A stretch of 64,000 nt of DNA from Zygnema cylindricum (Eukaryota > Streptophyta > Zygnematophyceae > Zygnematales > Zygnemataceae). Positions 1-64,000 of the stretch are shown here, one piece after another; the first letter of the stretch is position 1, and each line of letters begins with the position of its first letter. The notes under the pieces were generated by a model that worked only from the letters and a program-made list of their open reading frames with translations, made no database searches and had not been told where the DNA came from. The stretch is from contig JBBHKE010002205.1 in the NCBI GenBank assembly GCA_037447655.1, positions 62,001 to 126,000 on the forward strand, in the 5' to 3' direction. Both the position numbers and the translations under genes were made by a program.

Positions 1-1123
1 ACTGAAGGCTTGAAAATGCAAGAGAATGTTTCAGCACCCAGGAAATTGCATTTAAATCCATGCTTTGTCCGATTAAACTGCACCTTTTTGAAGCCGATAC
101 CCCTGGCGCAGCTGTGGTTCCCTGTTGAAACCCCATTGCTTGTTCCCGTTCTGTAATATTCGGCGCTGTCCACGTGGCGGTTGTACTGTCAAAGATCATT
201 CCTGGTGCGCCCTTCCGGTAAGCGTGGCTATTAGGAAAAGATACCAGAGTTGGGAGGGCCCTCCGTGGATACCCAGGCTTATTACAACAGAAGAAGGGTG
301 CTTTGTCGGCTGTGATCACCGGTGTGGCCATTCGCCCCGGTCCGAGGATCTGTTGGATCGTGATGTTGGGATCTGTAACCTGTGATCTCAACAGCTGTTG
401 GAGGATTGAAAGAGGAACCAAGTTGGTCCAATATGCCCGAACTCTGTGGGCTCTCGATCCGATCTGAGCTGCATCAAAAACTATGGGAGTCCCTAGAACC
501 TTGGTCAATTGGTTCCAGCTGTTGACCACCTGTTTTCTCTTATCATCTGTGGGGTGAACGTTTTCCAAGACGTACCCCACTGGTGTGTCTTGGCGTTCCT
601 GTAACTCTGTTATTAGTCTGGTCATTTGAAAGAAAGTTCTGCTACGGACGTTCTGGTGTCCTCGGCCCTGTCCTGCTAACGAATACCCCTGGCATGGCCA
701 TCCAGCGACCACAAGGTCTACCCTTTCGAGCTTTTCCAGATGGGACTTCGTGATATTATCCACATTCTGGGGAAGCGTGCGATGAGAGTTAGACATGGCG
801 GACACCGGGAGTTGCTGTGGGTAAAGTTGGTGCAACTGTTGCAGGCGGTACTCACAGACTGCACAGGCGGCCGGGTCTATCTCGACTGCCGAGTAAGTTT
901 CTATTTGGTATCCAGCTTTCAGGACGGCTTCCTGATCGGAACTAATGCCAAAAAATAGGGATAGAATCCTAAGTCTTGAAAGCGGGATTTGTATTGACAC
1001 CACTTGTCGATTAAAGTCTTTCCCTTTGTTAGGAACCGTTGGAAGTTCTGACCGGGGGACTTTTGCTGCTCCGGGTGATATTGCAGCCAAGCTTCTGTCC
1101 ACTTCCCGCCGAATTGTGGCCAT
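1..1123 (-). CDS. DNMT3-like cytosine-5 DNA methyltransferase domain of Gypsy-1 (partial, runs off window)
   Basis: Open for about 374 codons from an ATG at 1123 to base 1 with no stop. The MTase motifs appear in order. Motif I is LSLFFGISSDQEAVLKAG (about 920-975). Motif II is YSAVEIDPAA. Motif IV, with the catalytic cysteine, is DLVVAGWPCQGYSLAG (about 670-715). Motif VI is GYVLENV (about 555-575). Motif VIII is AAQIGSRAHRVRAYWTNL (about 420-470). Then come a target-recognition-like stretch, TEREQAMGF (about 130-155) and a motif X-like IGQSMDLNAISWVL. The C-terminal arrangement (RVRAYWTN, EREQAMGF) is closest to DNMT3. By family knowledge it methylates cytosine C5 using S-adenosylmethionine. 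Oddities are Phe where motif I usually has Asp/Ser (LFFG) and PCQ instead of the DNMT3 PCN. It is in the same frame as the upstream protease but separated from it by three stop codons (between 1139 and 1180). Confidence 0.85.
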   Translation of the reverse strand, partial: MATIRREVDRSLAAISPGAAKVPRSELPTVPNKGKDFNRQVVSIQIPLSRLRILSLFFGISSDQEAVLKAGYQIETYSAVEIDPAACAVCEYRLQQLHQLYPQQLPVSAMSNSHRTLPQNVDNITKSHLEKLERVDLVVAGWPCQGYSLAGQGRGHQNVRSRTFFQMTRLITELQERQDTPVGYVLENVHPTDDKRKQVVNSWNQLTKVLGTPIVFDAAQIGSRAHRVRAYWTNLVPLSILQQLLRSQVTDPNITIQQILGPGRMATPVITADKAPFFCCNKPGYPRRALPTLVSFPNSHAYRKGAPGMIFDSTTATWTAPNITEREQAMGFQQGTTAAPGVSASKRCSLIGQSMDLNAISWVLKHSLAFSSLQ

Positions 1124-1177
1124 CTGTACCAATCGGTTCTAATACTCTTTTTCCCACCGCTTGGAAATAGGGAATTA

Positions 1178-2086
1178 CTAGATAGAATCAGCGATATTGT
1201 TAGAGCATTTGAATAGCTCCGAGGGGGTTGAGGCAGAGTAGATGGGATAGCATCCAGACACCGGAACAGTCGTTTTTCCCCGGTTCCACAAATCCAAGGG
1301 GACCACCACTTTTGTTCCTTCCGGATCCTCAAGGTCTGAGACTGTAACTTGTTCCTTCCATACGCTCAACTCCATGTTCAACCTTGTCCACGTAGCCATA
1401 CCCAGCAAAATTTCAAATTGCTTACCTTCCAGCACTAGGAAGGGAAGCCGAATCTGCACGTGCTGGCCTGCGTCGTCAGCAAATTCGATATCCATGGCTT
1501 TTATGATCCCATATACTGGTTGGCTGCTACTGCTGACTGTGCTCAAGCATATGTTACTTGGACTGATTTTTGGCCGGAGTTCCTCGGGCATTTGTTGTAA
1601 CGCTGATGTAGTTATTAAGTTTGGAAGAGCTCCGGTATCCACCACTGCATCCTGGTACCCGCCGTATCCATTAAGTTTAAAATTTCCCGTCCTGTTGAGA
1701 ATAAAAGCCACCGAAAGGGCCTTATAATCCCTATCTGCCATAGAGGTATTTCGTTCTGCCGACATGAAGACTGTCTTGGGCAGTTCTGCCAGCGCGACCC
1801 TTTTCCTCCTAGTGTGAATTTCTTCCCCTAATGCCTTAATGAGGGTTTTTTCGGGCAAATTGTGGGAGGAAGCCAGCGTTTTGACATGCGTCAAGGCGTA
1901 GGGCATTAAGTGTCGTACTAGCATAACTGCCGGTTTGGAGGAAGAAGGGAGAGCTTTGGGCGATGAAATGGGTGAGTCCTCATCTTCCAATTTCTCCTGT
2001 TCCACCCCCCTTGCTTCCTCAATTTCTGGGTTAGAATTCCCCGTCGAAGGTGTAATTGGCGGATCTGTGGACGGTCTCTCAGCCAT
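1178..2086 (-). CDS. Retropepsin-like aspartic protease region of Gypsy-1 polyprotein
   Basis: A frame of 302 codons that stays open upstream of its first ATG. The active site is DAVVDTGALPNLIT (Asp-Thr-Gly-Ala) near residue 148. About 85 residues later come a hydrophobic strand and ILLGMATWTRLNMEL, the usual ILG-type second motif of retroviral-type proteases. The family cleaves the Gag-Pol precursor inside the particle. The first 120 residues are polar and probably linker. The frame ends at a stop at 1178-1180, and the methyltransferase continues in the same frame after two further stops. So PR and MTase may once have formed one polyprotein, or may be joined by readthrough. Confidence 0.75.
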   Translation of the reverse strand: MAERPSTDPPITPSTGNSNPEIEEARGVEQEKLEDEDSPISSPKALPSSSKPAVMLVRHLMPYALTHVKTLASSHNLPEKTLIKALGEEIHTRRKRVALAELPKTVFMSAERNTSMADRDYKALSVAFILNRTGNFKLNGYGGYQDAVVDTGALPNLITTSALQQMPEELRPKISPSNICLSTVSSSSQPVYGIIKAMDIEFADDAGQHVQIRLPFLVLEGKQFEILLGMATWTRLNMELSVWKEQVTVSDLEDPEGTKVVVPLDLWNRGKTTVPVSGCYPIYSASTPSELFKCSNNIADSI

Positions 2087-2159
2087 GTATCTGTCGAACC
2101 ACTCCTGATCTGTTTCAGTGGTTGAAGTGTTTTCTTTTGGCTGTGTCTTCTTGTAATCT

Positions 2160-2381
2160 TCAAAACCGGGAGGAAGTTTTTTTTGAAGCCGGAGAAGGCG
2201 GGTTAGTCGGCTTCAGTCCTAGTCCAATGTTACTGTTTAGAAGGACTGCTCGCGAGGTAAAGGATATGGGGCTGGTGGCTTTGGGACTGTGGTCCTTTTG
2301 TTCAATCTGTTGTTTGTCTTTTCTTTGGGATGACGTTGTAGAGCGCAGTTGGCTGCGACTGTCCCCTACACAACGTTCCAT
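2160..2381 (-). CDS. Gag-protease linker fragment of Gypsy-1
   Basis: A short lysine/serine-rich frame of 73 codons between the second zinc knuckle and the protease. It has no recognisable domain. It is listed because it bridges two coding blocks in the right order and strand. The neighbouring reading frame, open into the protease block up to about 2155, is an equally good candidate for the true linker, so a frameshift in this interval is likely. Confidence 0.3.
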   Translation of the reverse strand: MERCVGDSRSQLRSTTSSQRKDKQQIEQKDHSPKATSPISFTSRAVLLNSNIGLGLKPTNPPSPASKKTSSRF

Positions 2382-2506
2382 GCTCCGGACAGAAATGTCC
2401 TAGCATGCTGAGCCTTTGGAGGCTCCATATCCCAACCCATCAGGTCATCGTCATCTCCACCCAACATGGTCTGCTGCTCCAGCTCCGCTAGCTTTTGTAG
2501 CAGTTC

Positions 2507-2911
2507 TTATTTTTGTTTCTGCAGTTTATGAGCCGGCGTAAGAGGTTGAGGAGTGCGGGCAGAGGATCTCAGTCGGAGAGCGGCCAGTTCTGTTGCCAAA
2601 GCAACCAACTCAGTGCTTTTTTGCTGAATGATCTGTTCCGGTGTTAGTCTACTGGGGCTCGGTTCATTTGGAGATCGTCCCCAGAGATACATAAGTTGCA
2701 GCGGCAGAGGATTAACGGCAGTTTCCCCTTCGCTTGTAAACAAAGCATATTGCATCATCTCCTTCGGAACCCCATTTTTCTGAAAGCATTGCCCTTCTTT
2801 GTGGCCCATGAACCCACAAGCTTCACATTTTGACCCTTCAGAAGTATACTTCCCCCTTAGCTCATTAGAAATTTGAGCGTCATGGAATTTCGGAAGTCGG
2901 ATTTGTCTCAA
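2507..2911 (-). CDS. Gag nucleocapsid part with second CCHC knuckle (Gypsy-1)
   Basis: A frame of 134 codons containing CEACGFMGHKEGQC, a perfect CX2CX4HX4C zinc knuckle at residues 29-42. After it comes a polar stretch with a leucine/alanine-rich heptad-like segment (ELVALATELAALRLR) that could form a coiled coil. Knuckles of this kind bind the element's RNA during packaging. It lies between the first knuckle (3074-3424) and the protease, as expected for the gag C-terminus. Confidence 0.65.
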   Translation of the reverse strand: MRQIRLPKFHDAQISNELRGKYTSEGSKCEACGFMGHKEGQCFQKNGVPKEMMQYALFTSEGETAVNPLPLQLMYLWGRSPNEPSPSRLTPEQIIQQKSTELVALATELAALRLRSSARTPQPLTPAHKLQKQK

Positions 2912-3073
2912 CTAGGATTGAGACATTTTGGCGGTTTCAGAGGGTGGAGTAGGTTTATAGGTTTCCTTAGTGACCGGGGTTCGGTCTCCTCCTCCGCTTC
3001 CTTAATTGTGTTCTTGCTGTTTCCTTGTTCTTTCCGCACGCTCCCTCTCAAACTCCTTCTGCTTGATTGCGAG

Positions 3074-3424
3074 TTATGGTTTGAGCTTTCGGGGGCACCT
3101 CTTCCATCCGTGAACGGGCTGGTTACAGTTCAGGCAGTCGTAAAGAAAAACTTTTTCATCTCCTCCCATTGCAGGTTCTGGTCGGGCATCCGCTTCCTGT
3201 TTCCTCTTAAGCTTCCGCAAAGCTTGCAGTTCTGTCTGTTCGTCTTGGCTGAGCGATGTTTCCCCGGCGAAACTTGCAAAGTTGGCTCTGGATTTCCCGG
3301 TAATAGCCTTTTCTCGTGCCTCGCTATTAACAAAATGATCATACAATTTCATAGCAGCCAATGAAATTTCTTGAGCTGTGGGATTCCGATCGTGTATAGC
3401 TTGACTGGCACTCCAATTGTCCAA
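3074..3424 (-). CDS. Gag C-terminal part with first CCHC knuckle (Gypsy-1)
   Basis: A frame of 116 codons overlapping the 3' end of the capsid frame by 76 bp in another phase, so a frameshift (mutational or programmed) separates them. It is rich in Ala, Glu and Lys, with a charged helix (QDEQTELQALRKLKRKQEAD). It ends in CLNCNQPVHGWKRC, a CX2CX4HX4C knuckle. With the knuckle at about 2810 this gag carries two, matching the two-knuckle gag of Gypsy-2 at 51743-51943. Confidence 0.65.
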   Translation of the reverse strand: MDNWSASQAIHDRNPTAQEISLAAMKLYDHFVNSEAREKAITGKSRANFASFAGETSLSQDEQTELQALRKLKRKQEADARPEPAMGGDEKVFLYDCLNCNQPVHGWKRCPRKLKP

Positions 3425-4071
3425 AGCTGCCTGTCCCGTTGGCCCGAAGGAATTTCGAATAGCGACAAATATTTGGTGGCCATAGCCGGTGTATCGATGG
3501 TGGACACTTTGGTCTTCTCGCAGAGGCTGGAGAGGCGGTTGAACACTGTCTGGGGAGTTTCATTCTTCAAACAGCGGAAGTCTGTGAACTCCTTGATGGC
3601 ATTTTCGTTTCTTTCTGTGTAAAGGAGTCTCCAAGCGTCCAGAAGAGTGGTACAGGGATTAGGATTGGCAACCATCCGGGTGGCCGCTTCGGCTGCCTGT
3701 ACAGCCTGAAGGTGGTTGACATAGGCTCTGCCTTGGGCCTGAAGTTTCATATCCATGTTGAAATTGGGGGTGAGAGGATCTGCGGCTGCGGCAGCCAGGT
3801 CGGCTGCTGCCTGAAGAGCCTCGGCGTCCAGAGCCGGATCCAATATTTTGATACTGGGGGCCATCAACAAAGGTTGACGCTCCTTGTAATCGGCCAAAGC
3901 TCCGGCTAGATAATTTACCATCATCAGAAACAGGGTTGTTTCAAAATCTGCTGGAATGGCCCCTCCCCTGTATTTGTTGATTTCAGATTGGGTGAACGAC
4001 TTCCACAGCAGTTCAAAATCACAGAAAGCGATTACCGAGCTATCTCCTGTAAAGATCCTTACGTCCCCCAT
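3349..4071 (-). CDS. Gag capsid-like domain (Gypsy-1)
   Basis: A frame of 240 codons. The middle (about residues 120-200) has retrotransposon-gag character: WRLLYTERNENAIKEF, then FRCLKNETPQTVFNRLSSL, the helix-rich region where a short ORF2-like element limits a chain of amphipathic helices. An alanine-rich helix (AEALQAAADLAAAAAD) precedes it. Capsid proteins build the virus-like particle in which reverse transcription takes place. The frame is open upstream of its ATG for about 25 more codons, and an in-frame stop then separates it from the disordered extension at 4558-5724. Confidence 0.65.
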   Translation of the reverse strand: MGDVRIFTGDSSVIAFCDFELLWKSFTQSEINKYRGGAIPADFETTLFLMMVNYLAGALADYKERQPLLMAPSIKILDPALDAEALQAAADLAAAAADPLTPNFNMDMKLQAQGRAYVNHLQAVQAAEAATRMVANPNPCTTLLDAWRLLYTERNENAIKEFTDFRCLKNETPQTVFNRLSSLCEKTKVSTIDTPAMATKYLSLFEIPSGQRDRQLWTIGVPVKLYTIGIPQLKKFHWLL

Positions 4072-4557
4072 TTCTTTTTCCTCCTCTGCAAGGTTGGTGA
4101 ACTGTGAAGAAGATGGTCCGGTTGGGCTAACAAACTAAACCGGTGGAATTACCCCTGGATCTGCGTCGTTTGGCGCGGGCTCGCCTCCTTCTCCGGTAGA
4201 GGGAGCGGTCTGACGAGAGATGGTTCTCCCCCCCACTGAGGAAGTTCAGGTTACTGGTGGGATAGTGAGATGACCAGTATCTCCCTGGAGTTGGCCCTTG
4301 GGAAACGAAGAGCTTATCACCTTGGGAAAAGCTACCCGAAGTCTTGCTCCTCTATACCCAGGAGAGGCCCGTTCCTCCCGGTGAAATGTTTCCACCGAGG
4401 GAATGTGGAAAATAGGTTTAGTCACCGGTGGTCCTTGAGGGATTGGTGGAGAAGGGGATGGAGATGACCGAGGACTAAGAGGGAAAGGTGTCTGTCTCCG
4501 TGTACGCCTTTTGGAGGTTTCTGGTGGAGGAGTTCCTTTGCTGGAACCGGGAGAACG

Positions 4558-5724
4558 TCAGTGAGGAGGAGAGTAGGCAGGAACGTCGTACTTGTAGGGT
4601 AAGACGGGTGGTCCCGGTGACCCACGGACTGCAGCGGCCAGAGAAACAGAAGGCAAAGGAGAGGATGCCTGAGGTGGCGATGGAGGAGGAGTATTAAGTC
4701 CGAGGGAAATGTGTAGTCTCCGGTCTGGTTGTAGCTGCACCACGGCCTCCACGGTAGAAGATCCCTCAACCGAGACAATTGTAGGGAGATTTGTAGCCAC
4801 GACTACCGAATTACTCGGCAAATCTTCACCCAACCCCTTTTTGTTAGGCCCTGTTGTTTCCTCCCCTTCCCGCTGAAGAGGAGTTTCTGGTCTCGGTTTT
4901 GGTGAAGTCAGGGGATCTCGCGTGACAGGGGGAGTTGCCTGATCCAGAGGTTGTAATTCCGTCGCGAGACTTGTTCTACGGGGAGGTGCTACCTGTCCAC
5001 TAAGGATTCCCCAAGATCTCCGTCTAGCCTTCCGTATCAGGATCAGCTCCTGTTCTAATGCTCTCTTCCTTTCCTCTTCAAGGGCATCCCAATCTATTGC
5101 GACGGGTCCGACCCCCGCCGTAGCCTTATCCTGCGATCGTAGAATCTCAACCAATTTCTTGGTGCTGCTCACCACACCTGAGAGATCGGCAATCCCCAAA
5201 CCGGGTACCTCGGGGTCCGTAGGCCTTGAACGCCATAGTCTTTCGGATGGTCGGACAACTGGTGCGGAAGGAGACATAGAACTTGGGGAAATTGAGGCAG
5301 AAGGAAAGAACGGCTCTTCTTTGACTAGGGGAGCAAATCGACCTTTGCTGTCCCGATGGTTGAACCGGAAATCTCTCTTAGGCTGAGGTAACTTCCGCTT
5401 GCTACTCTCTTCCTTGGTCCGGCCCCGAGAAGTTGCTCTGCCCCTAGAAGGTCTATTGGTAGCAGTTTCTTGAGATATGGTGGGCTGTTGTCGTGAAGTA
5501 GACGGCATCTCCGGTTGCTCTCGGACCGAGATGGGAGAGCCACTTTCGGACGAGCTACTCAGGATCTCCACTACTCCTCCCACTGGGCGTATGATCCGAG
5601 CTCGGTCGCTTCTGGCAACACGCTGCACCAGCTCCTTCTTTACCTTCAATTCATGGATATTGTGAAGGGCTAGAATCTCCTTACGACCGCGTCGGTTAGG
5701 ATCAGACAAAAGTTCAGGATCCAT
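4558..5724 (-). CDS. Disordered Ser/Pro/Arg-rich N-terminal gag extension (Gypsy-1)
   Basis: A frame of 388 codons in the direction of gag and upstream of the capsid. No catalytic motif is seen. Composition is strongly disordered: long Ser/Pro/Arg/Thr stretches, repeated SRGR-type basic words, and a basic segment near residue 110 suited to nucleic-acid or nuclear-import contacts. The clean length argues that it is coding and not a shadow. It is unusually long for a Gypsy gag leader. Function unknown. Confidence 0.55.
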   Translation of the reverse strand: MDPELLSDPNRRGRKEILALHNIHELKVKKELVQRVARSDRARIIRPVGGVVEILSSSSESGSPISVREQPEMPSTSRQQPTISQETATNRPSRGRATSRGRTKEESSKRKLPQPKRDFRFNHRDSKGRFAPLVKEEPFFPSASISPSSMSPSAPVVRPSERLWRSRPTDPEVPGLGIADLSGVVSSTKKLVEILRSQDKATAGVGPVAIDWDALEEERKRALEQELILIRKARRRSWGILSGQVAPPRRTSLATELQPLDQATPPVTRDPLTSPKPRPETPLQREGEETTGPNKKGLGEDLPSNSVVVATNLPTIVSVEGSSTVEAVVQLQPDRRLHISLGLNTPPPSPPQASSPLPSVSLAAAVRGSPGPPVLPYKYDVPAYSPPH

Positions 5725-5735
5725 GTATGTCTCAA

Positions 5736-6071
5736 CTATCGGACTTTGGATCTGGTATAACGTACCACCTCGAGAGGGTGGCCTGGGACCGCTTCCTTAT
5801 GTGCCAACCCCTTTCTACGACTTTTAGGAGAAAGGGGCGGCCTCTCCGCCCTCTCCGCTGCCCAAGCTCGGGCTGATTCGGACAGAGTTGGAAAGTTCTC
5901 GGGGGAAAAAACAGGTGGAGGTGGAGGAGAGGGTCGCCTCTCTGGCTGCGTTGGAGGAGTTTCGATTGCAACCTCCGGAGGCATCTCTCCCCTAAGAAAT
6001 CGCTCTATGTGTAAAGGTGAGCCAAAGGGGGGTGCTTCCTCAGGCATCTGAGACTCTTCCTCTTGGGCCAC
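5736..6071 (-). CDS. Acidic/proline-rich first frame of Gypsy-1
   Basis: A frame of 111 codons starting MAQEEESQMPEEAPP, with a polyproline run (RRPSPPPPPVF) and a basic C-terminus. It ends 12 bp before the ATG of the 388-codon frame, with only a stop between, so both probably formed one disordered N-terminus. No homologous domain recognised. Confidence 0.4.
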   Translation of the reverse strand: MAQEEESQMPEEAPPFGSPLHIERFLRGEMPPEVAIETPPTQPERRPSPPPPPVFSPENFPTLSESARAWAAERAERPPLSPKSRRKGLAHKEAVPGHPLEVVRYTRSKVR

Positions 6072-6439
6072 CGCTTTCTGCCTCTCCTGCTCTTCCTATC
6101 TGACACCCGGAAGATCCTTATCCTGAACTTCTCCTCCCCCCATAGCTGACTGGAGAAGAAGATCTAAATCCCCTTTTAAAAGTACTCCGATCTGAGCACC
6201 TATCCTCTTTAACCTAAACAGACAGGTGGCTTTTTCAGTTCTGTGCACTCCGCTGGAAGCCCACGAAATGCCACACTCCCAGCTACTCTCCAAAGAATAG
6301 GAAAGAAATGAGAGTCGTCCGATCCTTTCCGCAAAACTCCGGACAAACCCAAAGATGACCACAAGAGTGTGCAAATAACTCCCACGCAGAAATATAGAAA
6401 TAACAAATATTGGCTTTTCAGATTAAACAATATCACCTT

Positions 6440-7489
6440 GCCCTAGAGAATGGAATGAAAGATAGAAATGAATGATAATGATGAAGCGAATTCACATACC
6501 CCGGAGTGCAACGATGACCAAACTCAGCACAAGAAAACCTATCCCAATGGCCCCGAAGTCAGGCATGAGTCTCCCTCAACCCTCCCGGTTCCACCGCAAG
6601 GATCCGACAAGACTCTTCTTAGTTTCAAACAGCGAAAGTCCAAACCGCCCAAAGAGAAGATAGTGACCACTACCCACGCGTGCTACGATCTCCACAAAAG
6701 ATAATCCAAAACAAAGATGGCAATAGAGTCAACGACACAATGCAACCGTTCTCCAACAGAAAGATTGATTTTAATTCTCTGGGGATTTTCTCAGGAGACA
6801 GTACTAAAAAAGCAACCTGTCTCCTTCGGCCCCAAATGCCTTATACAACCAGAGTTTGTCCTACTGCAAGTTCCAAAGTCAAAGCAATGTGACAAGCCAA
6901 TCATCGGCCAGCAATTGTTATCGTACTGACATAAGACAAAACAGACTGTACTACACTCAGGACTAAAAGTTAGACGACCGGTCTCGGCTAGATTAGCGGC
7001 CGAGGGTCCTCCTATAATACACAAAATGGAAACAAAGTGTTGACTTGACGTGAAACCGTCGAACTTTGACCCAAAGTCATTAATGCTTGGCCCGGCGGTT
7101 GGGCCTAAACTAACATCCTACTGACAGCTAACAGTAAGATCTACGGGATAATCCCAAATGTTACGTGTCGTTTTTTAAGGTATCCCTCTACTACAGCTAC
7201 AAAGAACACACACTATAATGGAGCAGACAATTTGCACCGGACTAACTCCTCAGTTCGACCTGCGTTTAAGGTGAACTAAATTGCGTAGTGTTCCAGGATG
7301 AAAATATAAAGATGTGATCCGGCTGATCGTCCTCTTCCTTCTCCGTACGCTAGAGTCCGTACAAAGTGGAATGAAGCCCCGGACCTCCTGGGAGTGCAAA
7401 TGTGCCGAAGATGCACACGCGTTTGACATTCTTCCCTTTTTTCTCAGGTTAACTCCTTCTTAATAGAATTTCAACTTCGGGTTGTTCCT
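6440..7489 (-). other. Unresolved leader/LTR zone of Gypsy-1
   Basis: About 1 kb between the first Gypsy-1 frame and the truncated Copia A. If Gypsy-1 is complete at its 5' side, this should hold its 5' LTR and primer site. I could not find a paired LTR, a clear primer-binding site or an LTR terminus, because the partner LTR is outside the window. The small frames here are not convincing genes. Confidence 0.35.
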
Positions 7490-7490
7490 C

Positions 7491-8131
7491 TTAGAAAAAA
7501 ACACTCGGAGATTTAGAAATTTTAGATACGCGAATGTCCGAAGACATTCGAGATTTGTCACTTCGGATCTCGTCAAAATTAATTAATTCCGGATGAGTTG
7601 CGGAATTAGCTTTCCCCTTCTTACTATAGACAACCGGATCCGCCTCATTTTCAAAATCTGAATCATCGAGATGAGGAAAAGAGAGAGATTCATACACTTT
7701 AAGAAAATCATGATTAGTAGAGAATTTTTCGGAACGAGAAATAGCAACTTTAAGATCCTCATGGAAATTCACATTACTACTCTCTTCAATGACATGAGGA
7801 ATCGGATCATAAACCCGGTAAAAACACCCTTTGGAGCTATACCCCACAAAAATTCCTGACCAACTATGAGAAGAAAATTTACCTCGTCGTTTTACCAATT
7901 CAATGTACACTGTTGCACGGCATCCCCAAATTCGTAAATGGTGTAATGCAAGCTTTCGACTGTACCAAAGCTCACGAGGAGTTTTATTGCATAAAATAGA
8001 GGTAAGCCGACGATTGCAAATATTATTGGCCGTTAAGATAGCATTTCCCCACAAATACTTCTTTCTTCCCGATCCGTGAATCATCGAGCGCACCATTTCT
8101 TGAAGGGTTTGATTTTTGCGCTCGGCGATTC
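7491..8131 (-). pseudogene. Integrase C-terminal half (Copia A)
   Basis: Begins with the integrase region GIAERKNQTLQEMVRSM, which holds the third catalytic acidic residue (Glu in AERKN). It continues through the Copia-typical segment LHHLRIWGCRATVY and FVGYSSKGCFYRVYDP (the 'GYS/K GYRVY' box). It is in a different phase from the integrase core at 8023-8421, so a frameshift near 8130-8150 breaks the enzyme. It ends in a polar linker where reverse transcriptase should follow but does not. Confidence 0.7.
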
Positions 8132-8421
8132 CATGCGCTCGATTCCGGTGAGTATGATGGCGAAAATTCTTGTCGGATCCCCCATTTCTTGCAATATGGA
8201 TCTAATGCCTTAAACTCCCAGCCATTATCGGATCGGACCGCCTTTAATTTTTGTTCACATTGCCTTTTGGCCATAACACACCACTCCTCGAATTTTGCGG
8301 ATGCGTTGGATTTATTTTTAAGAAGGTAAACCCATGTGAACCTTGAGTAATCATCCACAATCACCATTATATATTTATTTCCTCCTAAACTCTCAAGTTT
8401 AACTTCGCCACATAGATCCAC
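8132..8421 (-). pseudogene. Integrase catalytic core (Copia A)
   Basis: Shows the first and second catalytic aspartates of a DDE integrase: MDLCGEVK, then MVIVDDYSRFTWVYLLKNKS, and KAVRSDNGWEF. In Copia integrases the last is normally SDNGGEF, so one Gly is replaced by Trp. The frame drifts off just before the catalytic Glu, confirming the frameshift. The family inserts retroelement cDNA into the genome. Confidence 0.75.
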
Positions 8422-8825
8422 GTGTATTTTTTCAAGTGGATGAGTTGACCGACATTCAAAGTCTTTGGTAAGATACGGTTTTCAAATTTGACGACCTTGA
8501 CTGCAACCAGTACAACCTTTGACTTGGTTGCACAGCCTTTGACTTTCTTGCTTGACGTCACATCTAAGCCGCTCGTGCAGCCTGCATTGATCATACACTT
8601 TAGATTCTGCTCTAACGTATTGCATATACGATGATACCATAGCGTCAGATTGTGGAATGCGTTAGACACTTCGCCCTCACCGATTGTAACTCTATCACAA
8701 CGTACAATTTTGATCGTGGAATCTCCAAGGCGTACATGCTCGCGCCATATTTTTGTATTTGGGGTACGCTGAAAAGATTCGCAGAGCCGCCCGGAATATA
8801 GAGCACGTTCAAAAGCTATATTCAT
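8385..8825 (-). pseudogene. GAG_pre-integrase region (Copia A)
   Basis: This region lies between protease and integrase core, where Copia elements carry the zinc-binding HHCC segment. The frame contains NLTLWYHRICNTLEQNLK, which resembles the LWHxRLGH motif in degraded form, followed by Cys residues. It is clearly decayed and has frame changes. Assigned mainly by position. Confidence 0.5.
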
Positions 8826-8869
8826 GAGATTTGTTCAAATCCATTTGGATCTAGCGAAATCAAGTCAAG

Positions 8870-9064
8870 TCATACGGTACCAACTGTACCAATGGAAATA
8901 ACTTGACCACTGGCGGCCATAATATTTTCCGGTACGGTCAAAGTGCGCATTTTGTCGAAAAGTGTGCCGTCCGTACATACGTGATGCGAAGCGCCGGAGA
9001 CAATGATCCACTCTTTGTCGTTTTGCGCTCCGAAAGACGAAATTTCGTTTGTGACCCTTAGCAT
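8870..9064 (-). pseudogene. Copia-type protease with lost active site (Copia A)
   Basis: Contains WIIVSGASHHVCTDGTLF. Copia proteases normally have W-hydrophobic-DSGAS-H-C; here the catalytic Asp is Val. The surrounding residues (GASHHVC, MAASGQ) are well kept, so the loss is specific. It follows the zinc knuckle and precedes the pre-integrase region. Confidence 0.7.
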
Positions 9065-10335
9065 GGAGAAAATAATCGGACCTTTGTCCCTCTCATCATT
9101 CTCCCCACTGAAGTGTCCATGGCTGCCGAATCAGCCGCCACGTCCACCGCGCCCCCCTCTATCAAAGCGACCACCGCCACGTCCATTAAATGTGTCGTTG
9201 CCGCCGCCAGGACCGCGGGGGTCGTCGCTGCCGTCGGATTTCGCTTAACATTCGGGACTAATATATCCCCATTTCTCGCAATAATGGCATTGTCTCTCCT
9301 TATCCGGCATGATGAGGACATATGACCGGTCTTGTTGCAGCAAAAGCACGTCATTGCAGACTGGTCTTGGAAAGGAGGTTGGTCGAAAAGTTTCCCCTCC
9401 TTTCGGTGCTTCTTCCCCTTCCCCTAGACCCGGCTCCTCTTCCCTTTCCCCCTCCTCCCCCACGGAGAAATTTAAGATCCGCGGGTTTTTCGGAGGATGC
9501 GTTCAGAGATCCACCCGAGGCCGAAGCTTTTGGATGACCTCCGCGATTTCTCTCGGTTGTCTTGAGGTAGTTTACAAGAAACTCATAAATCGGATTTGTT
9601 TGTGCCCAAAGAATCTCCTTGAGGTAAGTAAGGTTGTCGGGTAAGGCATTGATGAGGCCGATCACCTTATCTTCCTTGATAAAAATCCGTCTATTATTTG
9701 AGAGCTGCTCCACAATAATATTATAAGGCTTGATCGCATCATCGATTGACTCGTTCGACTTGGTTTTAAATTGAATAAAGTCTGGTCGAGCGCCTTCCAA
9801 CACTCATGCGCCGTATCTCGATTAAGGAAATGATCATGCATCGAAGCAGTGCAAGATTGCATGAGGCCGGTGATGGCCGCAAGATTTTCTTCTTCCTAAG
9901 GCGGCGAGCCTTTTGATCGTCGATTGGCATCTTTTCTCTTCCATTCACGATGTTCCAAAGGTGACAAAGAATGAGTTGTGACTTGATATTTTTCTTCCAT
10001 ATTTGATACCTAGATCCGTTAAAGAGGACGATCTTCCCCATCATGGAAGGGATCGGTGACTCGTCATCGGATTCATATTGAAGATCCGAGTTGTTCTCAA
10101 TCAGAAACGTTCCCTTTTGAAGAGCCTCTCTCAAAATATCGTCATTCTCGACCCCTCCATCTGAAGCCACCTCAAAAGTATTCAAGATCGGATCCTCCTC
10201 CTCTACCTTAAACTTCCCCTTTTGATTGGCATCCGTGATTTGTTGATGTAGAAGAGTGAGAAAGACGTCAAACAACTCATTGTGAGGATCTTCGGTCAAC
10301 ACCACCTGTTCTTGTTTCTCTTTCTCCGAAGCCAA
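9058..10335 (-). pseudogene. Gag with CCHC zinc knuckle (Copia A)
   Basis: Pieces of a UBN2-type Copia gag in more than one phase. 9766-10335 gives the N-terminus, with NGSRYQIWKKNIKSQLILC, the typical start of the gag fold. 9351-9803 gives IDDAIKPYNIIVEQLSNN and INALPDNLTYLKEIL. 9058-9354 carries CFCCNKTGHMSSSC, a CX2CX4HX4C knuckle. There is also a Gly/Arg/Ser-rich low-complexity linker (about 9400-9480). At least one frameshift separates the blocks. The family forms the particle shell. Confidence 0.7.
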
Positions 10336-10497
10336 AATCTTTCACACTCTGATTTGAAGATGAATCGGCCAGATCCAGTAGATCCGGTAGATCTGGATTA
10401 GGAGCCGCAATAAGAGAAGGTGTGGATGAGGACTTCTTCTTTTTCCCCCCATGGCTGCAAGACTTGCCACCTTGAGACCTCTTAAGGGAGCAAACTA

Positions 10498-10509
10498 GCT
10501 CCAATACCA
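10498..10509 (-). promoter_or_regulatory. Primer-binding site of Copia A (initiator tRNA-Met 3' type)
   Basis: The minus strand reads TGGTATTGGAGC two bases after an LTR-like CA end. It differs by two bases from the standard plant site TGGTATCAGAGC, complementary to the 3' end of initiator tRNA-Met. Confidence 0.55.
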
Positions 10510-10735
10510 CTTGTAAGGATCAATTCACACAAGGATAGAAGAAAGACAGAATATAATGCGGAAGCAAAAGACAGCAAGAAGAAAACAATCTAGCAAAAGA
10601 CAAATATATTTCACTAAAAGTTTTCCCCTTACAATAGATTACTTTTTCCCCCAAATGACTAAGTCCTAAATACTCTCATACGTAGCTAACAAGTACTGCA
10701 AGGTAAAAATGAATCACGTGACGTACAAAGCTACG

Positions 10736-11720
10736 TGTTGAAATTACTTGATTTATTGAGTATTTTCTAGGTCTAAATATATCAGTATAAAAAGGAAAAG
10801 AAAAGGGCGGACAACCTGCCTTCACCTCCTCTCTCTAGCCACCATACTTGTTGTATTCACTAAACGATAGAGATGGTGGTTGACTTATGGCTGCCTTAGT
10901 TCAATAGCCAGGACCAAAGAGTGACTTATGTCACTTCTAATAAAAGGTTGAGTTCGGCAGGACTCCAACCTCCAAACGGTAGAGCGCGGCGTAGCCGGTA
11001 GCTCTAACCAGTCTGTTGTAGAAGTGAGTTAGGATACATGGGGTTTGATAAATATTTAAACTTGTACGTGGTCTTGAAACCGATTAACTAAAATGTGAAC
11101 AAAGAAACATGGAACCAGTTAAAGTTTTGGTGCGGACGTCATTTCGCACAAAACAAATGAATCGGACATTTGTTTCAACGACCGACATTCAATGTCAGGT
11201 TTAATCCGACGACATATATCACTGTCAGGATCGAGGAATGGTCACTTTCGCGTTTATAGACGTGGCATGACCTGGTGCCACGTGGAGGGATAACATTTGG
11301 TCCAAGGAATTTCGGGGAACATACGGACGAATGGAAGGGTGACACGCGTCCACTCAATGGCCTTATCATACATAGGACGTACAGAAAGGACATCGGCCGC
11401 AGTACCTTTCAATACTTTATAGTTGTTTGATTGGTTTGTACTGCAGTAGATAGGGATTGTGAGAGGGGTTAAAACTTAGCATTTTAGATAGACAGTCACC
11501 ACTCCCTTTGAGAGTTTTTATAAAATGGCATTTTTGCCACCTCATAACTTATTGACTGGTTGGCCGTTTTTAGTGATTTTTTTTGCTATGGACTCAAAGG
11601 TGCAGTCAAACTGTTTGTTTGCCTTCTTGGGCAGCAGTGGTTGTGGCTTAAAGCGGGTTAGTTAAAAACTATTTAGAGGCTTGCTGAATTCTGTAGTCCA
11701 ATAAAGGACACAGAATTGCA
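10736..11720 (+). mobile_element. Solo LTR, Copia E family
   Basis: Starts TGTTGAAATTACTTG and ends GAATTGCA. It aligns along its full length with the 3' LTR at 62172-63175, including AGAGCGCGGCGTAGCC, the GTGCCACGTGGAGGGATAAC block and the terminal GGACACAGAATTGCA. No matching target duplication is visible (CTACG on the left, GTTCG on the right), so it may be old or rearranged. An antisense tRNA-like block lies at about 10950-11022. Confidence 0.85.
10950..11022 (-). other. tRNA-like block inside LTR (antisense to element)
   Basis: The minus strand reads GACTGGTTAGAGC, an A-box-like D-arm, and about 35 bases later GGAGGTTGGAGTCC, resembling a B box (GGTTCGANTCC). It starts about 215 bp from the LTR start, at the same offset as in the Copia E LTR. 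Confidence 0.45.
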
Positions 11721-12005
11721 GTTCGCGGGCGAACCAATCACAACGAAATACCGCCGAAACAACATAAAGTACGCGGTCCTGTATGAAACAACATACCGCT
11801 GTACAAAACAAAAGTCACTCATACAAACCAAACAGAATAACCAAACTATAACTAATCGAATCACACCACGCCACACAAATGACACGCTAACTAAATAGTA
11901 ACTAAAAAATATATATGACGGCACTCAACAGAATTGAGACACCGTTTCACAAAGAATCTAACAAAGAGAAGTGGATAAGGAGAGGGAGAGGGAGAGGGAG
12001 AGGGA
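11721..12005. repeat. Non-coding spacer ending in a (GGGAGA)n tract
   Basis: No gene is seen. The last 35 bp (from about 11970) are a GGGAGA/AGAGGG simple repeat, which is the insertion site of element B1. Purine-rich sequence resumes directly after that element. Confidence 0.7.
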
Positions 12006-13134
12006 TGAAATTCTATGGGCTCCATTGCCACACAAATTCGCAGGTCGAAAAAAGCTAATCTCAATAGTGCCAACTCTAAGTTTATAAAAACCCAAATGTT
12101 TGATCCCTTGAAAATCAAAAACCCATTAGAGCTTAAGCCTTGTGAAATAAGACTTTCTGTATGCTCAGTTCCACCACAGAATGCAAAGTTAGAATATGAG
12201 TTTTTGATAACATTCCCCACTTTGACTTTCCTTTAGAAATCCAACCACCTTGGCCGGCAAAAACTCAGACCGACTACACCCTTGTGTATCGTGGACACCC
12301 ATGAGTCCGCAGCAAAAATAATCACTAAATTTGGTCAACTGAGTTGATAGTTATGTCTGCTTAAGTTAGCCTTTTATACAAGGTGCTCTCTAGGAGAGGT
12401 GGCTATCTACCCAAAATATTCCAAGTCCTAAACCCCTCTCTAAACCCCTTAGTACTGAAATATCGACCAATCACAGGACTGTACCGTACAGAAAGTATAG
12501 GTGCCGGAGTACTTTCTATACGAACATTGTATGACACAGCCATAATGCGACATTTGTCACATCAAAATTTGTTGTCTTCCGTTCCAAAGATTCCGTAAAC
12601 CCGTATGATGTTGCCACGTTTCATCCGGAGTGGCGACGTCCGCAAACCGTCAAATTGTACTTTCCGCGAAGCCGGCGCTAACCACGGCCGTCTGATTAGA
12701 TTGCCTTTTAAAGTAAGTCGTTTAAGTAAATGTTTGCACCATTTATTTTGTGCAGTACAATAGTTTATGACACGTTCTATGTTACATTGTACTTTCGTTA
12801 GTTAAATGAAATGTCCTACATCTAATTGGTTAAATACTTATCACTCCCTATATACTCTAGCATAATTCCTAGACTATAGGATAACGCTGCCGGCTACCGA
12901 CTATTTTGACAGACTGTAGGTACCAGGAACAAATCCTGGGTTGTCAATCCCCTTTTGGTAAATCTATTAGAAACTACTCCTGTCTCTCTAGAAAGCCTGG
13001 GGAGCCATGGCTTTAGCTCCCTATCCAGCTTTAGTGACAACAACAAATGTGAAGGCTTGGATAAGAAGTTAGAGGCAGACCGCCTCTACTCTTTTCTATC
13101 CTAACATAGACCTAGAAAATACTTTAATTTCAAC
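12006..13134 (-). repeat. 3' LTR of Copia B1
   Basis: On the minus strand it runs TGTTGAAATTAAAGTATTTTCTAGG ... CA. The next bases (13135 onward) are the complement of the polypurine tract AAAATAAGGGGA. It contains a tRNA-like block at about 12868-12945. Confidence 0.9.
12868..12945 (+). other. tRNA-like block in B1 3' LTR (antisense to element)
   Basis: Contains ATAGGATAACGCTGCCGGC, like a tRNA D-arm/A box, then AGGTACCAGGAACAAATCCT. The latter is close to the plant initiator tRNA-Met T-arm (AGGTCCCAGGATCGAAACCT). The stem CCAGG/CCTGG with a 7-base loop is T-arm geometry. Confidence 0.5.
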
Positions 13135-13411
13135 AATCCCCTTATTTTCTAGTCTTTTTTTTCTTTTTCGCACTTAATTACACACAAAAAAAAACAAAAA
13201 CAAAACAAACAACAAACACCCTTCCCCATTTTGTTTTATTCTTTTTCTTTCATAAAACTTTTAAGAAAATTCAACTGTATTTCAAACAGTGTACTAGATG
13301 AACCGAAATAATAATTGCATCACACATTTTATTTTGCATGCCAATTTTCATAAATTCGGGCTCTTTGAGCAAGGATTTTATCCACCTAATCCATTTTTCA
13401 TTGAGCAAAAA

Positions 13412-13738
13412 CTAGATTACCCCTTGCAGTTCATACAGCCAGCCCCATCCCCAGCCTACAACACATACCCAGATGCTAAACCCTTTTACAGGCACACATT
13501 CATAAATGGCATCACTCCCATGAGTGATGTCAAATCCATCCTCCCCCAAATTTGCCCAAAAACAACTAGTCCCTATTAAAGTTTTCATAACTTCTACATC
13601 TTTCGAACTCATATCTTTATCCATGATAATCACCCCATTTTTTGAACTTTCCTCACTCTCTCTCCTGGAATTCTTTCCACTATCACTTTCTATTTTTATT
13701 CCCAAAATATAGTTCTCCTCCCATAAACTTTTAATCAA
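13412..13738 (-). pseudogene. Residual RT/RNase H-derived frame (B1)
   Basis: The frame contains LWEENYILGIKIESDSG and, later, GVIIMDKDMSS. These line up with the Copia RT segment GEAKYILVIQVERDR...GVIVLDKESS present in Copia D. The catalytic YVDD and the RNase H core are absent. A related frame is in B2 (22612-23117), so the same shortened pol remnant is shared by both. Confidence 0.45.
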
Positions 13739-13800
13739 ATATTCCTCTTCTCCCCCTTTAGATTTACTTCTCCCCTTTCCTCAGAATCCGTTGAAGTCTC

Positions 13801-15156
13801 TCATTCCAACCAATTTTTTGTTTCAAAATTATCTATGAAATTATCCTCATTATTTTTATTTTTCCCTTTTTCAATTATGGATCCTAGATCTGACTTTCTC
13901 ATTTCTAAGTCATACTCTTTACACTCCTTGATATCCTCAAGTACCTCCTCTCTCTTTACTTCCCTTATACCTCCAAAAGCACATTTTTGCTTTCGTTGAA
14001 TTTCTGTGTGTTTTTCTCTCTTTTCCATTCTACCGATGTGAAGAAGCTACAAAATATCTTCATCCTCTTTCGCCTCTTCCCCTTCTTCCTCCTCATTTAC
14101 ATACGAACTTCTATGTTCTTCCAAACAAGGGCATTCCTTGATATAATGACCCGGTTCCCTACAACATAAGCAAACCCACTTTTTCAAAGCTCCCCTTTCC
14201 CTTCCTCTCCCTCTCTTTCCACCGAAGTTTCGATAAGGTTTACCTTTGTCTTTCTTCCTCTCAACCCACTTCCGCTCATCATCTTCATTCCTCTTATCAC
14301 GCTTCTGCTCGTCACCGCCGTTCCTCTCATCACGCTTCCGCCCGTCACCACCAGCTGTCAGTGCATCCACCTTGTCACTTCCCCTACGAAGATCCAAAGT
14401 GCTTTCCCTCACAAGAATCATCCCCATGGTAATGCTCCAAGTCCACGAGGAGCAATCCATTGCGTGCATAGATAAATTAAGTTTTCGTACTCATCTTGAA
14501 GTTTCGTGATTAGTGTGTTAATCTTTTTCACCTCAGATTCTACATAACCTGCACAAGCAAGCTCAACATATTATGCAAAAATATCATTGCAAAACTCTAT
14601 CATGCTACCTCCTTTATAAACATTGGCCTCTATTACCTGTTTTAAAAATTGCTGCCTCTATATAGTTTCACTCTTAGAAATCTGAATTAGTGTTTCCCAG
14701 ATTTCCGAAGACTTGGTTAGATTTAAAAGAGTGATAGCTATAGACTTAGACACATATCTAAGTATGAGATATTATGCTATATTGTTTTTATATTCCCAAT
14801 TTTTTTTTGTCATTTTCTTCAGTTTTTGGTTCAGTTATAATCCCCACAAGTGGAACCGTAGCCGAAAGCCTAGCACCCCTCACCATCGGTGTCCCTTTAT
14901 CCTTCTCCCCTTTTCCCCCTTCCATGGTTATGATTTTCCCTTCACCTTCCGTTGCAACTTTACTTTGGTTGGTTTTTTGGAAAGCCCCAGATGATTCTCC
15001 ATAGTGAGTTTCTTGAAAGCCCGGTGGCGAACACCTCACTTGTTCTAAACAATTCCCCATAAGTGCTTTTCAAAAATCAATCCCTCCATCGTAAACTCTT
15101 AATAAGTGAAGCGTGTTCCATCAAACTTAGGCACCCTATATGGTAGGCACATAACC
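13801..15156 (-). pseudogene. Gag with zinc knuckle (Copia B1)
   Basis: The likely start is the ATG inside the primer site (about 15150), giving MCLPYRVPKFDGTRFTY then a stop, versus MGPPSRVPMFDGTDFTYWEF in B2. Further blocks: 14788-15060 (pre-gag linker and start of the UBN2 fold) and 14047-14469, with CLCCREPGHYIKEC (CX2CX4HX4C) followed by an acidic tail. The last acidic/basic block is at 13801-14028. Several stops and frame changes make it a pseudogene. Confidence 0.65.
15146..15156 (-). promoter_or_regulatory. Half-tRNA primer-binding site of B1, containing ATG
   Basis: The minus strand reads GGTTATGTGCC directly after the 5' LTR. It is one base off GGTTATGGGCC, the complement of the initiator tRNA-Met anticodon arm (GGCCCATAACC). 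Confidence 0.7.
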
Positions 15157-16364
15157 TGAAATTCTATGGGCTCCATTTCCACACAAAATTCGCAGGTCCA
15201 AAATAGCTAATCTAGATAGTGCCGACTCCAAGTTTATATAAACCCAAATGTTTGACCCCCTTACAATCAAAACCCCATTACAACTTCACCCTTGTGAAAT
15301 ACGAATTTTTGTGTGCTCAGTTCCACCACAGAATGCAAAGTTAGAATATGAGTTTTGGAAAACATTCCCCACTTTGACTTTCCCTTAGAAATGCAGCCAC
15401 CCTGGCAGGCAAACACACTGACCGACTACACTTATGTGTAGCCTAGACTCCCTTGAGTCCGCAGCAAAAAGAATCATTGAATTTGGTCAACTGAGTTGAT
15501 AGTTATGGCTGCTTAAAGTTAGCCTTTTAAACAAGGTGCTCTCTGGGAGAGGCGGCTATCTACCCAAAATATTCTAAGTCTTAAACCCCTTTCTAAACCC
15601 CTTAGTACTGAAATATCGACCAGGCGACTATCTACCCAAAATATTCTAAGTCTTAAACCCCTCTCTAAACCCCTTAGTACTGAAATATCGACCAATCACA
15701 GGACTGTACTGTACAGGAAGTACAGGTGCCGGAGTAGTTTATGTACGGACATTGTATGACACAACCATAATGTGACATTTGTTACATCCAAATTTGTTGT
15801 CTTCCGTTCCGGAGATTGCGTAAACCCGTATGATATTGCCACGTGTCATCCGGAGTGGCGACGTTCGCAAACCGTCAAATTTCACTTTCTGCGAAGCAGA
15901 CGCTAACCATGGCCGTCCAATTAGATTGCCTTCTAAAGTAAGCCGTTGAAATAAATGTTCGCACCATTTATTTTGTGCGGTTCAATAGTTTTTGACACGT
16001 TCCATGTTACATTGTACTTTCGTTAGTTAAATGAAATGTCCTAAGTCTAATTGTTTAAATACTTATCATACCCTATATACTCTAGCAGAATTCCTAGACT
16101 ATAGGATAACGTTGCCGGCTACCGGCTATTTTGATAGACTGTAGGTACCAGGAACAAATCCTAGGTCGTCAATCCCCTTTTGGTAAATCTATTAGAAACT
16201 ACTCTTGTCTCTCTAGAAAGCTTGGGCAGCCATGGCTTTAGCTCCATATCCAGCCTTTAGTGACTACAATAAGTGTGAAGGCTTTGATAAGGAGTTAGAG
16301 GCAGACTTCCTTTGTTCTTTTCTATCCTAACACAGACCTAGAAAATACTTAAATTTTTTCAACA
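15157..16364 (-). repeat. 5' LTR of Copia B1
   Basis: Right-hand copy of the 12006-13134 LTR, with the same termini. It is about 80 bp longer through a local duplication near 15540-15690. A tRNA-like block is at about 16092-16172. Confidence 0.9.
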
Positions 16365-16900
16365 AGGGACAGGGAAATGAAAAGGGAGAGGGAGGGGAAA
16401 GATGTTTTGCCAGGGGCTGCTCCCGTCTGTGGTTTGAATGGTAAAGGGAGTGAGATAAGGGGGGGAAGAGGGAGAGAGAGACGCAGTGGGAGAGGGAGAG
16501 TGGAGAGAGTAGAGGGAGTCGGGAGTTAAGATAGTGCAGGAAATGGAGAGGGGGGACGGTAAAAAGAGTGGAGAGGGTGGAAGAGTGGAGAAAGAGGAAG
16601 TGAGAATAGAGGAAGTGGTGAGGGGAGAAAAGAGTAGAGAGAGAGAGGAGAAATTGGGGAGAGTGGAGAAAGTGGAGACAGTGGAAAGTGAAAAAAAAAA
16701 AAAAAGTCAGGACCGGAGGGGTGGGGAGGTTGGAAGGGAAAGTGGGAGAGAAAATGGCGAGCTCGTTAAAATAAAAAAAAAGGGTTGTCAAGGGTTTAAA
16801 TAATTAAAAAAAACCCTGTCTCTCTCCCCCTATAGTCTTCGTGGGAGGGAAGCAAAGGAAGGGAAAAGAGGGGGGAGGGAGGTTGAAAAAAAAGTATGAT
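16365..16900. repeat. Purine-rich (GA) low-complexity tract
   Basis: Almost pure A/G on the plus strand (GGGAGA, AGAGGG, GAGTGGAG words) continuing the repeat into which B1 inserted. Opposite-strand frames here are Ser/Leu/Phe-rich artefacts of the pyrimidine strand. Confidence 0.9.
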
Positions 16901-17855
16901 TTTTCACAAGTACATCGTGAATCGCTATTACGGTTAAACAATAGTTCAAACTCGAAATAATACAAAGAGATACTCAATAGAACAAAAAAACAATAACCAT
17001 GGATTCAAAAACACAAGTAAAATTCAAACAAATCCAGCATGTTTTCTTATACGTTTCTAAAATTTCCCCATTCGTAGTTTCAAAATTTATAGTGGAAGCG
17101 ATGTTCCGTTTTGAACGTATTTTCTTAATTTTATTGGTTTTATGTCCACTCTCAACTTTAGTATCAATAACGAAAACAAAACTTTTAGTGGTTGTTGTGA
17201 GAACCGGTCGTTTGAACTGTTAGAACAATAACATAGTAAGAGAATATTTAGAATTAATAAAACATTGGTGCAAAGAAAACATCATTTGTCTCCGTTTCTC
17301 ATAGGGGCATTGTTATGTTTTGAAGTGGAAATGAATAAAATTGGATTTTGTGAGATTCAATCACACAAAGTTAAATTTTCCAATTGTCAAATCCTCTGAG
17401 GTAGCTGCCTTAAAGGGAATGATCTTCCGAGAGCTGTGGATGGCTAGGTATCTAAAGCTACTGTTTTTTTATGTTTTCATATTACATTTTGGATAAAAAA
17501 AATAAAAAATGCAGTGTGGAATTTTTTCAGGGTTTGCATTTTTCACAATATTAAAAAATGATCGTTCAACCTTCTTTGACAATATCTGGTGTCTAATTTT
17601 ATCAAAATCATAGAAAAAAATGACAAAAAAATAGTGAAGAAACCAATAAATATAAAAATGAAAAAAATAACCATCGCCATCAGATGAAGATTCATCGGTG
17701 AAACATACGCCTAAAAAAGGGTCAAATATGCTCCAAACTTGGTGCCAAACTATCTAGCGTTAATCATGTTATTCCCAACATATATGTAGTTTGTTTTTGA
17801 TGCATCTATGGTCTAAATGTGATTTTTTTTTTGCAGAAAAACAAGAGTGTTTTTT
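16901..17855. other. AT-rich stretch, possible upstream part of receptor-kinase remnant
   Basis: No firm gene. A 74-codon frame at 16999-17223 has a hydrophobic segment (FLILLVLCPLSTLVSIT) that could be a signal peptide. At about 17385-17450 there is a frame reading SSEVAALKGMIFRELW, reminiscent of the start of LRR receptor-kinase ectodomains (xxAALKALK). Both lie upstream of kinase exons in the same direction, but the link is only suggestive. Confidence 0.25.
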
Positions 17856-17860
17856 TACCA

Positions 17861-18062
17861 GGAAAATTAACAAATATACCGTGAAACTTTTACCTATGTA
17901 AGTGATCAGTGAGGCCACTGACAATTTCAGTAAGAGCAACGTACTTGGAGTTGGAGGCTTGGGAAAGTTTACAAAGGAGTATAAAAGAATGGAGAACTAT
18001 GGGCCGTAAAGCGAGCGAAAAAAGCTTCAGTGGAAAGCTTGGAACAATTTAAGAATGAGGTC
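17861..18062 (+). pseudogene. Receptor-like kinase exon, N-lobe (ATP loop and VAVK)
   Basis: Preceded by a good splice acceptor (TTTTTTTACCAG). It encodes ETFTY, ISEATDNFSKSNVLGVGGLGKF (juxtamembrane and glycine-rich loop, normally GxGGFGKVYKG), then in a shifted phase AVKRAKKASVESLEQFKNE (the ATP-binding Lys of VAVK). There is a stop near the start, a stop at about 18007 and a one-base frame change, so it is dead. A donor GAG/GTCTGTG follows. The sequence style (VAVKRA, EFKNE) matches plant LRR-VIII receptor kinases. Confidence 0.75.
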
Positions 18063-18520
18063 TGTGAAAATTAGCCATTTGAATATAATGCTTTCAAAAT
18101 GATGATTAAGAGTAGGTGAAGGTCGCTTCATTGTCTCGTCGAACTGAAATACATTTTTATGAAGATATCGTGTAAATCATTTTTCTTCGGACTCTCGCAA
18201 ATTGTGCCTTGACCATGAGAAACGGACCAAACACTTATCTACTATTTTCTGTACTTTTTTGCAGAAAACAAGAAACAAAATAGTTTTCTCCTTGCATGTA
18301 ACGTGTTTTTATTGACAAGCGAGAAGCGCAATTATAAGATTATATTGATAGATTGTTGTTCTATCTATTTTGGCAAATCAATGAGAAAAGTTTCTTCGAT
18401 GTTTTTACCAAACTCCTTTGTAGAATTGAAAATGGGCAAACGGACAACAATTGTTTTGAAGGCTTAAATCAATTTTTTCACCGATTCTAAACATTTTTAT
18501 GGACTCCAAACTTTATTCAG

Positions 18521-18657
18521 GTGGAAATCATATCGAGAATGAACCACAAGAACCTTGTTAAACTATTTGGGTTTTGTCACACTGACATCGAGCAGATACT
18601 GGTTTACGAATTCGTTGAAAATGGGACACTCAAATCAGCCCTTAAACGAGGAGAAGG
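18521..18657 (+). pseudogene. Receptor-like kinase exon, alphaC-hinge region
   Basis: Starts directly after an AG acceptor (TTCAG) and reads VEIISRMNHKNLVKLFGFCH, then EQILVYEFVENGTLKSALKRGEG. It ends at a donor (GAAG/GTAGGG). These are kinase subdomains III-V of a plant LRR receptor kinase. This exon itself is open and joins the previous exon in phase. No catalytic-loop exon (HRD, DFG) is found downstream before the assembly gap, so only a fragment of the gene remains. Confidence 0.8.
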
Positions 18658-19221
18658 TAGGGCCTCATATTATCTGATTCCTCTCTCTTTCCATCTGCAC
18701 CTTCCAATCCGCTTCTTCCTTTTCCATATCCCCCCCATTCCCTCTCTGCACTGCCTCTCTATTTTGAAATTTATTTATCTCTCTCACCCTTGTCCCCTAC
18801 CCTTGGAAATCCTCTGCTTCCCTCTCTTCTATGCATGCCTATCTATACTCTCATTCGTCCGTCTTGCTTTCTATTTTCCTTCCCCTCTTGGCCTTTGTAG
18901 CTTCAATATCATTGCCAAATTTGATGGTCTCACTATCAAAATTTACGTTGAAAGTAATTGAAGAGTAAGGATATTTTCCACAAACAACTGTGTATTGTTT
19001 CTCGGTTTCGTCATAGATGTGGAAGCTATTCTAAGGTTGAAGTTTAAAATATTTACATTTTTAATAACTTGATGATATTCCTAATAACAACCCGTATGGT
19101 AATCCTTCGGGATTAGAACATGTTTCCTTTAAGGTTCTCAACGAATAGTAGGAGATTTAGCTTTTTGTTTCCTCAACCACAACTTTGATGTTATACTCCA
19201 ACTTGACATGCATTATTTCTA

Positions 19222-19688
19222 TGAAGAGAGAGGGAGTGGGAGAGATAGAGAGGGAGAGAGGGAGGCTGACGGTAGGGGTGAAGGAGAGTGAGGGGCAGTG
19301 TGAGGGGCAAGGGTGTGGCTGAGGGGGAGTTTGGGAGGTGTAGGGAATGGCAGAGAGAGGCACGAATAGCGAGAGAGAGCGATGAGAGAGAGAGTAAGAA
19401 TGGGATTGAGAGATAAAATGAGAAAGGGAGAGAGGAAAGAGGGAAAGAGTAAAGATGAAGAGGGACAGAGAGAGTGCGTGGGAGAGGGGGAGAACGAGAG
19501 AGGAAGAGAGGGGAAGAAAAACAGAGGGAGGGACGGAGTGGGACGGAGGAAGAGGGGAGAGGAAGAGGAAGAGGGAGATGCAAGTGGGGTAGAGGGAGAT
19601 AGGGGAGAGGGGAGCTAGGCGGGAAGGGGGAGAGGCGGAGGGAAGAGAGAAGAAAGGGGTGAGGGATAGAAGAGTGGGAGAGGGGGAG
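19222..19688. repeat. Second GA-rich purine tract, ends at the gap
   Basis: About 470 bp almost free of pyrimidines on the plus strand (GAGAGG, GGAAGAG, AGAGAG words). The long Ser/Leu/Pro frames on the opposite strand are composition artefacts. Confidence 0.9.
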
Positions 19689-19698
19689 NNNNNNNNNN
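19689..19698. other. Assembly gap (10 N)
   Basis: Ten N bases at the end of the purine tract; the true repeat length is unknown. Confidence 0.99.
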
Positions 19699-21475
19699 AA
19701 ATAAACAGGTTAAGTAACTTAAGAAAGTAAGCAGATGGCAGGAAAGCGATGACGTGGGCGACGTTCAATTCATGGCCGTGAAAAAAGAAGCGAAACTCTC
19801 ACAGATCCCTGTTCAAAAACTGGAGAGATTTTTCGGATGGCGGCGGCTGTTAGATTCCAAAGGGAACCAAAAGTAAAAAAGAGCGGCTGTGATTGGACAA
19901 ATAAATCGTGACTGTGATTGGTCTAAGAAGATTACATTTTGCGAGGTCTGTTCGCATTTGGCGTTACCTCACAACATATATGACCCACGCCAAATGCTGT
20001 ATATATATTCTATTTTTTCAAAATGGTTACTCTATTTCATGTTACCCATCATGGTGAAAAACACATATTACAGTTAAAAGTTACTCTTTTCTAGGGTCAT
20101 TTTTGGTAAGTCCGGTTTTTTTAGAATTAATATTTACGCTTAAACAGACGCGATCCTATATTAGAATAAATTTTTAATTAAATTGGTGCGAAGTTTCCTA
20201 TTCTCATTGAATACGCGGAACGTCGAACAACAGTTGCAAAGTTAATATGGAAAGAAAGGCAAACATGTATTGTCGTCGTTTTACTATAAACTTCTAACAT
20301 GTAAATTAAGGTAAATGTTCACACTGACGATGATGTTGTCGACGGACGAGAGTTATGCGAACGGCTTTTCCCCGATGTGATTGAGTCTTTTTGTTTAGTG
20401 TGAATTCACGTGCGATAGCGAGTCTATTAAATTGGTATTTGTACCTTTTATTTAAAAAAGTACAATTTTGCACGGTCGGACGTCGTCCGTACTCCACACT
20501 ATTTAAAACGAACCTATATTATAATTTTTTACGCTAATTAAACCTTACCTTAATTAGAATACTGAATAAATTAGAATCGTTAACTCTATTTGATGTCATA
20601 GAGTCGAAATTTCGAGCGACCGAATTAGAGTAATTTATTTAAATTACGATTCGTGGTGTAGTTTGTTAAGTAAAAAAATATGAAACATGGATTGAAACAT
20701 AGATGTCACGTGCGCATAATACGCACGAAACGAACGCGCGAATACTACGCACGATACGCATTTAACGATGATGAAAATCATAGTTGTTCAAATCGTGCGA
20801 TTTTTTCATTTTTTTTCCGATTGAAACGTATAATTCATGACTTTTGAAAAAATCGAAAAAAAACGCGATGCACTCTCTGTCCGGTAAACTGAACGGGCAA
20901 TTTACGGGAAAAGTACAGTGTTTCAATGAAATATACGGTTAGTTACAAAAATGTACGGAATTTGATGAAAACATACGTCGCAGTAATTGGTACTTTCTAT
21001 CCAGTGAACTGAAAAAAAATTTCACGGAACATATACGTAATTTTATCAAAAATTTATGGACATTTTCGAAAGGACACGATTGAAATGTCACACTATTTTT
21101 GCGAGGTAAGTTTGAAAACTGTACGAACGTCTTCTAATTTTTTTTTTGAAAGAAGCCGCCATGGAATGTTAAAAAGATAGAGAGAGAAGGCGGCCATGGA
21201 TGTTTGTCCGATACTATCAAACATACAAACTTTGTCAAAATTTTGCGTTTGCCGAGATTTAAACCTAACTTTACGACATTTTATTTGAATGTTTATGATG
21301 TTTTGACGCTAATTTAACGGAAAACTTACAAAATGCGCTATATGTAAAAAAAAATATGTTTTACATGTACGCAATAGTACGGATGAAAATTCATTAACGA
21401 TTTTTAACGATTTGTTCAAAAGGTTCAATGTGTTCGCTACGTATAATTCGTCGTGATTGAATCGTTCGCACTAAT
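19699..21475. other. AT-rich non-coding sequence with CGTAC/TACG words
   Basis: No credible gene. Frequent TACG, CGCACG and TCGTGCG words, for example around 20700-20760, and repeated 'tacggaa/tttacggg' phrases around 20890-21060. It resembles the sequence right of the B2 insertion (25532 onward), as expected for one pre-insertion locus. Confidence 0.6.
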
Positions 21476-22611
21476 TGAAATTCTATGGGCTCCATTGCCA
21501 CACAGAATTCGCAGATCCAAAGAAGCTAATCTAGATAGTGCCTACTCCAAGTTTATATAAACCCAAATGATTGACCCCTTGATAATCAGAACCCCATTAC
21601 AGCTTTACCTCTATGAAGTAAGACTTTCTGTGTGCTCAGTTCCACCACAGAATGCAAAGTTAGAATATGAGATTAGGATAACATTCCCCACTTTGACTTT
21701 CCCTTAGAAATGCAGCCACCATGACAGGAAAACACTCTAACCAACTACACCCCTGTGTAGCGTGGACTCCCTTGAGTTTGCAGCAACAAAAATCATTAAA
21801 TTTGGTCAACTGAGTTGATAGTTATGGCTGGCCAAAGTTTGCCATTTATACAGGATGCTCTTTGTGAGAGGCGGCTATCTACCCAAAATATTCTAAGTCC
21901 TAAACCCCTCTCTAAACCCCCTAGTACTGAGGTACTGACCAATCACAAGACTGTACTGTACAATAAAGTACAAATGCCGATGTACTTTCTGTACGGACAG
22001 TGTACGACGTCGCCATTATGCGACATTTGTCACATCCAGATTTGTTGTCTTCCGTTCCGCAGATTCCGTAAACCCGTATGATGTTGCCACTTATCATCCG
22101 GAGTGGCGGAGTCCGCGAACCGCCAAATTGTCCTTTCCGCGAAGCCGGCGCTAACCACGACCGTCCGATTGATATTCGTATTAAATAAAGACCGTCGAAA
22201 CAAATGTCCGTACTATTTGTTTCGTCCGGTACTAATAGGACAACTGATTCTATGTCTAATAAACCGTAATCCAGTTAAATGGAAGATCCTACGTTTAACT
22301 GTTTATATACATATAAAACCCATTATACTTTAGCATTAGTCCTAGACTAATCGGACAAAGCTACCGGCTACGGGTGACTTGAAGGACGGTAGGTACCAAG
22401 ATCAAATCCTAGGTCCGTCAAGTACCTTTTGGTACATCTACCTAAATCAGCCCCTGTCTTCTCTAGTGAGCTTAGGCAGCCATGGCTCTAGCTCCCAATC
22501 CAGCCTTTAGTGACTACGACAAGTGTGGGGGCTTGGAGAAGGGAGTTAGAGGCAGGCTGTCTTTGCTCTTTTTCAATCCTAATAGACCTAGAAAATACTC
22601 AAATATCAACA
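21476..22611 (-). repeat. 3' LTR of Copia B2
   Basis: The minus strand runs TGTTGATATTTGAGTATTTTC ... CA. It is homologous to the B1 LTRs throughout. A polypurine-tract complement (CTCCCCTTATTTTCTAG) follows at 22612. A tRNA-like block is at about 22341-22419 (AGGTACCAAGATCAAATCCT). Confidence 0.9.
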
Positions 22612-23117
22612 CTCCCCTTATTTTCTAGTCTATTTCCTTTCACCTCCCACAAACAAATAAACAAACATCCCCTCCCCTTTTTTTTTCTTTTTCTTTTTCC
22701 TTTACCTTTCATAAACTTAAGAAAATTATTCTCATATTTACAACAGTGCATTAGATGAACCAAAATAATAATTGCACCACGCATTTTATTTAGCATCCCA
22801 CTTTTCATAAATCCGAGCCAAGATTTTATCAACCTCATCTCCTTTCCATCCACACTAAATCCAATTTCCCTCAAGCAATCCAAACAGCCAGCCCCATTTC
22901 CAATCTGCAACTCACACCCAGAAGCTAACCCTTTTACAGGCACACATTCATAAATGTCATCACTCCCTTTAGTGATGTCAAACCCATTACCCCCAAAAAT
23001 TGAATTTTCCTCACTCTCTCTTTCTAAATTTATTCCTAATAAATATTTCTCCTCCCCTAAACCTTTCATTAAATATTCCTCTTCTCCCCTATCCTTTAAA
23101 ACCCCTTCTAGTTTCAC
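22612..23117 (-). pseudogene. Residual RT/RNase H-derived frame (B2)
   Basis: The frame carries LMKGLGEEKYLLGINLERES, resembling the Copia RT segment GEAKYILVIQVERDR. Later comes SGCELQIGNGAGCLDC, resembling the RNase H segment SGYVLYVGEGACCWSS. The catalytic centres are missing. The shared phrase GFDIT-GSD-IYECVPVKG occurs in both B1 and B2 but in no other element here, so it may be an acquired or diverged segment. Ends near the polypurine tract. Confidence 0.45.
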
Positions 23118-24504
23118 TTCTCCCCTTCCTCGGAATCCGTTGAAGTCTCCATTTCCGACCAGTTTTTTAATTCCAAAATACCTATAAAATTATCCTCATT
23201 ATTTTTATTTTTCCCTTTTTCAATAATTGATCCTAGATCCGACTTACTCATTTCTAAGTCAAACTTTTTACACTCCTTGACATCAACATCATGTCTAACT
23301 CCCTCAAGTACCTCCTTTCCCTTTACTTCTCTTATACCTCCAAAAGCACATTGTTGTCTTCGTGGAATTTCTGTGTACTTTTCTCTCTTCTCCATTCTAC
23401 CGATGTGAAGAAGCTCCAAGATTTCTTCATCCTCTTTTTCCTCTTCCCCTTCTTCCTCCTCATTCAAATACCAACTTCTAAGTTCTTCCAAACAAGGACA
23501 CTCCTCTATATAGTGACCCGGTTTCCTACAAGCGAAGCAAACCCCTTTTTAAAAACCCCCCCTTTCTTTTCCCCTCCCTCTCTTTCCACCAAAGTTCCGA
23601 TAAGGTTTACCTTTGTCTTTCTTCCTCTCATTACGTTTCCGATCGTCATCGCCGTTCCTCACATCATGCTTCTGCCAGTCACCACCAGCTGTAAATATAG
23701 TCTCCCTGTCACTTCCCCGACGAAGCTCCTAAGTGCTTTCCCTCACAAGAATTATCCCCATGGTAATGCTCCAAGTCCATGAGGAGACATCGATTTCCTG
23801 CATACGGTAAATGATGTCTTCGTACTCATCTGGGAGTTTCATGATTAGTGTATTAATCTTTGTCTCCTCAGATTCTACATATCCTGCACTAGCAAGCTCA
23901 ACATATAACGCAACAATATCATCGCAAAACTCTATCATGCTACCGCCTTTATAAACATAGGCCTCTATTTCCTGTTTTACTAATTACTGCCTCTGTATAG
24001 TCTCACTCTTATAAATCTGAATTAGTGTTTCCCAGATTTCCGAAGACTTGGATAGACTTAAAAGAGTGATAGCTATGGACTTAGACACATATCTAAGTAT
24101 GAGATGTTTTGCTATAGTGTTTTTATATTCCCATATTTTTGTGTCATTTTCTTCAGTTTTAATCCTTACGAGTGGTACTATAGCTGAGAGCTTAGCCCCC
24201 CTCACCATAGGTGTCCCTTTATCCTTCTCCCCTAATTCCCCATTCACGGCAAGGTTTTCCCTTCACCTTCCGTTGCATCTGAACTCCGGTTGATATTCTG
24301 GGCAGCCTCAGATGATTCTCCATAGTAAGCTCCTCCAAAGCCAGGTGGCGGACATCTCACTTGTCCCGAAACAATTCCCCATAAGTGCTTCTCAAAAAGC
24401 AATCCCTCCATTGTGAACTCCCAATAAGTGAAGTCTGTTCCATCGAACATAGGCACCCTAGATGGTGGGCCCATAACCTGAAATTCTATGGGCTCCATTG
24501 CCAC
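23114..24504 (-). pseudogene. Gag with zinc knuckle (Copia B2)
   Basis: The N-terminal block (24244-24504) reads through the LTR end and primer site: MEPIEFQVMGPPSRVPMFDG, then DFTYWEFTMEGLLFEKHLWG, the start of the UBN2-type gag. The ATG in VMGPP lies in the primer site. Middle blocks: 23984-24247 (LILRYVSKSIAITLLSLSKS, SEIWETLIQIYKSETIQ) and 23729-23938 (MIEFCDDIVALYVELASAG, MKLPDEYEDIIYRMQE). A CCHC-like segment lies near 23510-23550, then an acidic tail (23114-23491). Phases differ between blocks. Confidence 0.7.
24463..24478 (-). promoter_or_regulatory. Half-tRNA primer-binding site of B2, overlapping gag ATG
   Basis: The minus strand reads GGTTATGGGCCCACCA right after the LTR. All 16 bases are complementary to the anticodon arm of the plant initiator tRNA-Met (TGGTGGGCCCATAACC, as I recall that tRNA). 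Confidence 0.8.
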
Positions 24505-25005
24505 ACAGAATTCGCAGATCCAAAGAAGCTAATCTAGAAAGTGCCGACTCCAAGTTTATATAAACCCAAATGATTGACCCCTTGTCAATCAGAACCCCAT
24601 TACAGCTTCACCCGTGTGAAGTAAGACTTTCTGTGTGCTCAGTTCCACCACAGAATGCAAAGTTAGAATATGAGATTAGGATAACATTCCCCACTTTGAC
24701 TTTCCCTTAGAAATGCAGCCACCCTGGCACGAAAACACTATGACCAACTACACCCGTGTGTAGCTTGGACACCCTTGAGTCCGCAGCAACAAAAATCAAT
24801 GAATTTGGTCAACTGAGTTGATAGTTATGGGTGGCCAAAGTTTGCCATTTATACAGGATGCTCTCTAGGAGAGGCGGCTATCTACCCAAAATATTATAAG
24901 TCCTAAACCCCTCTCTAAACCCCCTAGTAGTGAGGTACTGACCAATCACAAGACTGTATCGTACAATAAAGTACAGATGCCGATGTACTTTCTGTACGGA
25001 CAGTG
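24479..25005 (-). repeat. Partial 5' LTR of Copia B2
   Basis: Matches the first 530 bp (plus-strand sense) of the left LTR and breaks after CTGTACGGACAGTG, where the left LTR continues TACGACGTCG. Confidence 0.85.
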
Positions 25006-25070
25006 TGAAAGGAAATATGTTAGATTTCCTAGAAATCTGGGATTCGGCATGTCCCACACTTGGGAAAATT

Positions 25071-25141
25071 GAGCCGGCCAGGGTTCCAACCTGGGACCTT
25101 TCACTTCAGCTGCAAACGCACTACCACTGTGCCACCAGCTC
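25071..25141 (-). other. tRNA-like block in TRIM LTR (sense)
   Basis: The minus strand reads GGTGGCACAGTGGTAGTGCG (A-box/D-arm-like) and, about 35 bases on, CCCAGGTTTGAACCCTGG (T-arm with a B-box-like core GGTTTGAACCC). The second copy is at 25356-25426. Spacing and stem geometry fit a tRNA or tRNA-derived SINE head. Confidence 0.65.
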
Positions 25142-25355
25142 GATGTTGAGACTGGCGGGTCCGTACCCATTTATTACGGGTGGCTCGAGTATGGATATTT
25201 CTATATTCTATCCCGTATTGGACCGGCTTCACGTGCCAATCCAACACCCCCCTCTCGAGAAAGCCGGTCAAACCATCCGCAATCCGGCTGGCTCTGATAC
25301 CATGTTAGATTTCCTAGAAATCCGGGATTCGGCATGTCCCACACTTGGGAAAATT

Positions 25356-25426
25356 GAGCCGGCCAGGGTTCAAACCTGGGACCTTTCACTTCAGCTGCGA
25401 ACGCACTACCACTGTGCCACCAGCTC
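25356..25426 (-). other. tRNA-like block in second TRIM LTR
   Basis: Same module as at 25071-25141, with a change in the T-loop and one near the A box. Present in both LTRs because they are copied from one template. Confidence 0.65.
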
Positions 25427-25559
25427 GATGTTGAGACTGGCGGGTCCGTACCCATTTATTACGGGTGGCTCGAGTATGGATATTTCCATATTCTATCCCG
25501 TATTGGATCGGCTTCACGTGCCAATCCAACACTAATCGTTGTCAACAACTATGATGAAA

Positions 25560-26110
25560 ATATAATAAAATGCGTACTAGACTACGTACCCGTACTTTTT
25601 CGTACATTTGCGTCCTGTCTTTGTACATTTTAGTACTTTTAAGGTTATTAAGGGGGGTTTGAGGATTTTTAGGGTACATTCTCGTGCATTCTCATATATT
25701 TATGTTAAACAACCAACTTTTATTCGTAAATTTACGTACAGTGTTCGTATTTTTTCGTACTTTTGACGGTTATTATTTTGAGTTTTTTAGGGTACATTTT
25801 CGTACTTTTCTCTATAATTTAGTTATACGGACTTGCATTTTTCGTACATCTACGTACAACGTCCGTATATTTAATTACTTTAAGGGTTATGGAAAGGGGG
25901 GATTTTAAGGTGTTTAGGGTACTTCATGTGCATTTCGTACATTCCGGTAAATTACAGTATAACTGCCTTACATTATCCGTACTCTCCGGTTTTTTAGGGT
26001 GCACCTTTCATATAATGTCCTACATTTCCATATGTTTCTCGTACGTTCTAGGATTTTTCAAGGATTATTTAGGGTTAAAAAGACGATTTTCGTACGTTTT
26101 CGTACATCGT
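25560..26110. repeat. Degenerate tandem repeat with TTTAGGGTAC phrases
   Basis: The phrase AGGGTACATT or close variants recurs at about 25671, 25789, 25916, 25996 and 26071, with TTTCGTAC/GTACGT words between. Spacing is irregular (118, 127, 80, 75 bp), so the array is old or built from sub-repeats. The frames here are low-complexity artefacts. Confidence 0.5.
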
Positions 26111-27105
26111 ACAATGAAAACTAATTAACGATATGAAATTAACGAATACTTCGTAAAAATCGTAAAAATATCGAAATCCGTACGAATTGGACAACTAAGG
26201 GTTAAAATAATCGCGAGAGCATGTAAAACTGCGGTTAGAATAAAAGGCAAAATGAGATCGTACCTATTTTAGTGTAAAGATATTGATCGTATATTAATTA
26301 TACGAGAGAAAACCCAAATGAGAGTTGTGAATCAATTAGAGTAAAAGGAGGCGACAGTGTACGATTTGTCAGGTTTCATACTTTTACCTATTTTACTGCG
26401 AAGATCCTGATGGCAGATCGTTGTACCCAAATCAACGTTATGGATCAATTAGAGTAATTTTTTGTTTTCAAAATCTTGAAAAATTCAAATTAGCGTTAAT
26501 AACGCTAATTAATTCTTGTTGTCCATAGCCATTTCTAGCCATGGATTCACCCTCGGAAGCACCACAGACTACCCAAAAACAGCCTACTTTGAATCAACAC
26601 AGAATTCTACAGAAACAACAAAACAAGCTGAAACTACATTAACTGATATTATCTAGGCTATAGAATAACCTCACAAAGTTTCAGACAAATATAATAAACA
26701 AAGTGATCACATAATCTAGTCAAAGTTGCAGAAAAACAGTCTGCCAAAACTTTGATAAAACAGACTAACTTCACATTGAAGTAAAACACAGACCAGGAAT
26801 ACAATAGGCCTGCAAATTTGTGACAACATTAAAAATACAAAGAGGAACACACATACAGAATTTCAGATAATTCTGCCAACAGATTTGACAGCAATCCTCA
26901 GATAAAATTACCAAAAATGTCCATAAACAGTTTTTGGTACAGAAAAGTTCCTTAAGTGCAAAAATGACTAAGTCCTACAATTATATACGAGCTCATTTAC
27001 TGAGTGTACGGAAGCATACCAGCCGTACGCAATCTACAAGCTACCTCTACTAATGTTAGTATACCCGAATACTTCGAGGTATGCCAGAATGAATAAATCT
27101 ACACT
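26111..27105. other. AT-rich non-coding sequence
   Basis: No gene recognised. The 26530-26980 part is A/C-rich and resembles LTR or UTR sequence (CAAAACAAGCTGAAAC, AAATGACTAAGTCCTA), sharing the phrase AAATGACTAAGTCCTA with the Copia A LTR zone near 10655. It may be an LTR fragment of that lineage. Confidence 0.35.
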
Positions 27106-27800
27106 AATAACTAATACACAAAAGACAAACCATTGTTGTAAATATTTACAAAGTACACGCAATCTCACAAAATCGTATGCTCAGTCATAATGAGTCACTC
27201 AACGAAACTCCTCAAATTTTGTCAAACAATCCGGGACGTCCAAAATAAACATCGTGTGATTGACGCGATTTCGCGTCCCCACTACTTGAAAAATAACGGC
27301 GGCTTACGTCCGCCGTCCGTCACTCTTATTCGGCAACCTTGATGTCACGCCACGTGGTAAAAAAAAATCCAAACGAAATCCACGCGAGTCATCAAATATC
27401 CCATGACGTCGCGAAGCGAATTCACGTCCACTTGAAATAATAATCGTACAGCCGAAATCATTTCCGTATCGCAACCGCGTCTTTTGCAATAAATGCGGCT
27501 TGTCACAAATGAAGTACACGTCATTTGTCATAAACGTCGCCTGTTGCATATAAAGTACAATTGTCTAAATTAGATGCTCCGTACTGGTGACGTACTATTG
27601 TCTAAATTAGATGCTCCGTACCGGCGACGTACAATTCGTGTATTTCACATCGAATCGCGTCGCAATCCGCCGTCCATTTCTTGACGCAATCCACGCCACT
27701 CATTTACTCCCTCACGTCCCTTTAATTTTACTCGTACATTTACTCCCACAATCCGTAAACCCATTCGAACCACCACATTAATTTCAATAATATACTACGC
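27106..27800 (+). repeat. Left arm of a long inverted repeat
   Basis: Pairs with the reverse complement of 31455-32070. Exact or near-exact stretches include AACGAAACTCCTCAA (27201), GTGTGATTGACGCGATTTCG (about 27252), CGCGAAGCGAATTCA and GTACAGCCGAAATCATTTCC. Arm length is about 600-700 bp. The interior (about 3.7 kb) has no transposase I can recognise. A Mutator-like element with long termini, or two opposed copies of one repeat, would explain it. Confidence 0.7.
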
Positions 27801-27869
27801 ACGCGAAACGTCGCGCACGCACAAAATGTCGCGTGTGCACGAAACCAACTTTTCAAAACAACAATTCTT

Positions 27870-28022
27870 AACACTAATAATTTCTTAACGCTAAAAACGA
27901 TAGAACCACCGCCAACACCGTATAGCTACACCGTGAATAACTATTAGTGTAAAGAAATGATTAGAGAAACAAAAGGTGTTGTTAACTCTATTTTTGGTTT
28001 AACGGCCTAAAGCCAACAAAAC
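27870..28022 (+). repeat. Direct repeat copy 1
   Basis: Shares CGTATAGCTACACC, GCTATTAGTGTAAA-type and GGCCTAAAGCCAACAAAAC phrases with 29585-29695. Two direct copies 1.7 kb apart flank the palindrome-bearing repeat. Confidence 0.55.
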
Positions 28023-28247
28023 TAAGGGTACTTTCGCATGTAACCAAAACTTTTGTCTTGTAACTTTTTTTTAGTGATGATTTTCCATACTTCTTTCAAA
28101 ACATTCGTATGTAAAAAAATGAAAGCGTTACTTTAGATTGTGGCAGATGTAAACGTGGGTGTAATTTGTGACTGTTATAGACGACTACAAAACTCGTGAC
28201 AATTAATGACGTTTACAAAATAGCAATGGTTGTAGACGTCTACCTTC

Positions 28248-28760
28248 TTGTGACATTGTAGATGTTTAGGGTTTGTGACATTTCGACGTTACAATCAAAT
28301 TATGCCAGCGTTTACGTCACATATTCTAAAACTTCCCGCCATGGTTTCTAAATTTTGTTTTTTAGTATTTTCTCACTCTATTTGCCATCAAAATACGCCC
28401 AAAGATGGTTAAAAGAAATCGTTATTAAAGATCTTTCATTTGATACCATTATTGACGTTTTTCATTGCAAGAATTATGACATAGACGCGGTAGTGGGAGA
28501 GGGAGAGAGAGAGAGGCGCTTAAAAGGACTTCGTTTTTGCGAAATGGCGTCCGTTGGTGAGACCCTCTCCTCGACCCCTGTACGGAAAAAAAAACGCACG
28601 GAAAAAAGTCACGCACAGGTTGGAAATGTGCGATGGGTATTTTTTTGGGTACTCCGCGCACAAAAATTATCAAAAATTTTCCGGCACGTGCGACAACATC
28701 TGTTTATTCACCCACCTCATTGAACTTTATTTAAAATCACCTCGCGAGGTGATTTTATGT
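28248..28760 (+). repeat. Dispersed repeat with terminal palindrome, copy 1
   Basis: Matches the reverse complement of 63483-63985: TTGTGACATTGTAGATGTTTAGGG, GCCATGGTTTC, ATTGACGTTTTTCATGCAAG-like, a GAGAGAGA run, GCGAAATGG, and the palindrome near the end. Frames inside are short and not conserved between copies, so it is probably a non-autonomous DNA element or other non-coding repeat. Confidence 0.7.
28732..28757. repeat. 26-bp perfect palindrome
   Basis: Self-complementary over all 26 bases, with arms TAAAATCACCTCG and CGAGGTGATTTTA. The other copy (63507-63532) keeps the design with two mismatches, so it is a constant part of this repeat. Confidence 0.85.
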
Positions 28761-30599
28761 AAAGCTTGAAGATGAGCTGGAATGACGCGAAAGTGGGTCT
28801 AAACGCGCTAGACGACAAACTACATCGTGGTAGACGAACCGTTAACAAAAGGTAAAATTGCTAACAATAGGCCAAGAAAACATAGAATACGCTCAATGCG
28901 AGTGTGAGAACAGAGAAGCAACCTTGCATCCGCAGCCAATTAAAAGGAGTCAACTCAAAGAAAAAAAAATCAATCGGGTTTACCCAGGTGAACTAATGTC
29001 AAGTTAACCGAACTAAAGTCCAGTCAATATAAGTCGAATGAAGCCGAAAATATACATTCAAAATAAGCCAAACCAAGCTAAAGCATCTCAGAGTGGTATA
29101 AACAAAACTAAACCAAGCAAAAGAGGGTTGCAGGGAAAAATATAGTCAAAAGTCACGTTAACTCAAATGGGGTGAAGGTGAAAAACCTTTCAACTCGCCA
29201 TGTGTGCATGGCCCGAGCATTGGCATGTTCAAAAGATTGGACGAGACGCTCGTGCTCCGTAGCCATTGGCATAAAAGAGACTCATTATAAGAAATGTCGC
29301 ATGAAGACAAACGAAAAGACGCACGTGTGAAGGAAGAAAAGCGGCGCGTACCGTCCTGGTCCAGCAGCAGGTCATCGCTGGATGGACGACGGGCTAACAT
29401 TGGCCCGGTAAAGCCATGCCGCTTCATAACGTGGTGCCACTTGGCACTCAGCCACCAGCTACGGTTGGCAGCTACCTCCATCCAAAAGGATGTCCTTAAC
29501 TCCTTGCATTCACCTGCTTGCCGACATTAATGCGAAATACGAATTCATGATTCCATAACATCTACTGTAACAACAACCCAGCCAACGCCGTATAGCTACA
29601 CCATGAATTGCTATTAGTGTAAAAAAATAATTAGAGTAACCAAAAGTGTCGTTTACTCTATTTTAGGATCAAAGGCCTAAAGCCAACAAAACAAATTTGC
29701 GCTAATTTATGCATCTAACGCCCTTTTGGGTGGAAATAACGAAAGAAGAAGATTTGGATACAAATTCCCATGTTGTAGGCAATATCGTTTGTGTTCACAT
29801 TGCCAATGTTTGAACATGCGAGTACTGGTTCGAGATATTTCCCTTGTCTTTACAGGTGGAACCGAGATTGAGTGCGTTTTCCAGTGTTGACGCACTCACT
29901 TTCTCTTGTTGACGCTGTTATTTGAAAAGTTTTTTGTATGCTTATAAGAAATAAGAAGCAGTTTTAGTACGAGAGGACACATTTTGTACATTACACTTTT
30001 TAATAAAAGTCCAAATTAGAGAAAGGGAATTGATCATGGCAGTGACTGTTTTGGTTGCGACAGTCGCTTACGTCATTTCGTCAAAAAATGTACGTTTGAA
30101 GTACACATTGGTGCAGGTAAAGTATCGCTGATAGCTTATTCCCACCGCAGCATTTGTAACTTTTTGCCCATTCCGATTAGTTTTTTAGAACTCATCGGAA
30201 AACAGGTGTTGTTCACACCAAAATTTTGGCACATATCTCCGATTGAAGGTGTTGTGTGTCATGTCACATGCTTCGACGTCATCAAACATAGGCGCGAATA
30301 CAAACTTGCAGTTTTTCATGATGACGGTTGTTCAAAGTTGGTAATTTTTTCGCGCGAAAACAATTAAATAGCCGTTTGGATGTTGTTTTTGCTTCGTCAG
30401 CTTTTGGGTTTACCGTTGGCTTGTTCAAAGAAAGACGCAACTTTAACCAGACTTGCATATCCTCAATATTTTGTGGAAGTTTTATTGTAAGATTTTTTGG
30501 GAACTTTTGAGAACAACAAATTCGGTGCTCGGAAAGCTGTACATTATTTGAACGCCCATTTGTTGCGGAAGTGAATTTTTTTCCGGTGGGAATAGGCTA
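28761..30599. other. Non-coding repeat-rich spacer
   Basis: No gene recognised. Contains the second direct-repeat copy (29585-29695) and a stretch with many AACTAAA/CAAGCTAA words (28930-29110). Frames at 29158-29530 occur on both strands and lack domains. Confidence 0.5.
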
Positions 30600-31441
30600 T
30601 GAGTCTAAATTTGACGGTCAATCGGTTGGACAACTTTGACTTTCAATATATTGTTTCAACCGCTTAAACTTTGCTGCGCTTGCGCACGTCGTCCGTCATA
30701 ATAAAATTAGCAGTTCACACTGCTAGCGGACGATAACGGTAACAAAACTGCGATAACCACATGAAAATAAAAATGTTGCAGAAAGTCACTTTTTGTCGTT
30801 ACGTGAGCTCCACTTTGAGAGCACCTTGGATATTAACTTAGCCGCAAAATTGAAATTTAATCGTTTAAGCGTTACATTTAACTTAGACGCAAATTGAAAC
30901 GAAACCTCTTTAAACTAAAGTACTGATAGTGTTATACGGAAATATCAAAATGCACGAAACGAAATAAACTTTGTACGCTATAATAAAATGAACCGGCGTA
31001 AAAATAATTAAATATCAATTGAAATTAAATGAAAAAAATGCGCGTCGTCACGCGCGTCGAAATCCAGCCACACTATCTACAAATCAACATTCTTAAATCG
31101 ACATCATAATTTCGTTTCGTGCGTTTTAATATTTCCGTACAAGATTTAGAGTATTTCGGTTTAAAGAGGTTTCGTTTCAATTTGCGTCTTAGGGTGCGTC
31201 TCTATGTACTTCAAACTTAGAGATTTTTTTTTGTTTTTTAGCGCAGATCCGGCGGACCCGGATTTCGGGTGTCCCTATGTGTACCAAACGAAATTGTCAC
31301 TTAGGGCGTGACGATTGTATACGTCGACAATGCCCGTGACGGCTGTCAACGTCTACGTTTGCCGACCGTGTGAATTACTAATTTTATTATGACGGACGAC
31401 GTGCGCAAGCGCGACAAAAGTTTAAGCGGTTGATGTTGTTT
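30600..31441. repeat. Foldback (inverted-repeat) element
   Basis: The sequence at 30650-30720 (CCGCTTAAACTTTGCTGCGC..., CGTCGTCCGTCATAATAAAA) is almost exactly the reverse complement of 31372-31441. Inside, 30885-30925 (GACGCAAATTGAAACGAAAC) pairs with 31152-31190. The whole 0.8 kb can fold back about a centre near 31050. The outermost 60 bp (30600-30662) also pair with 32748-32822, so more than one copy of this terminus is present. Confidence 0.7.
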
Positions 31442-31454
31442 TTGGAAGATTAAG

Positions 31455-32070
31455 TTTCGTATGTGCGTACACATGTTTGCATCCGTATGTAATTATCTGA
31501 TATATATTGTGGAGGTTCGAAAGGATTTATAGATTGGGGAATGAAATGTACACGACAAATTAATGGAGTAATTGAGTGGCGCGAAATGAGATAGGAAATG
31601 GACGGTGGATCGCGAAGCGATCCGACGTTTAATATTCGAAGTGTGTGAAAATGTACGCATGGCGTACGAAACAATATGTGACAAGCGCATTTATTACAAA
31701 GGACGCGTTTGAGGTACGGAAATGATTTCGGCTGTACGATAAATTATTTCGGCAAGTGGACTTGAATTCGCTTCGCGACATTCGTAAGATATTTGACGAC
31801 ACGCGCAGATTTCAATTGGATTTTTATTACCACGCGGCGCGACATCGAGGGTGCCGATTAAGAGCGACGGACGGCGGATATAGGCCGCCGAGATTTTGCT
31901 GTAGTGGTGACGCGAAATCGCGTCAATCACACGATATTTATATTTGGACGTTCCGGATTGTTTGACAAAAATTGAGGAGTTTCGTTGAGTGACTCAGCAT
32001 GAGTCAACGTACGATTTTGTGAGATTGTGTGTACCTGTAAATATTTGAAACAACATTGGTTTGTCCTATG
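31455..32070 (-). repeat. Right arm of the long inverted repeat
   Basis: Reverse complement of 27106-27800 with scattered changes. Starts where the foldback element ends. Confidence 0.7.
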
Positions 32071-33449
32071 TGTATTAATAAAATAGAGTTGATTATGGCG
32101 TTAATTATTTATGTGGTCAATTAGGGTTTCGACAGTTTAATTTATGTGCATGTAGTGTCGTACTTGCAGACAAGTGTACTCTTATGATTGGTCGACTCTC
32201 AAGTGTACACTTACAGTTAGGATTATTTGTCGTAGTAGGTTATTATCGTTAAATAATATTTAGTGGAAGTTACGTTGGTTAATTTGACACGTAGCGATTT
32301 GTTGACAGCTCACAAATGTATATATAGATTTGAGCTTCATTAGGAAATCATCAATGCTTGTTAGAAAAGTAGGGACCAAAGATGTAGTATTTTAGGGTTG
32401 TCGATTAGGTCATGCACTTTGAATGATATAATGATTATTTGATTATGCTTTTGTTTATGCGTGATGCATTTGTTTGTTATTATTTATTTATGTTATTTTA
32501 TATATGTTTGATATGCATTGTTTATGCATTTGTCCTAGGGTTTGTTTTTGTCGATTATTCCATCAAACCTTAGATGTTGTCAAAGGGTTTATTTATGTTG
32601 ATTATTCCATGATACCCTAAATGTTGTTTTTTGCGTCTGTGTACGCATATGGAGGATGCATTTCAAATGATTGTTCATTGGCCTAGCTTTGCTTAGCTTA
32701 TTGCATGATAGTTTGGGTTGCTTGTGCGGTCTATTTTAGACCAAAGAACAACAGTTGAAACAATATTTTGAAAGTCAAAGCTGTCCAACTGATTTAGCGT
32801 CAAATTTTGACTCAGCGGTATAATGCTTCGCGCAAAGAGCAAACGGCGGGAGACGGCCGGTAGAGGTCGAAACAAAGAGATCCGCGAAGGCTCGAGGAGA
32901 GTAGCGCCGACCAGGGGATAACCTCGCGGAGACTCTCGCGGATGTCGGTTCGACACATTTTGAATTGGCCCGCGAAGACGTCACCGGGCCACGTATACTT
33001 GTCTTACCTGGCGGCGTACGACGTCTCGCGGGAGGATGCAAATGGATAAATAGCTGCTTTCGCGACGGGCGATGTGAAAACGCAAGTAAAACAAAAAACA
33101 ATAAAAACCAATGAACGAAGGTGTCCCCAAAAAATAAAATAAAAAGCAAGCGTGCTCCCTATTGCCGCTACGTTACCATTACCCCTATATCGTCGATCTC
33201 TTTGATACGTTGCTACTCAAAATAGAGTAGTTAATCACTCAATTTGCTGCAGGTCGGTTGGTTCTTAGCGGCCATAAAGCTGTTTTAATTAATTATTTTT
33301 TTGATCCCCATCATCAATACATTTTTAATGTTGTTTAATTAAATATAATGTTTTAATTGTGGAATACTTATGCATTAACAGTTATATCATACAACATTTA
33401 TACATAATATAACACAAATATAAAAATAAATACATTGACTATATGATTA
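32071..33449. other. Non-coding spacer
   Basis: No gene recognised. Contains a tandem duplication of about 50 bp at 32538-32630 (GATTATTCCAT phrase twice), a 75-bp inverted match to the foldback terminus at 32748-32822, and a locally GC-rich block (32820-33060) without a convincing frame. Confidence 0.5.
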
Positions 33450-35060
33450 AATCTTGGACAAAAGGCATTTAAAAAAAAAAAACCAAACAAATGATGATAA
33501 TAGTTATATGTTGTTTTTATTTTGTTTTATGGTATCATAAAACAATAATAGAACAAATTTTACTCCCACGATCGATGTTATCGTTTTTCTATCTTAGAAT
33601 GTTTTAAGCCTATTAAGTTTGACAAACACAACGACTACATTTTCAATTGACCATAATAGAGAAACTGTATTTGGTTTGTGTTAAGTAATAGTTTGTTATA
33701 CATAAACCATAAACATTAAATAAAACTTTTTAATCTAACGTAATTGTTCATAAAAATAATGAAATATCCGATTAAGTATTCTACAAAAGACATTTATAAA
33801 TAAATAACAAATAAACGATGATAATATTTAGCCGTTGTTTTTTTTTTCTCTTATAGTATTACCAAACGAAATATTGTAGATATTTTAAGCCCACGATCGA
33901 TGTTATGTTATTTGTATTTTACAATGTTTCAAGCCTATTAAGTTTGACAAACACAACGACGACAATTTTAATCGACCATAATAGAGAAATTGTATTTGAT
34001 TTGTGTTAAATTTTGTTATACATAAACCAAAAACATTGAATAAACATTTTTAATCTAACGTAATTGTTCATAAAAATAATGAAATATCCAATTAAGTATT
34101 CGACAAAAGGCATTTATGAAAAAAATACCAAATAAACGATGATAATATTTAGCCGTTGCTTTTATTTTCTCTTATAGTATCACAAAACAAAATATTGTAG
34201 ATATTTTACTCCCACGATCGATGTTATGATTTTTGTATCTTACAATGTTTCAAACATATTAAATTTCACAAATATAACGATTTCGTTTTTTATCGGCCAT
34301 AATAAAGAAATTGTATTTGGTTTGTGTTAGGTTAAAATTTGTTGTATATACCAAATACATTAACTAAAACATTTTTATCTAACGTAATTGTTGATAAAAA
34401 AAATGAAATATCCGATTAAATATATGACAAAAGGCATTTATAAAAAATAACCAAATAAAAGATGAGAATTGTTAGTCGTTGTTTTTATTTTGTTTTGTAG
34501 TTTCACAAAACGAAAAACATAACAAATTTTACTCCCATGATCGATGTTATCGTTATTCTATCTTACAATGTTTCTAGCCTATTTAGTTTGACAAACACAA
34601 CGACTACATTTTTAATCGATCATAATAGAGAAATTGTATTTGATTTATGTTAAGTTATAGTTTGTTATAGATAAACCAAAAATCTTAAATAAACCTTTTT
34701 AATCTAACGTAATTGTTCACAAAAATATTGAAATATTTGATTAAGTATTTGACAAAAGGCATTTATAAAAAAAAAAACCAAATAAACTATGATAATACTT
34801 AGCCATTGCTTTTATGTACTCTTATAGTATCACAAAACGAAATATTGTTGGAATTTTACTCCCATGATCGATGCTATTATTTTTGTATCTTATATTGTTT
34901 CAAGCCTATTAAGTTTGACAAACACAACGACTACATTTTGAATCGACCATGATAGATAAACTATATTTGGTTTCTGTTAAGTTATAGTTTGTTATATAAA
35001 CCAAAAAACTTTAACAAAAACTTTTTAACCTTACATAGTTGTTAATAAAAATAATAAAAA
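33450..35060 (+). repeat. Satellite array, five monomers of about 323 bp
   Basis: The landmark ATCGATG recurs at 33571, 33896, 34217, 34540 and 34867 (steps 325, 321, 323, 327). Each monomer repeats the same order: GACAAAAGGCATTTA, TTTTACTCCCACGATCGATG, AAGTTTGACAAACACAACGA, ATTGTATTTGGTTTGTG, TCTAACGTAATTGTT. Monomers are AT-rich and diverged by many single-base changes. The array seems limited to these five copies. Confidence 0.9.
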
Positions 35061-35791
35061 TAAAATCATATAAATGTAGAATTAGTGTGTGTGTACATGA
35101 TATCCAACTTAATGATGAAAACACATTAGGCAGCAAATATTGAATAATTTATTTCATAAATACTAATTGAAATGAACATTTTGTGAAATATGTTACAAAA
35201 AACATTAACTTCGACAACATTAAAGGTTACACGTCTTTTTTTATCAAATAAAAAAACAAGTTATGCGATTTTAGGGTTCCTACTAAATAAAGGAAAAAAA
35301 CAAATAAAACATAAACATATCATGGGTCGAAAATAATAAAACTAACAGCAAACTCATTACACGAGTTTGAATTTCTAAAAATATCAGCTTAAACAAACAC
35401 TAAATGTTACTACAAAGTTTCAAAAGCTAAAAAAAACACATTTATTACAAGTGCCAAAAAATCCCATTTATAAAACTTCCGAGATTCTTCTTTCCTCCAA
35501 GTAGTTCGACTTGATTCCAAATCGGCGATGGAAGGGAGCCCACCTATACTATCATGGTATGCTTTCTACACATCTTTTACCGTGTGAAGTCGGGCTCAAA
35601 TTTGAGTCATCAAAGGAACTTGATAAAATTTTTCATGTGAAGAAACAAGAGGTGGAAATTCTTCATTTGCTCTTGCCGTTTCCACATAGACTTTGAGGAA
35701 GATTACGTTCAGGAGTCCCGATTCCCATGGCTGATTCACCTTTTGATGGTCTATTTTGATTTTGAGAGGGTTGTTTTTCTTGGAAAGTCTC
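35061..35791. other. AT-rich spacer
   Basis: Between satellite and gene remnant. No gene recognised. The 61-codon plus-strand frame at 35511 has no domain. Confidence 0.4.
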
Positions 35792-36239
35792 TCATTGACA
35801 ATTCATCATCTGTATAATATAGGTTAACTTTTCATCTATATTACACATTTTCTCTCTCAAACTTGAAAGTGTCTCTTTTATACAACACATTTCCTCTAAC
35901 ATAATTTTTTTTTTTTTTTCCACAAGTTTGACTTCAAATGAATAAGAATCAACTGATTTTCCCACCTGTGAGATAGTAACAAACACATTTGCTTCCGCAT
36001 CAACAATTGAATCCCAAATGTCCGATGCTTCAAGACATGTTTTTTTGACTCCGTCTTTGACAACGACCACAATGGAGATTGGAACAGTTTGTGCTTGAAG
36101 ATAAGAAGACCAGGAAATACATCTTGTAAAAAATCATGGTCTTGTAAAAACACAATTTTAAGCCACAACATCGTTTGAAGGAAATTTTTAGCCCTTAAAT
36201 CTTGTTCGGAATTCGAAGCTCGAGCATTTTTCTGCATAA

Positions 36240-36600
36240 AAAAACATTTGTATGTTTTTAATAGAAGAACATTTTATTAAATATAAAGCAAAAAATAATG
36301 TGACAAAGAGAAAAAATGAAAAAAATAAAAAACAGAAAGAGAGGGAAAGAGAGAAAAAAAAACCAGAGAAAGAAAAAACAATTAAAAGAAAAAAATAAAA
36401 ATTATCCTAAAAATATATAAAAAACAACATAAAAATAGAAAAAACAATTGAAAAGACAAAAAAAAAACGAAAGTAAACAAAAAAAAAAAAGTGTAAAAAT
36501 ATAGAACAAAGATCAATATGTACAACAAAAAAATGGAAAAATATAGAAAAAATGTGATAAACATATAACACAAAAGATTACTTAACCCACAAAGCAATGA
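36240..36600. repeat. A-rich low-complexity sequence (intron)
   Basis: Runs of A with AAAAAT/AAAACA words, within the last intron of the Ndc10-like gene. Phe/Leu-rich opposite-strand frames are artefacts. Confidence 0.7.
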
Positions 36601-36630
36601 TATAAATGGTAAGAGTTTTCATAAACATAC

Positions 36631-36850
36631 CGCTGGTAGCTCAACATATGCTGTTTCGACCCACGACCAAAACATATAACAAAACGCAGAAGTGGATTCC
36701 ACTTTGGAACGAGGTAGAAAATATTTCCTAGTGTTGTTTTCTTGGCCCGAAGCTTGAAGTAGAATGTCTGTTGGCAAATTCGTGACGTATGAATATGAGA
36801 AATGGTCGGATGTCCAATCTCCTATCACTTTGATAGCTTCTCGATCAGCA
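36631..36850 (-). CDS. Exon 4 of Ndc10-like gene (catalytic-Tyr region)
   Basis: Acceptor ATTTCAG, donor GCG/GTATGT. Fully open: ADREAIKVIGDWTSDHFSYS, YVTNLPTDILLQASGQ, KYFLPRSKVESTSAFCYMFW, SWVETAYVELPA. It joins exon 3 by completing a Gly codon across the junction (GG + T), which is strong support for the splice model. The Tyr in SYSYVTNLP is the likely recombinase-type tyrosine. Confidence 0.75.
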
Positions 36851-36968
36851 CTGAAATATTTACCATAAAAAAAATCAAACTTAGAAAATTAGAACAAAGA
36901 TAACTAAGCTTCATTATTTCCAATAAATACATGCTAAAAATCAAAATGTTGAGTTTACAACAACGCAC

Positions 36969-37306
36969 CCTCTTGTCGCCAACATTGTTGCTCCTTGACC
37001 ACGTTCTGCATGGGCTTCATGGGAAAAAGAAATGTTTTTGGTTTTGAATGTTCTTTTTTTATACTGAAATTGTGTATTATAGCAAAGAGGCTGCAAGAAG
37101 GATGTTTCTCTTCTTTCTTGTTGTTTCGCTAAAACTCTCCCTTTTGTAAAAGATTCCCCGTACCACGTTTATTTCGTGAACTTAGGAATTGCATTTTTAT
37201 TTGTAGCTATTTCCCACCTCCAAAAAAATTGTTGGGCCACAGCAGTTACGAGACAAATAAAAAAGTCTAAGTGACGCATGCTTCCGATAAATTCTGCAGG
37301 GCCATT
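36969..37306 (-). pseudogene. Exon 3 of Ndc10-like gene (RH..., FWRW, HxxR)
   Basis: Acceptor ATCTGAAG at the right, donor GG/GTGCGT at the left. Encodes NGPAEFIGSMRHLDFFICLV, QQFFWRWEIATNK, IPKFTK, a TAA stop, TWYGESFTKGRVLA and SFSHEAHAERGQGATMLATRG. The residues around the stop match the family's F.....WY motif, so the stop is a point lesion in real coding sequence. Confidence 0.75.
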
Positions 37307-37540
37307 CTTCAGATAAAAAATACCATAAAAAAAACCCAAATAAAATATTAAAATTTGTTTTTAGGTAATGTACAAAACATCACAAAAATACACATTTCAT
37401 TAAAAATTTAGTTTTATAGATTGCTTAGTTCATTAGTTTTCTCATGTTTTGTAACCATCGCCAAAACCCAAGGGTTATGTACAAAACATTATAAAAATAC
37501 AAATTTCGTTAAAGCTATAGTTTTATGGATTTCTTATTAC

Positions 37541-37691
37541 ATTAGTTTTCCCATTTTTTGTAGCCATCACCAAAACATAACCCTTGTCCGGCCTAAGATA
37601 AAGAAGATCATATGAAAAAACATCGGCTAACGTAGCATTTTTGGAATCATCGCCACGATTGAGACACGCATGGTTCATGATAAATTGACTC
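37541..37691 (-). CDS. Exon 2 of Ndc10-like gene (RGDD...GKTN)
   Basis: Open from acceptor (TTTAAG) to donor (AAT/GTAATA). Reads FIMNHACLNRGDDSKNATLA, DVFSYDLLYLRPDKGYVLVM, ATKNGKTN. A partial duplicate of its 3' end plus donor region lies just downstream at about 37380-37480. Confidence 0.7.
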
Positions 37692-38157
37692 CTTAAAAAA
37701 CAAAAACAAAACAACAAAGAGACAAAAAATGAAAAAAATAAAAATATAATGTGAGCTTTATTTAAAAAAAATCTACCTTTTCTCCCAAAAAACAAAAATT
37801 GCATCACAAAAAAAATAAACAAAACAATATAAACAGAAAAAATGACAATCTGACAAACATAATGGGAGTTTTATTTTAAAAGAATGTATATTTCCTAACA
37901 AGAAACAAAAATTGTACATAATTTTCGTTCCTGTTTAAAATAAACTTTGGAGTTAACCCTTAAAAACTTGTATAATATCTAAGAAACATGTTAAAAAAAA
38001 TGTAATATCAAGTCAAAAAATAAAATTCGAACCCTAAAACAAAAAAATCGGATAAGAAAGTGAAAATAAATGCACTCAATAAAATAAAGTGTAAAGTAAA
38101 AAACAACATGAATTGAAAAAATGAAATGTAAGATTTAGTATTTTTATGGATACATAC

Positions 38158-38262
38158 CTCACTTGAATGTTGGTGTAAAAGGGGTAAAACAACACTACAC
38201 TGCACAGCGAAATGTTTATAGGAACCACTTGTAGCAATAGTAAGGCACACGGCATCCACAAG
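38158..38262 (-). CDS. Possible exon 1 of Ndc10-like gene
   Basis: Reads VDAVCLTIATSGSYKHFAVQ, CSVVLPLLHQHSSE and ends at a consensus donor GAG/GTATGT. No known motif. Included on position, strand and the good splice site. A missing upstream exon is likely. Confidence 0.4.
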
Positions 38263-39361
38263 GAAGAGCTTAAGAGTTTATTAATTCGGAAAAAGAGAAT
38301 ACAAGATTTTGTACACAGTACACTTACTAAAAAAACCCCATTTTTTTCTAACGTCTACAGTCAATTAAACTAGCTAGCCGTTAAACAACTCAACACTACA
38401 ACAATACCGCTATGTACCCATGGCTGCCCTCGGTCTGCCGTGTCCTAACCACACTAGGTTCTACAAGTACTACATCAATCACATTCTGCTGCATTGCTAT
38501 GCTGTCATACTGCGCTATTTAGACATTGCAATTACGTTGCTCTGACATAGCAATTGCGTTGTCGAACACCGTAGTCATAGCAACTGCTCCATTCTATCCT
38601 CAACCCAGTTAGTCCTTGTAACCCTATTATAGTGCCTCTCACTAGGAATTGAATGTCTTGCTGAATTTTTATACTCTAAGGAAACTAGATTTGTTGGAGT
38701 ATTTCGAAGGTTCGCGGCGAAACTTTTGGAACTCTTGGTGGAGTGAGTAGGTCTGGAGGAGGAGCTGTTGATGGCTGTCATTCAACTCATCAAAATGATC
38801 TTGAAGGTCTTGATATTTTGTCTCCAGGAGTCAATGTGATGATCGGCGGATGCAAGCCGTTGCCTAGTGATCCGCTATCCCAGATCTTTTTTTCTCCCCT
38901 CTCGGACATTCTCTGGTGCTAGTGGTTGCGGTTGGGGAAGATCCAGTCCAAGTTCCACCGGTGCTGGAATTTAAGGAGCCACGGATGCTGCATCCTTCTT
39001 TTGCATTTTGCGTTCCCAACGAGGCACCTTCCTTAGCTTAAAAGATGAGTGTTTTTGGGCCGCTCTGGCCCGCTGCAACGCGTTCTTTCAAGCTTATTTG
39101 AGCGCTCGTACTGCGGGTGTGACCTCGGCTTGTGTAATGATGTGATCGAGGTGCACGTCTCATGGGTGATACTGCCAAAGTAGACTGGGAACATCCACAC
39201 GATAGCGGTAGGGGTCCTCAACCACCTCCACAAATAGCAACGAGTGAGGATTCACCTTCACGTAGCCCATATGATTCTTTGCTAGATCCGCCGTTCGCAT
39301 AGAATTCCACGCGGGGTGAGAAGGAAAATTGGCGAGATTGTTTAGTGGTTCCTTGGGCTTT
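38263..39361 (-). other. Uncharacterised segment with minus-strand frames
   Basis: Two weak minus-strand frames: 38575-38781 (ending RVTRTNWVEDRMEQLL) and 39160-39381 (SHPAWNSMRTADLAKNHMGY, HSLLFVEVVEDPYRYRVDVP). The second looks protein-like and uses an ATG inside the adjacent LTR. No family recognised; they could be remnants of another retroelement's gag/pol. Confidence 0.3.
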
Positions 39362-40361
39362 TGCAACTCTGAGACCTCCATTGGTACTCAGAGTAGGCAG
39401 CCTATTAGAAGCCTCTAGGATAACCTCAATCCCTTAGTCTTTGTATGAGTATTTCTGACACCCTGACAGAATACAGAATGACCAAATTGCACCCTTTGAA
39501 ATAACTGACTCCCATGATTTTACCACAAAATGAATCTTAGAAATTGCTCCCTTGAGCAGTTAATTATCAATGGTCAAAGATGACCTTTTAAACAAATGCG
39601 CTCTAGTAGAGAGGTTGCTACCTATTGTTTTCTAAGTTATGTACCCCTCTCTTATCCCTCTACTAGTGAAGTACGGAGTCAATTAATTCAATGTACAGTA
39701 TAGAAAGGTACTTGGCCCGGAGTACTTTCTGTACGGCCATTGTACGACATGGCCAAGAAGGCAATGCATGCCATATCCGAGTTCGTCATGGTATGTCCCA
39801 GAGATGCCGCCATCCAATGTCATGTTGCCACGTGTCACCCGGCGTGGCTGGGACCGCAAACCGCCAAATCATCCATTTCGTGATGCAGGCTTCTTCCTTC
39901 GCCGTCTTATTGATATCTGCCTTGATATATAGCCATTTAAAATACAAACAGTACTTTTCGATGTGATACTATCTAACTATGTCTATGTGATTGTGGTCCG
40001 TTCGTCAGTTAAATGAACTTTCATATTTGCACATCATTAAATAGCTATCGTACCCTATATAGTTTGACACAGGTGGTAGGCTATATGGTAAGGATAATGG
40101 GCTATTCAGACGAACGGTAGGTACCAGGATCAAATCTTGGGTCCGTTAACCTTTTTGGTTAGTTAAACAAATGAATGCATTCTGACTCTAGGAAAAGCAT
40201 AGGCAACCATGGCTCTAACTTCTTCTTCAGCCTCTTGTGACTACGACAAGTATGGGGGCTAGAAAGATAAGTTAGAAGCAGGCTGCCTCTGCTTATCTTT
40301 CCTCATTTTAGATTACTAAAGAAACCTAGAAAATACATAAGAAAAACTTTTAATTTCAACA
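39362..40361 (-). repeat. 3' LTR of old Copia F
   Basis: The minus strand begins TGTTGAAATTAAAAG and ends near GGAGGTCTCAGAGTTGCA. It is followed at the right by a polypurine complement (CTCCCCTTATTTTCTAG). It resembles the Copia C/D LTRs at its 3' end. A tRNA-like block is at about 40072-40142 (AGGTACCAGGATCAAATCTT). Confidence 0.85.
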
Positions 40362-40603
40362 CTCCCCTTATTTTCTAGTCACTTTTAACTTTAAGTCCAC
40401 ACTTCTCTCTATAAAATATTAATTAAGGAAAAGGCACAGGCTTTGTCATCATGTCTGCCACCATTTCACTGTCTGGTCTATTTTCTAGACTTATAATTTT
40501 GTTCTCCACCTTTTCCCTAACAAAGCTTGAAACTCTGAGACCTCCATAAGTCCTCAGAGTGGACAGCTTCCAAGAAGCCTAGCAACAATTGTTATTGCTG
40601 CTT
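40362..40603 (-). pseudogene. RNase H C-terminus of Copia F, with inserted LTR patch
   Basis: The minus strand encodes the RNase H tail (SFVREKVENKI, SEMVADMMTKP) and, on the far side of a 53-bp patch, the CDNQAAI region. The patch (40528-40580) is the terminal 53 bp of a Copia C/D-type LTR. It replaces about 48 bp that should encode NPKHHFKAKHMDIRL. The rest of this RNase H continues at 46776 after Copia G. Confidence 0.7.
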
Positions 40604-40608
40604 GATTA

Positions 40609-41616
40609 TGTTGTTCTACAATCACAGTAGCAGGAGGAGAGCCAATCATAGTAGTTGGAGGAGAGCCAGAAGCAGTACTAGCGGAAGTAGAAATTTAAAG
40701 CAGAAGGTAACAAGCACCCTACTCAACAGCCAACTTCAAGATGTGATAGAATGCAACTCAGTGATCTATGCTGACTCAAATTCTGCATAACAGTAGTAAG
40801 CACAGTGTAAAACCACTCCACAAAGATTAAACTCAATTGATCCAGCCAACTATAAGATATTCACACTGCAGATTCACAAAAACTGCCTTAGTAGATTAAT
40901 ATCCCAAGACTTGGATAATCACAATTTGTCTAATCCTAAACTATATACTCACAGTGAGTATCTACTGGTCACACTAATTTAAGTGACTATACTACTGTAC
41001 TGTTTTATGCTACGACAAAGTACTAAAACTGTACTTACTATTCTGAGAGTACTTCCAAAACCTAATTTTGCCTTTTCTCTAAATCTGAATAGAGCGACAC
41101 TATTTTAACTAGCTAAACTACAAAACCTTGCTGCCAGTTATTTACAAATAGAAGGCCGTACATTAACTGTTCCTGGCGTTTAGTCAACAGTGGTCCGTAA
41201 CATTCGGTTGACTATTCTCGTGTAGTACGAAGCACGTGATACCGTCGAACTGTGCTTCGTCATTTGTGGGCCGTTCTGAATCGCATCCGTCAATTCAATG
41301 TCAATCAACGACCCTTCTTAGCTGACCGTACCATATTTTTCAGATATGCGGTTTGCATTCCTTTCGTCCGATTGCATCAAATCGCTTGTTAATCTCCCGA
41401 CACGTGTAACTGGTCATCGATGCTACTCCTTGAAACCTACAACACCCTTTTCCTGCCGACGCGTGTCCAACTGGCCGTACAGTACACTATCTTAGTCTTC
41501 TGTTACTGTAACATTATTTGAGGAAAGTATTACAGGTTTTCATTTCCCAAAATATTATAAGTCATGAATTCCTCCTCACAGCTCTATCTACTGAGTAAAG
41601 ATTTCCAATTTCAACA
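40609..41616 (-). repeat. 3' LTR of Copia G
   Basis: Plus-strand TGTTGTTCTACAATCACAG ... TTTCAACA, about 1.0 kb. It carries one extra copy of a 24-bp GAGAGCC-containing unit compared with the other LTR. Polypurine complement CTCCCCTAAATC follows. Confidence 0.9.
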
Positions 41617-41639
41617 CTCCCCTAAATCTTTAGACTTAG

Positions 41640-42161
41640 TCACTCAGTCAGCCCAATATCCTTTCTACAAAATTGCATCTTAGGAGAAAGAAGGGGTTTG
41701 GTTAGCATGACAGCAACCATTTTCTCATCCGGTAAATAACACAATTTTAACACTCTTGCAAGCACATTTTCTCTCACAAAATGAAGCCTGACATCCATGT
41801 GCTTGCTCTTAAAATGATGACTCGCGTTATTAGCAATAGCAATGGTTGCCTGGTTGTCACACCAAATAATCTGTGGACCTGTTTGCATGTATCCAAGTTC
41901 ATGCAAAATGGACGTAACCCATAGGAGTTCTTTGAGTGCAGAAGCTGCTGCCATGTACTCTGACTCCATGGTAGATTGTGCTGTAACCTTTTGCTGCTTG
42001 CTGCTCCAGCAGGAAGTTCCATCTCTGATCTTTAAGACGAAGCCGGTGGTGGATTTTTGCCTTGGCATATCCCCATAGCTGGCGTCACTCCAAGTCTGCA
42101 TTTTAACTTCTCCTCCTCCGAGTATCAGCTTAAGATCTTGAGCCCCCACAAGGTATCTCAA
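41640..42161 (-). CDS. Ribonuclease H domain (Copia G)
   Basis: A frame of 173 codons reading MRYLVGAQDLKLILGGGEVK, TWSDASYGDMPRQKSTTGFV, SCWSSKQQKVTAQSTMESEY, IIWCDNQATIAIANNASHHF and KHMDVRLHFVRENV. The acidic residues of the Copia RNase H (D in WSDASY, E in STMESEY, D in CDNQ) are all present. It degrades the RNA of the RNA/DNA hybrid during reverse transcription. The frame is intact to its stop near the polypurine tract. Confidence 0.88.
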   Translation of the reverse strand: MRYLVGAQDLKLILGGGEVKMQTWSDASYGDMPRQKSTTGFVLKIRDGTSCWSSKQQKVTAQSTMESEYMAAASALKELLWVTSILHELGYMQTGPQIIWCDNQATIAIANNASHHFKSKHMDVRLHFVRENVLARVLKLCYLPDEKMVAVMLTKPLLSPKMQFCRKDIGLTE

Positions 42162-42200
42162 AACTCTTTTTGCAGCTTCCTAGTCTGCGCTCTTAGGATT

Positions 42201-43283
42201 CTACAGACTTCTACTTAGGACTGCTACAGCTGCTGCAATGTCAGGTCTCGTACAATTCATGAAGTATACGAGACTTCCCACTACCTGTCTATACAGCTTT
42301 GAAGCCATAAACTCTTCCTCCCCTAACTCTAGGCTCTCACTAACCATTAGGCCTGAGTGTGACTCAGTTCCCTCAAGCTTCTGTCTGAATTCCATGGGAG
42401 TTACAGATCGTTTTAAATCTATCATTTCAATTTTTTCTAGCATATTATTTATTACTTCCTTTTGGGTTAACATAATGAGTTTTCTGTTTATGTCTCTCTC
42501 TACGTGTATTCCTAAGATATACTTAGATTCACCAAGGTCGTTTATCTTGAACCTTGACCTTAAAGGAGCTTTTATTCGATTTATCTGATCCATAAACTTG
42601 CTTAGGAAAAGCAAGTCATCCACATATACAACAATATAAAGAATCCCATCCTCCCCTTGCAGTACATATACTGAGTGATCTGAACTTATCCTTTGAAATC
42701 CTAGTCAAGTAAGAAATTCATCTAGTTTTAAGTTCCATTGTCTGGGTGCTTGTTTCAGCCCATAGAAAGATTTTATTAGTTTACAGACTAAGTTTTCTTT
42801 CCCTTTCTTGGCATACATCTCTGGTTGTTTCATGTCAATGGTTTCTTCTAACTCTCCATGCAAGAAGGCTGTCTTAACGTCCATCAGGTAGACTTCCATG
42901 TATTTATAGCAGCCAAACTTAGTAAGATTTTAACAGTGGGAAAAATTGACAACTGGAGAGAAGGTTTCCTCAAAATCAATACCTTCTTTCTGATTCTAAC
43001 CTTTGGCCAAAAATCTGGCCTTGTACCTTTTGATGGTGTTGTCCGGGTTGAGTTTCACTTTGAACACCCATTTGCTGCCGATGGCTTTCCTGCCCGGAGG
43101 AAGATCCACTAGCTCCCACGTTTGCGCCTCCGTGATAACCTTCATTTCGTCGTTTACCTCCTCGATCCAGTGATTTCTCTCCGCTAATGAGAAGGCTTCC
43201 TGAATTGTTAACGGTTCCGTTGTAGCTGCGGAAAAAGCAAAATGTGAGCTTGCTTGCAGATGGATGCTGGTTCTTCTTCCCAC
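42201..43283 (-). pseudogene. Reverse transcriptase (Copia G)
   Basis: The N-part (42996-43283) reads NHWIEEVNDEMKVITEAQTW, ELVDLPPGRKAIGSKWVFKV, KRYKARFLAKG. The middle (42705-42899) gives [20 protein letters not shown] and [20 protein letters not shown]. The YVDD catalytic box is intact at 42615-42626, and the C-part (42201-42623) follows with LGESKYILGIHVERD. Stops between blocks (near 42700 and 42900-42990) break it. The catalytic Asp residues themselves (D in MDVK, DD in YVDD) are kept. Confidence 0.85.
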
Positions 43284-44384
43284 GAAAATTTTGACGGTGA
43301 AATTGTCGGCAACCTGCTATTTGTTTTCCTGATTTGAGTTGTTGCAGGTGCCGAAACTGGATCTGGATTTGCTGATTCCACATGTGTAGGAAGCGGTGTA
43401 GATGTTGGTGCCAAATCTGGTTTTGCAACAGGTGCTGCATTTCGTAGAGGGATCTGTGGAGATTTAGTTGTAGTCGGTGACTGTAACTGAAAATCAACAG
43501 GGTGAGTATGCTGAAAGATCACATACTCCTGTACCTTTCTTGTTTGTTCACATTCTGTGTTTGTGAACAGATCAACCGAAACCTGTTCATCCTTCAACTG
43601 TATATTTCTAAATACAATGATTTTTTTCTTCTCTAAGACATATACCCTATAACCCTTTGCATTCTCATTATATCCCACAAAGATTCGAGGTAAGCCCTTT
43701 GCTTCCATTTTCCATCTAGTCTGCGATGTGTCTAAGACAAGACATTTGCTGCCAAATACTCTAAAGTGACTAACATCCGGTTTCATGCCTGTCTATAGTT
43801 CATAAGGTGTAGTCTTAACCGATCTAGATGCAACTCTGTTTTTAATATAGATCGCACAATTGAGTGCTTCAGCCCAGAAACCTTTGTCTGCAAGCATGGA
43901 ACTAGCACTTTCTATGACAGTTCTATTTAGTCATTCAGAAAACACCATTATGTTCCGGTGTGTACAGAATTGGCAATTTATGACTGATACCTTCCTAGAG
44001 GAGAAACTGTTCGAACTCGTTTGAAGTATATTCTCCTCCGTTGTCCGATCTTAGTGCCAAGATCGGAACTCCGTTCAGCTTTTCTACCCATGCCTTGTAG
44101 TGCTTCAAGTGTGTTAACACTTCACTCTTGTGCTGCATGAAGTAGACTCTTGTGAACCTCGAGTAGTCATCAGTGAATGTTACCATATAGTGGACTCCTC
44201 CTGTTGATGGAACTTGTGATGGATCGAGAACATCCGAGTGGATAAGTTGTAGAACTTTGTCCGATCTGTGGTCAAATTGCTGTGGAAAAGGTAATATGTG
44301 GATCTTTCCAAGTGAGCATCCATCACATGATTTGACAGGTAGAGAAGTAAAAGAAACACCTACAATCTTTTTTGAATTCACCAT
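43208..44384 (-). pseudogene. Integrase (Copia G)
   Basis: The block at 43995-44384 has the zinc-finger tail CDGCSLGKIHILPFP and the core: LIHSDVLDPSQVPSTGG, VTFTDDYSRFTRVYFM, LRSDNGGEYTSNEF (two catalytic Asp). The Glu region falls in the broken stretch at 43790-43990. The block at 43208-43786 carries the C-terminal FRVFGSKCLVLDTSQTRWKM, IFVGYNENAKGYRVYVLEKK and a Pro/Thr-rich linker to RT. Stops separate the two blocks. Confidence 0.82.
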
Positions 44385-44520
44385 CTTTTATAAGCTATCA
44401 TAATTGATATGGCCTTCTCTTAAGCCATAGTTCATTGACACATGATACAGTGGAATAGAGAACATCAATTTCTTTGTATTCAGCCATATCCATCCTATAT
44501 ATCTTGCTTGCATCTCTAGT

Positions 44521-44910
44521 TCATGTCACTGCAACTTTACCAAGCTTGGTAACAGCTTGTCTGCCTCTTTTGAGGATTACATCAAAGCCTTTGCTCTCTA
44601 CCAAAGAAGTGGAAAATAGTTTTTTTTTGAACTTAGGTACATATAACACATAATGGAGAGTTCTTTCTACCGACTTTCCCCCCACATCTACCATTAAAGA
44701 TAAATCACCATGTGCTGAAGTGTGCACACTCATGCCGCAGGCATAGTTGATGTTCTTGGGAGGTGTCGCCTTGAGGTTGGAAAAACTGGATTTGTTCCAA
44801 CACATGTGTGCCGAAGCTCTGGTTTCCATGATCCATCTTGTATATCTCTGACTTTCCATAGCTGCTGCCATTGCAAATAATTCTGCTTCTTCACCTTCAG
44901 TGTAAGACAA
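44521..44910 (-). pseudogene. Protease and pre-integrase (Copia G), active site lost
   Basis: Contains RWIMETRASAHMCWNKSSF, where Copia proteases have WILDSGASxHMC. Asp-Ser-Gly is replaced by Glu-Thr-Arg, so catalysis should be lost. The rest of the fold (GDLSLMVDVGG, TLHYVLYVPKFKKKLFSTS) is well kept. Confidence 0.8.
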
Positions 44911-45049
44911 GGGATCATCTTCTTCATTGCAGAACTTGAGAAGAGAGCAGTTCCTCGAGAAGAGTTCCCAGAAAAGCCCTTATGATATGGGCTCTGCTCC
45001 GAGCTTGGAAGATATAGGCCTGTTTTATTTGCCTTTTTCAGCTTCGAAC

Positions 45050-45772
45050 AGTACCTATATCCATGTTATTTTTCACAGCAGCAAAAGCAAGTAGTAGCCT
45101 GTCTATTTGGTCTATTGTTATACTGATTCACTCTGACTCCTATCATGAAATCTGTTTTGATTAAGTAAAGTTTTCGTGTAAAAATTTGTGTTCAAAGCTT
45201 CTACATTTCTCTCTCCATGAAGTATTTTAGTAGTTGCTTCTTCTTCTAAGATCAGATTGTATACTAACTGAAAAGTCTAGCTAGATTTATCATGGGTTTT
45301 TAGCTGGACATACACTGCTTTCATATTACTAGGGAGTCCCCTAACAAGAAAAGCTACGTGCTAGAACTCAGGAAATGAGCCATCAGCACACGAATGTGCA
45401 TCAATCAGAGCACGAAAGTTATCACAATATTCCACCATAATCCCCCTGGAGTATTTATAGTCCCAGATTTGTCCAGCCACCAAAAGTTCCTCCTGAACAT
45501 TAGATTTCTCAAAAGCAGTTTTTAGTGATTCCCATATTTCTTTTGCTTTCTTCATTTTGAGCTGTGACATGACCAAATTCTCGGAGATGCACAGAATCAG
45601 ATTGTTTCGCGCCAGTGAGTTTTTCTTCGACCAGCTCGCATCTGTTTCACTTAAAGTACCATCCAAGACCCCTAATAGATCAACATTTTCAAATGTTGAT
45701 TCAACCATCGCCGCCCAGTATGCATTCTTTTGGCCATTGAATATGGGAATTCTTGATGAAAGGCCCATAACC
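45050..45772 (-). pseudogene. Gag (Copia G), start codon in primer site
   Basis: 45361-45768 begins at the ATG within the primer site: MGLSSRIPIFNGQKNAYWAA, then SLARNNLILCISENLVMSQL, KAKEIWESLKTAFEKS and DYKYSRGIMVEYCDNFRALI, a typical UBN2 gag. A degraded zinc knuckle (C-F-C-C then stop, near 45085) lies downstream in broken sequence. Confidence 0.8.
45762..45772 (-). promoter_or_regulatory. Half-tRNA primer-binding site of Copia G with gag ATG
   Basis: The minus strand reads GGTTATGGGCC immediately after the 5' LTR, complementary to the initiator tRNA-Met anticodon arm. Gag starts at its ATG. Confidence 0.82.
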
Positions 45773-46775
45773 TGTTGTTATACAACCACAGTAGCAGGAG
45801 GAGAGCCAGAAGCAGTAGTAGTGGAAGTAGACATTTAAAGCAAAAGCTAAGATGCACCCTACTCAACAGCCAACTTCAAGATATGATAGAATGCAACTTA
45901 GTGATCTATTTTGACTCAAATTCTGCATAACAGTAGTAAGCACACAATAGTAAGCACAGTGTAGAATCAATCTACAAAGATTCAACTTAATTGATCTAGC
46001 CAACCATAAGATATTCACACTGCAGATTCACAAAAACTGCCTTAGTAGATTAATATCCCAAGACTTGGATAATCACAATTTGTCTAAGTCCTAAACTATA
46101 TACTCACAGTGAGTATCTACTGGTCACACTAATTTAAGTGACTGTACTACAGTACTGTCTTATGCTACGACAAAGTACTAAAACTATACTTATTATTCTA
46201 AGAGTACTTCCAAAACCTATTTTTTGCCTTTTTCTCTAAATTTGAATATTGCGACACTATTTTAAATTAGCTAAAGTACAAAACCTTGTTGCCAGATATT
46301 TACAAATAAAAGGCTGTTCATTAACTATTCCTAGCGTTAAGTCAGCAATGATCCATAGCATTCGGTTGACTGTTGTCGTGTAGTGCGAAGCACCTGATAC
46401 CGTCCAAGTGTGCTTCGTCATTTGTGGTCCCTTCGGAATCGCGTGCGTCAATTCCATGTCAATCAACGACCCTTTTTTGTTGACCGTACCATACTTTCTA
46501 GATATGCGGTTTGCATTCCTTTCGTCGGATTTCATCAATCCGCTCGTTAATCTCCCGACACGTGTAACTGGTCATCGGCACTACTCTGTGAAACCTGCAA
46601 CACCCTTTTCCTGCCGATGCGTGTCCTGCTGGCCGTTCAGTACACTATCTTAGTCTTCTGTTACTGTAACACTATTTGAGGTAAAATATTACAGGTTTTC
46701 ATTTCCCAAAATATTCTAAGTCCTGAATTCCTCCTCACAGCTCTATCTACTGAGTAAAGATTTCCAATTTCAATA
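45773..46775 (-). repeat. 5' LTR of Copia G
   Basis: Right-hand copy of the 40609-41616 LTR. Its last base pair step reads CAATA where the other reads CAACA, a single change in the terminal TG/CA. Confidence 0.9.
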
Positions 46776-47345
46776 GATTATCACATAATATTTTATGAAT
46801 TCCATTCTTAAGATGCCCCAATTCACTAAGCAAAGATTTGACCCACATCAATTCCTTCACTGCAGAGCAAGATGCCATATACTCAGCCTCCATGGTGGAT
46901 TGAGCGATGACCTTTTGCTGCTTATTGCTCCAGCAACAAGCACCATTCCCCACATACAACACATATCTAGATGTATATCTTCGATAGACGGACATCCCCA
47001 TAGCCGGTGATCACTGTCAATGGCATGTCAAGAGCTTCCCACCCGTGATACATTTATAGATCCCTAGTTCCTTTGAGATATCTCGAAGACCCTCTTAGCA
47101 CCTTCCCAATCCTTTTTGGTAGAGAATCTCATAATCTACTTAGCACTCCTATAGCCGCTATTAGCAACTGTATGGTGTAGCAGTACCTCTTATGAAATAA
47201 ATCAACGCTCCACTACTCCGCTCCTACGGGATGTAACAACATTAACTTCCTCTTCTTCTGGACCTAGTTCATCATTTGTGAATTGCAGATGTTCTAGCTC
47301 CTCACTCCCTCACTTCCCTTCTTTAGATCCATGGGAGTTGTATTA
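46776..47345 (-). pseudogene. RT/RNase H segment of Copia F (right of Copia G)
   Basis: Encodes RYTSRYVLYVGNGACCWSNK, QKVIAQSTMEAEYMASCSAV, LLSELGHLKNGIHKILCDN (46747-47001 frame), then further right degraded RT C-terminal sequence to about 47340, where homology ends abruptly. Everything upstream (integrase, gag, 5' LTR) is missing. Confidence 0.75.
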
Positions 47346-47716
47346 ACTTCCTGCTTTGGTCCCTGCATGATTTCTTGTTCGCGTGTGCAAGGCACTCCAC
47401 TTCCTTCATCTTTGTTCGACGCGTAATGCCGATTCGCTGCATTACCGCTCTATTATGTATGTACCAATTGTATCGCGTATTATTGTTCTCTGCTTTGTGC
47501 GCAGGTACAATAATTTTAGTACATACGTGAAGTGTCGTTTGGCGATGAAGCGCGATATCCGGGAGTACCATCGACGCTTCGAGGTACCATTTTATATTTA
47601 AGTCGCGAACCCATGTAGGTCCGCGCGTACATGTAGTTAGGGAGGGTTTTTACCCTCGGACGGTGGATTATGCGAAACGTACGGCAGACAATGTTGGGCG
47701 CTTATTGGCCAACATT
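47346..47716. other. Non-coding stretch
   Basis: No gene recognised. Frequent GTAC/TACG words suggest LTR-like or repeat sequence, but no partner is seen in the window. Confidence 0.4.
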
Positions 47717-48010
47717 CTAAGTAGTTCCATACATGTAAAGTAGACTAGACGTAGGCCAGTTTCGTTTAGGCCTAGCGTACCTTCTACTTAGTCTATTTTT
47801 AGACTTAGAATTTCTACATTTTGGACAATAATTTTCTCTTGGCGGCGGAGCAATTTTCTTGCTTCCTCCATGCCACCGATTACCCATTATTTCTTTTCCT
47901 CTTGTTAGATATTGATAGATGTGAGTTAGCATACAAATTTTTGTCTCATAATATTCTGCCTCGTATTTAATCCACACGACTTTGGCCAAGTCTGGAAGGT
48001 TTCCCTCCAA
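47717..48010 (-). CDS. Hypothetical frame with a Cys pair
   Basis: A frame of 97 codons reading LAKVVWIKYEAEYYETKICM and, later, ENYCPKCRNSKSKNRLSRRY. A single CxxC and a basic tail are visible. No family recognised and no neighbour in the same direction supports it. Possibly a remnant. Confidence 0.25.
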   Translation of the reverse strand: MEGNLPDLAKVVWIKYEAEYYETKICMLTHIYQYLTRGKEIMGNRWHGGSKKIAPPPRENYCPKCRNSKSKNRLSRRYARPKRNWPTSSLLYMYGTT

Positions 48011-48439
48011 ACTTGTATATTTGGCGATTTGTGGAGTGGAAGCTTGGAATGTGGTATCTTTTGTTAAGCTGCGCCGTTCTCCGGACAGCTGGACGGTTTG
48101 CTTGGGTGTATTTGTTGTTGGGGCATTTTGGTTGTTTTGGGAAGTGTCATTTTTGGCTAAATTCGATTTTCTTGGTTTTTGGTAGGAAGTGCTTCCTATT
48201 GCTTCGTTGCCTTTCTTGAAATAACTCTTGTAGAGAATACGTGGAATACCTGGGAGCCTAGTGGCTATCCCATGGCTTAGTATTCTTGTCCATAAGAAAA
48301 AAATATATATTAAAAATATAAATTTTATTATATATAAAAAAAAAAAACATTTTGTTTTTGTTTTCCGCTATTTCTTTAATTCAATCTTCGTCTCTTATTC
48401 TGCTGCCACTATATTTCTTGGCTTTAGTGTTAAACCTAA

Positions 48440-48700
48440 ATTTTGTATCAAATTTTGGGTTAATCTGCAGAATAAGGGTTTATCTGCAGAATTAGGGTTT
48501 GGAGGCAGAATTAGGGTTTTGGCTGCAGAATTAGGGTTGCAGCAGATTTAGGGTTTATTCCTTTTTATTTCTAGTCCTTAGGTCGGTATCCTTCTATTCT
48601 TTGGCTGCAGATTCATAGTCTTGGCCGTCTAGAATTAGGGTTTGGCTTTGGAATTAGGGTTTTCCAAGTGGAATTAGGGTTGGCTGCTGGCTTTCGATTA
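48440..48700 (+). repeat. Cluster of GAATTAGGGTTT telomere-like words
   Basis: At least seven copies of TTAGGGTT, most as GAATTAGGGTTT and often preceded by CTGCA or GGCTG, within 240 bp. Plant telomere units are TTTAGGG. Spacing is irregular (about 15-30 bp). Confidence 0.75.
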
Positions 48701-49174
48701 TTGTGTCACAAGTTTGGCTGTATATATCTGGAGTTTGAGCGGCTTCCGACTTTATTCTAACACACTTTTCCTATCTATCGCATTTGTGTGTCTTATTGGT
48801 TATTATTCTTCCACCGAACGCTTTCTTCCTTTCCTTCCATTGGTCCACTAACATTCCACGGCGTTCATCTACACAGTACGGACGGGTCTGGCGGAGGGTT
48901 ATTTTGGAGACGTTGCTCGGAGCGAATTTCGTGGAGTGAATTTTATCCCAAGGAGCTCTGCAAAACCCGACTTGCTTCGAACAAGTTTGGTTCACCCTTA
49001 GTGCTCACCAAAGCACGAGAGGTGTTTGTAAGTAGCCGATGTTTTGCGGGTTCGAAGCGTTCCGATTAGTGTGGACACTCGTGTAGGGGATCGGTGTGGA
49101 GGGGTTCCATCGTGAACCTTTCTTATTGAGCATTTGCATTTTCCTGCTTTTCCTGCATGCTATCTGGCCCTAAG
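48701..49174. other. Non-coding stretch left of solo LTR
   Basis: No gene recognised. May be leader or LTR of Gypsy-2, which would be continuous with 50232 onward before the solo LTR inserted. Confidence 0.35.
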
Positions 49175-50231
49175 TGTAGAAATTAAGGGTCTTTTAAAGT
49201 ATTTTCTAGGTCTGAATAGAAATAAGAAAGAAGTTGAGGCAGTCTACCTCTAACTTCTCTCTCCAACTTCTCAAACTTGTCGCAGTCACTGAGAAATTGG
49301 AGAAGGAGCTAGAGCCATGGCTACATAGGCTATCCAGAGGTTTATGGGAAAATATATTTTAGTTAGGGAAATAATTTACTAAAAGATATGTGCCGGCGAC
49401 AAGATTTGATCCTGGTACCTGCCGGCCGGCAGACAGCCGGTAGCCGGTAGCCTTAGTCGTTAAGTCTAGGAGTAGTGTTATGTACTATTTGGTTTGATAA
49501 TTAGTTAAACATTTATACGTAGGATAGTTCATTTAACTGTAACTGTTTACGGGAGACATATATCCAGTAAATGTAAAAGTACGGATTCGGGTACAGATAA
49601 GAAACCAATACCGCGCATTTAATTCTTTAGTGAAACGAATACCGCGCATGTATATATTACGGCTATGATTAAATGTGAATTTAATCAGACGACCGGAATT
49701 AACGCCGAGATCGCGGAAGAGGATTTCGGCGGTTTGTGATCTTTGCCACATCGGATGACACGTGGCAGAATGACATTGGATCGCGGCATCTCCGAGGATT
49801 AAGGGAGCGAATGCGGACATACCACGTGTCGACATTTAGGCCATGTCGTACAATGGCCATACATAAAGTAGACTGGCAGCTGTACTTTTGTGTACGAAAC
49901 TGAAATCTGATTGGCTCCGTACATCAGTAGATAGAGTCTGTGAGAGAGATAGGACTTAGAAAAATTAGAAGATAGGACCCTCTCTCCTAGAGAGCTTCTA
50001 TACAATAGGTCAACTTTGACCATCCATAACTTACTGCTACCGGGAGCAAATTCAGATATTCTTTTTGCTATCGACTAAGGGGAGTCTTGTCTTCACATGG
50101 GTGAAGTTGGTGAGAGCTTTTGTCTGCCAGGGTGGCAGTTATTTTTGCTGAAACACAAAGGGGTCAGGGTTATCCTAGAGGCTTCTTGGAAGCTATCCAC
50201 TCTGAGGACTTATGGAGGTCTCAGAGTTTCA
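49175..50231 (+). mobile_element. Solo LTR, Copia D family, with target duplication
   Basis: Starts TGTAGAAATTAAGGG and ends GGTCTCAGAGTTTCA. It is the reverse-complement match of the Copia D LTRs. Flanked by CTAAG on both sides (49170-49174 and 50232-50236). A complete element was probably inserted here and lost its interior by LTR recombination. A tRNA-like block lies at about 49394-49470 on the minus strand (AGGTACCAGGATCAAATCTT). Confidence 0.93.
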
Positions 50232-50570
50232 CTAAGTGGCCTTGGATTTTCGTGTAACTATCTGGAGTGTGATTTCTTGCTAGATCTTGCCGTGGGTGGC
50301 ACTGTGTAGACCTTTTCCCGGCTATGTTGTTGTAGATCCGCACCCAAGGGTGCCTGGATAGCAATTTTCTTGTTTTTATAGATCTGGCACTTTGGCCTTG
50401 CCAACTGTTTGCACGATAGAGGTTTTGGTCAACAGGGTTCTTGCTACATATACCGTCGGGTCTTGATAGTAATTAAGTGTGTTGACTGGACGAGTGGATT
50501 CGTCTGACACGTGTTGCATTTCGGTTAGGTCGTGCGAAACATTTCATTATTCTAGTCAGGGTTTTTCCCT
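50232..50570. other. Probable Gypsy-2 leader
   Basis: Lies directly upstream of the Gypsy-2 frames. No primer site could be identified. Confidence 0.3.
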
Positions 50571-50864
50571 TTGTTTATGCCCACAGATTGGGATAACCTT
50601 CTTTATTTATCTGGGTCCACCCGAGGTGGTACACTGTATCGCCCTCCGCAGTTAAAGCCTTCTGATTTTCCCAAATCGTTGACCACATCCGATCCAATTG
50701 CGAATCGCAAATCATCGTCAGTACAATTTGGTCTCACATGTAGTTCATCGTTGTCCTCGGTTTCATCTAGGTCATACCTAGAGGGGACCGAAGAAGACTT
50801 CCCAGAGAAAACCTTTCCAACTCCTCACACTCGTACGTTCTCTGCCAGCCCAACTTTGTTATAA
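50571..50864 (+). CDS. N-terminal gag-region frame (Gypsy-2)
   Basis: A Ser/Thr/Pro-rich frame of 97 codons, disordered, with an acidic end (EGTEEDFPEK). It stands where Gypsy-1 has its long disordered extension. No domain recognised. Confidence 0.35.
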   Translation: MFMPTDWDNLLYLSGSTRGGTLYRPPQLKPSDFPKSLTTSDPIANRKSSSVQFGLTCSSSLSSVSSRSYLEGTEEDFPEKTFPTPHTRTFSASPTLL

Positions 50865-50953
50865 CCGGCCCATCCTCCCCTTTTCAACATGGCTTCCCCT
50901 TCAGTGGGATCCATGGGTAGGATGTAATTTGCTTTTCCGGATTAAAGGACACC

Positions 50954-51730
50954 ATGTCTTTATCGCATTTCCATATTTTATACGACACGGAAATGAGGGA
51001 TTTAGCATTTAGATATCAGGATAGGTTTGACCTCCGTGTCGCTTTTTCCCTTCTCAGTCGATACCTCCGTGGTACGGCCCTCACTCTTTACACTCGTAAG
51101 TACGAGGATGTTCTTGCGATGATAAAGTACCTGGCTCCCTTTGCGGGGTTACCAAAAGTCCTCAGCCAAGTGGATATCCGATATCAGGCTGTGAGACCGG
51201 CGGTATTGGATGCTAATGGGAACGAGTTGTATCCAGCTATCTCCGAGGTCCCTCGTTTGTATGCAATGGTTGCCCGAGTCGCGGTCCTAGCTAGAGCGGG
51301 GAGAACCATTCCCTTACGTGACCCTCTCTCCTTCAATTTTGACATCATCGAAGAGGAGTACTGGATGCAAAATCCGGATCAGAACAAAGAGTTGATGAAC
51401 TTCGAGCGTAGGCCAGGTGAAACTGCTCATGCCTTGCGAGCTCGGATGGAAACTCTGCGGGAGGCATTATCGGACCTCATCTCTAAAGCAGAGGCTGTCC
51501 AAAAATTTGTGGGACAGTTTCTAGGTCCATCAAAGAGGTTTATCCAAAACCACCTCAGCCAGATGTATGGACTGGAATTCACCTTTGAGCAAGCCACTCA
51601 ATACGCGGTAGAGTATGAGATGCAGACATCGTGGTGGGACACCCATGAGCGTTCCAAAACTCCTCACAGAGAACAGGTTAATCCATCTCCTCCTCCACCT
51701 AAAAACCCATGGCCTCCTAATAGGCCCTAG
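50954..51730 (+). CDS. Gag capsid-like protein (Gypsy-2)
   Basis: A frame of 258 codons, ATG start. Helical throughout, with gag-like phrases: YQDRFDLRVAFSLLSRYLRG, YWMQNPDQNKELMNFERRPG, ETAHALRARMETLREALSDL (the E-ahx-x-R segment where gag helices limit a chain), FVGQFLGPSKRFIQNHLSQM and FEQATQYAVEYEMQ. A Pro-rich tail follows. It is intact from start to stop, and the zinc-knuckle frame begins 13 bp further on. Confidence 0.65.
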   Translation: MSLSHFHILYDTEMRDLAFRYQDRFDLRVAFSLLSRYLRGTALTLYTRKYEDVLAMIKYLAPFAGLPKVLSQVDIRYQAVRPAVLDANGNELYPAISEVPRLYAMVARVAVLARAGRTIPLRDPLSFNFDIIEEEYWMQNPDQNKELMNFERRPGETAHALRARMETLREALSDLISKAEAVQKFVGQFLGPSKRFIQNHLSQMYGLEFTFEQATQYAVEYEMQTSWWDTHERSKTPHREQVNPSPPPPKNPWPPNRP

Positions 51731-51742
51731 AAGACACAAGCC

Positions 51743-51943
51743 ATGGGAACTCCACTTGTTAGTCCCAGAAACAGTATGTGTTTCGGATGTGAAAAAACCG
51801 GGCAAGATGCCCGCATGTGTCCTGACAAGGCAGCCACTTGCACTCATTGCCACCAAAAGGGACATAATGTCCATCAATGCCACATCAAAGACCCTAATTT
51901 CACTTATCAAAATCAGATAAAAAACGACGGAATTCGGGCCTAA
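51743..51943 (+). CDS. Gag double zinc knuckle (Gypsy-2)
   Basis: Two knuckles in tandem: CFGCEKTGQDARMC, where the His is Gln, and CTHCHQKGHNVHQC, a full CX2CX4HX4C. The nucleocapsid role is binding of the element's RNA. It is in a different phase from the capsid frame. Confidence 0.75.
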   Translation: MGTPLVSPRNSMCFGCEKTGQDARMCPDKAATCTHCHQKGHNVHQCHIKDPNFTYQNQIKNDGIRA

Positions 51944-52024
51944 TCCGCGAAACCAATCACTCCGCCTAAGGAGACCGGGAAAGAGGAAGCTCCTCCTAAG
52001 ATCTCTCGTAGAGAGAAAGAGAAG

Positions 52025-52366
52025 GTGGAGCTTCAAGCCATGATGGCGGTAATGATGAACGAGCAATTTGCAGTTTTCATGGCAGAAATGAAACCCCAGT
52101 CTACTAGGATGGCTAAAACCGTTGTCCTCATGCCGGCGTTGGCTGGGCAAGCCCTTTCGGATTCCACTGTCCAACAACGCGTAGCAATATTTGAAAAGGG
52201 CTCAGCAGACCATAACCGAGTGGGCAAATTACAAAATTCTCGTGTCCCACTCTCATTTTCAAAAGAGCCTCTACCTTCCTTATCGAAAACCACTCCTACC
52301 ATCGCGGCAAAGGCACTGACCATATTGGATGGCACTATTCATAAGGCTCATCGGGTGAAAGAGTGA
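52025..52366 (+). CDS. Gag-protease linker (Gypsy-2)
   Basis: A frame of 113 codons with a Met-rich helix (ELQAMMAVMMNEQFAVFMAE) and polar linker. No catalytic motif. Its position between knuckles and protease is the only basis. Confidence 0.4.
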   Translation: MELQAMMAVMMNEQFAVFMAEMKPQSTRMAKTVVLMPALAGQALSDSTVQQRVAIFEKGSADHNRVGKLQNSRVPLSFSKEPLPSLSKTTPTIAAKALTILDGTIHKAHRVKE

Positions 52367-52559
52367 TTAAGCATTCTTTCAACAATGTTGGAGGATGTAC
52401 GGAAAGCCCTTCCCCTCGTTGATGAGGTTGGAGCAGCAACTGCTTTGAGGGCTCTGTAGTTAAACCGTAGTCTTTCAGCGGTTCAATCGGTTACTACGGA
52501 AGACTCGTAATCTCGATCCCCATATCAGTTTCCTTGATAACTCTCGTGGATCATTCTCA

Positions 52560-52895
52560 GTGAACGGTGTTCACCCCACTCTTCCTCTCATAGACACCGC
52601 GGCCAAACCTGTGATCCTTGGATCCGGATTTGCGCTCAAGCTTGGTCTGATAGCAGATAAGCTTCAAGCGACCTCTACCCGCCTTCTAACTTCGACTGGG
52701 ACCACGGAGCTCGTCCTCGGAATCACAAAGGACCCGCTCATCTTTTGGTTTCAGACGGGAACCGAAAATAAGTGCGTTGAAATTGCCGTCAGAGCATTGG
52801 TCACTAAATGTGACGACTATGAGTGTTTGGTGGGCCAAGACATTATATTCCGAATTGGCAGTGGCATAGACATGCACGACCAAACATTTTCTTAG
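52560..52895 (+). pseudogene. Retropepsin-like protease with changed active site (Gypsy-2)
   Basis: Reads TLPLIDTAAKPVILGSGFAL, corresponding to a DTGA motif with Gly replaced by Ala. After about 75 residues, DYECLVGQDIIFRIGSGIDM corresponds to the family's second hydrophobic-(L/V)G motif. The Gly loss probably impairs activity. Confidence 0.6.
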
Positions 52896-53155
52896 TGACC
52901 GACACACTTTCCAGAGCGCAAAATCTGCCTCCCTCTCATTTCAGCTCGCCGACCTTTGCCCACTATGGCTCACTCGACTACGGCTCTTCCCGCATTTTTA
53001 GGAAACTCCATTAGGGAGGAAATTTTCCACTCTCTTACGACCGAAGAAATTATACGGAATAGTTCCACGTTACCCGAGCTCTAGTAAAACTGGGTTTTCT
53101 TATCAATTCTCACACATTTGACAGTATTTATAAGTCCACATTATCTATTCCATTA

Positions 53156-53707
53156 ATGCGTATCCCTCCTATACCTACAGTGGCAAACGATCCTTTGGGT
53201 TTCCTCCCAATCAGTAGGAAGCCAGTACAGCTTAGTCTTCATACAGACGGGGTCGTTATTTTAGATCTATTCGCTGGGATTGGAACTTCACTATTGTCAT
53301 GTTTACGGAATGGTCTCCTCAGCCGTCACTACTATGTAGTAGAAATTGATGCAATAGCTAGAAAAGAACAAGTGCACCACTTTAATCTCCTACACTCACA
53401 GTATCCACAGTTGTTTCCAAAGTTAGCCTTTCTACACATGCACACTACTCTTCCACAAGACATCCGCATCCTTAGTAATCATCATCTACAGGATGTCGAA
53501 CCAATATACCTTGTTTCAGAGGGTGGGAGTGTCAAGGCATGTCTCGGGCCGGCAAAGATCTTGATTTGGCGGATCCGCGTACCAATTTTTTTTTTTGAGC
53601 TTTTCAGGGTCTTTCATTTTCTTCAAACCATTGCCAAACCTGTCGGATACATTTTAGAGAACGTCTTCTCTTACTATTATCCTCGGCCAACAGTTCTGGC
53701 TGACTAT
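53156..53707 (+). pseudogene. DNMT3-like cytosine methyltransferase fragment (Gypsy-2)
   Basis: Motif I is ILDLFAGIGTSLLSCLRNG, close to consensus. Then come YYVVEIDAIARKEQ (motif II) and TLPQDIRILSNHHLQDVEPI. Around 53518-53595 the main frame loses sense, but another phase reads GWECQGMSRAG then DLADPRTNFFF. This is motif IV with PCQ changed to ECQ, followed by the DNMT3-style RTNFFFELFRVFHFLQ. The main phase resumes through an 11-T run at 53586-53596 and continues to GYILENVF (motif VI). The frame is then cut by the Copia D LTR, so motifs VIII-X are missing. It is therefore inactive. The T run could also be a sequencing problem. Confidence 0.8.
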
Positions 53708-54770
53708 TGAAACTTTGAGACCTCTATAAGTCCTCAGAATGGACATCTTCCAAGAAGCCTCTAGGATAACCCTGACCCCTTTGTGTTTTAGCAAAAAAAC
53801 TGCCACCCTGGCAAACAAAAACTCTGACCACCTTCACCCCTGTGAATGCAAGACTCCCCTGAGTTGATAGCAAAAGAATCTGTGAATTTGCTCCCTTGAG
53901 CAGTAAGTTATGGAGGGTCAATGTTGACCTTTTGTACAGAAGCTCTCAAGGAGAGAGTGTCCTATCTACTAATTTTTCTAAGTCATATCTCTCTCACAGA
54001 CTCTATCTACTGATGTACGGAGCCAATCATATTACATTTCTGTACACAAAAGTACAAGTGTCGGTGTACTTTATGTACGGAAACAGTACGACATGCCCTA
54101 ATTGTCCACACGTGGTATATACGGATTTGGTTCCTTAATCCTCGGAGATGCCGCGATCCAATGTTATTATGCCATCTGTCATCCGATGTGGCGATGACCA
54201 AAAACCGCCGAAATCCTCTTCCGCGATCTTGGCATTCATTCCGGCCGTCCGATTAAATGCACATTTAATCGTAGCCGTAATAAATACTTGCGCGGTATTC
54301 GTTTCGCTATTGAAACAAATGCGCGGTACATGTTTCTTGTCAGTACCTTGATTTGTAATTTTACATTCATGGATTTATGTATCCCGTAAACAGTTTCAGT
54401 TGAATGAATTATCCTACATGGTAATGTTTAACTAATTATCATTCCAAATAGCATGTATCACTAGTTTTAGACTTAACGGATAAGGCTACCAGTTACCGGC
54501 CTTACCGTTCGGCAAGTTCCAAGATCAAATCCTGGATGCAACATATATCCTTTTAGTAAATAAACCCCTAACGGTAAATAAACTAATATATTTCCCGTAA
54601 ACCTCTGGAGAGCCTAGGTAGCCATGGCTCTAGCTTCCTCTCCAATTTCTCAGTGACCGCGACAAGTTTGAGAGTGGGGGAGTGAAGTTAGAGATAGACT
54701 GCCTCGGTATCTTTCTATATTTCTATTTAGACCTAGAAAATACTTAAAAAACGGACCTTTAATTTCTACA
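53708..54770 (-). repeat. 3' LTR of Copia D
   Basis: Minus-strand TGTAGAAATTAAAGG ... CA. Polypurine complement (CTCCCTTTATTTTCTAG) follows. A tRNA-like block is at about 54466-54538. Confidence 0.9.
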
Positions 54771-54783
54771 CTCCCTTTATTTT

Positions 54784-55433
54784 CTAGTCAATCTTTAATT
54801 TCAGACCACACTTCTCCCTGCAGAAAATTAGCTTAAGGGAAGGCACAAGTTTGGTCATCATATCTGCTACCATCTCACTATCTAGTCGGTACACTAAACT
54901 GATTATTTTGTTTTCTACTTTCTCTCTAACAAAGCTGAGTCTAATGTCCATGTGTTTGGCTTTAAAATGGTGTTTAGGATTGGCAGAAATAGCGATTGCT
55001 GCCTGATTATCACAAAAAATTTTATGCACACCACTCTTAAGGTGACCAAGCTTACCAAGCAAAGACTAGACCCACATCAATTCTTTTACAGCAGAACAAG
55101 AGGCCATATACTCAGCCTCTATGGTGGACGGAGCAATAACTTTTTGATGTTTGCTACACAACAGCAAGCCCCATCACCCACATATAATACATATCCAGAA
55201 GTAGATCTCCTCATCGGAGCACCACCATAACTAACATCACTCTAAGTAGGGATGTCAGTATTCTCCCCACCCAAATGCAACCATGGATCCCTAGTTCCTA
55301 TCGAATTTTTAAGGACTCTCTTAGTTGCCTCCCAATCCCTCTTAGTGGGAGCATTTAGACTTCTACTCAGCACTCCTACAGCTGCAGCTAAATCCGGCCG
55401 GGTACAATTCATAAAATAAATTACACTTCCCAC
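54784..55433 (-). pseudogene. RNase H (Copia D)
   Basis: Blocks 54784-55062 (GKLGHLKSGVHKIFCDNQAA, NPKHHFKAKHMDIRLSFVRE) and 55242-55433 (SVIYFMNCTRPDLAAAVGVL, the RT/RNase H connection). Between them the STMEAEYMAS region is in another phase. CDNQ is kept. The end of the frame lies by the polypurine tract. Confidence 0.8.
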
Positions 55434-55442
55434 TACTTGCTT

Positions 55443-56296
55443 CTAAGGAATAGTCTGCATGAACTTCTGTTCTTCAGGAGATGATTCCTTGTCTAAGACT
55501 ATGACTCCTTCTTCCTCACTCCCCTCACTTCCCTTTTTCAACTCCATTGGAGTTGTACAACTATTAGCTTTATCCATCTGAAATTTTTCAATCATGTTCC
55601 TTATTGCTTTCTTTTGAGTCAATCTTATAAGCTTTCTTTTTCGGTCTCTTTCTACTTGAATTACCAAAATATATTTTGCTTCCCCCATATCTTTCATTTC
55701 AAATCTCCCCTTAAGATCGGTTTTCAGCTTATTAATTTTTTCCATTGATTTACTTAAAACAAGCAAATCATCAAATAAATTGCAATAAATATAAAACCTT
55801 CCTCATCTTCAAAAACATAGATTGAGTGATCAGAGCTGATCCGGATACATCCCAGACCGGTAAGAAATTCATCAAGCTTCTTATTCCACTATCGAGGCGC
55901 CTGTTTCAAACCATAGAGAGATTTAATCAGCAGGCATACTTTACTCTCCTCTCCTTCCTCGACAAATCCTTCGGGTTGTCGCATGAAGATCTCCTCTTCC
56001 AATTCTCCATGGAAGAAGGCTGTCTTGATGTCCATCTGGTGGACCTCCATGTCTTGCGCTACTGCCAGAATGAGAAGTATGCGGACGAAGGGAAATCCGA
56101 CGACTAGGGCAAATGTTTCCTCGTAGTCAATTCCCTCCTTTTGTGTAAATCCCTTTGCCACTAATTGGGCCTTGTAACGCTCAATCGTGTTATCTAGGTT
56201 CAATTTTAATTTGAAAACACACTTACAACCGATTCGTTTTCGGTTAGGTGGACAATCCACCAGCTCCCAAGTATCGGCTGCCATAATTGAGGCCAT
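55443..56296 (-). pseudogene. Reverse transcriptase (Copia D)
   Basis: The N-part (55889-56296) reads [73 protein letters not shown]. The C-part (55443-55766) begins LVLSKSMEKINKLKTDLKGR, with GEAKYILVIQVERDR. The YxDD box between them (about 55765-55785) falls at a frame change. The catalytic Asp in MDIK is kept. Confidence 0.82.
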
Positions 56297-56299
56297 CTC

Positions 56300-57659
56300 C
56301 TCATTGATGGCTGTCTTCCATCAGTTCTTTTCTGGACAAGTTATCGTCTCTCAATAAGTCTGAGGTTCATCTTGATGAGATGGTTTTGTTTCCTTGTTAT
56401 TAACCTGTTTTTCTTGCAATCTTTTGCTACTTTTCCTTCCCCCCTCAAAATTTGAGGCCAGATTAGATGGTTCTCGTGGATTCTTTCAAACAACCTCGAC
56501 TTCTCCCCTGTCCCTTGATTTCGAATCAATTTCCACCACGTCTTCCGCTTCGGGTAGAGTTGTCAATGGAGTTTCCACAGCTGAGTCCTTTTCGGTCTGA
56601 TTCGTACCCGCAAGAATGTCATCTTCTCTAAAACCTGGATAGTTAGAAAGCTCAAAGTCATCGGAATTTTCTGACTCAAATCTGATTTTTACTGACTTTG
56701 TATATTTGAAGGGATCCACAGACTTTCCTTCATCCATAACTACTACATGTTTTACTAAGATTATATCTTCCCTTTTTAGATCATAAACTCTATATCCTTT
56801 AACATCCTAATCATATCAAAACAAGTATCCCGGTTTTCCTTTAGGATCTAGCTTCCATTTAGACCGATCTGCATCTAGACTGAATACTTGACTGCCGAAA
56901 ACCTTTAAGTGAGATATGTCTGAATTCCGGCCTGTCCATCTCTCATAAGGTGTTTGATCTTTTATAGTTGAAGTAAGAACTCTATTTTTGAGGTAATTAG
57001 CAAAGTTCATTGCTTTTGCCCAAAACCTTTTTCCTATCTTTTTATCTGACAACATACTTCTAGCACTATCACTTAGTGTTCAATTTAACCTTTCAGCTAC
57101 CCCATTCTGTTCCGGGTTTTCTGGAACTGTCTTTTGGTGTTAGACTCTATCTTCCCTCAGAAAATCCTCAAACTGGTTAGAAGTATACTCTCCACCATTG
57201 TCACTCTTTACTCTCTTAATTGGAGTTTCATGGAGTTTTTCGCTCCATGCTTTATATTGTCTAAAAACAATCCTGAGTTTCTGACTTGTTTTTCAAAAAA
57301 TACACCCGGGAATACCGAGACCAATCATCAGTGATAGTCATCATAAATCTCTTCCCCCCGGTGAGGGCACTTTAGCGGGTCCCCAAATATCTGTGTCTAC
57401 TAGATCTAGAATTATTTTCTCCCTTATAGGTGGTTGTTCTGGGAAAGGGTAATCTGTGTGCTTTACCTTGAGCACATCCACTACAACCACTTATATTATC
57501 ACTCTGACTGAACTGAATCCCTTCCACCACTCCCATCTTTTTCATCTCTCTTAACTTATCTAGATTCACATGCCCAAGCCTCTTATGCCACATCATAATA
57601 TCATGAACACCACCATAATAAAGTTTTTTTGTTTCATTACTTAAAATCAGCCTGAGCAT
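56300..57659 (-). pseudogene. Integrase (Copia D)
   Basis: 57372-57659 gives the zinc-binding start: MMWHKRLGHVNLDKLREMKK and CSGCAQGKAHRLPFPR (HHCC). The DDE core (57060-57370) is broken into phases. 56816-57055 gives KRFWAKAMNFANYLKNRVLT, TPYERWTGRNSDISHLKVFG, and 56486-56737 an acidic Ser/Thr linker towards RT. Confidence 0.78.
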
Positions 57660-57779
57660 CCCTTGGCTACCTTTCTCAGCAATGAAATAGACCTCCTCCT
57701 CAAAATTAGCTGTAAAGACTCCTTCCCTAGTGCTACTGAAAAAATCCTTATCATCTAATACAGATGAAGAGATGAGGTT

Positions 57780-58030
57780 TTTGATCAGCTCCGGAATAAA
57801 AATACATCGAAGAATGTTACTATATATGTCTTTTCTTCTACTAGCACTTTCAGATCTACCGATCCTTCAAGAGTATTAGTGACTATCCTACCATCCTTGT
57901 ACTCTATCTATTTGGTGGGAATCTTTCTTATCTTAGTAAACAGGTGCTTATCCTTACACATATGGATGGAGGCACCTAAATCTATAATCCAGCCCGCTTC
58001 ACCTTTAAATCCACCGTAAGCACATTTCTG
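57780..58030 (-). pseudogene. Protease (Copia D), DSG changed to DLG
   Basis: The minus strand reads GWIIDLGASIHMCKDKHLFT (about 57945-58000). Copia proteases have DSGAS; here Ser is Leu, while the catalytic Asp stays. It follows the zinc knuckle after a one-base frame change at about 57985. Confidence 0.7.
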
Positions 58031-59102
58031 CCTTTGGGAATTTCGACCTCGTTTTTCGCCTCCAACTCCTCATCCAATAGGAGCTCATCGTCCTCGTCCT
58101 CGGATTCTGCCTCATGCACCTGTGTCACAAGGGCATTTTTCTTTCCTCTCGGGGTTCCACCGGTCTGCCCCTCCTTTAACCGAAGCTCGGTTAGCTTAGT
58201 GCACTCCGCCATATAGTGCCCCAGTTTCTTACAAAAATGACATAAACCTTTGGGAGCCTTTGGTCCGAACTCGTCAGTCTGATTTTTCTGCTCCCTCCCC
58301 CTACAGTTTCCGACCGATCTTCGAGAATCCTTGTTCCTCTAATCGGTCGCAGCTACCAAGGCTTGGCAACTCTTTCCTCCCCTTCGGATCTCAATCGTAT
58401 TCTCCCAAACGAGAATCATCCCTACCACTGAGTTCCATATCCACCTTGAGTCCGGCAAGTCCTGCACACGGTTCAATATGTTTTCGAACTCATCGGGTAA
58501 CTTCATCATTAAACAGTTAACCTTTTCTTTTTCACTAAAATCTTTTCCCGCACTCTCTAGCTTCATGAAGAGTGTAGCAAGCTCATTGCAAAAATCCAAC
58601 ATTTTCCCCCCTTTGTATACATATTCCTTAACTTTATGATCAGCCAACTGATGTTGCTGAATCGTACCACTTCGGTACATCTCTATGAGAGTCATCCACA
58701 GATCGGATGCCCTTTCTACCTGCACATGAGGACATGCAAGTCCTTGAGTAAAATTGCGTAGGATGAAGTGCTTTGCCGCCATATTGTTGAAGTCCAAGGT
58801 TTAAGTATCTTTCTCCTCGTTCTTCGGAATAGGTGACATGAATGCTGAACCAGTTGCTATTGGTGTGGTCGTCTCCTTCTCCGCTCTTTTGTCCACCACC
58901 TCTCCTTCCTTTGTCTCCTCCGTTGAAGATGGACCTGCTTTCTTTGTGACTGGAGGGATTCGAAGACTTGATGGACGCCCCAATCGTCCACTCACTATCC
59001 CCAAAAACTTTTTTTTCGCATAGAGCTCATATCATTATACTTTCTCAGTATATGAAGCCAGTTCCATTAAAGATTGGTACCCTAGAGGATGGGCCCATAA
59101 CG
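57982..59102 (-). pseudogene. Gag with zinc knuckle (Copia D)
   Basis: Likely starts at the ATG in the primer site (about 59096): MGPSSRVPIFNGTGFIY then a stop. 58801-59004 is a Thr/Glu/Lys-rich linker. 58339-58797 is the UBN2 fold (DFNNMAAKHFILRNFTQGLA, ASDLWMTLIEMYRSGTIQQH, MLDFCNELATLFMKLESAGK, MKLPDEFENILNRVQDLPDS). Then comes the knuckle CHFCKKLGHYMAEC (about 58205-58245) and an acidic tail (57982-58212). Confidence 0.8.
59089..59102 (-). promoter_or_regulatory. Half-tRNA primer-binding site of Copia D
   Basis: The minus strand reads CGTTATGGGCCCAT after the LTR. It matches the anticodon-arm complement with a first-base change. The gag ATG lies inside. Confidence 0.75.
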
Positions 59103-60166
59103 TGAAACTTTCAGACCTCCATAACTCCTCAGAATGGACAGCTTCCAAAAAAAATTTAGGATAACCCTGACCCCTTTGTGTTTTAGAAAGAACAACTGCC
59201 ACCCTGGTAGACAAAAACTCTGACCACCTTCACCTTTGTGAAGGCAAGACTCCCGTGAGTTGATAGCAAAAAGAATCACTGACTTTGCTTCCTTGAGCAT
59301 CAAGTTATGGAGGGTCAAAATTGACCTTTTGTACAGAAGCTCTCTGGGAGAGAGGGTCCTATCTACTAATTTTTCTAAGTCCTATCTCTCTCACAGACTC
59401 TATTTACTGATGTACGGAGCGAATCATAGTACACTTCCGTACACAAAAGTACAGCTGCCGGTGTTCTTTATGTACGGACACTGTACGACATGCCCTTAAT
59501 GTCGACACGTTGTGTATACAGATTTGCTCCCTTAATCCTCAGCGATGTCGCGATCCAATGTTATTCTGCCACGTGTTATTCGATGTGGCGATGACCAAAA
59601 ACCGTCGCAATCCTTTTTCCGCAATCTCGGCATTCATTCTGGCCGTCCGATTAAATGCACATTTAATCGTAGCAGTAATAAATACCTGCGCAGTATTCGT
59701 TTCACTATTGAAACAAATGCGCGGTACATGTTTCTTGTCTGTACCTTGATTCGTACTTTTACATTCCTGGATTAATGTATCCCATAAACAGTTTCAGTTA
59801 AATGAATTATCTTACGTGGTAATGTTTAACTAAATATCAAACCAAATAGTATGTATCACTAGTTCTAGACTTAACGGATAAGGCTACCGGTTACCGGCCT
59901 TACCTTCCTGTAGGTACCAGGATCAAATCCTGGATGCAACATGTATCTTTTAGTAAATAAACCCATAACGGTAAATAATCTAATATATTTCCCGTAAACC
60001 TGTAGAGAGCCTAGGTAGCCTTGGCTCTAGCTTCCTCTCCAATTTCTCAGTGACTGCGACAAGTTTGAGAGTGAGAGAGAGAAGTTAGAGATAGACTGCC
60101 TTGGTATCTTTCTATATTTCTATTTAGACCTAGAAAACACTTAAAAACGTCCCATTAATTTTTACA
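59103..60166 (-). repeat. 5' LTR of Copia D
   Basis: Homologous over its whole length to 53708-54770 and to the solo LTR at 49175-50231. Confidence 0.9.
59864..59934 (+). other. tRNA-like block in Copia D 5' LTR (antisense to element)
   Basis: GACTTAACGGATAAGGC resembles the A box/D-arm of plant tRNA-Arg-like genes. TAGGTACCAGGATCAAATCC then CTGG resembles a T-arm (stem CCAGG/CCTGG, 7-base loop). The T-arm part differs from the plant initiator tRNA-Met T-arm at only three of 22 positions as I recall that tRNA. Confidence 0.55.
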
Positions 60167-60539
60167 GAGGATGTCAAAGGATATAGAGTCTATAACTAAG
60201 CAAAACAAGATATTATTCTGGTCAAACACCTAGTTGTCATGGATGAAGGGAAGTCATTTGACCTTTTCAATTATACCAAAAAGATAAAAATCCGTTTTGA
60301 GTCTGAAAGCGAGAAGAGTCATGTCTTTCCCGAAAAAAACATGATTGAAACAGTGATTGCAGATTCAGGGGAGATCATATGGACTTCCAGGAGATAGAAG
60401 AGAAGGAACTGGAACCAGCTTCCATGAATAGGGGAGCAGATGAGACAAAAAGGAGAGACCCGAGACTTCCTTCCATTTCAGCTTCAGAGTTTGAGGGAGG
60501 GAGAAGGAGTAGCAAAAGGATATAAGAGAAACACGCTTC

Positions 60540-61236
60540 TTATAAGGTAATCAAGCTATCTCATCCTGATGAGCCTCAGTCATACTTGGAGGCAGTAAAC
60601 ATCACAGAAAAATACAAATGGATTAGAGCCATAAACAATGAGATAGCTTCCATCATGGAAGCACATACTTGGGAACTAGTGGATTATCCCTCAGAAAAAA
60701 AAACCTATTGGTTGTAAATGGGTATTTAAACTAAAACTGAACCCAAATAATACCATTGAAAGGTATAAAGCTCGTTTGGTAGCAAAGGGGTTCACCGTAA
60801 AAGAGGGGATTGACTATGAAGAGACGTTGGCTCTAGTTGTTCGGTTCCCATCAATAAGGATTCTCCTCAGTCTAGCAGCAGCGGAAGACATAAAAATTCA
60901 TCAGATGGATATTAAGACATCATTTCTCAATGGTGAGTTAGAGGAATAAATCTTCATGCGGCAACCAGAGGGATTCGTGGAGAATGGGGAAAAGAGCAAA
61001 GTCTGCAGGCTCATAAAGTCCTTATATGGGCTTAAGCAGGCTCCCCGACAGTGGAATAAGAAACTAGATGAGTTTCTCACCGGTCTATGATATATCCGAA
61101 TTAGCTCTAACCATTATATTTATAGGTTTGAAAATGACAATGGTGTGATTTTCATTGCAATTTATGTGGATGATCTGTTGGTGTTAAGTAAGTCTTTGAA
61201 AAAGATCAATAAGTTAAAGATCTTAGAAGCAGATTT
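60540..61236 (+). pseudogene. Reverse transcriptase, N-terminal and palm (Copia E)
   Basis: Reads KWIRAINNEIASIMEAHTWE, LVDYPSEKK, then after a slip in an A run (about 60690-60698) GCKWVFKLKLNPNNTIERYK, RLVAKGFTVKEGIDYEETLA, HQMDIKTSFLNGELEE, a TAA stop (60947-60949), [40 protein letters not shown], a TGA stop (61088-61090) and an intact YVDD (61163-61174). Confidence 0.85.
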
Positions 61237-61239
61237 GAT

Positions 61240-62157
61240 ATGAAAGATTTAGGGGAGGCAAGGTATATTTTGGGAATCCAAATGGAGAGAGATAGGGGGA
61301 AAAGGGTTATCAGACTTACTCAAAAGGAAACAATAGGTAATATGCTTGAGAAGTTCCAGATGGAAAAGGCAAACAGTTGTACCACTCCTATGGACTTGAA
61401 CAAAAGAAGTGATGGGAAAGTAAAGGAGGAGTGATAATCTTATATGATGAGATGAGTCCAGACGAGAGAGAGTTTATGAAGTCTATTCGTTATAAACAGG
61501 TCGTAGGAAGTTTGATCTACTTTATGAACTGTACAAGGCCAGATATAGCGGTAGCAGTAGGAGTCCTCAGTCGGAGTCTTAACGATCTTAGGAAGAGAGA
61601 TTGGGAGGCAGCCAAGAGAGTCATGGGATATCTAGTAGGAACTAGCGAGTTATGGTTGCATTGGGGAGGGGAGCACACTAATATCACTACTTGGAGTGAT
61701 GCCAATTATTGGGATGCACCTATGAGAAGATGCACTTCTGGGTATGTTTTGTATGTGGGGGAAGGTGCTTGCTGTTGGAGCAGTAAGCAACAAAAGGTGG
61801 TTGCTCAGTCTACTATGGAGGTTGAGTATATGTCCTCTTATTCTATTGTGAAAGAATTGATGTGGGTCATGTCGTTGTTGCAAAAATTAGGGTATATGAA
61901 GGAGGGAGTACATGAAGTTTTCCGTGATAATCAGGCTGCCATTGCTATTGCAGCCAATCCAAAACATCATTTCAAGGCTAAGCATATGGACATAAGATTG
62001 AGCTTCGTGAGGAAAAGGTTGAAAATAAAATTGTAAATCTTGTGTATAAATCCGATGAAGAAATGGTGGCTGACATGATGACAAAATCTGTGGCCTCCCC
62101 CAAGTTAAAATATTGTAGGGAAAAATGTGGATTAAAAGAAAAGATAAAATTAGACTA
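61240..62157 (+). pseudogene. Reverse transcriptase C-terminus and RNase H (Copia E)
   Basis: 61240-61434 reads MKDLGEARYILGIQMERDRG. 61431-62036 reads RYKQVVGSLIYFMNCTRPDI, GYLVGTSELWLHWGGEHTNI, TWSDANYWDAPMRRCTSGYV, CCWSSKQQKVVAQSTMEVEY, FRDNQAAIAIAANPKHHFKA. A one-base shift at about 62015 leads into NLVYKSDEEMVADMMTKSVA to the stop at 62157. The catalytic acids are present, though CDNQ is RDNQ. Confidence 0.85.
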
Positions 62158-62171
62158 GAAAATAAGGGGAG
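62156..62171 (+). promoter_or_regulatory. Polypurine tract of Copia E
   Basis: AGAAAATAAGGGGAG directly before the 3' LTR TGTTGAAAT. The same tract precedes the LTRs of B1, B2, D and F on the minus strand. Confidence 0.85.
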
Positions 62172-63175
62172 TGTTGAAATAACTAGTTTTTGGGTATTTT
62201 TTAGGTCTAAATAGATTAGCGTCAAAAAGATAAGAAAAATACAAACAACCTACCTCCATCGCTTCTCTCTTGCCCCCATACTTGTTGTAGTCATTGAAGG
62301 AGAGAGAGAGTGATGGAGCCATGGCTGCCTCATCTCCATAGGCAGGACTAAAGAGTGACTTAAGTCACTCTCAACAAAATGATGAGTCTGGTAAGACTCG
62401 AACCTCTGACCGGCAGAGCGCGGCGTAGCCGTTAGCTCTAACCAGTCTGTTGTAGAAGTTCGTTAGGATATATAGGGTTTGATATATATATTTAAACTTG
62501 TGTACGGTCCTGAAACCAATTAACAAGAATATAAACGAAAAAACATAGAATTAGTTAAAGTTTAGTGCGGACGTAACTTCGCACGAAACAAATGAATCGG
62601 ACATTTGTTTCGACGGCTAAAATTAAATGTCACATTTAATCCTACGGCATACATTGCTGCCGAGATCCCAGAATGGTCACCTTGGCTTTTATGGACATGG
62701 CATGACTTGGCGCCACGTGGAGGGATAACATTTGGTCGTAGGAATTCCGGGGAGCGTACGGACGAGTGAAAGGTTGGCACGCGTCCACTCAGCGGCCTTG
62801 TCGTTCACAGGCCGTACAGAAATGACATCAGCTGTAGTACCATTTTGTACTTTACAATTATTTGATTGGGTCGTACATTAGTAGATAGGGGTTATGAGAG
62901 GGAAGTAGGACTTAGCATTTTTTTAGACAGTCACCTCTCCCTTGGGAGATTTTGTATACATTGGCATCTTTGCCACCTCATAACTTACCAGTTGGTTGGC
63001 CGTTTTCAGTGATTTTTTTTGCTACGGACTCTGGGGAGTCCATGCTACACAGTGGTTTAGTTAGACTGTCACTTTGTCGTCTTTGTTAGCACTGGTTGTG
63101 GCTTGAAGTGGGTTAGTTAAAAGCTATATACAAGCTTTTTGGATTTTGTAGTCCAATGGAGGACACAGAATTGCA
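62172..63175 (+). repeat. 3' LTR of Copia E
   Basis: TGTTGAAATAACTAG ... GGACACAGAATTGCA, 1004 bp. Close match to the solo LTR at 10736-11720. A tRNA-like block is at about 62390-62462 on the minus strand: GACTGGTTAGAGC and AGAGGTTCGAGTC, the latter a near-perfect B box. Confidence 0.9.
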
Positions 63176-63482
63176 CTCACTTACCTCACTGAATGTGGGA
63201 TTTTACAATCTGGTTTAAAGAGTTGTACAAGCGTACTATAAATATATATATACTTGCCTATTATATGATTGTACGAATTGTACTCTAATGTTTTACAGCA
63301 CTTTCCCATGTGTTAAGTTACAGTTATTTAATGTCGTTTTCCTCCATAATTTAGGAAAAAAGTGAATATTTGCAGCTAGACGAAAAAATCGAAATTACCA
63401 CTATACAAGTTGCTTTACCTTAAAATTTTATATGTACTGGAGTTTGTCGTCTACCGTGTTTCGACCCACTTTCTCGTCCTTC
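63176..63482. other. AT-rich spacer
   Basis: No gene recognised. Confidence 0.5.
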
Positions 63483-63985
63483 CAACCCATTTTCAAACTT
63501 TATATAAAATCACCTTGCGAGATGATTTTAATTGAAGTTCCATAAGGTGCGTGAATAGACAAATGTTGTTGCACGCGTCGGAAGTTTTGGGCAATTTTTG
63601 TGCGCGGAGTACAAAAAAAAAACCCACTGCACGTCGTGACTTTTTTTCCGTGCCCTTTTTCTCGTACAAGGGTCGTGAAAGGGTCTCGACCAACGGACAC
63701 CATTTCGCAAAAGTGAAGTCCGTGAAAGCGCCTCTCTCTCTCTCCCTCTCCCACTACCGTGTCTATCTCATAATTCTTGCATGAAAAATGTCAATAATGG
63801 AATCAACTGAAATATTTTGTTGACTATCTCTGTGCGTTTTTTGATGGCGAGTAGAGTGCGAAAAGACAAAAACAAAATCGGGAAACCATGGCAGAAAGTT
63901 TTCGAGTTTGTGACGTCGATGTTGTCATAGTTTGAGGGTGACGTCAAAATGTCACAAACCCTAAACATCTACAATGTCACAAATA
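63483..63985 (-). repeat. Dispersed repeat with palindrome, copy 2 (inverted)
   Basis: Reverse-complement match to 28248-28760, including the near-palindrome AAAATCACCTTGCGAGATGA, a CT run and the CACAAACCCTAAACATCTAC block. It may continue past the window edge. Confidence 0.7.
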
Positions 63986-64000
63986 CACCGCGAATCATTA

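Follow-up and report, generated by a model that had tools for sequence, protein, structure and literature searches.

DNA methyltransferases of the DNMT3 type have been described inside retroelements before, and the closest system is KnitGypsy-Dnmt3 of Klebsormidium nitens, in which a DNMT3 lies within the Gypsy Pol open reading frame (de Mendoza et al. 2018, PMC5890265); the precedent cited in the earlier note is a real one. The text of that paper names Klebsormidium and dinoflagellates as hosts of DNMT-bearing retroelements, and for KnitGypsy-Dnmt3 it reports repeats in a DIRS-like arrangement and gives no domain order. It also describes SymbioDIRS-Dnmt3 of Symbiodinium, a DIRS element with a tyrosine recombinase and a DNMT3-type methyltransferase in Pol, for which two domain orders coexist. 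The accessible text of a 2025 survey places DNMT3 in streptophyte and dinoflagellate retrotransposons and names LTR Copia and DIRS families (PMC12344493), and that of an account of methylation in Marchantia describes five host methyltransferases, none of them element-borne (PMC5784723). Subscription papers, supplements and figures aside, we found in the literature no description of DNMT-bearing retrotransposons in liverworts or Zygnematophyceae, and in the part searched none of land-plant hosts, of two fixed positions for the enzyme or of a Gag-side layout.

Here we analysed a 64-kb stretch of Zygnema cylindricum DNA (the window). Its bases 1-5796 very probably represent the 5' portion of the coding sequence of a decayed Ty3/Gypsy-type LTR retrotransposon, element 1, with a DNMT3-type methyltransferase (MTase) between protease (PR) and reverse transcriptase (RT). 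Its features, with motif coordinates computed from the sequence and a motif numbering that we take to be the usual one, are:

2..1138, minus strand: C5-cytosine methyltransferase domain, DNMT3-type, supported by open frame, Pfam, fold and motifs
967-941, minus strand: MTase motif I
895-866, minus strand: MTase motif II
775-749, minus strand: MTase motif III
703-671, minus strand: MTase motif IV, GWPCQ
574-551, minus strand: MTase motif VI, ENV
457-419, minus strand: MTase motif VIII
151-128 and 70-44, minus strand: two C-terminal MTase motifs
1178..2212, minus strand: aspartic protease open reading frame, VVDTGA at 1645-1619, in the same frame as the MTase
2786..3136, minus strand: two CCHC zinc knuckles (3136-3095 and 2827-2786), frame broken by stops
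3074..4134, minus strand: gag core in two frames (4134-3349 and 3559-3074), from open reading frames and a weak profile match
4558..5796, minus strand: Pro/Ser/Arg-rich open reading frame of 412 codons, 5' of gag, no Pfam match

The minus-strand frame 1138..2 runs for 379 codons without a stop (about 374 by the earlier count) and leaves the window at base 1. In 40 simulations of 64 kb each, matched to bases 1-6200 in dinucleotide composition, the longest stop-free stretch reached at most 315 codons, with a mean of 223. Motifs I, II, IV (PCQ), VI (ENV) and VIII, which had been read from the letters, were all located, and motif III with them. An HMM search, one of the checks that had been proposed, returned Pfam DNA_methylase at E 7.7e-14 (bit score 52, cut-off 22), and human DNMT3A matched at E 8e-12. 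The closest solved folds to an AlphaFold model of the domain (pLDDT 91) are DNMT3A/3B. The alignment of this model to DNMT3A covers residues 52-377 of the 379, so that no part of the domain is missing from the window. The catalytic PC, ENV and RxR are present and the motifs run unpermuted, from I at 967 through the last at 44, as in the DNMT3 family. By sequence and predicted fold the enzyme is thus DNMT3-type, in keeping with the first reading. A DRM identity, which would entail permuted motifs (PMC6453930), was ruled out because the motifs are not rearranged.

The predicted fold is shared with animal and plant DNMT3 and DRM, and with DNMT3 the motif order is shared too. Compared with DNMT3A, the element 1 MTase reads PCQ rather than PCN at motif IV, has additional residues separating motif II from motif III and spans 326 residues against 280, and no companion chromatin domain was seen. 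The Asp of motif III, which 93% of 56 relatives keep, is Asn in element 1.

The earlier note had placed the MTase downstream of gag and protease on the same strand, and the VVDTGA motif, knuckles and gag do lie upstream of it, with weak profile matches for gag and PR. The PR frame is open over 344 codons; it scores below the Pfam cut-off (E 3.8e-4) and aligns with the PRs of relatives over ~120 residues (hhalign E 1e-4 in one comparison, probability 58%), and gag matches the gag of relatives weakly (hhalign E 0.0015, probability 17%). The Pro/Ser/Arg-rich frame at 4558-5796 is possibly an N-terminal gag extension. No other stop-free frame listed for the window is longer. PR and MTase share one frame with three stops separating them, among 12 stops in that frame from 3562 to 1141; one of the three might be a genuine ORF border, although P0038, the closest long relative, has no break between MTase and RT. 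The upstream stops, together with the frame change in gag, mark element 1 as a decayed copy, which is probably inactive as an element.

We found no Gypsy-type RT, RNase H or integrase in the 64-kb window: a phmmer search for those of L073, an apparently complete relative described below, gave no match at E up to 1, and tblastn with the RTs of three relatives (P0038, P0093 and P0101) gave a best E of 0.076, inside a Copia. For element 1, neither an LTR nor a primer-binding site was found in the window, where the sole initiator-Met-like primer-binding string lies at 25302 on the minus strand, away from element 1. The Gypsy-type label of the earlier note is thus suggested by the relatives, with RVT_1, RT_RNaseH, Integrase_H2C2 and rve among the Pfam domains of L073, and not by any Gypsy RT in the window. 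The RT-RNase H-integrase part of element 1 is expected a few hundred bases past base 1.

Searching the window with the element 1 MTase revealed a second MTase at 53111-53707 on the plus strand (E 4e-16, 29% identity), in the following setting:

50921..51730, plus strand: gag, hhalign E 6e-5, probability 65%, against the gag of relatives
51779..51880, plus strand: two CCHC zinc knuckles, from motif positions
52464..52892, plus strand: aspartic protease, 2.8e-16 to the L073 PR, below the Pfam cut-off
53063..53707, plus strand: decayed MTase, motifs I to VI, 4e-16 to element 1
53708..60166, minus strand: Copia element ending element 2, from repeats, with LTRs at about 53708-54770 and 59103-60166

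Bases 50921-53707 belong to another decayed element, element 2, from the same broad family, with gag, knuckles, PR and MTase in the same order as in element 1; that two elements this diverged share one order argues against chance adjacency. Its PCQ region (within 53479-53595) sits in a different frame and reads ECQ. Element 2 is truncated at 53708 by the LTR of the Copia, which contains a gag_pre-integrs domain at 57372-57863 and has no target-site duplication, its flanks being ACTAT (53703-53707) and GAGGA (60167-60171). The remainder of element 2 was not found beyond this insert, where the sequence past 60166 is another Copia (60167-62130) that lies in the opposite orientation and abuts the LTR end at 60166, again without a matching target duplication; the junction at 60166 suggests rearrangement. 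A solo LTR of the same Copia family as the interrupting copy lies at 49175-50231 on the plus strand, between 5-bp duplications CTAAG at 49170-49174 and 50232-50236.

Element 1 resembles KnitGypsy-Dnmt3 in having a DNMT3-type, unrearranged and intronless MTase in a Gypsy-type polyprotein of a green-lineage host (PMC5890265). In element 1 the MTase directly follows PR, and two diverged elements share one window. The suggestion of novelty made for this locus holds in part: the host and domain order of element 1 may be new, whereas a DNMT3 in Gypsy Pol had already been published. Element 1 may also be an ordinary member of the KnitGypsy-Dnmt3 kind, the domain order of KnitGypsy-Dnmt3 being given in a figure of that paper.

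Three protein searches gave 107 relatives, nine of them distant (P0035 and P0043-P0050). The named plant or algal hosts are the liverworts Marchantia polymorpha and Calypogeia fissa, and Closterium; no Klebsormidium-named protein was retrieved, though most relatives lack an organism name. The Marchantia, Calypogeia and Closterium predictions, annotated only as hypothetical or unnamed proteins, are polyproteins with PR-MTase or MTase-RT order and 34-42% identity to element 1 in the best segment. The Marchantia models join the MTase to gag and PR without a break, and in P0038, the closest long relative (51% identical to element 1), it runs straight into RT. The two nearest relatives that carry more than the MTase both continue into RT, which agrees with the PR-MTase order upstream of RT given in the earlier note, and PR-MTase is unbroken in one frame in L073 and P0041.

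L073 was the one close match (E 2e-72) among 73 loci from a scan of genome contigs, the rest being prokaryote-titled with E 2e-12 or weaker; a scan of viral contigs gave 72 loci whose best segments are 24-49% identical, with L042 aligning over residues 56-365 and the remainder over shorter stretches. L073 spans 9285 bases, and the 127 identical bases by which one end overlaps the other suggest that an LTR element was assembled as a circle. Its ORF1 encodes gag-knuckles-PR-MTase, and ORF2, in the same frame past a single TAG, encodes RT, RNase H, an H2C2 zinc finger, an rve integrase in place of the tyrosine recombinase of SymbioDIRS-Dnmt3 (PMC5890265), and a PHD finger. The C-terminal residues of P0037 are identical to those of L073 ORF1. 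The stop context, TAG CAA TCA at 3489-3497, fits what we take to be the tobamovirus-type leaky-stop consensus, UAG CAR YYA, which makes this UAG a possible candidate leaky stop; if so, the MTase would be made with Gag and in greater amount than RT. The PHD finger, 3' of the integrase in the C-terminal part of 3492-6635 and present also in four MTase-integrase relatives, could be a chromatin reader for target choice. L073 is titled as a contig of a cyanobacterial metagenome-assembled genome (MAG), yet reads as a eukaryotic retroelement, and P0052, from an Obscuribacterales MAG, may be another such case of misbinning.

Scanned with the L073 domains, 65 of the 107 relatives showed the MTase alone, one showed MTase-PHD and 41 had the MTase joined to PR, RT, RNase H (RH) or integrase (IN), in one of two positions that never occur together in one protein (0/107):

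Between PR and RT, 26/107: 16 PR-MTase, 6 MTase-RT, 3 MTase-RT-RH, 1 PR-MTase-RH-IN
Between RH and IN, 15/107: 2 RT-RH-MTase, 2 RH-MTase, 1 RH-MTase-IN, 10 MTase-IN (4 with PHD), these 10 inferred from the MTase beside integrase with RNase H not visible

Two domain orders thus coexist, as in SymbioDIRS-Dnmt3. On an MTase tree of 103 rows (five rows left out, 52 unlabelled rows uncounted; nine of ten loci from the viral and genome scans kept, L042 used in one tree), a single change separates 27 PR/RT-position rows, element 1 and L073 included, from the 15 RH/IN rows (SH-aLRT 98). Set against all other groups, bacteria and DNMT3A included, the PR/RT position needs two changes, so the trees do not order the two positions in age. 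In a fuller tree, a single group of 31 rows (support 84) contains all 15 RH/IN rows; its other 16 rows are unlabelled, and none is of the PR/RT position. Element 1 pairs there with P0038 (support 86). An RT tree of 12 rows shows the same split weakly (51/91).

Cytosine methylation is a main route of retrotransposon silencing in plants, so it is paradoxical for an element to supply a methyltransferase of its own. By analogy with described elements, self-methylation of cDNA seems the likeliest function of the enzyme, and our proposal that in intact members it methylates cytosines of fresh cDNA or of the integration site is a tentative one, a little short of an even chance. The element's PR would free the MTase within the particle, or the MTase would stay fused to RT; it would then methylate newly made cDNA or the integration site, and the outcome could be concealment from a host that recognises unmethylated DNA, or self-silencing, neither of which we prefer. 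Methylation of cDNA was proposed for DIRS elements by the authors who showed in yeast that two DNMT3 domains of SymbioDIRS methylate CG; the Klebsormidium domain was inactive there, a result that the text of their paper calls inconclusive, DNMT3B having failed too (PMC5890265).

We also asked whether self-methylation has left a trace in CpG content. Observed/expected CpG ratios are 0.67 for element 1 and 0.77 for element 2, with 0.81 across the whole window and 1.04 in 16000-33000; since MTase-free Copia stretches reach 0.55, 0.36 and 0.41 (another has 1.13), CpG loss gives self-methylation no support.

One reading of the whole pattern has three parts. First, a single DNMT3-type acquisition would have founded an old and widespread green-lineage Gypsy clade that counts liverworts, including Marchantia, among its carriers. 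Second, the enzyme would later have moved once within Pol, from PR-MTase-RT to RH-MTase-INT or the reverse. Third, in part of the clade, the MTase would be translated together with Gag, ahead of a leaky UAG, enter particles at Gag level and mark cDNA before integration. Taken jointly, these steps are possible, with the balance tilted slightly against all three holding together. Because its position is fixed in each of two sister groups, and because L073 may have a leaky stop, predictions can be made about the place and the amount of enzyme production, and the Marchantia relatives, in a host with easy genetics, would make it testable whether the enzyme hides the element, tames it or acts on the host.

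That last option, action in trans on host chromatin to silence competing elements or host loci in place of element cDNA, is unlikely: the PHD finger on the integrase side of some relatives would suit it as a possible chromatin reader, whereas residence in the polyprotein would favour action inside the particle. About equally unlikely is a bacterial or phage C5-methyltransferase as the source. The PCQ of motif IV, a Mesorhizobium relative (L074) that aligns over residues 56-368 at 25% and a phage MTase as the top viral fold match speak for it; against it, profile and fold both favour DNMT3, and the MTase tree separates the nine rows from bacteria and viruses, although DNMT3A is there a single long row of unsure place. 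We hold it quite improbable that the MTase is a passenger carried by descent with no function for the element. The MTase of element 2 has lost its reading frame and has ECQ for PCQ, and Copia elements in the same window do without one; yet across 59 aligned MTases two columns are invariant and 26 are conserved at >=90%, the PCQ Cys and ENV Glu included, the MTase and RT trees split alike (RT weakly), and the text of PMC5890265 reports purifying selection on KnitGypsy-Dnmt3. A host DNMT3 gene, or an element MTase domesticated by the host, lying beside retroelement debris by chance is very improbable and was rejected: the open MTase and PR frames with stops between and upstream would allow the MTase alone to have been kept, but it lies in the PR frame and adjoins the knuckles, element 2 repeats the order, and it is fused to other element domains in 41/107 relatives, the nearest longer two running into RT.

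Further features lie elsewhere in the window. No Rfam match reached the gathering threshold. A protein-kinase fragment lies at 18491-18958 and, like the Copia elements, is compatible with a green-plant host. At 25017-25532 a 231-nt sequence occurs twice, with 98% identity and 285 bp between the copies, both of which include a tRNA-Gln(CTG)-like sequence. At 33377-34972, a roughly 325-bp repeat is present in five tandem copies, 63-83% identical to the reference copy.
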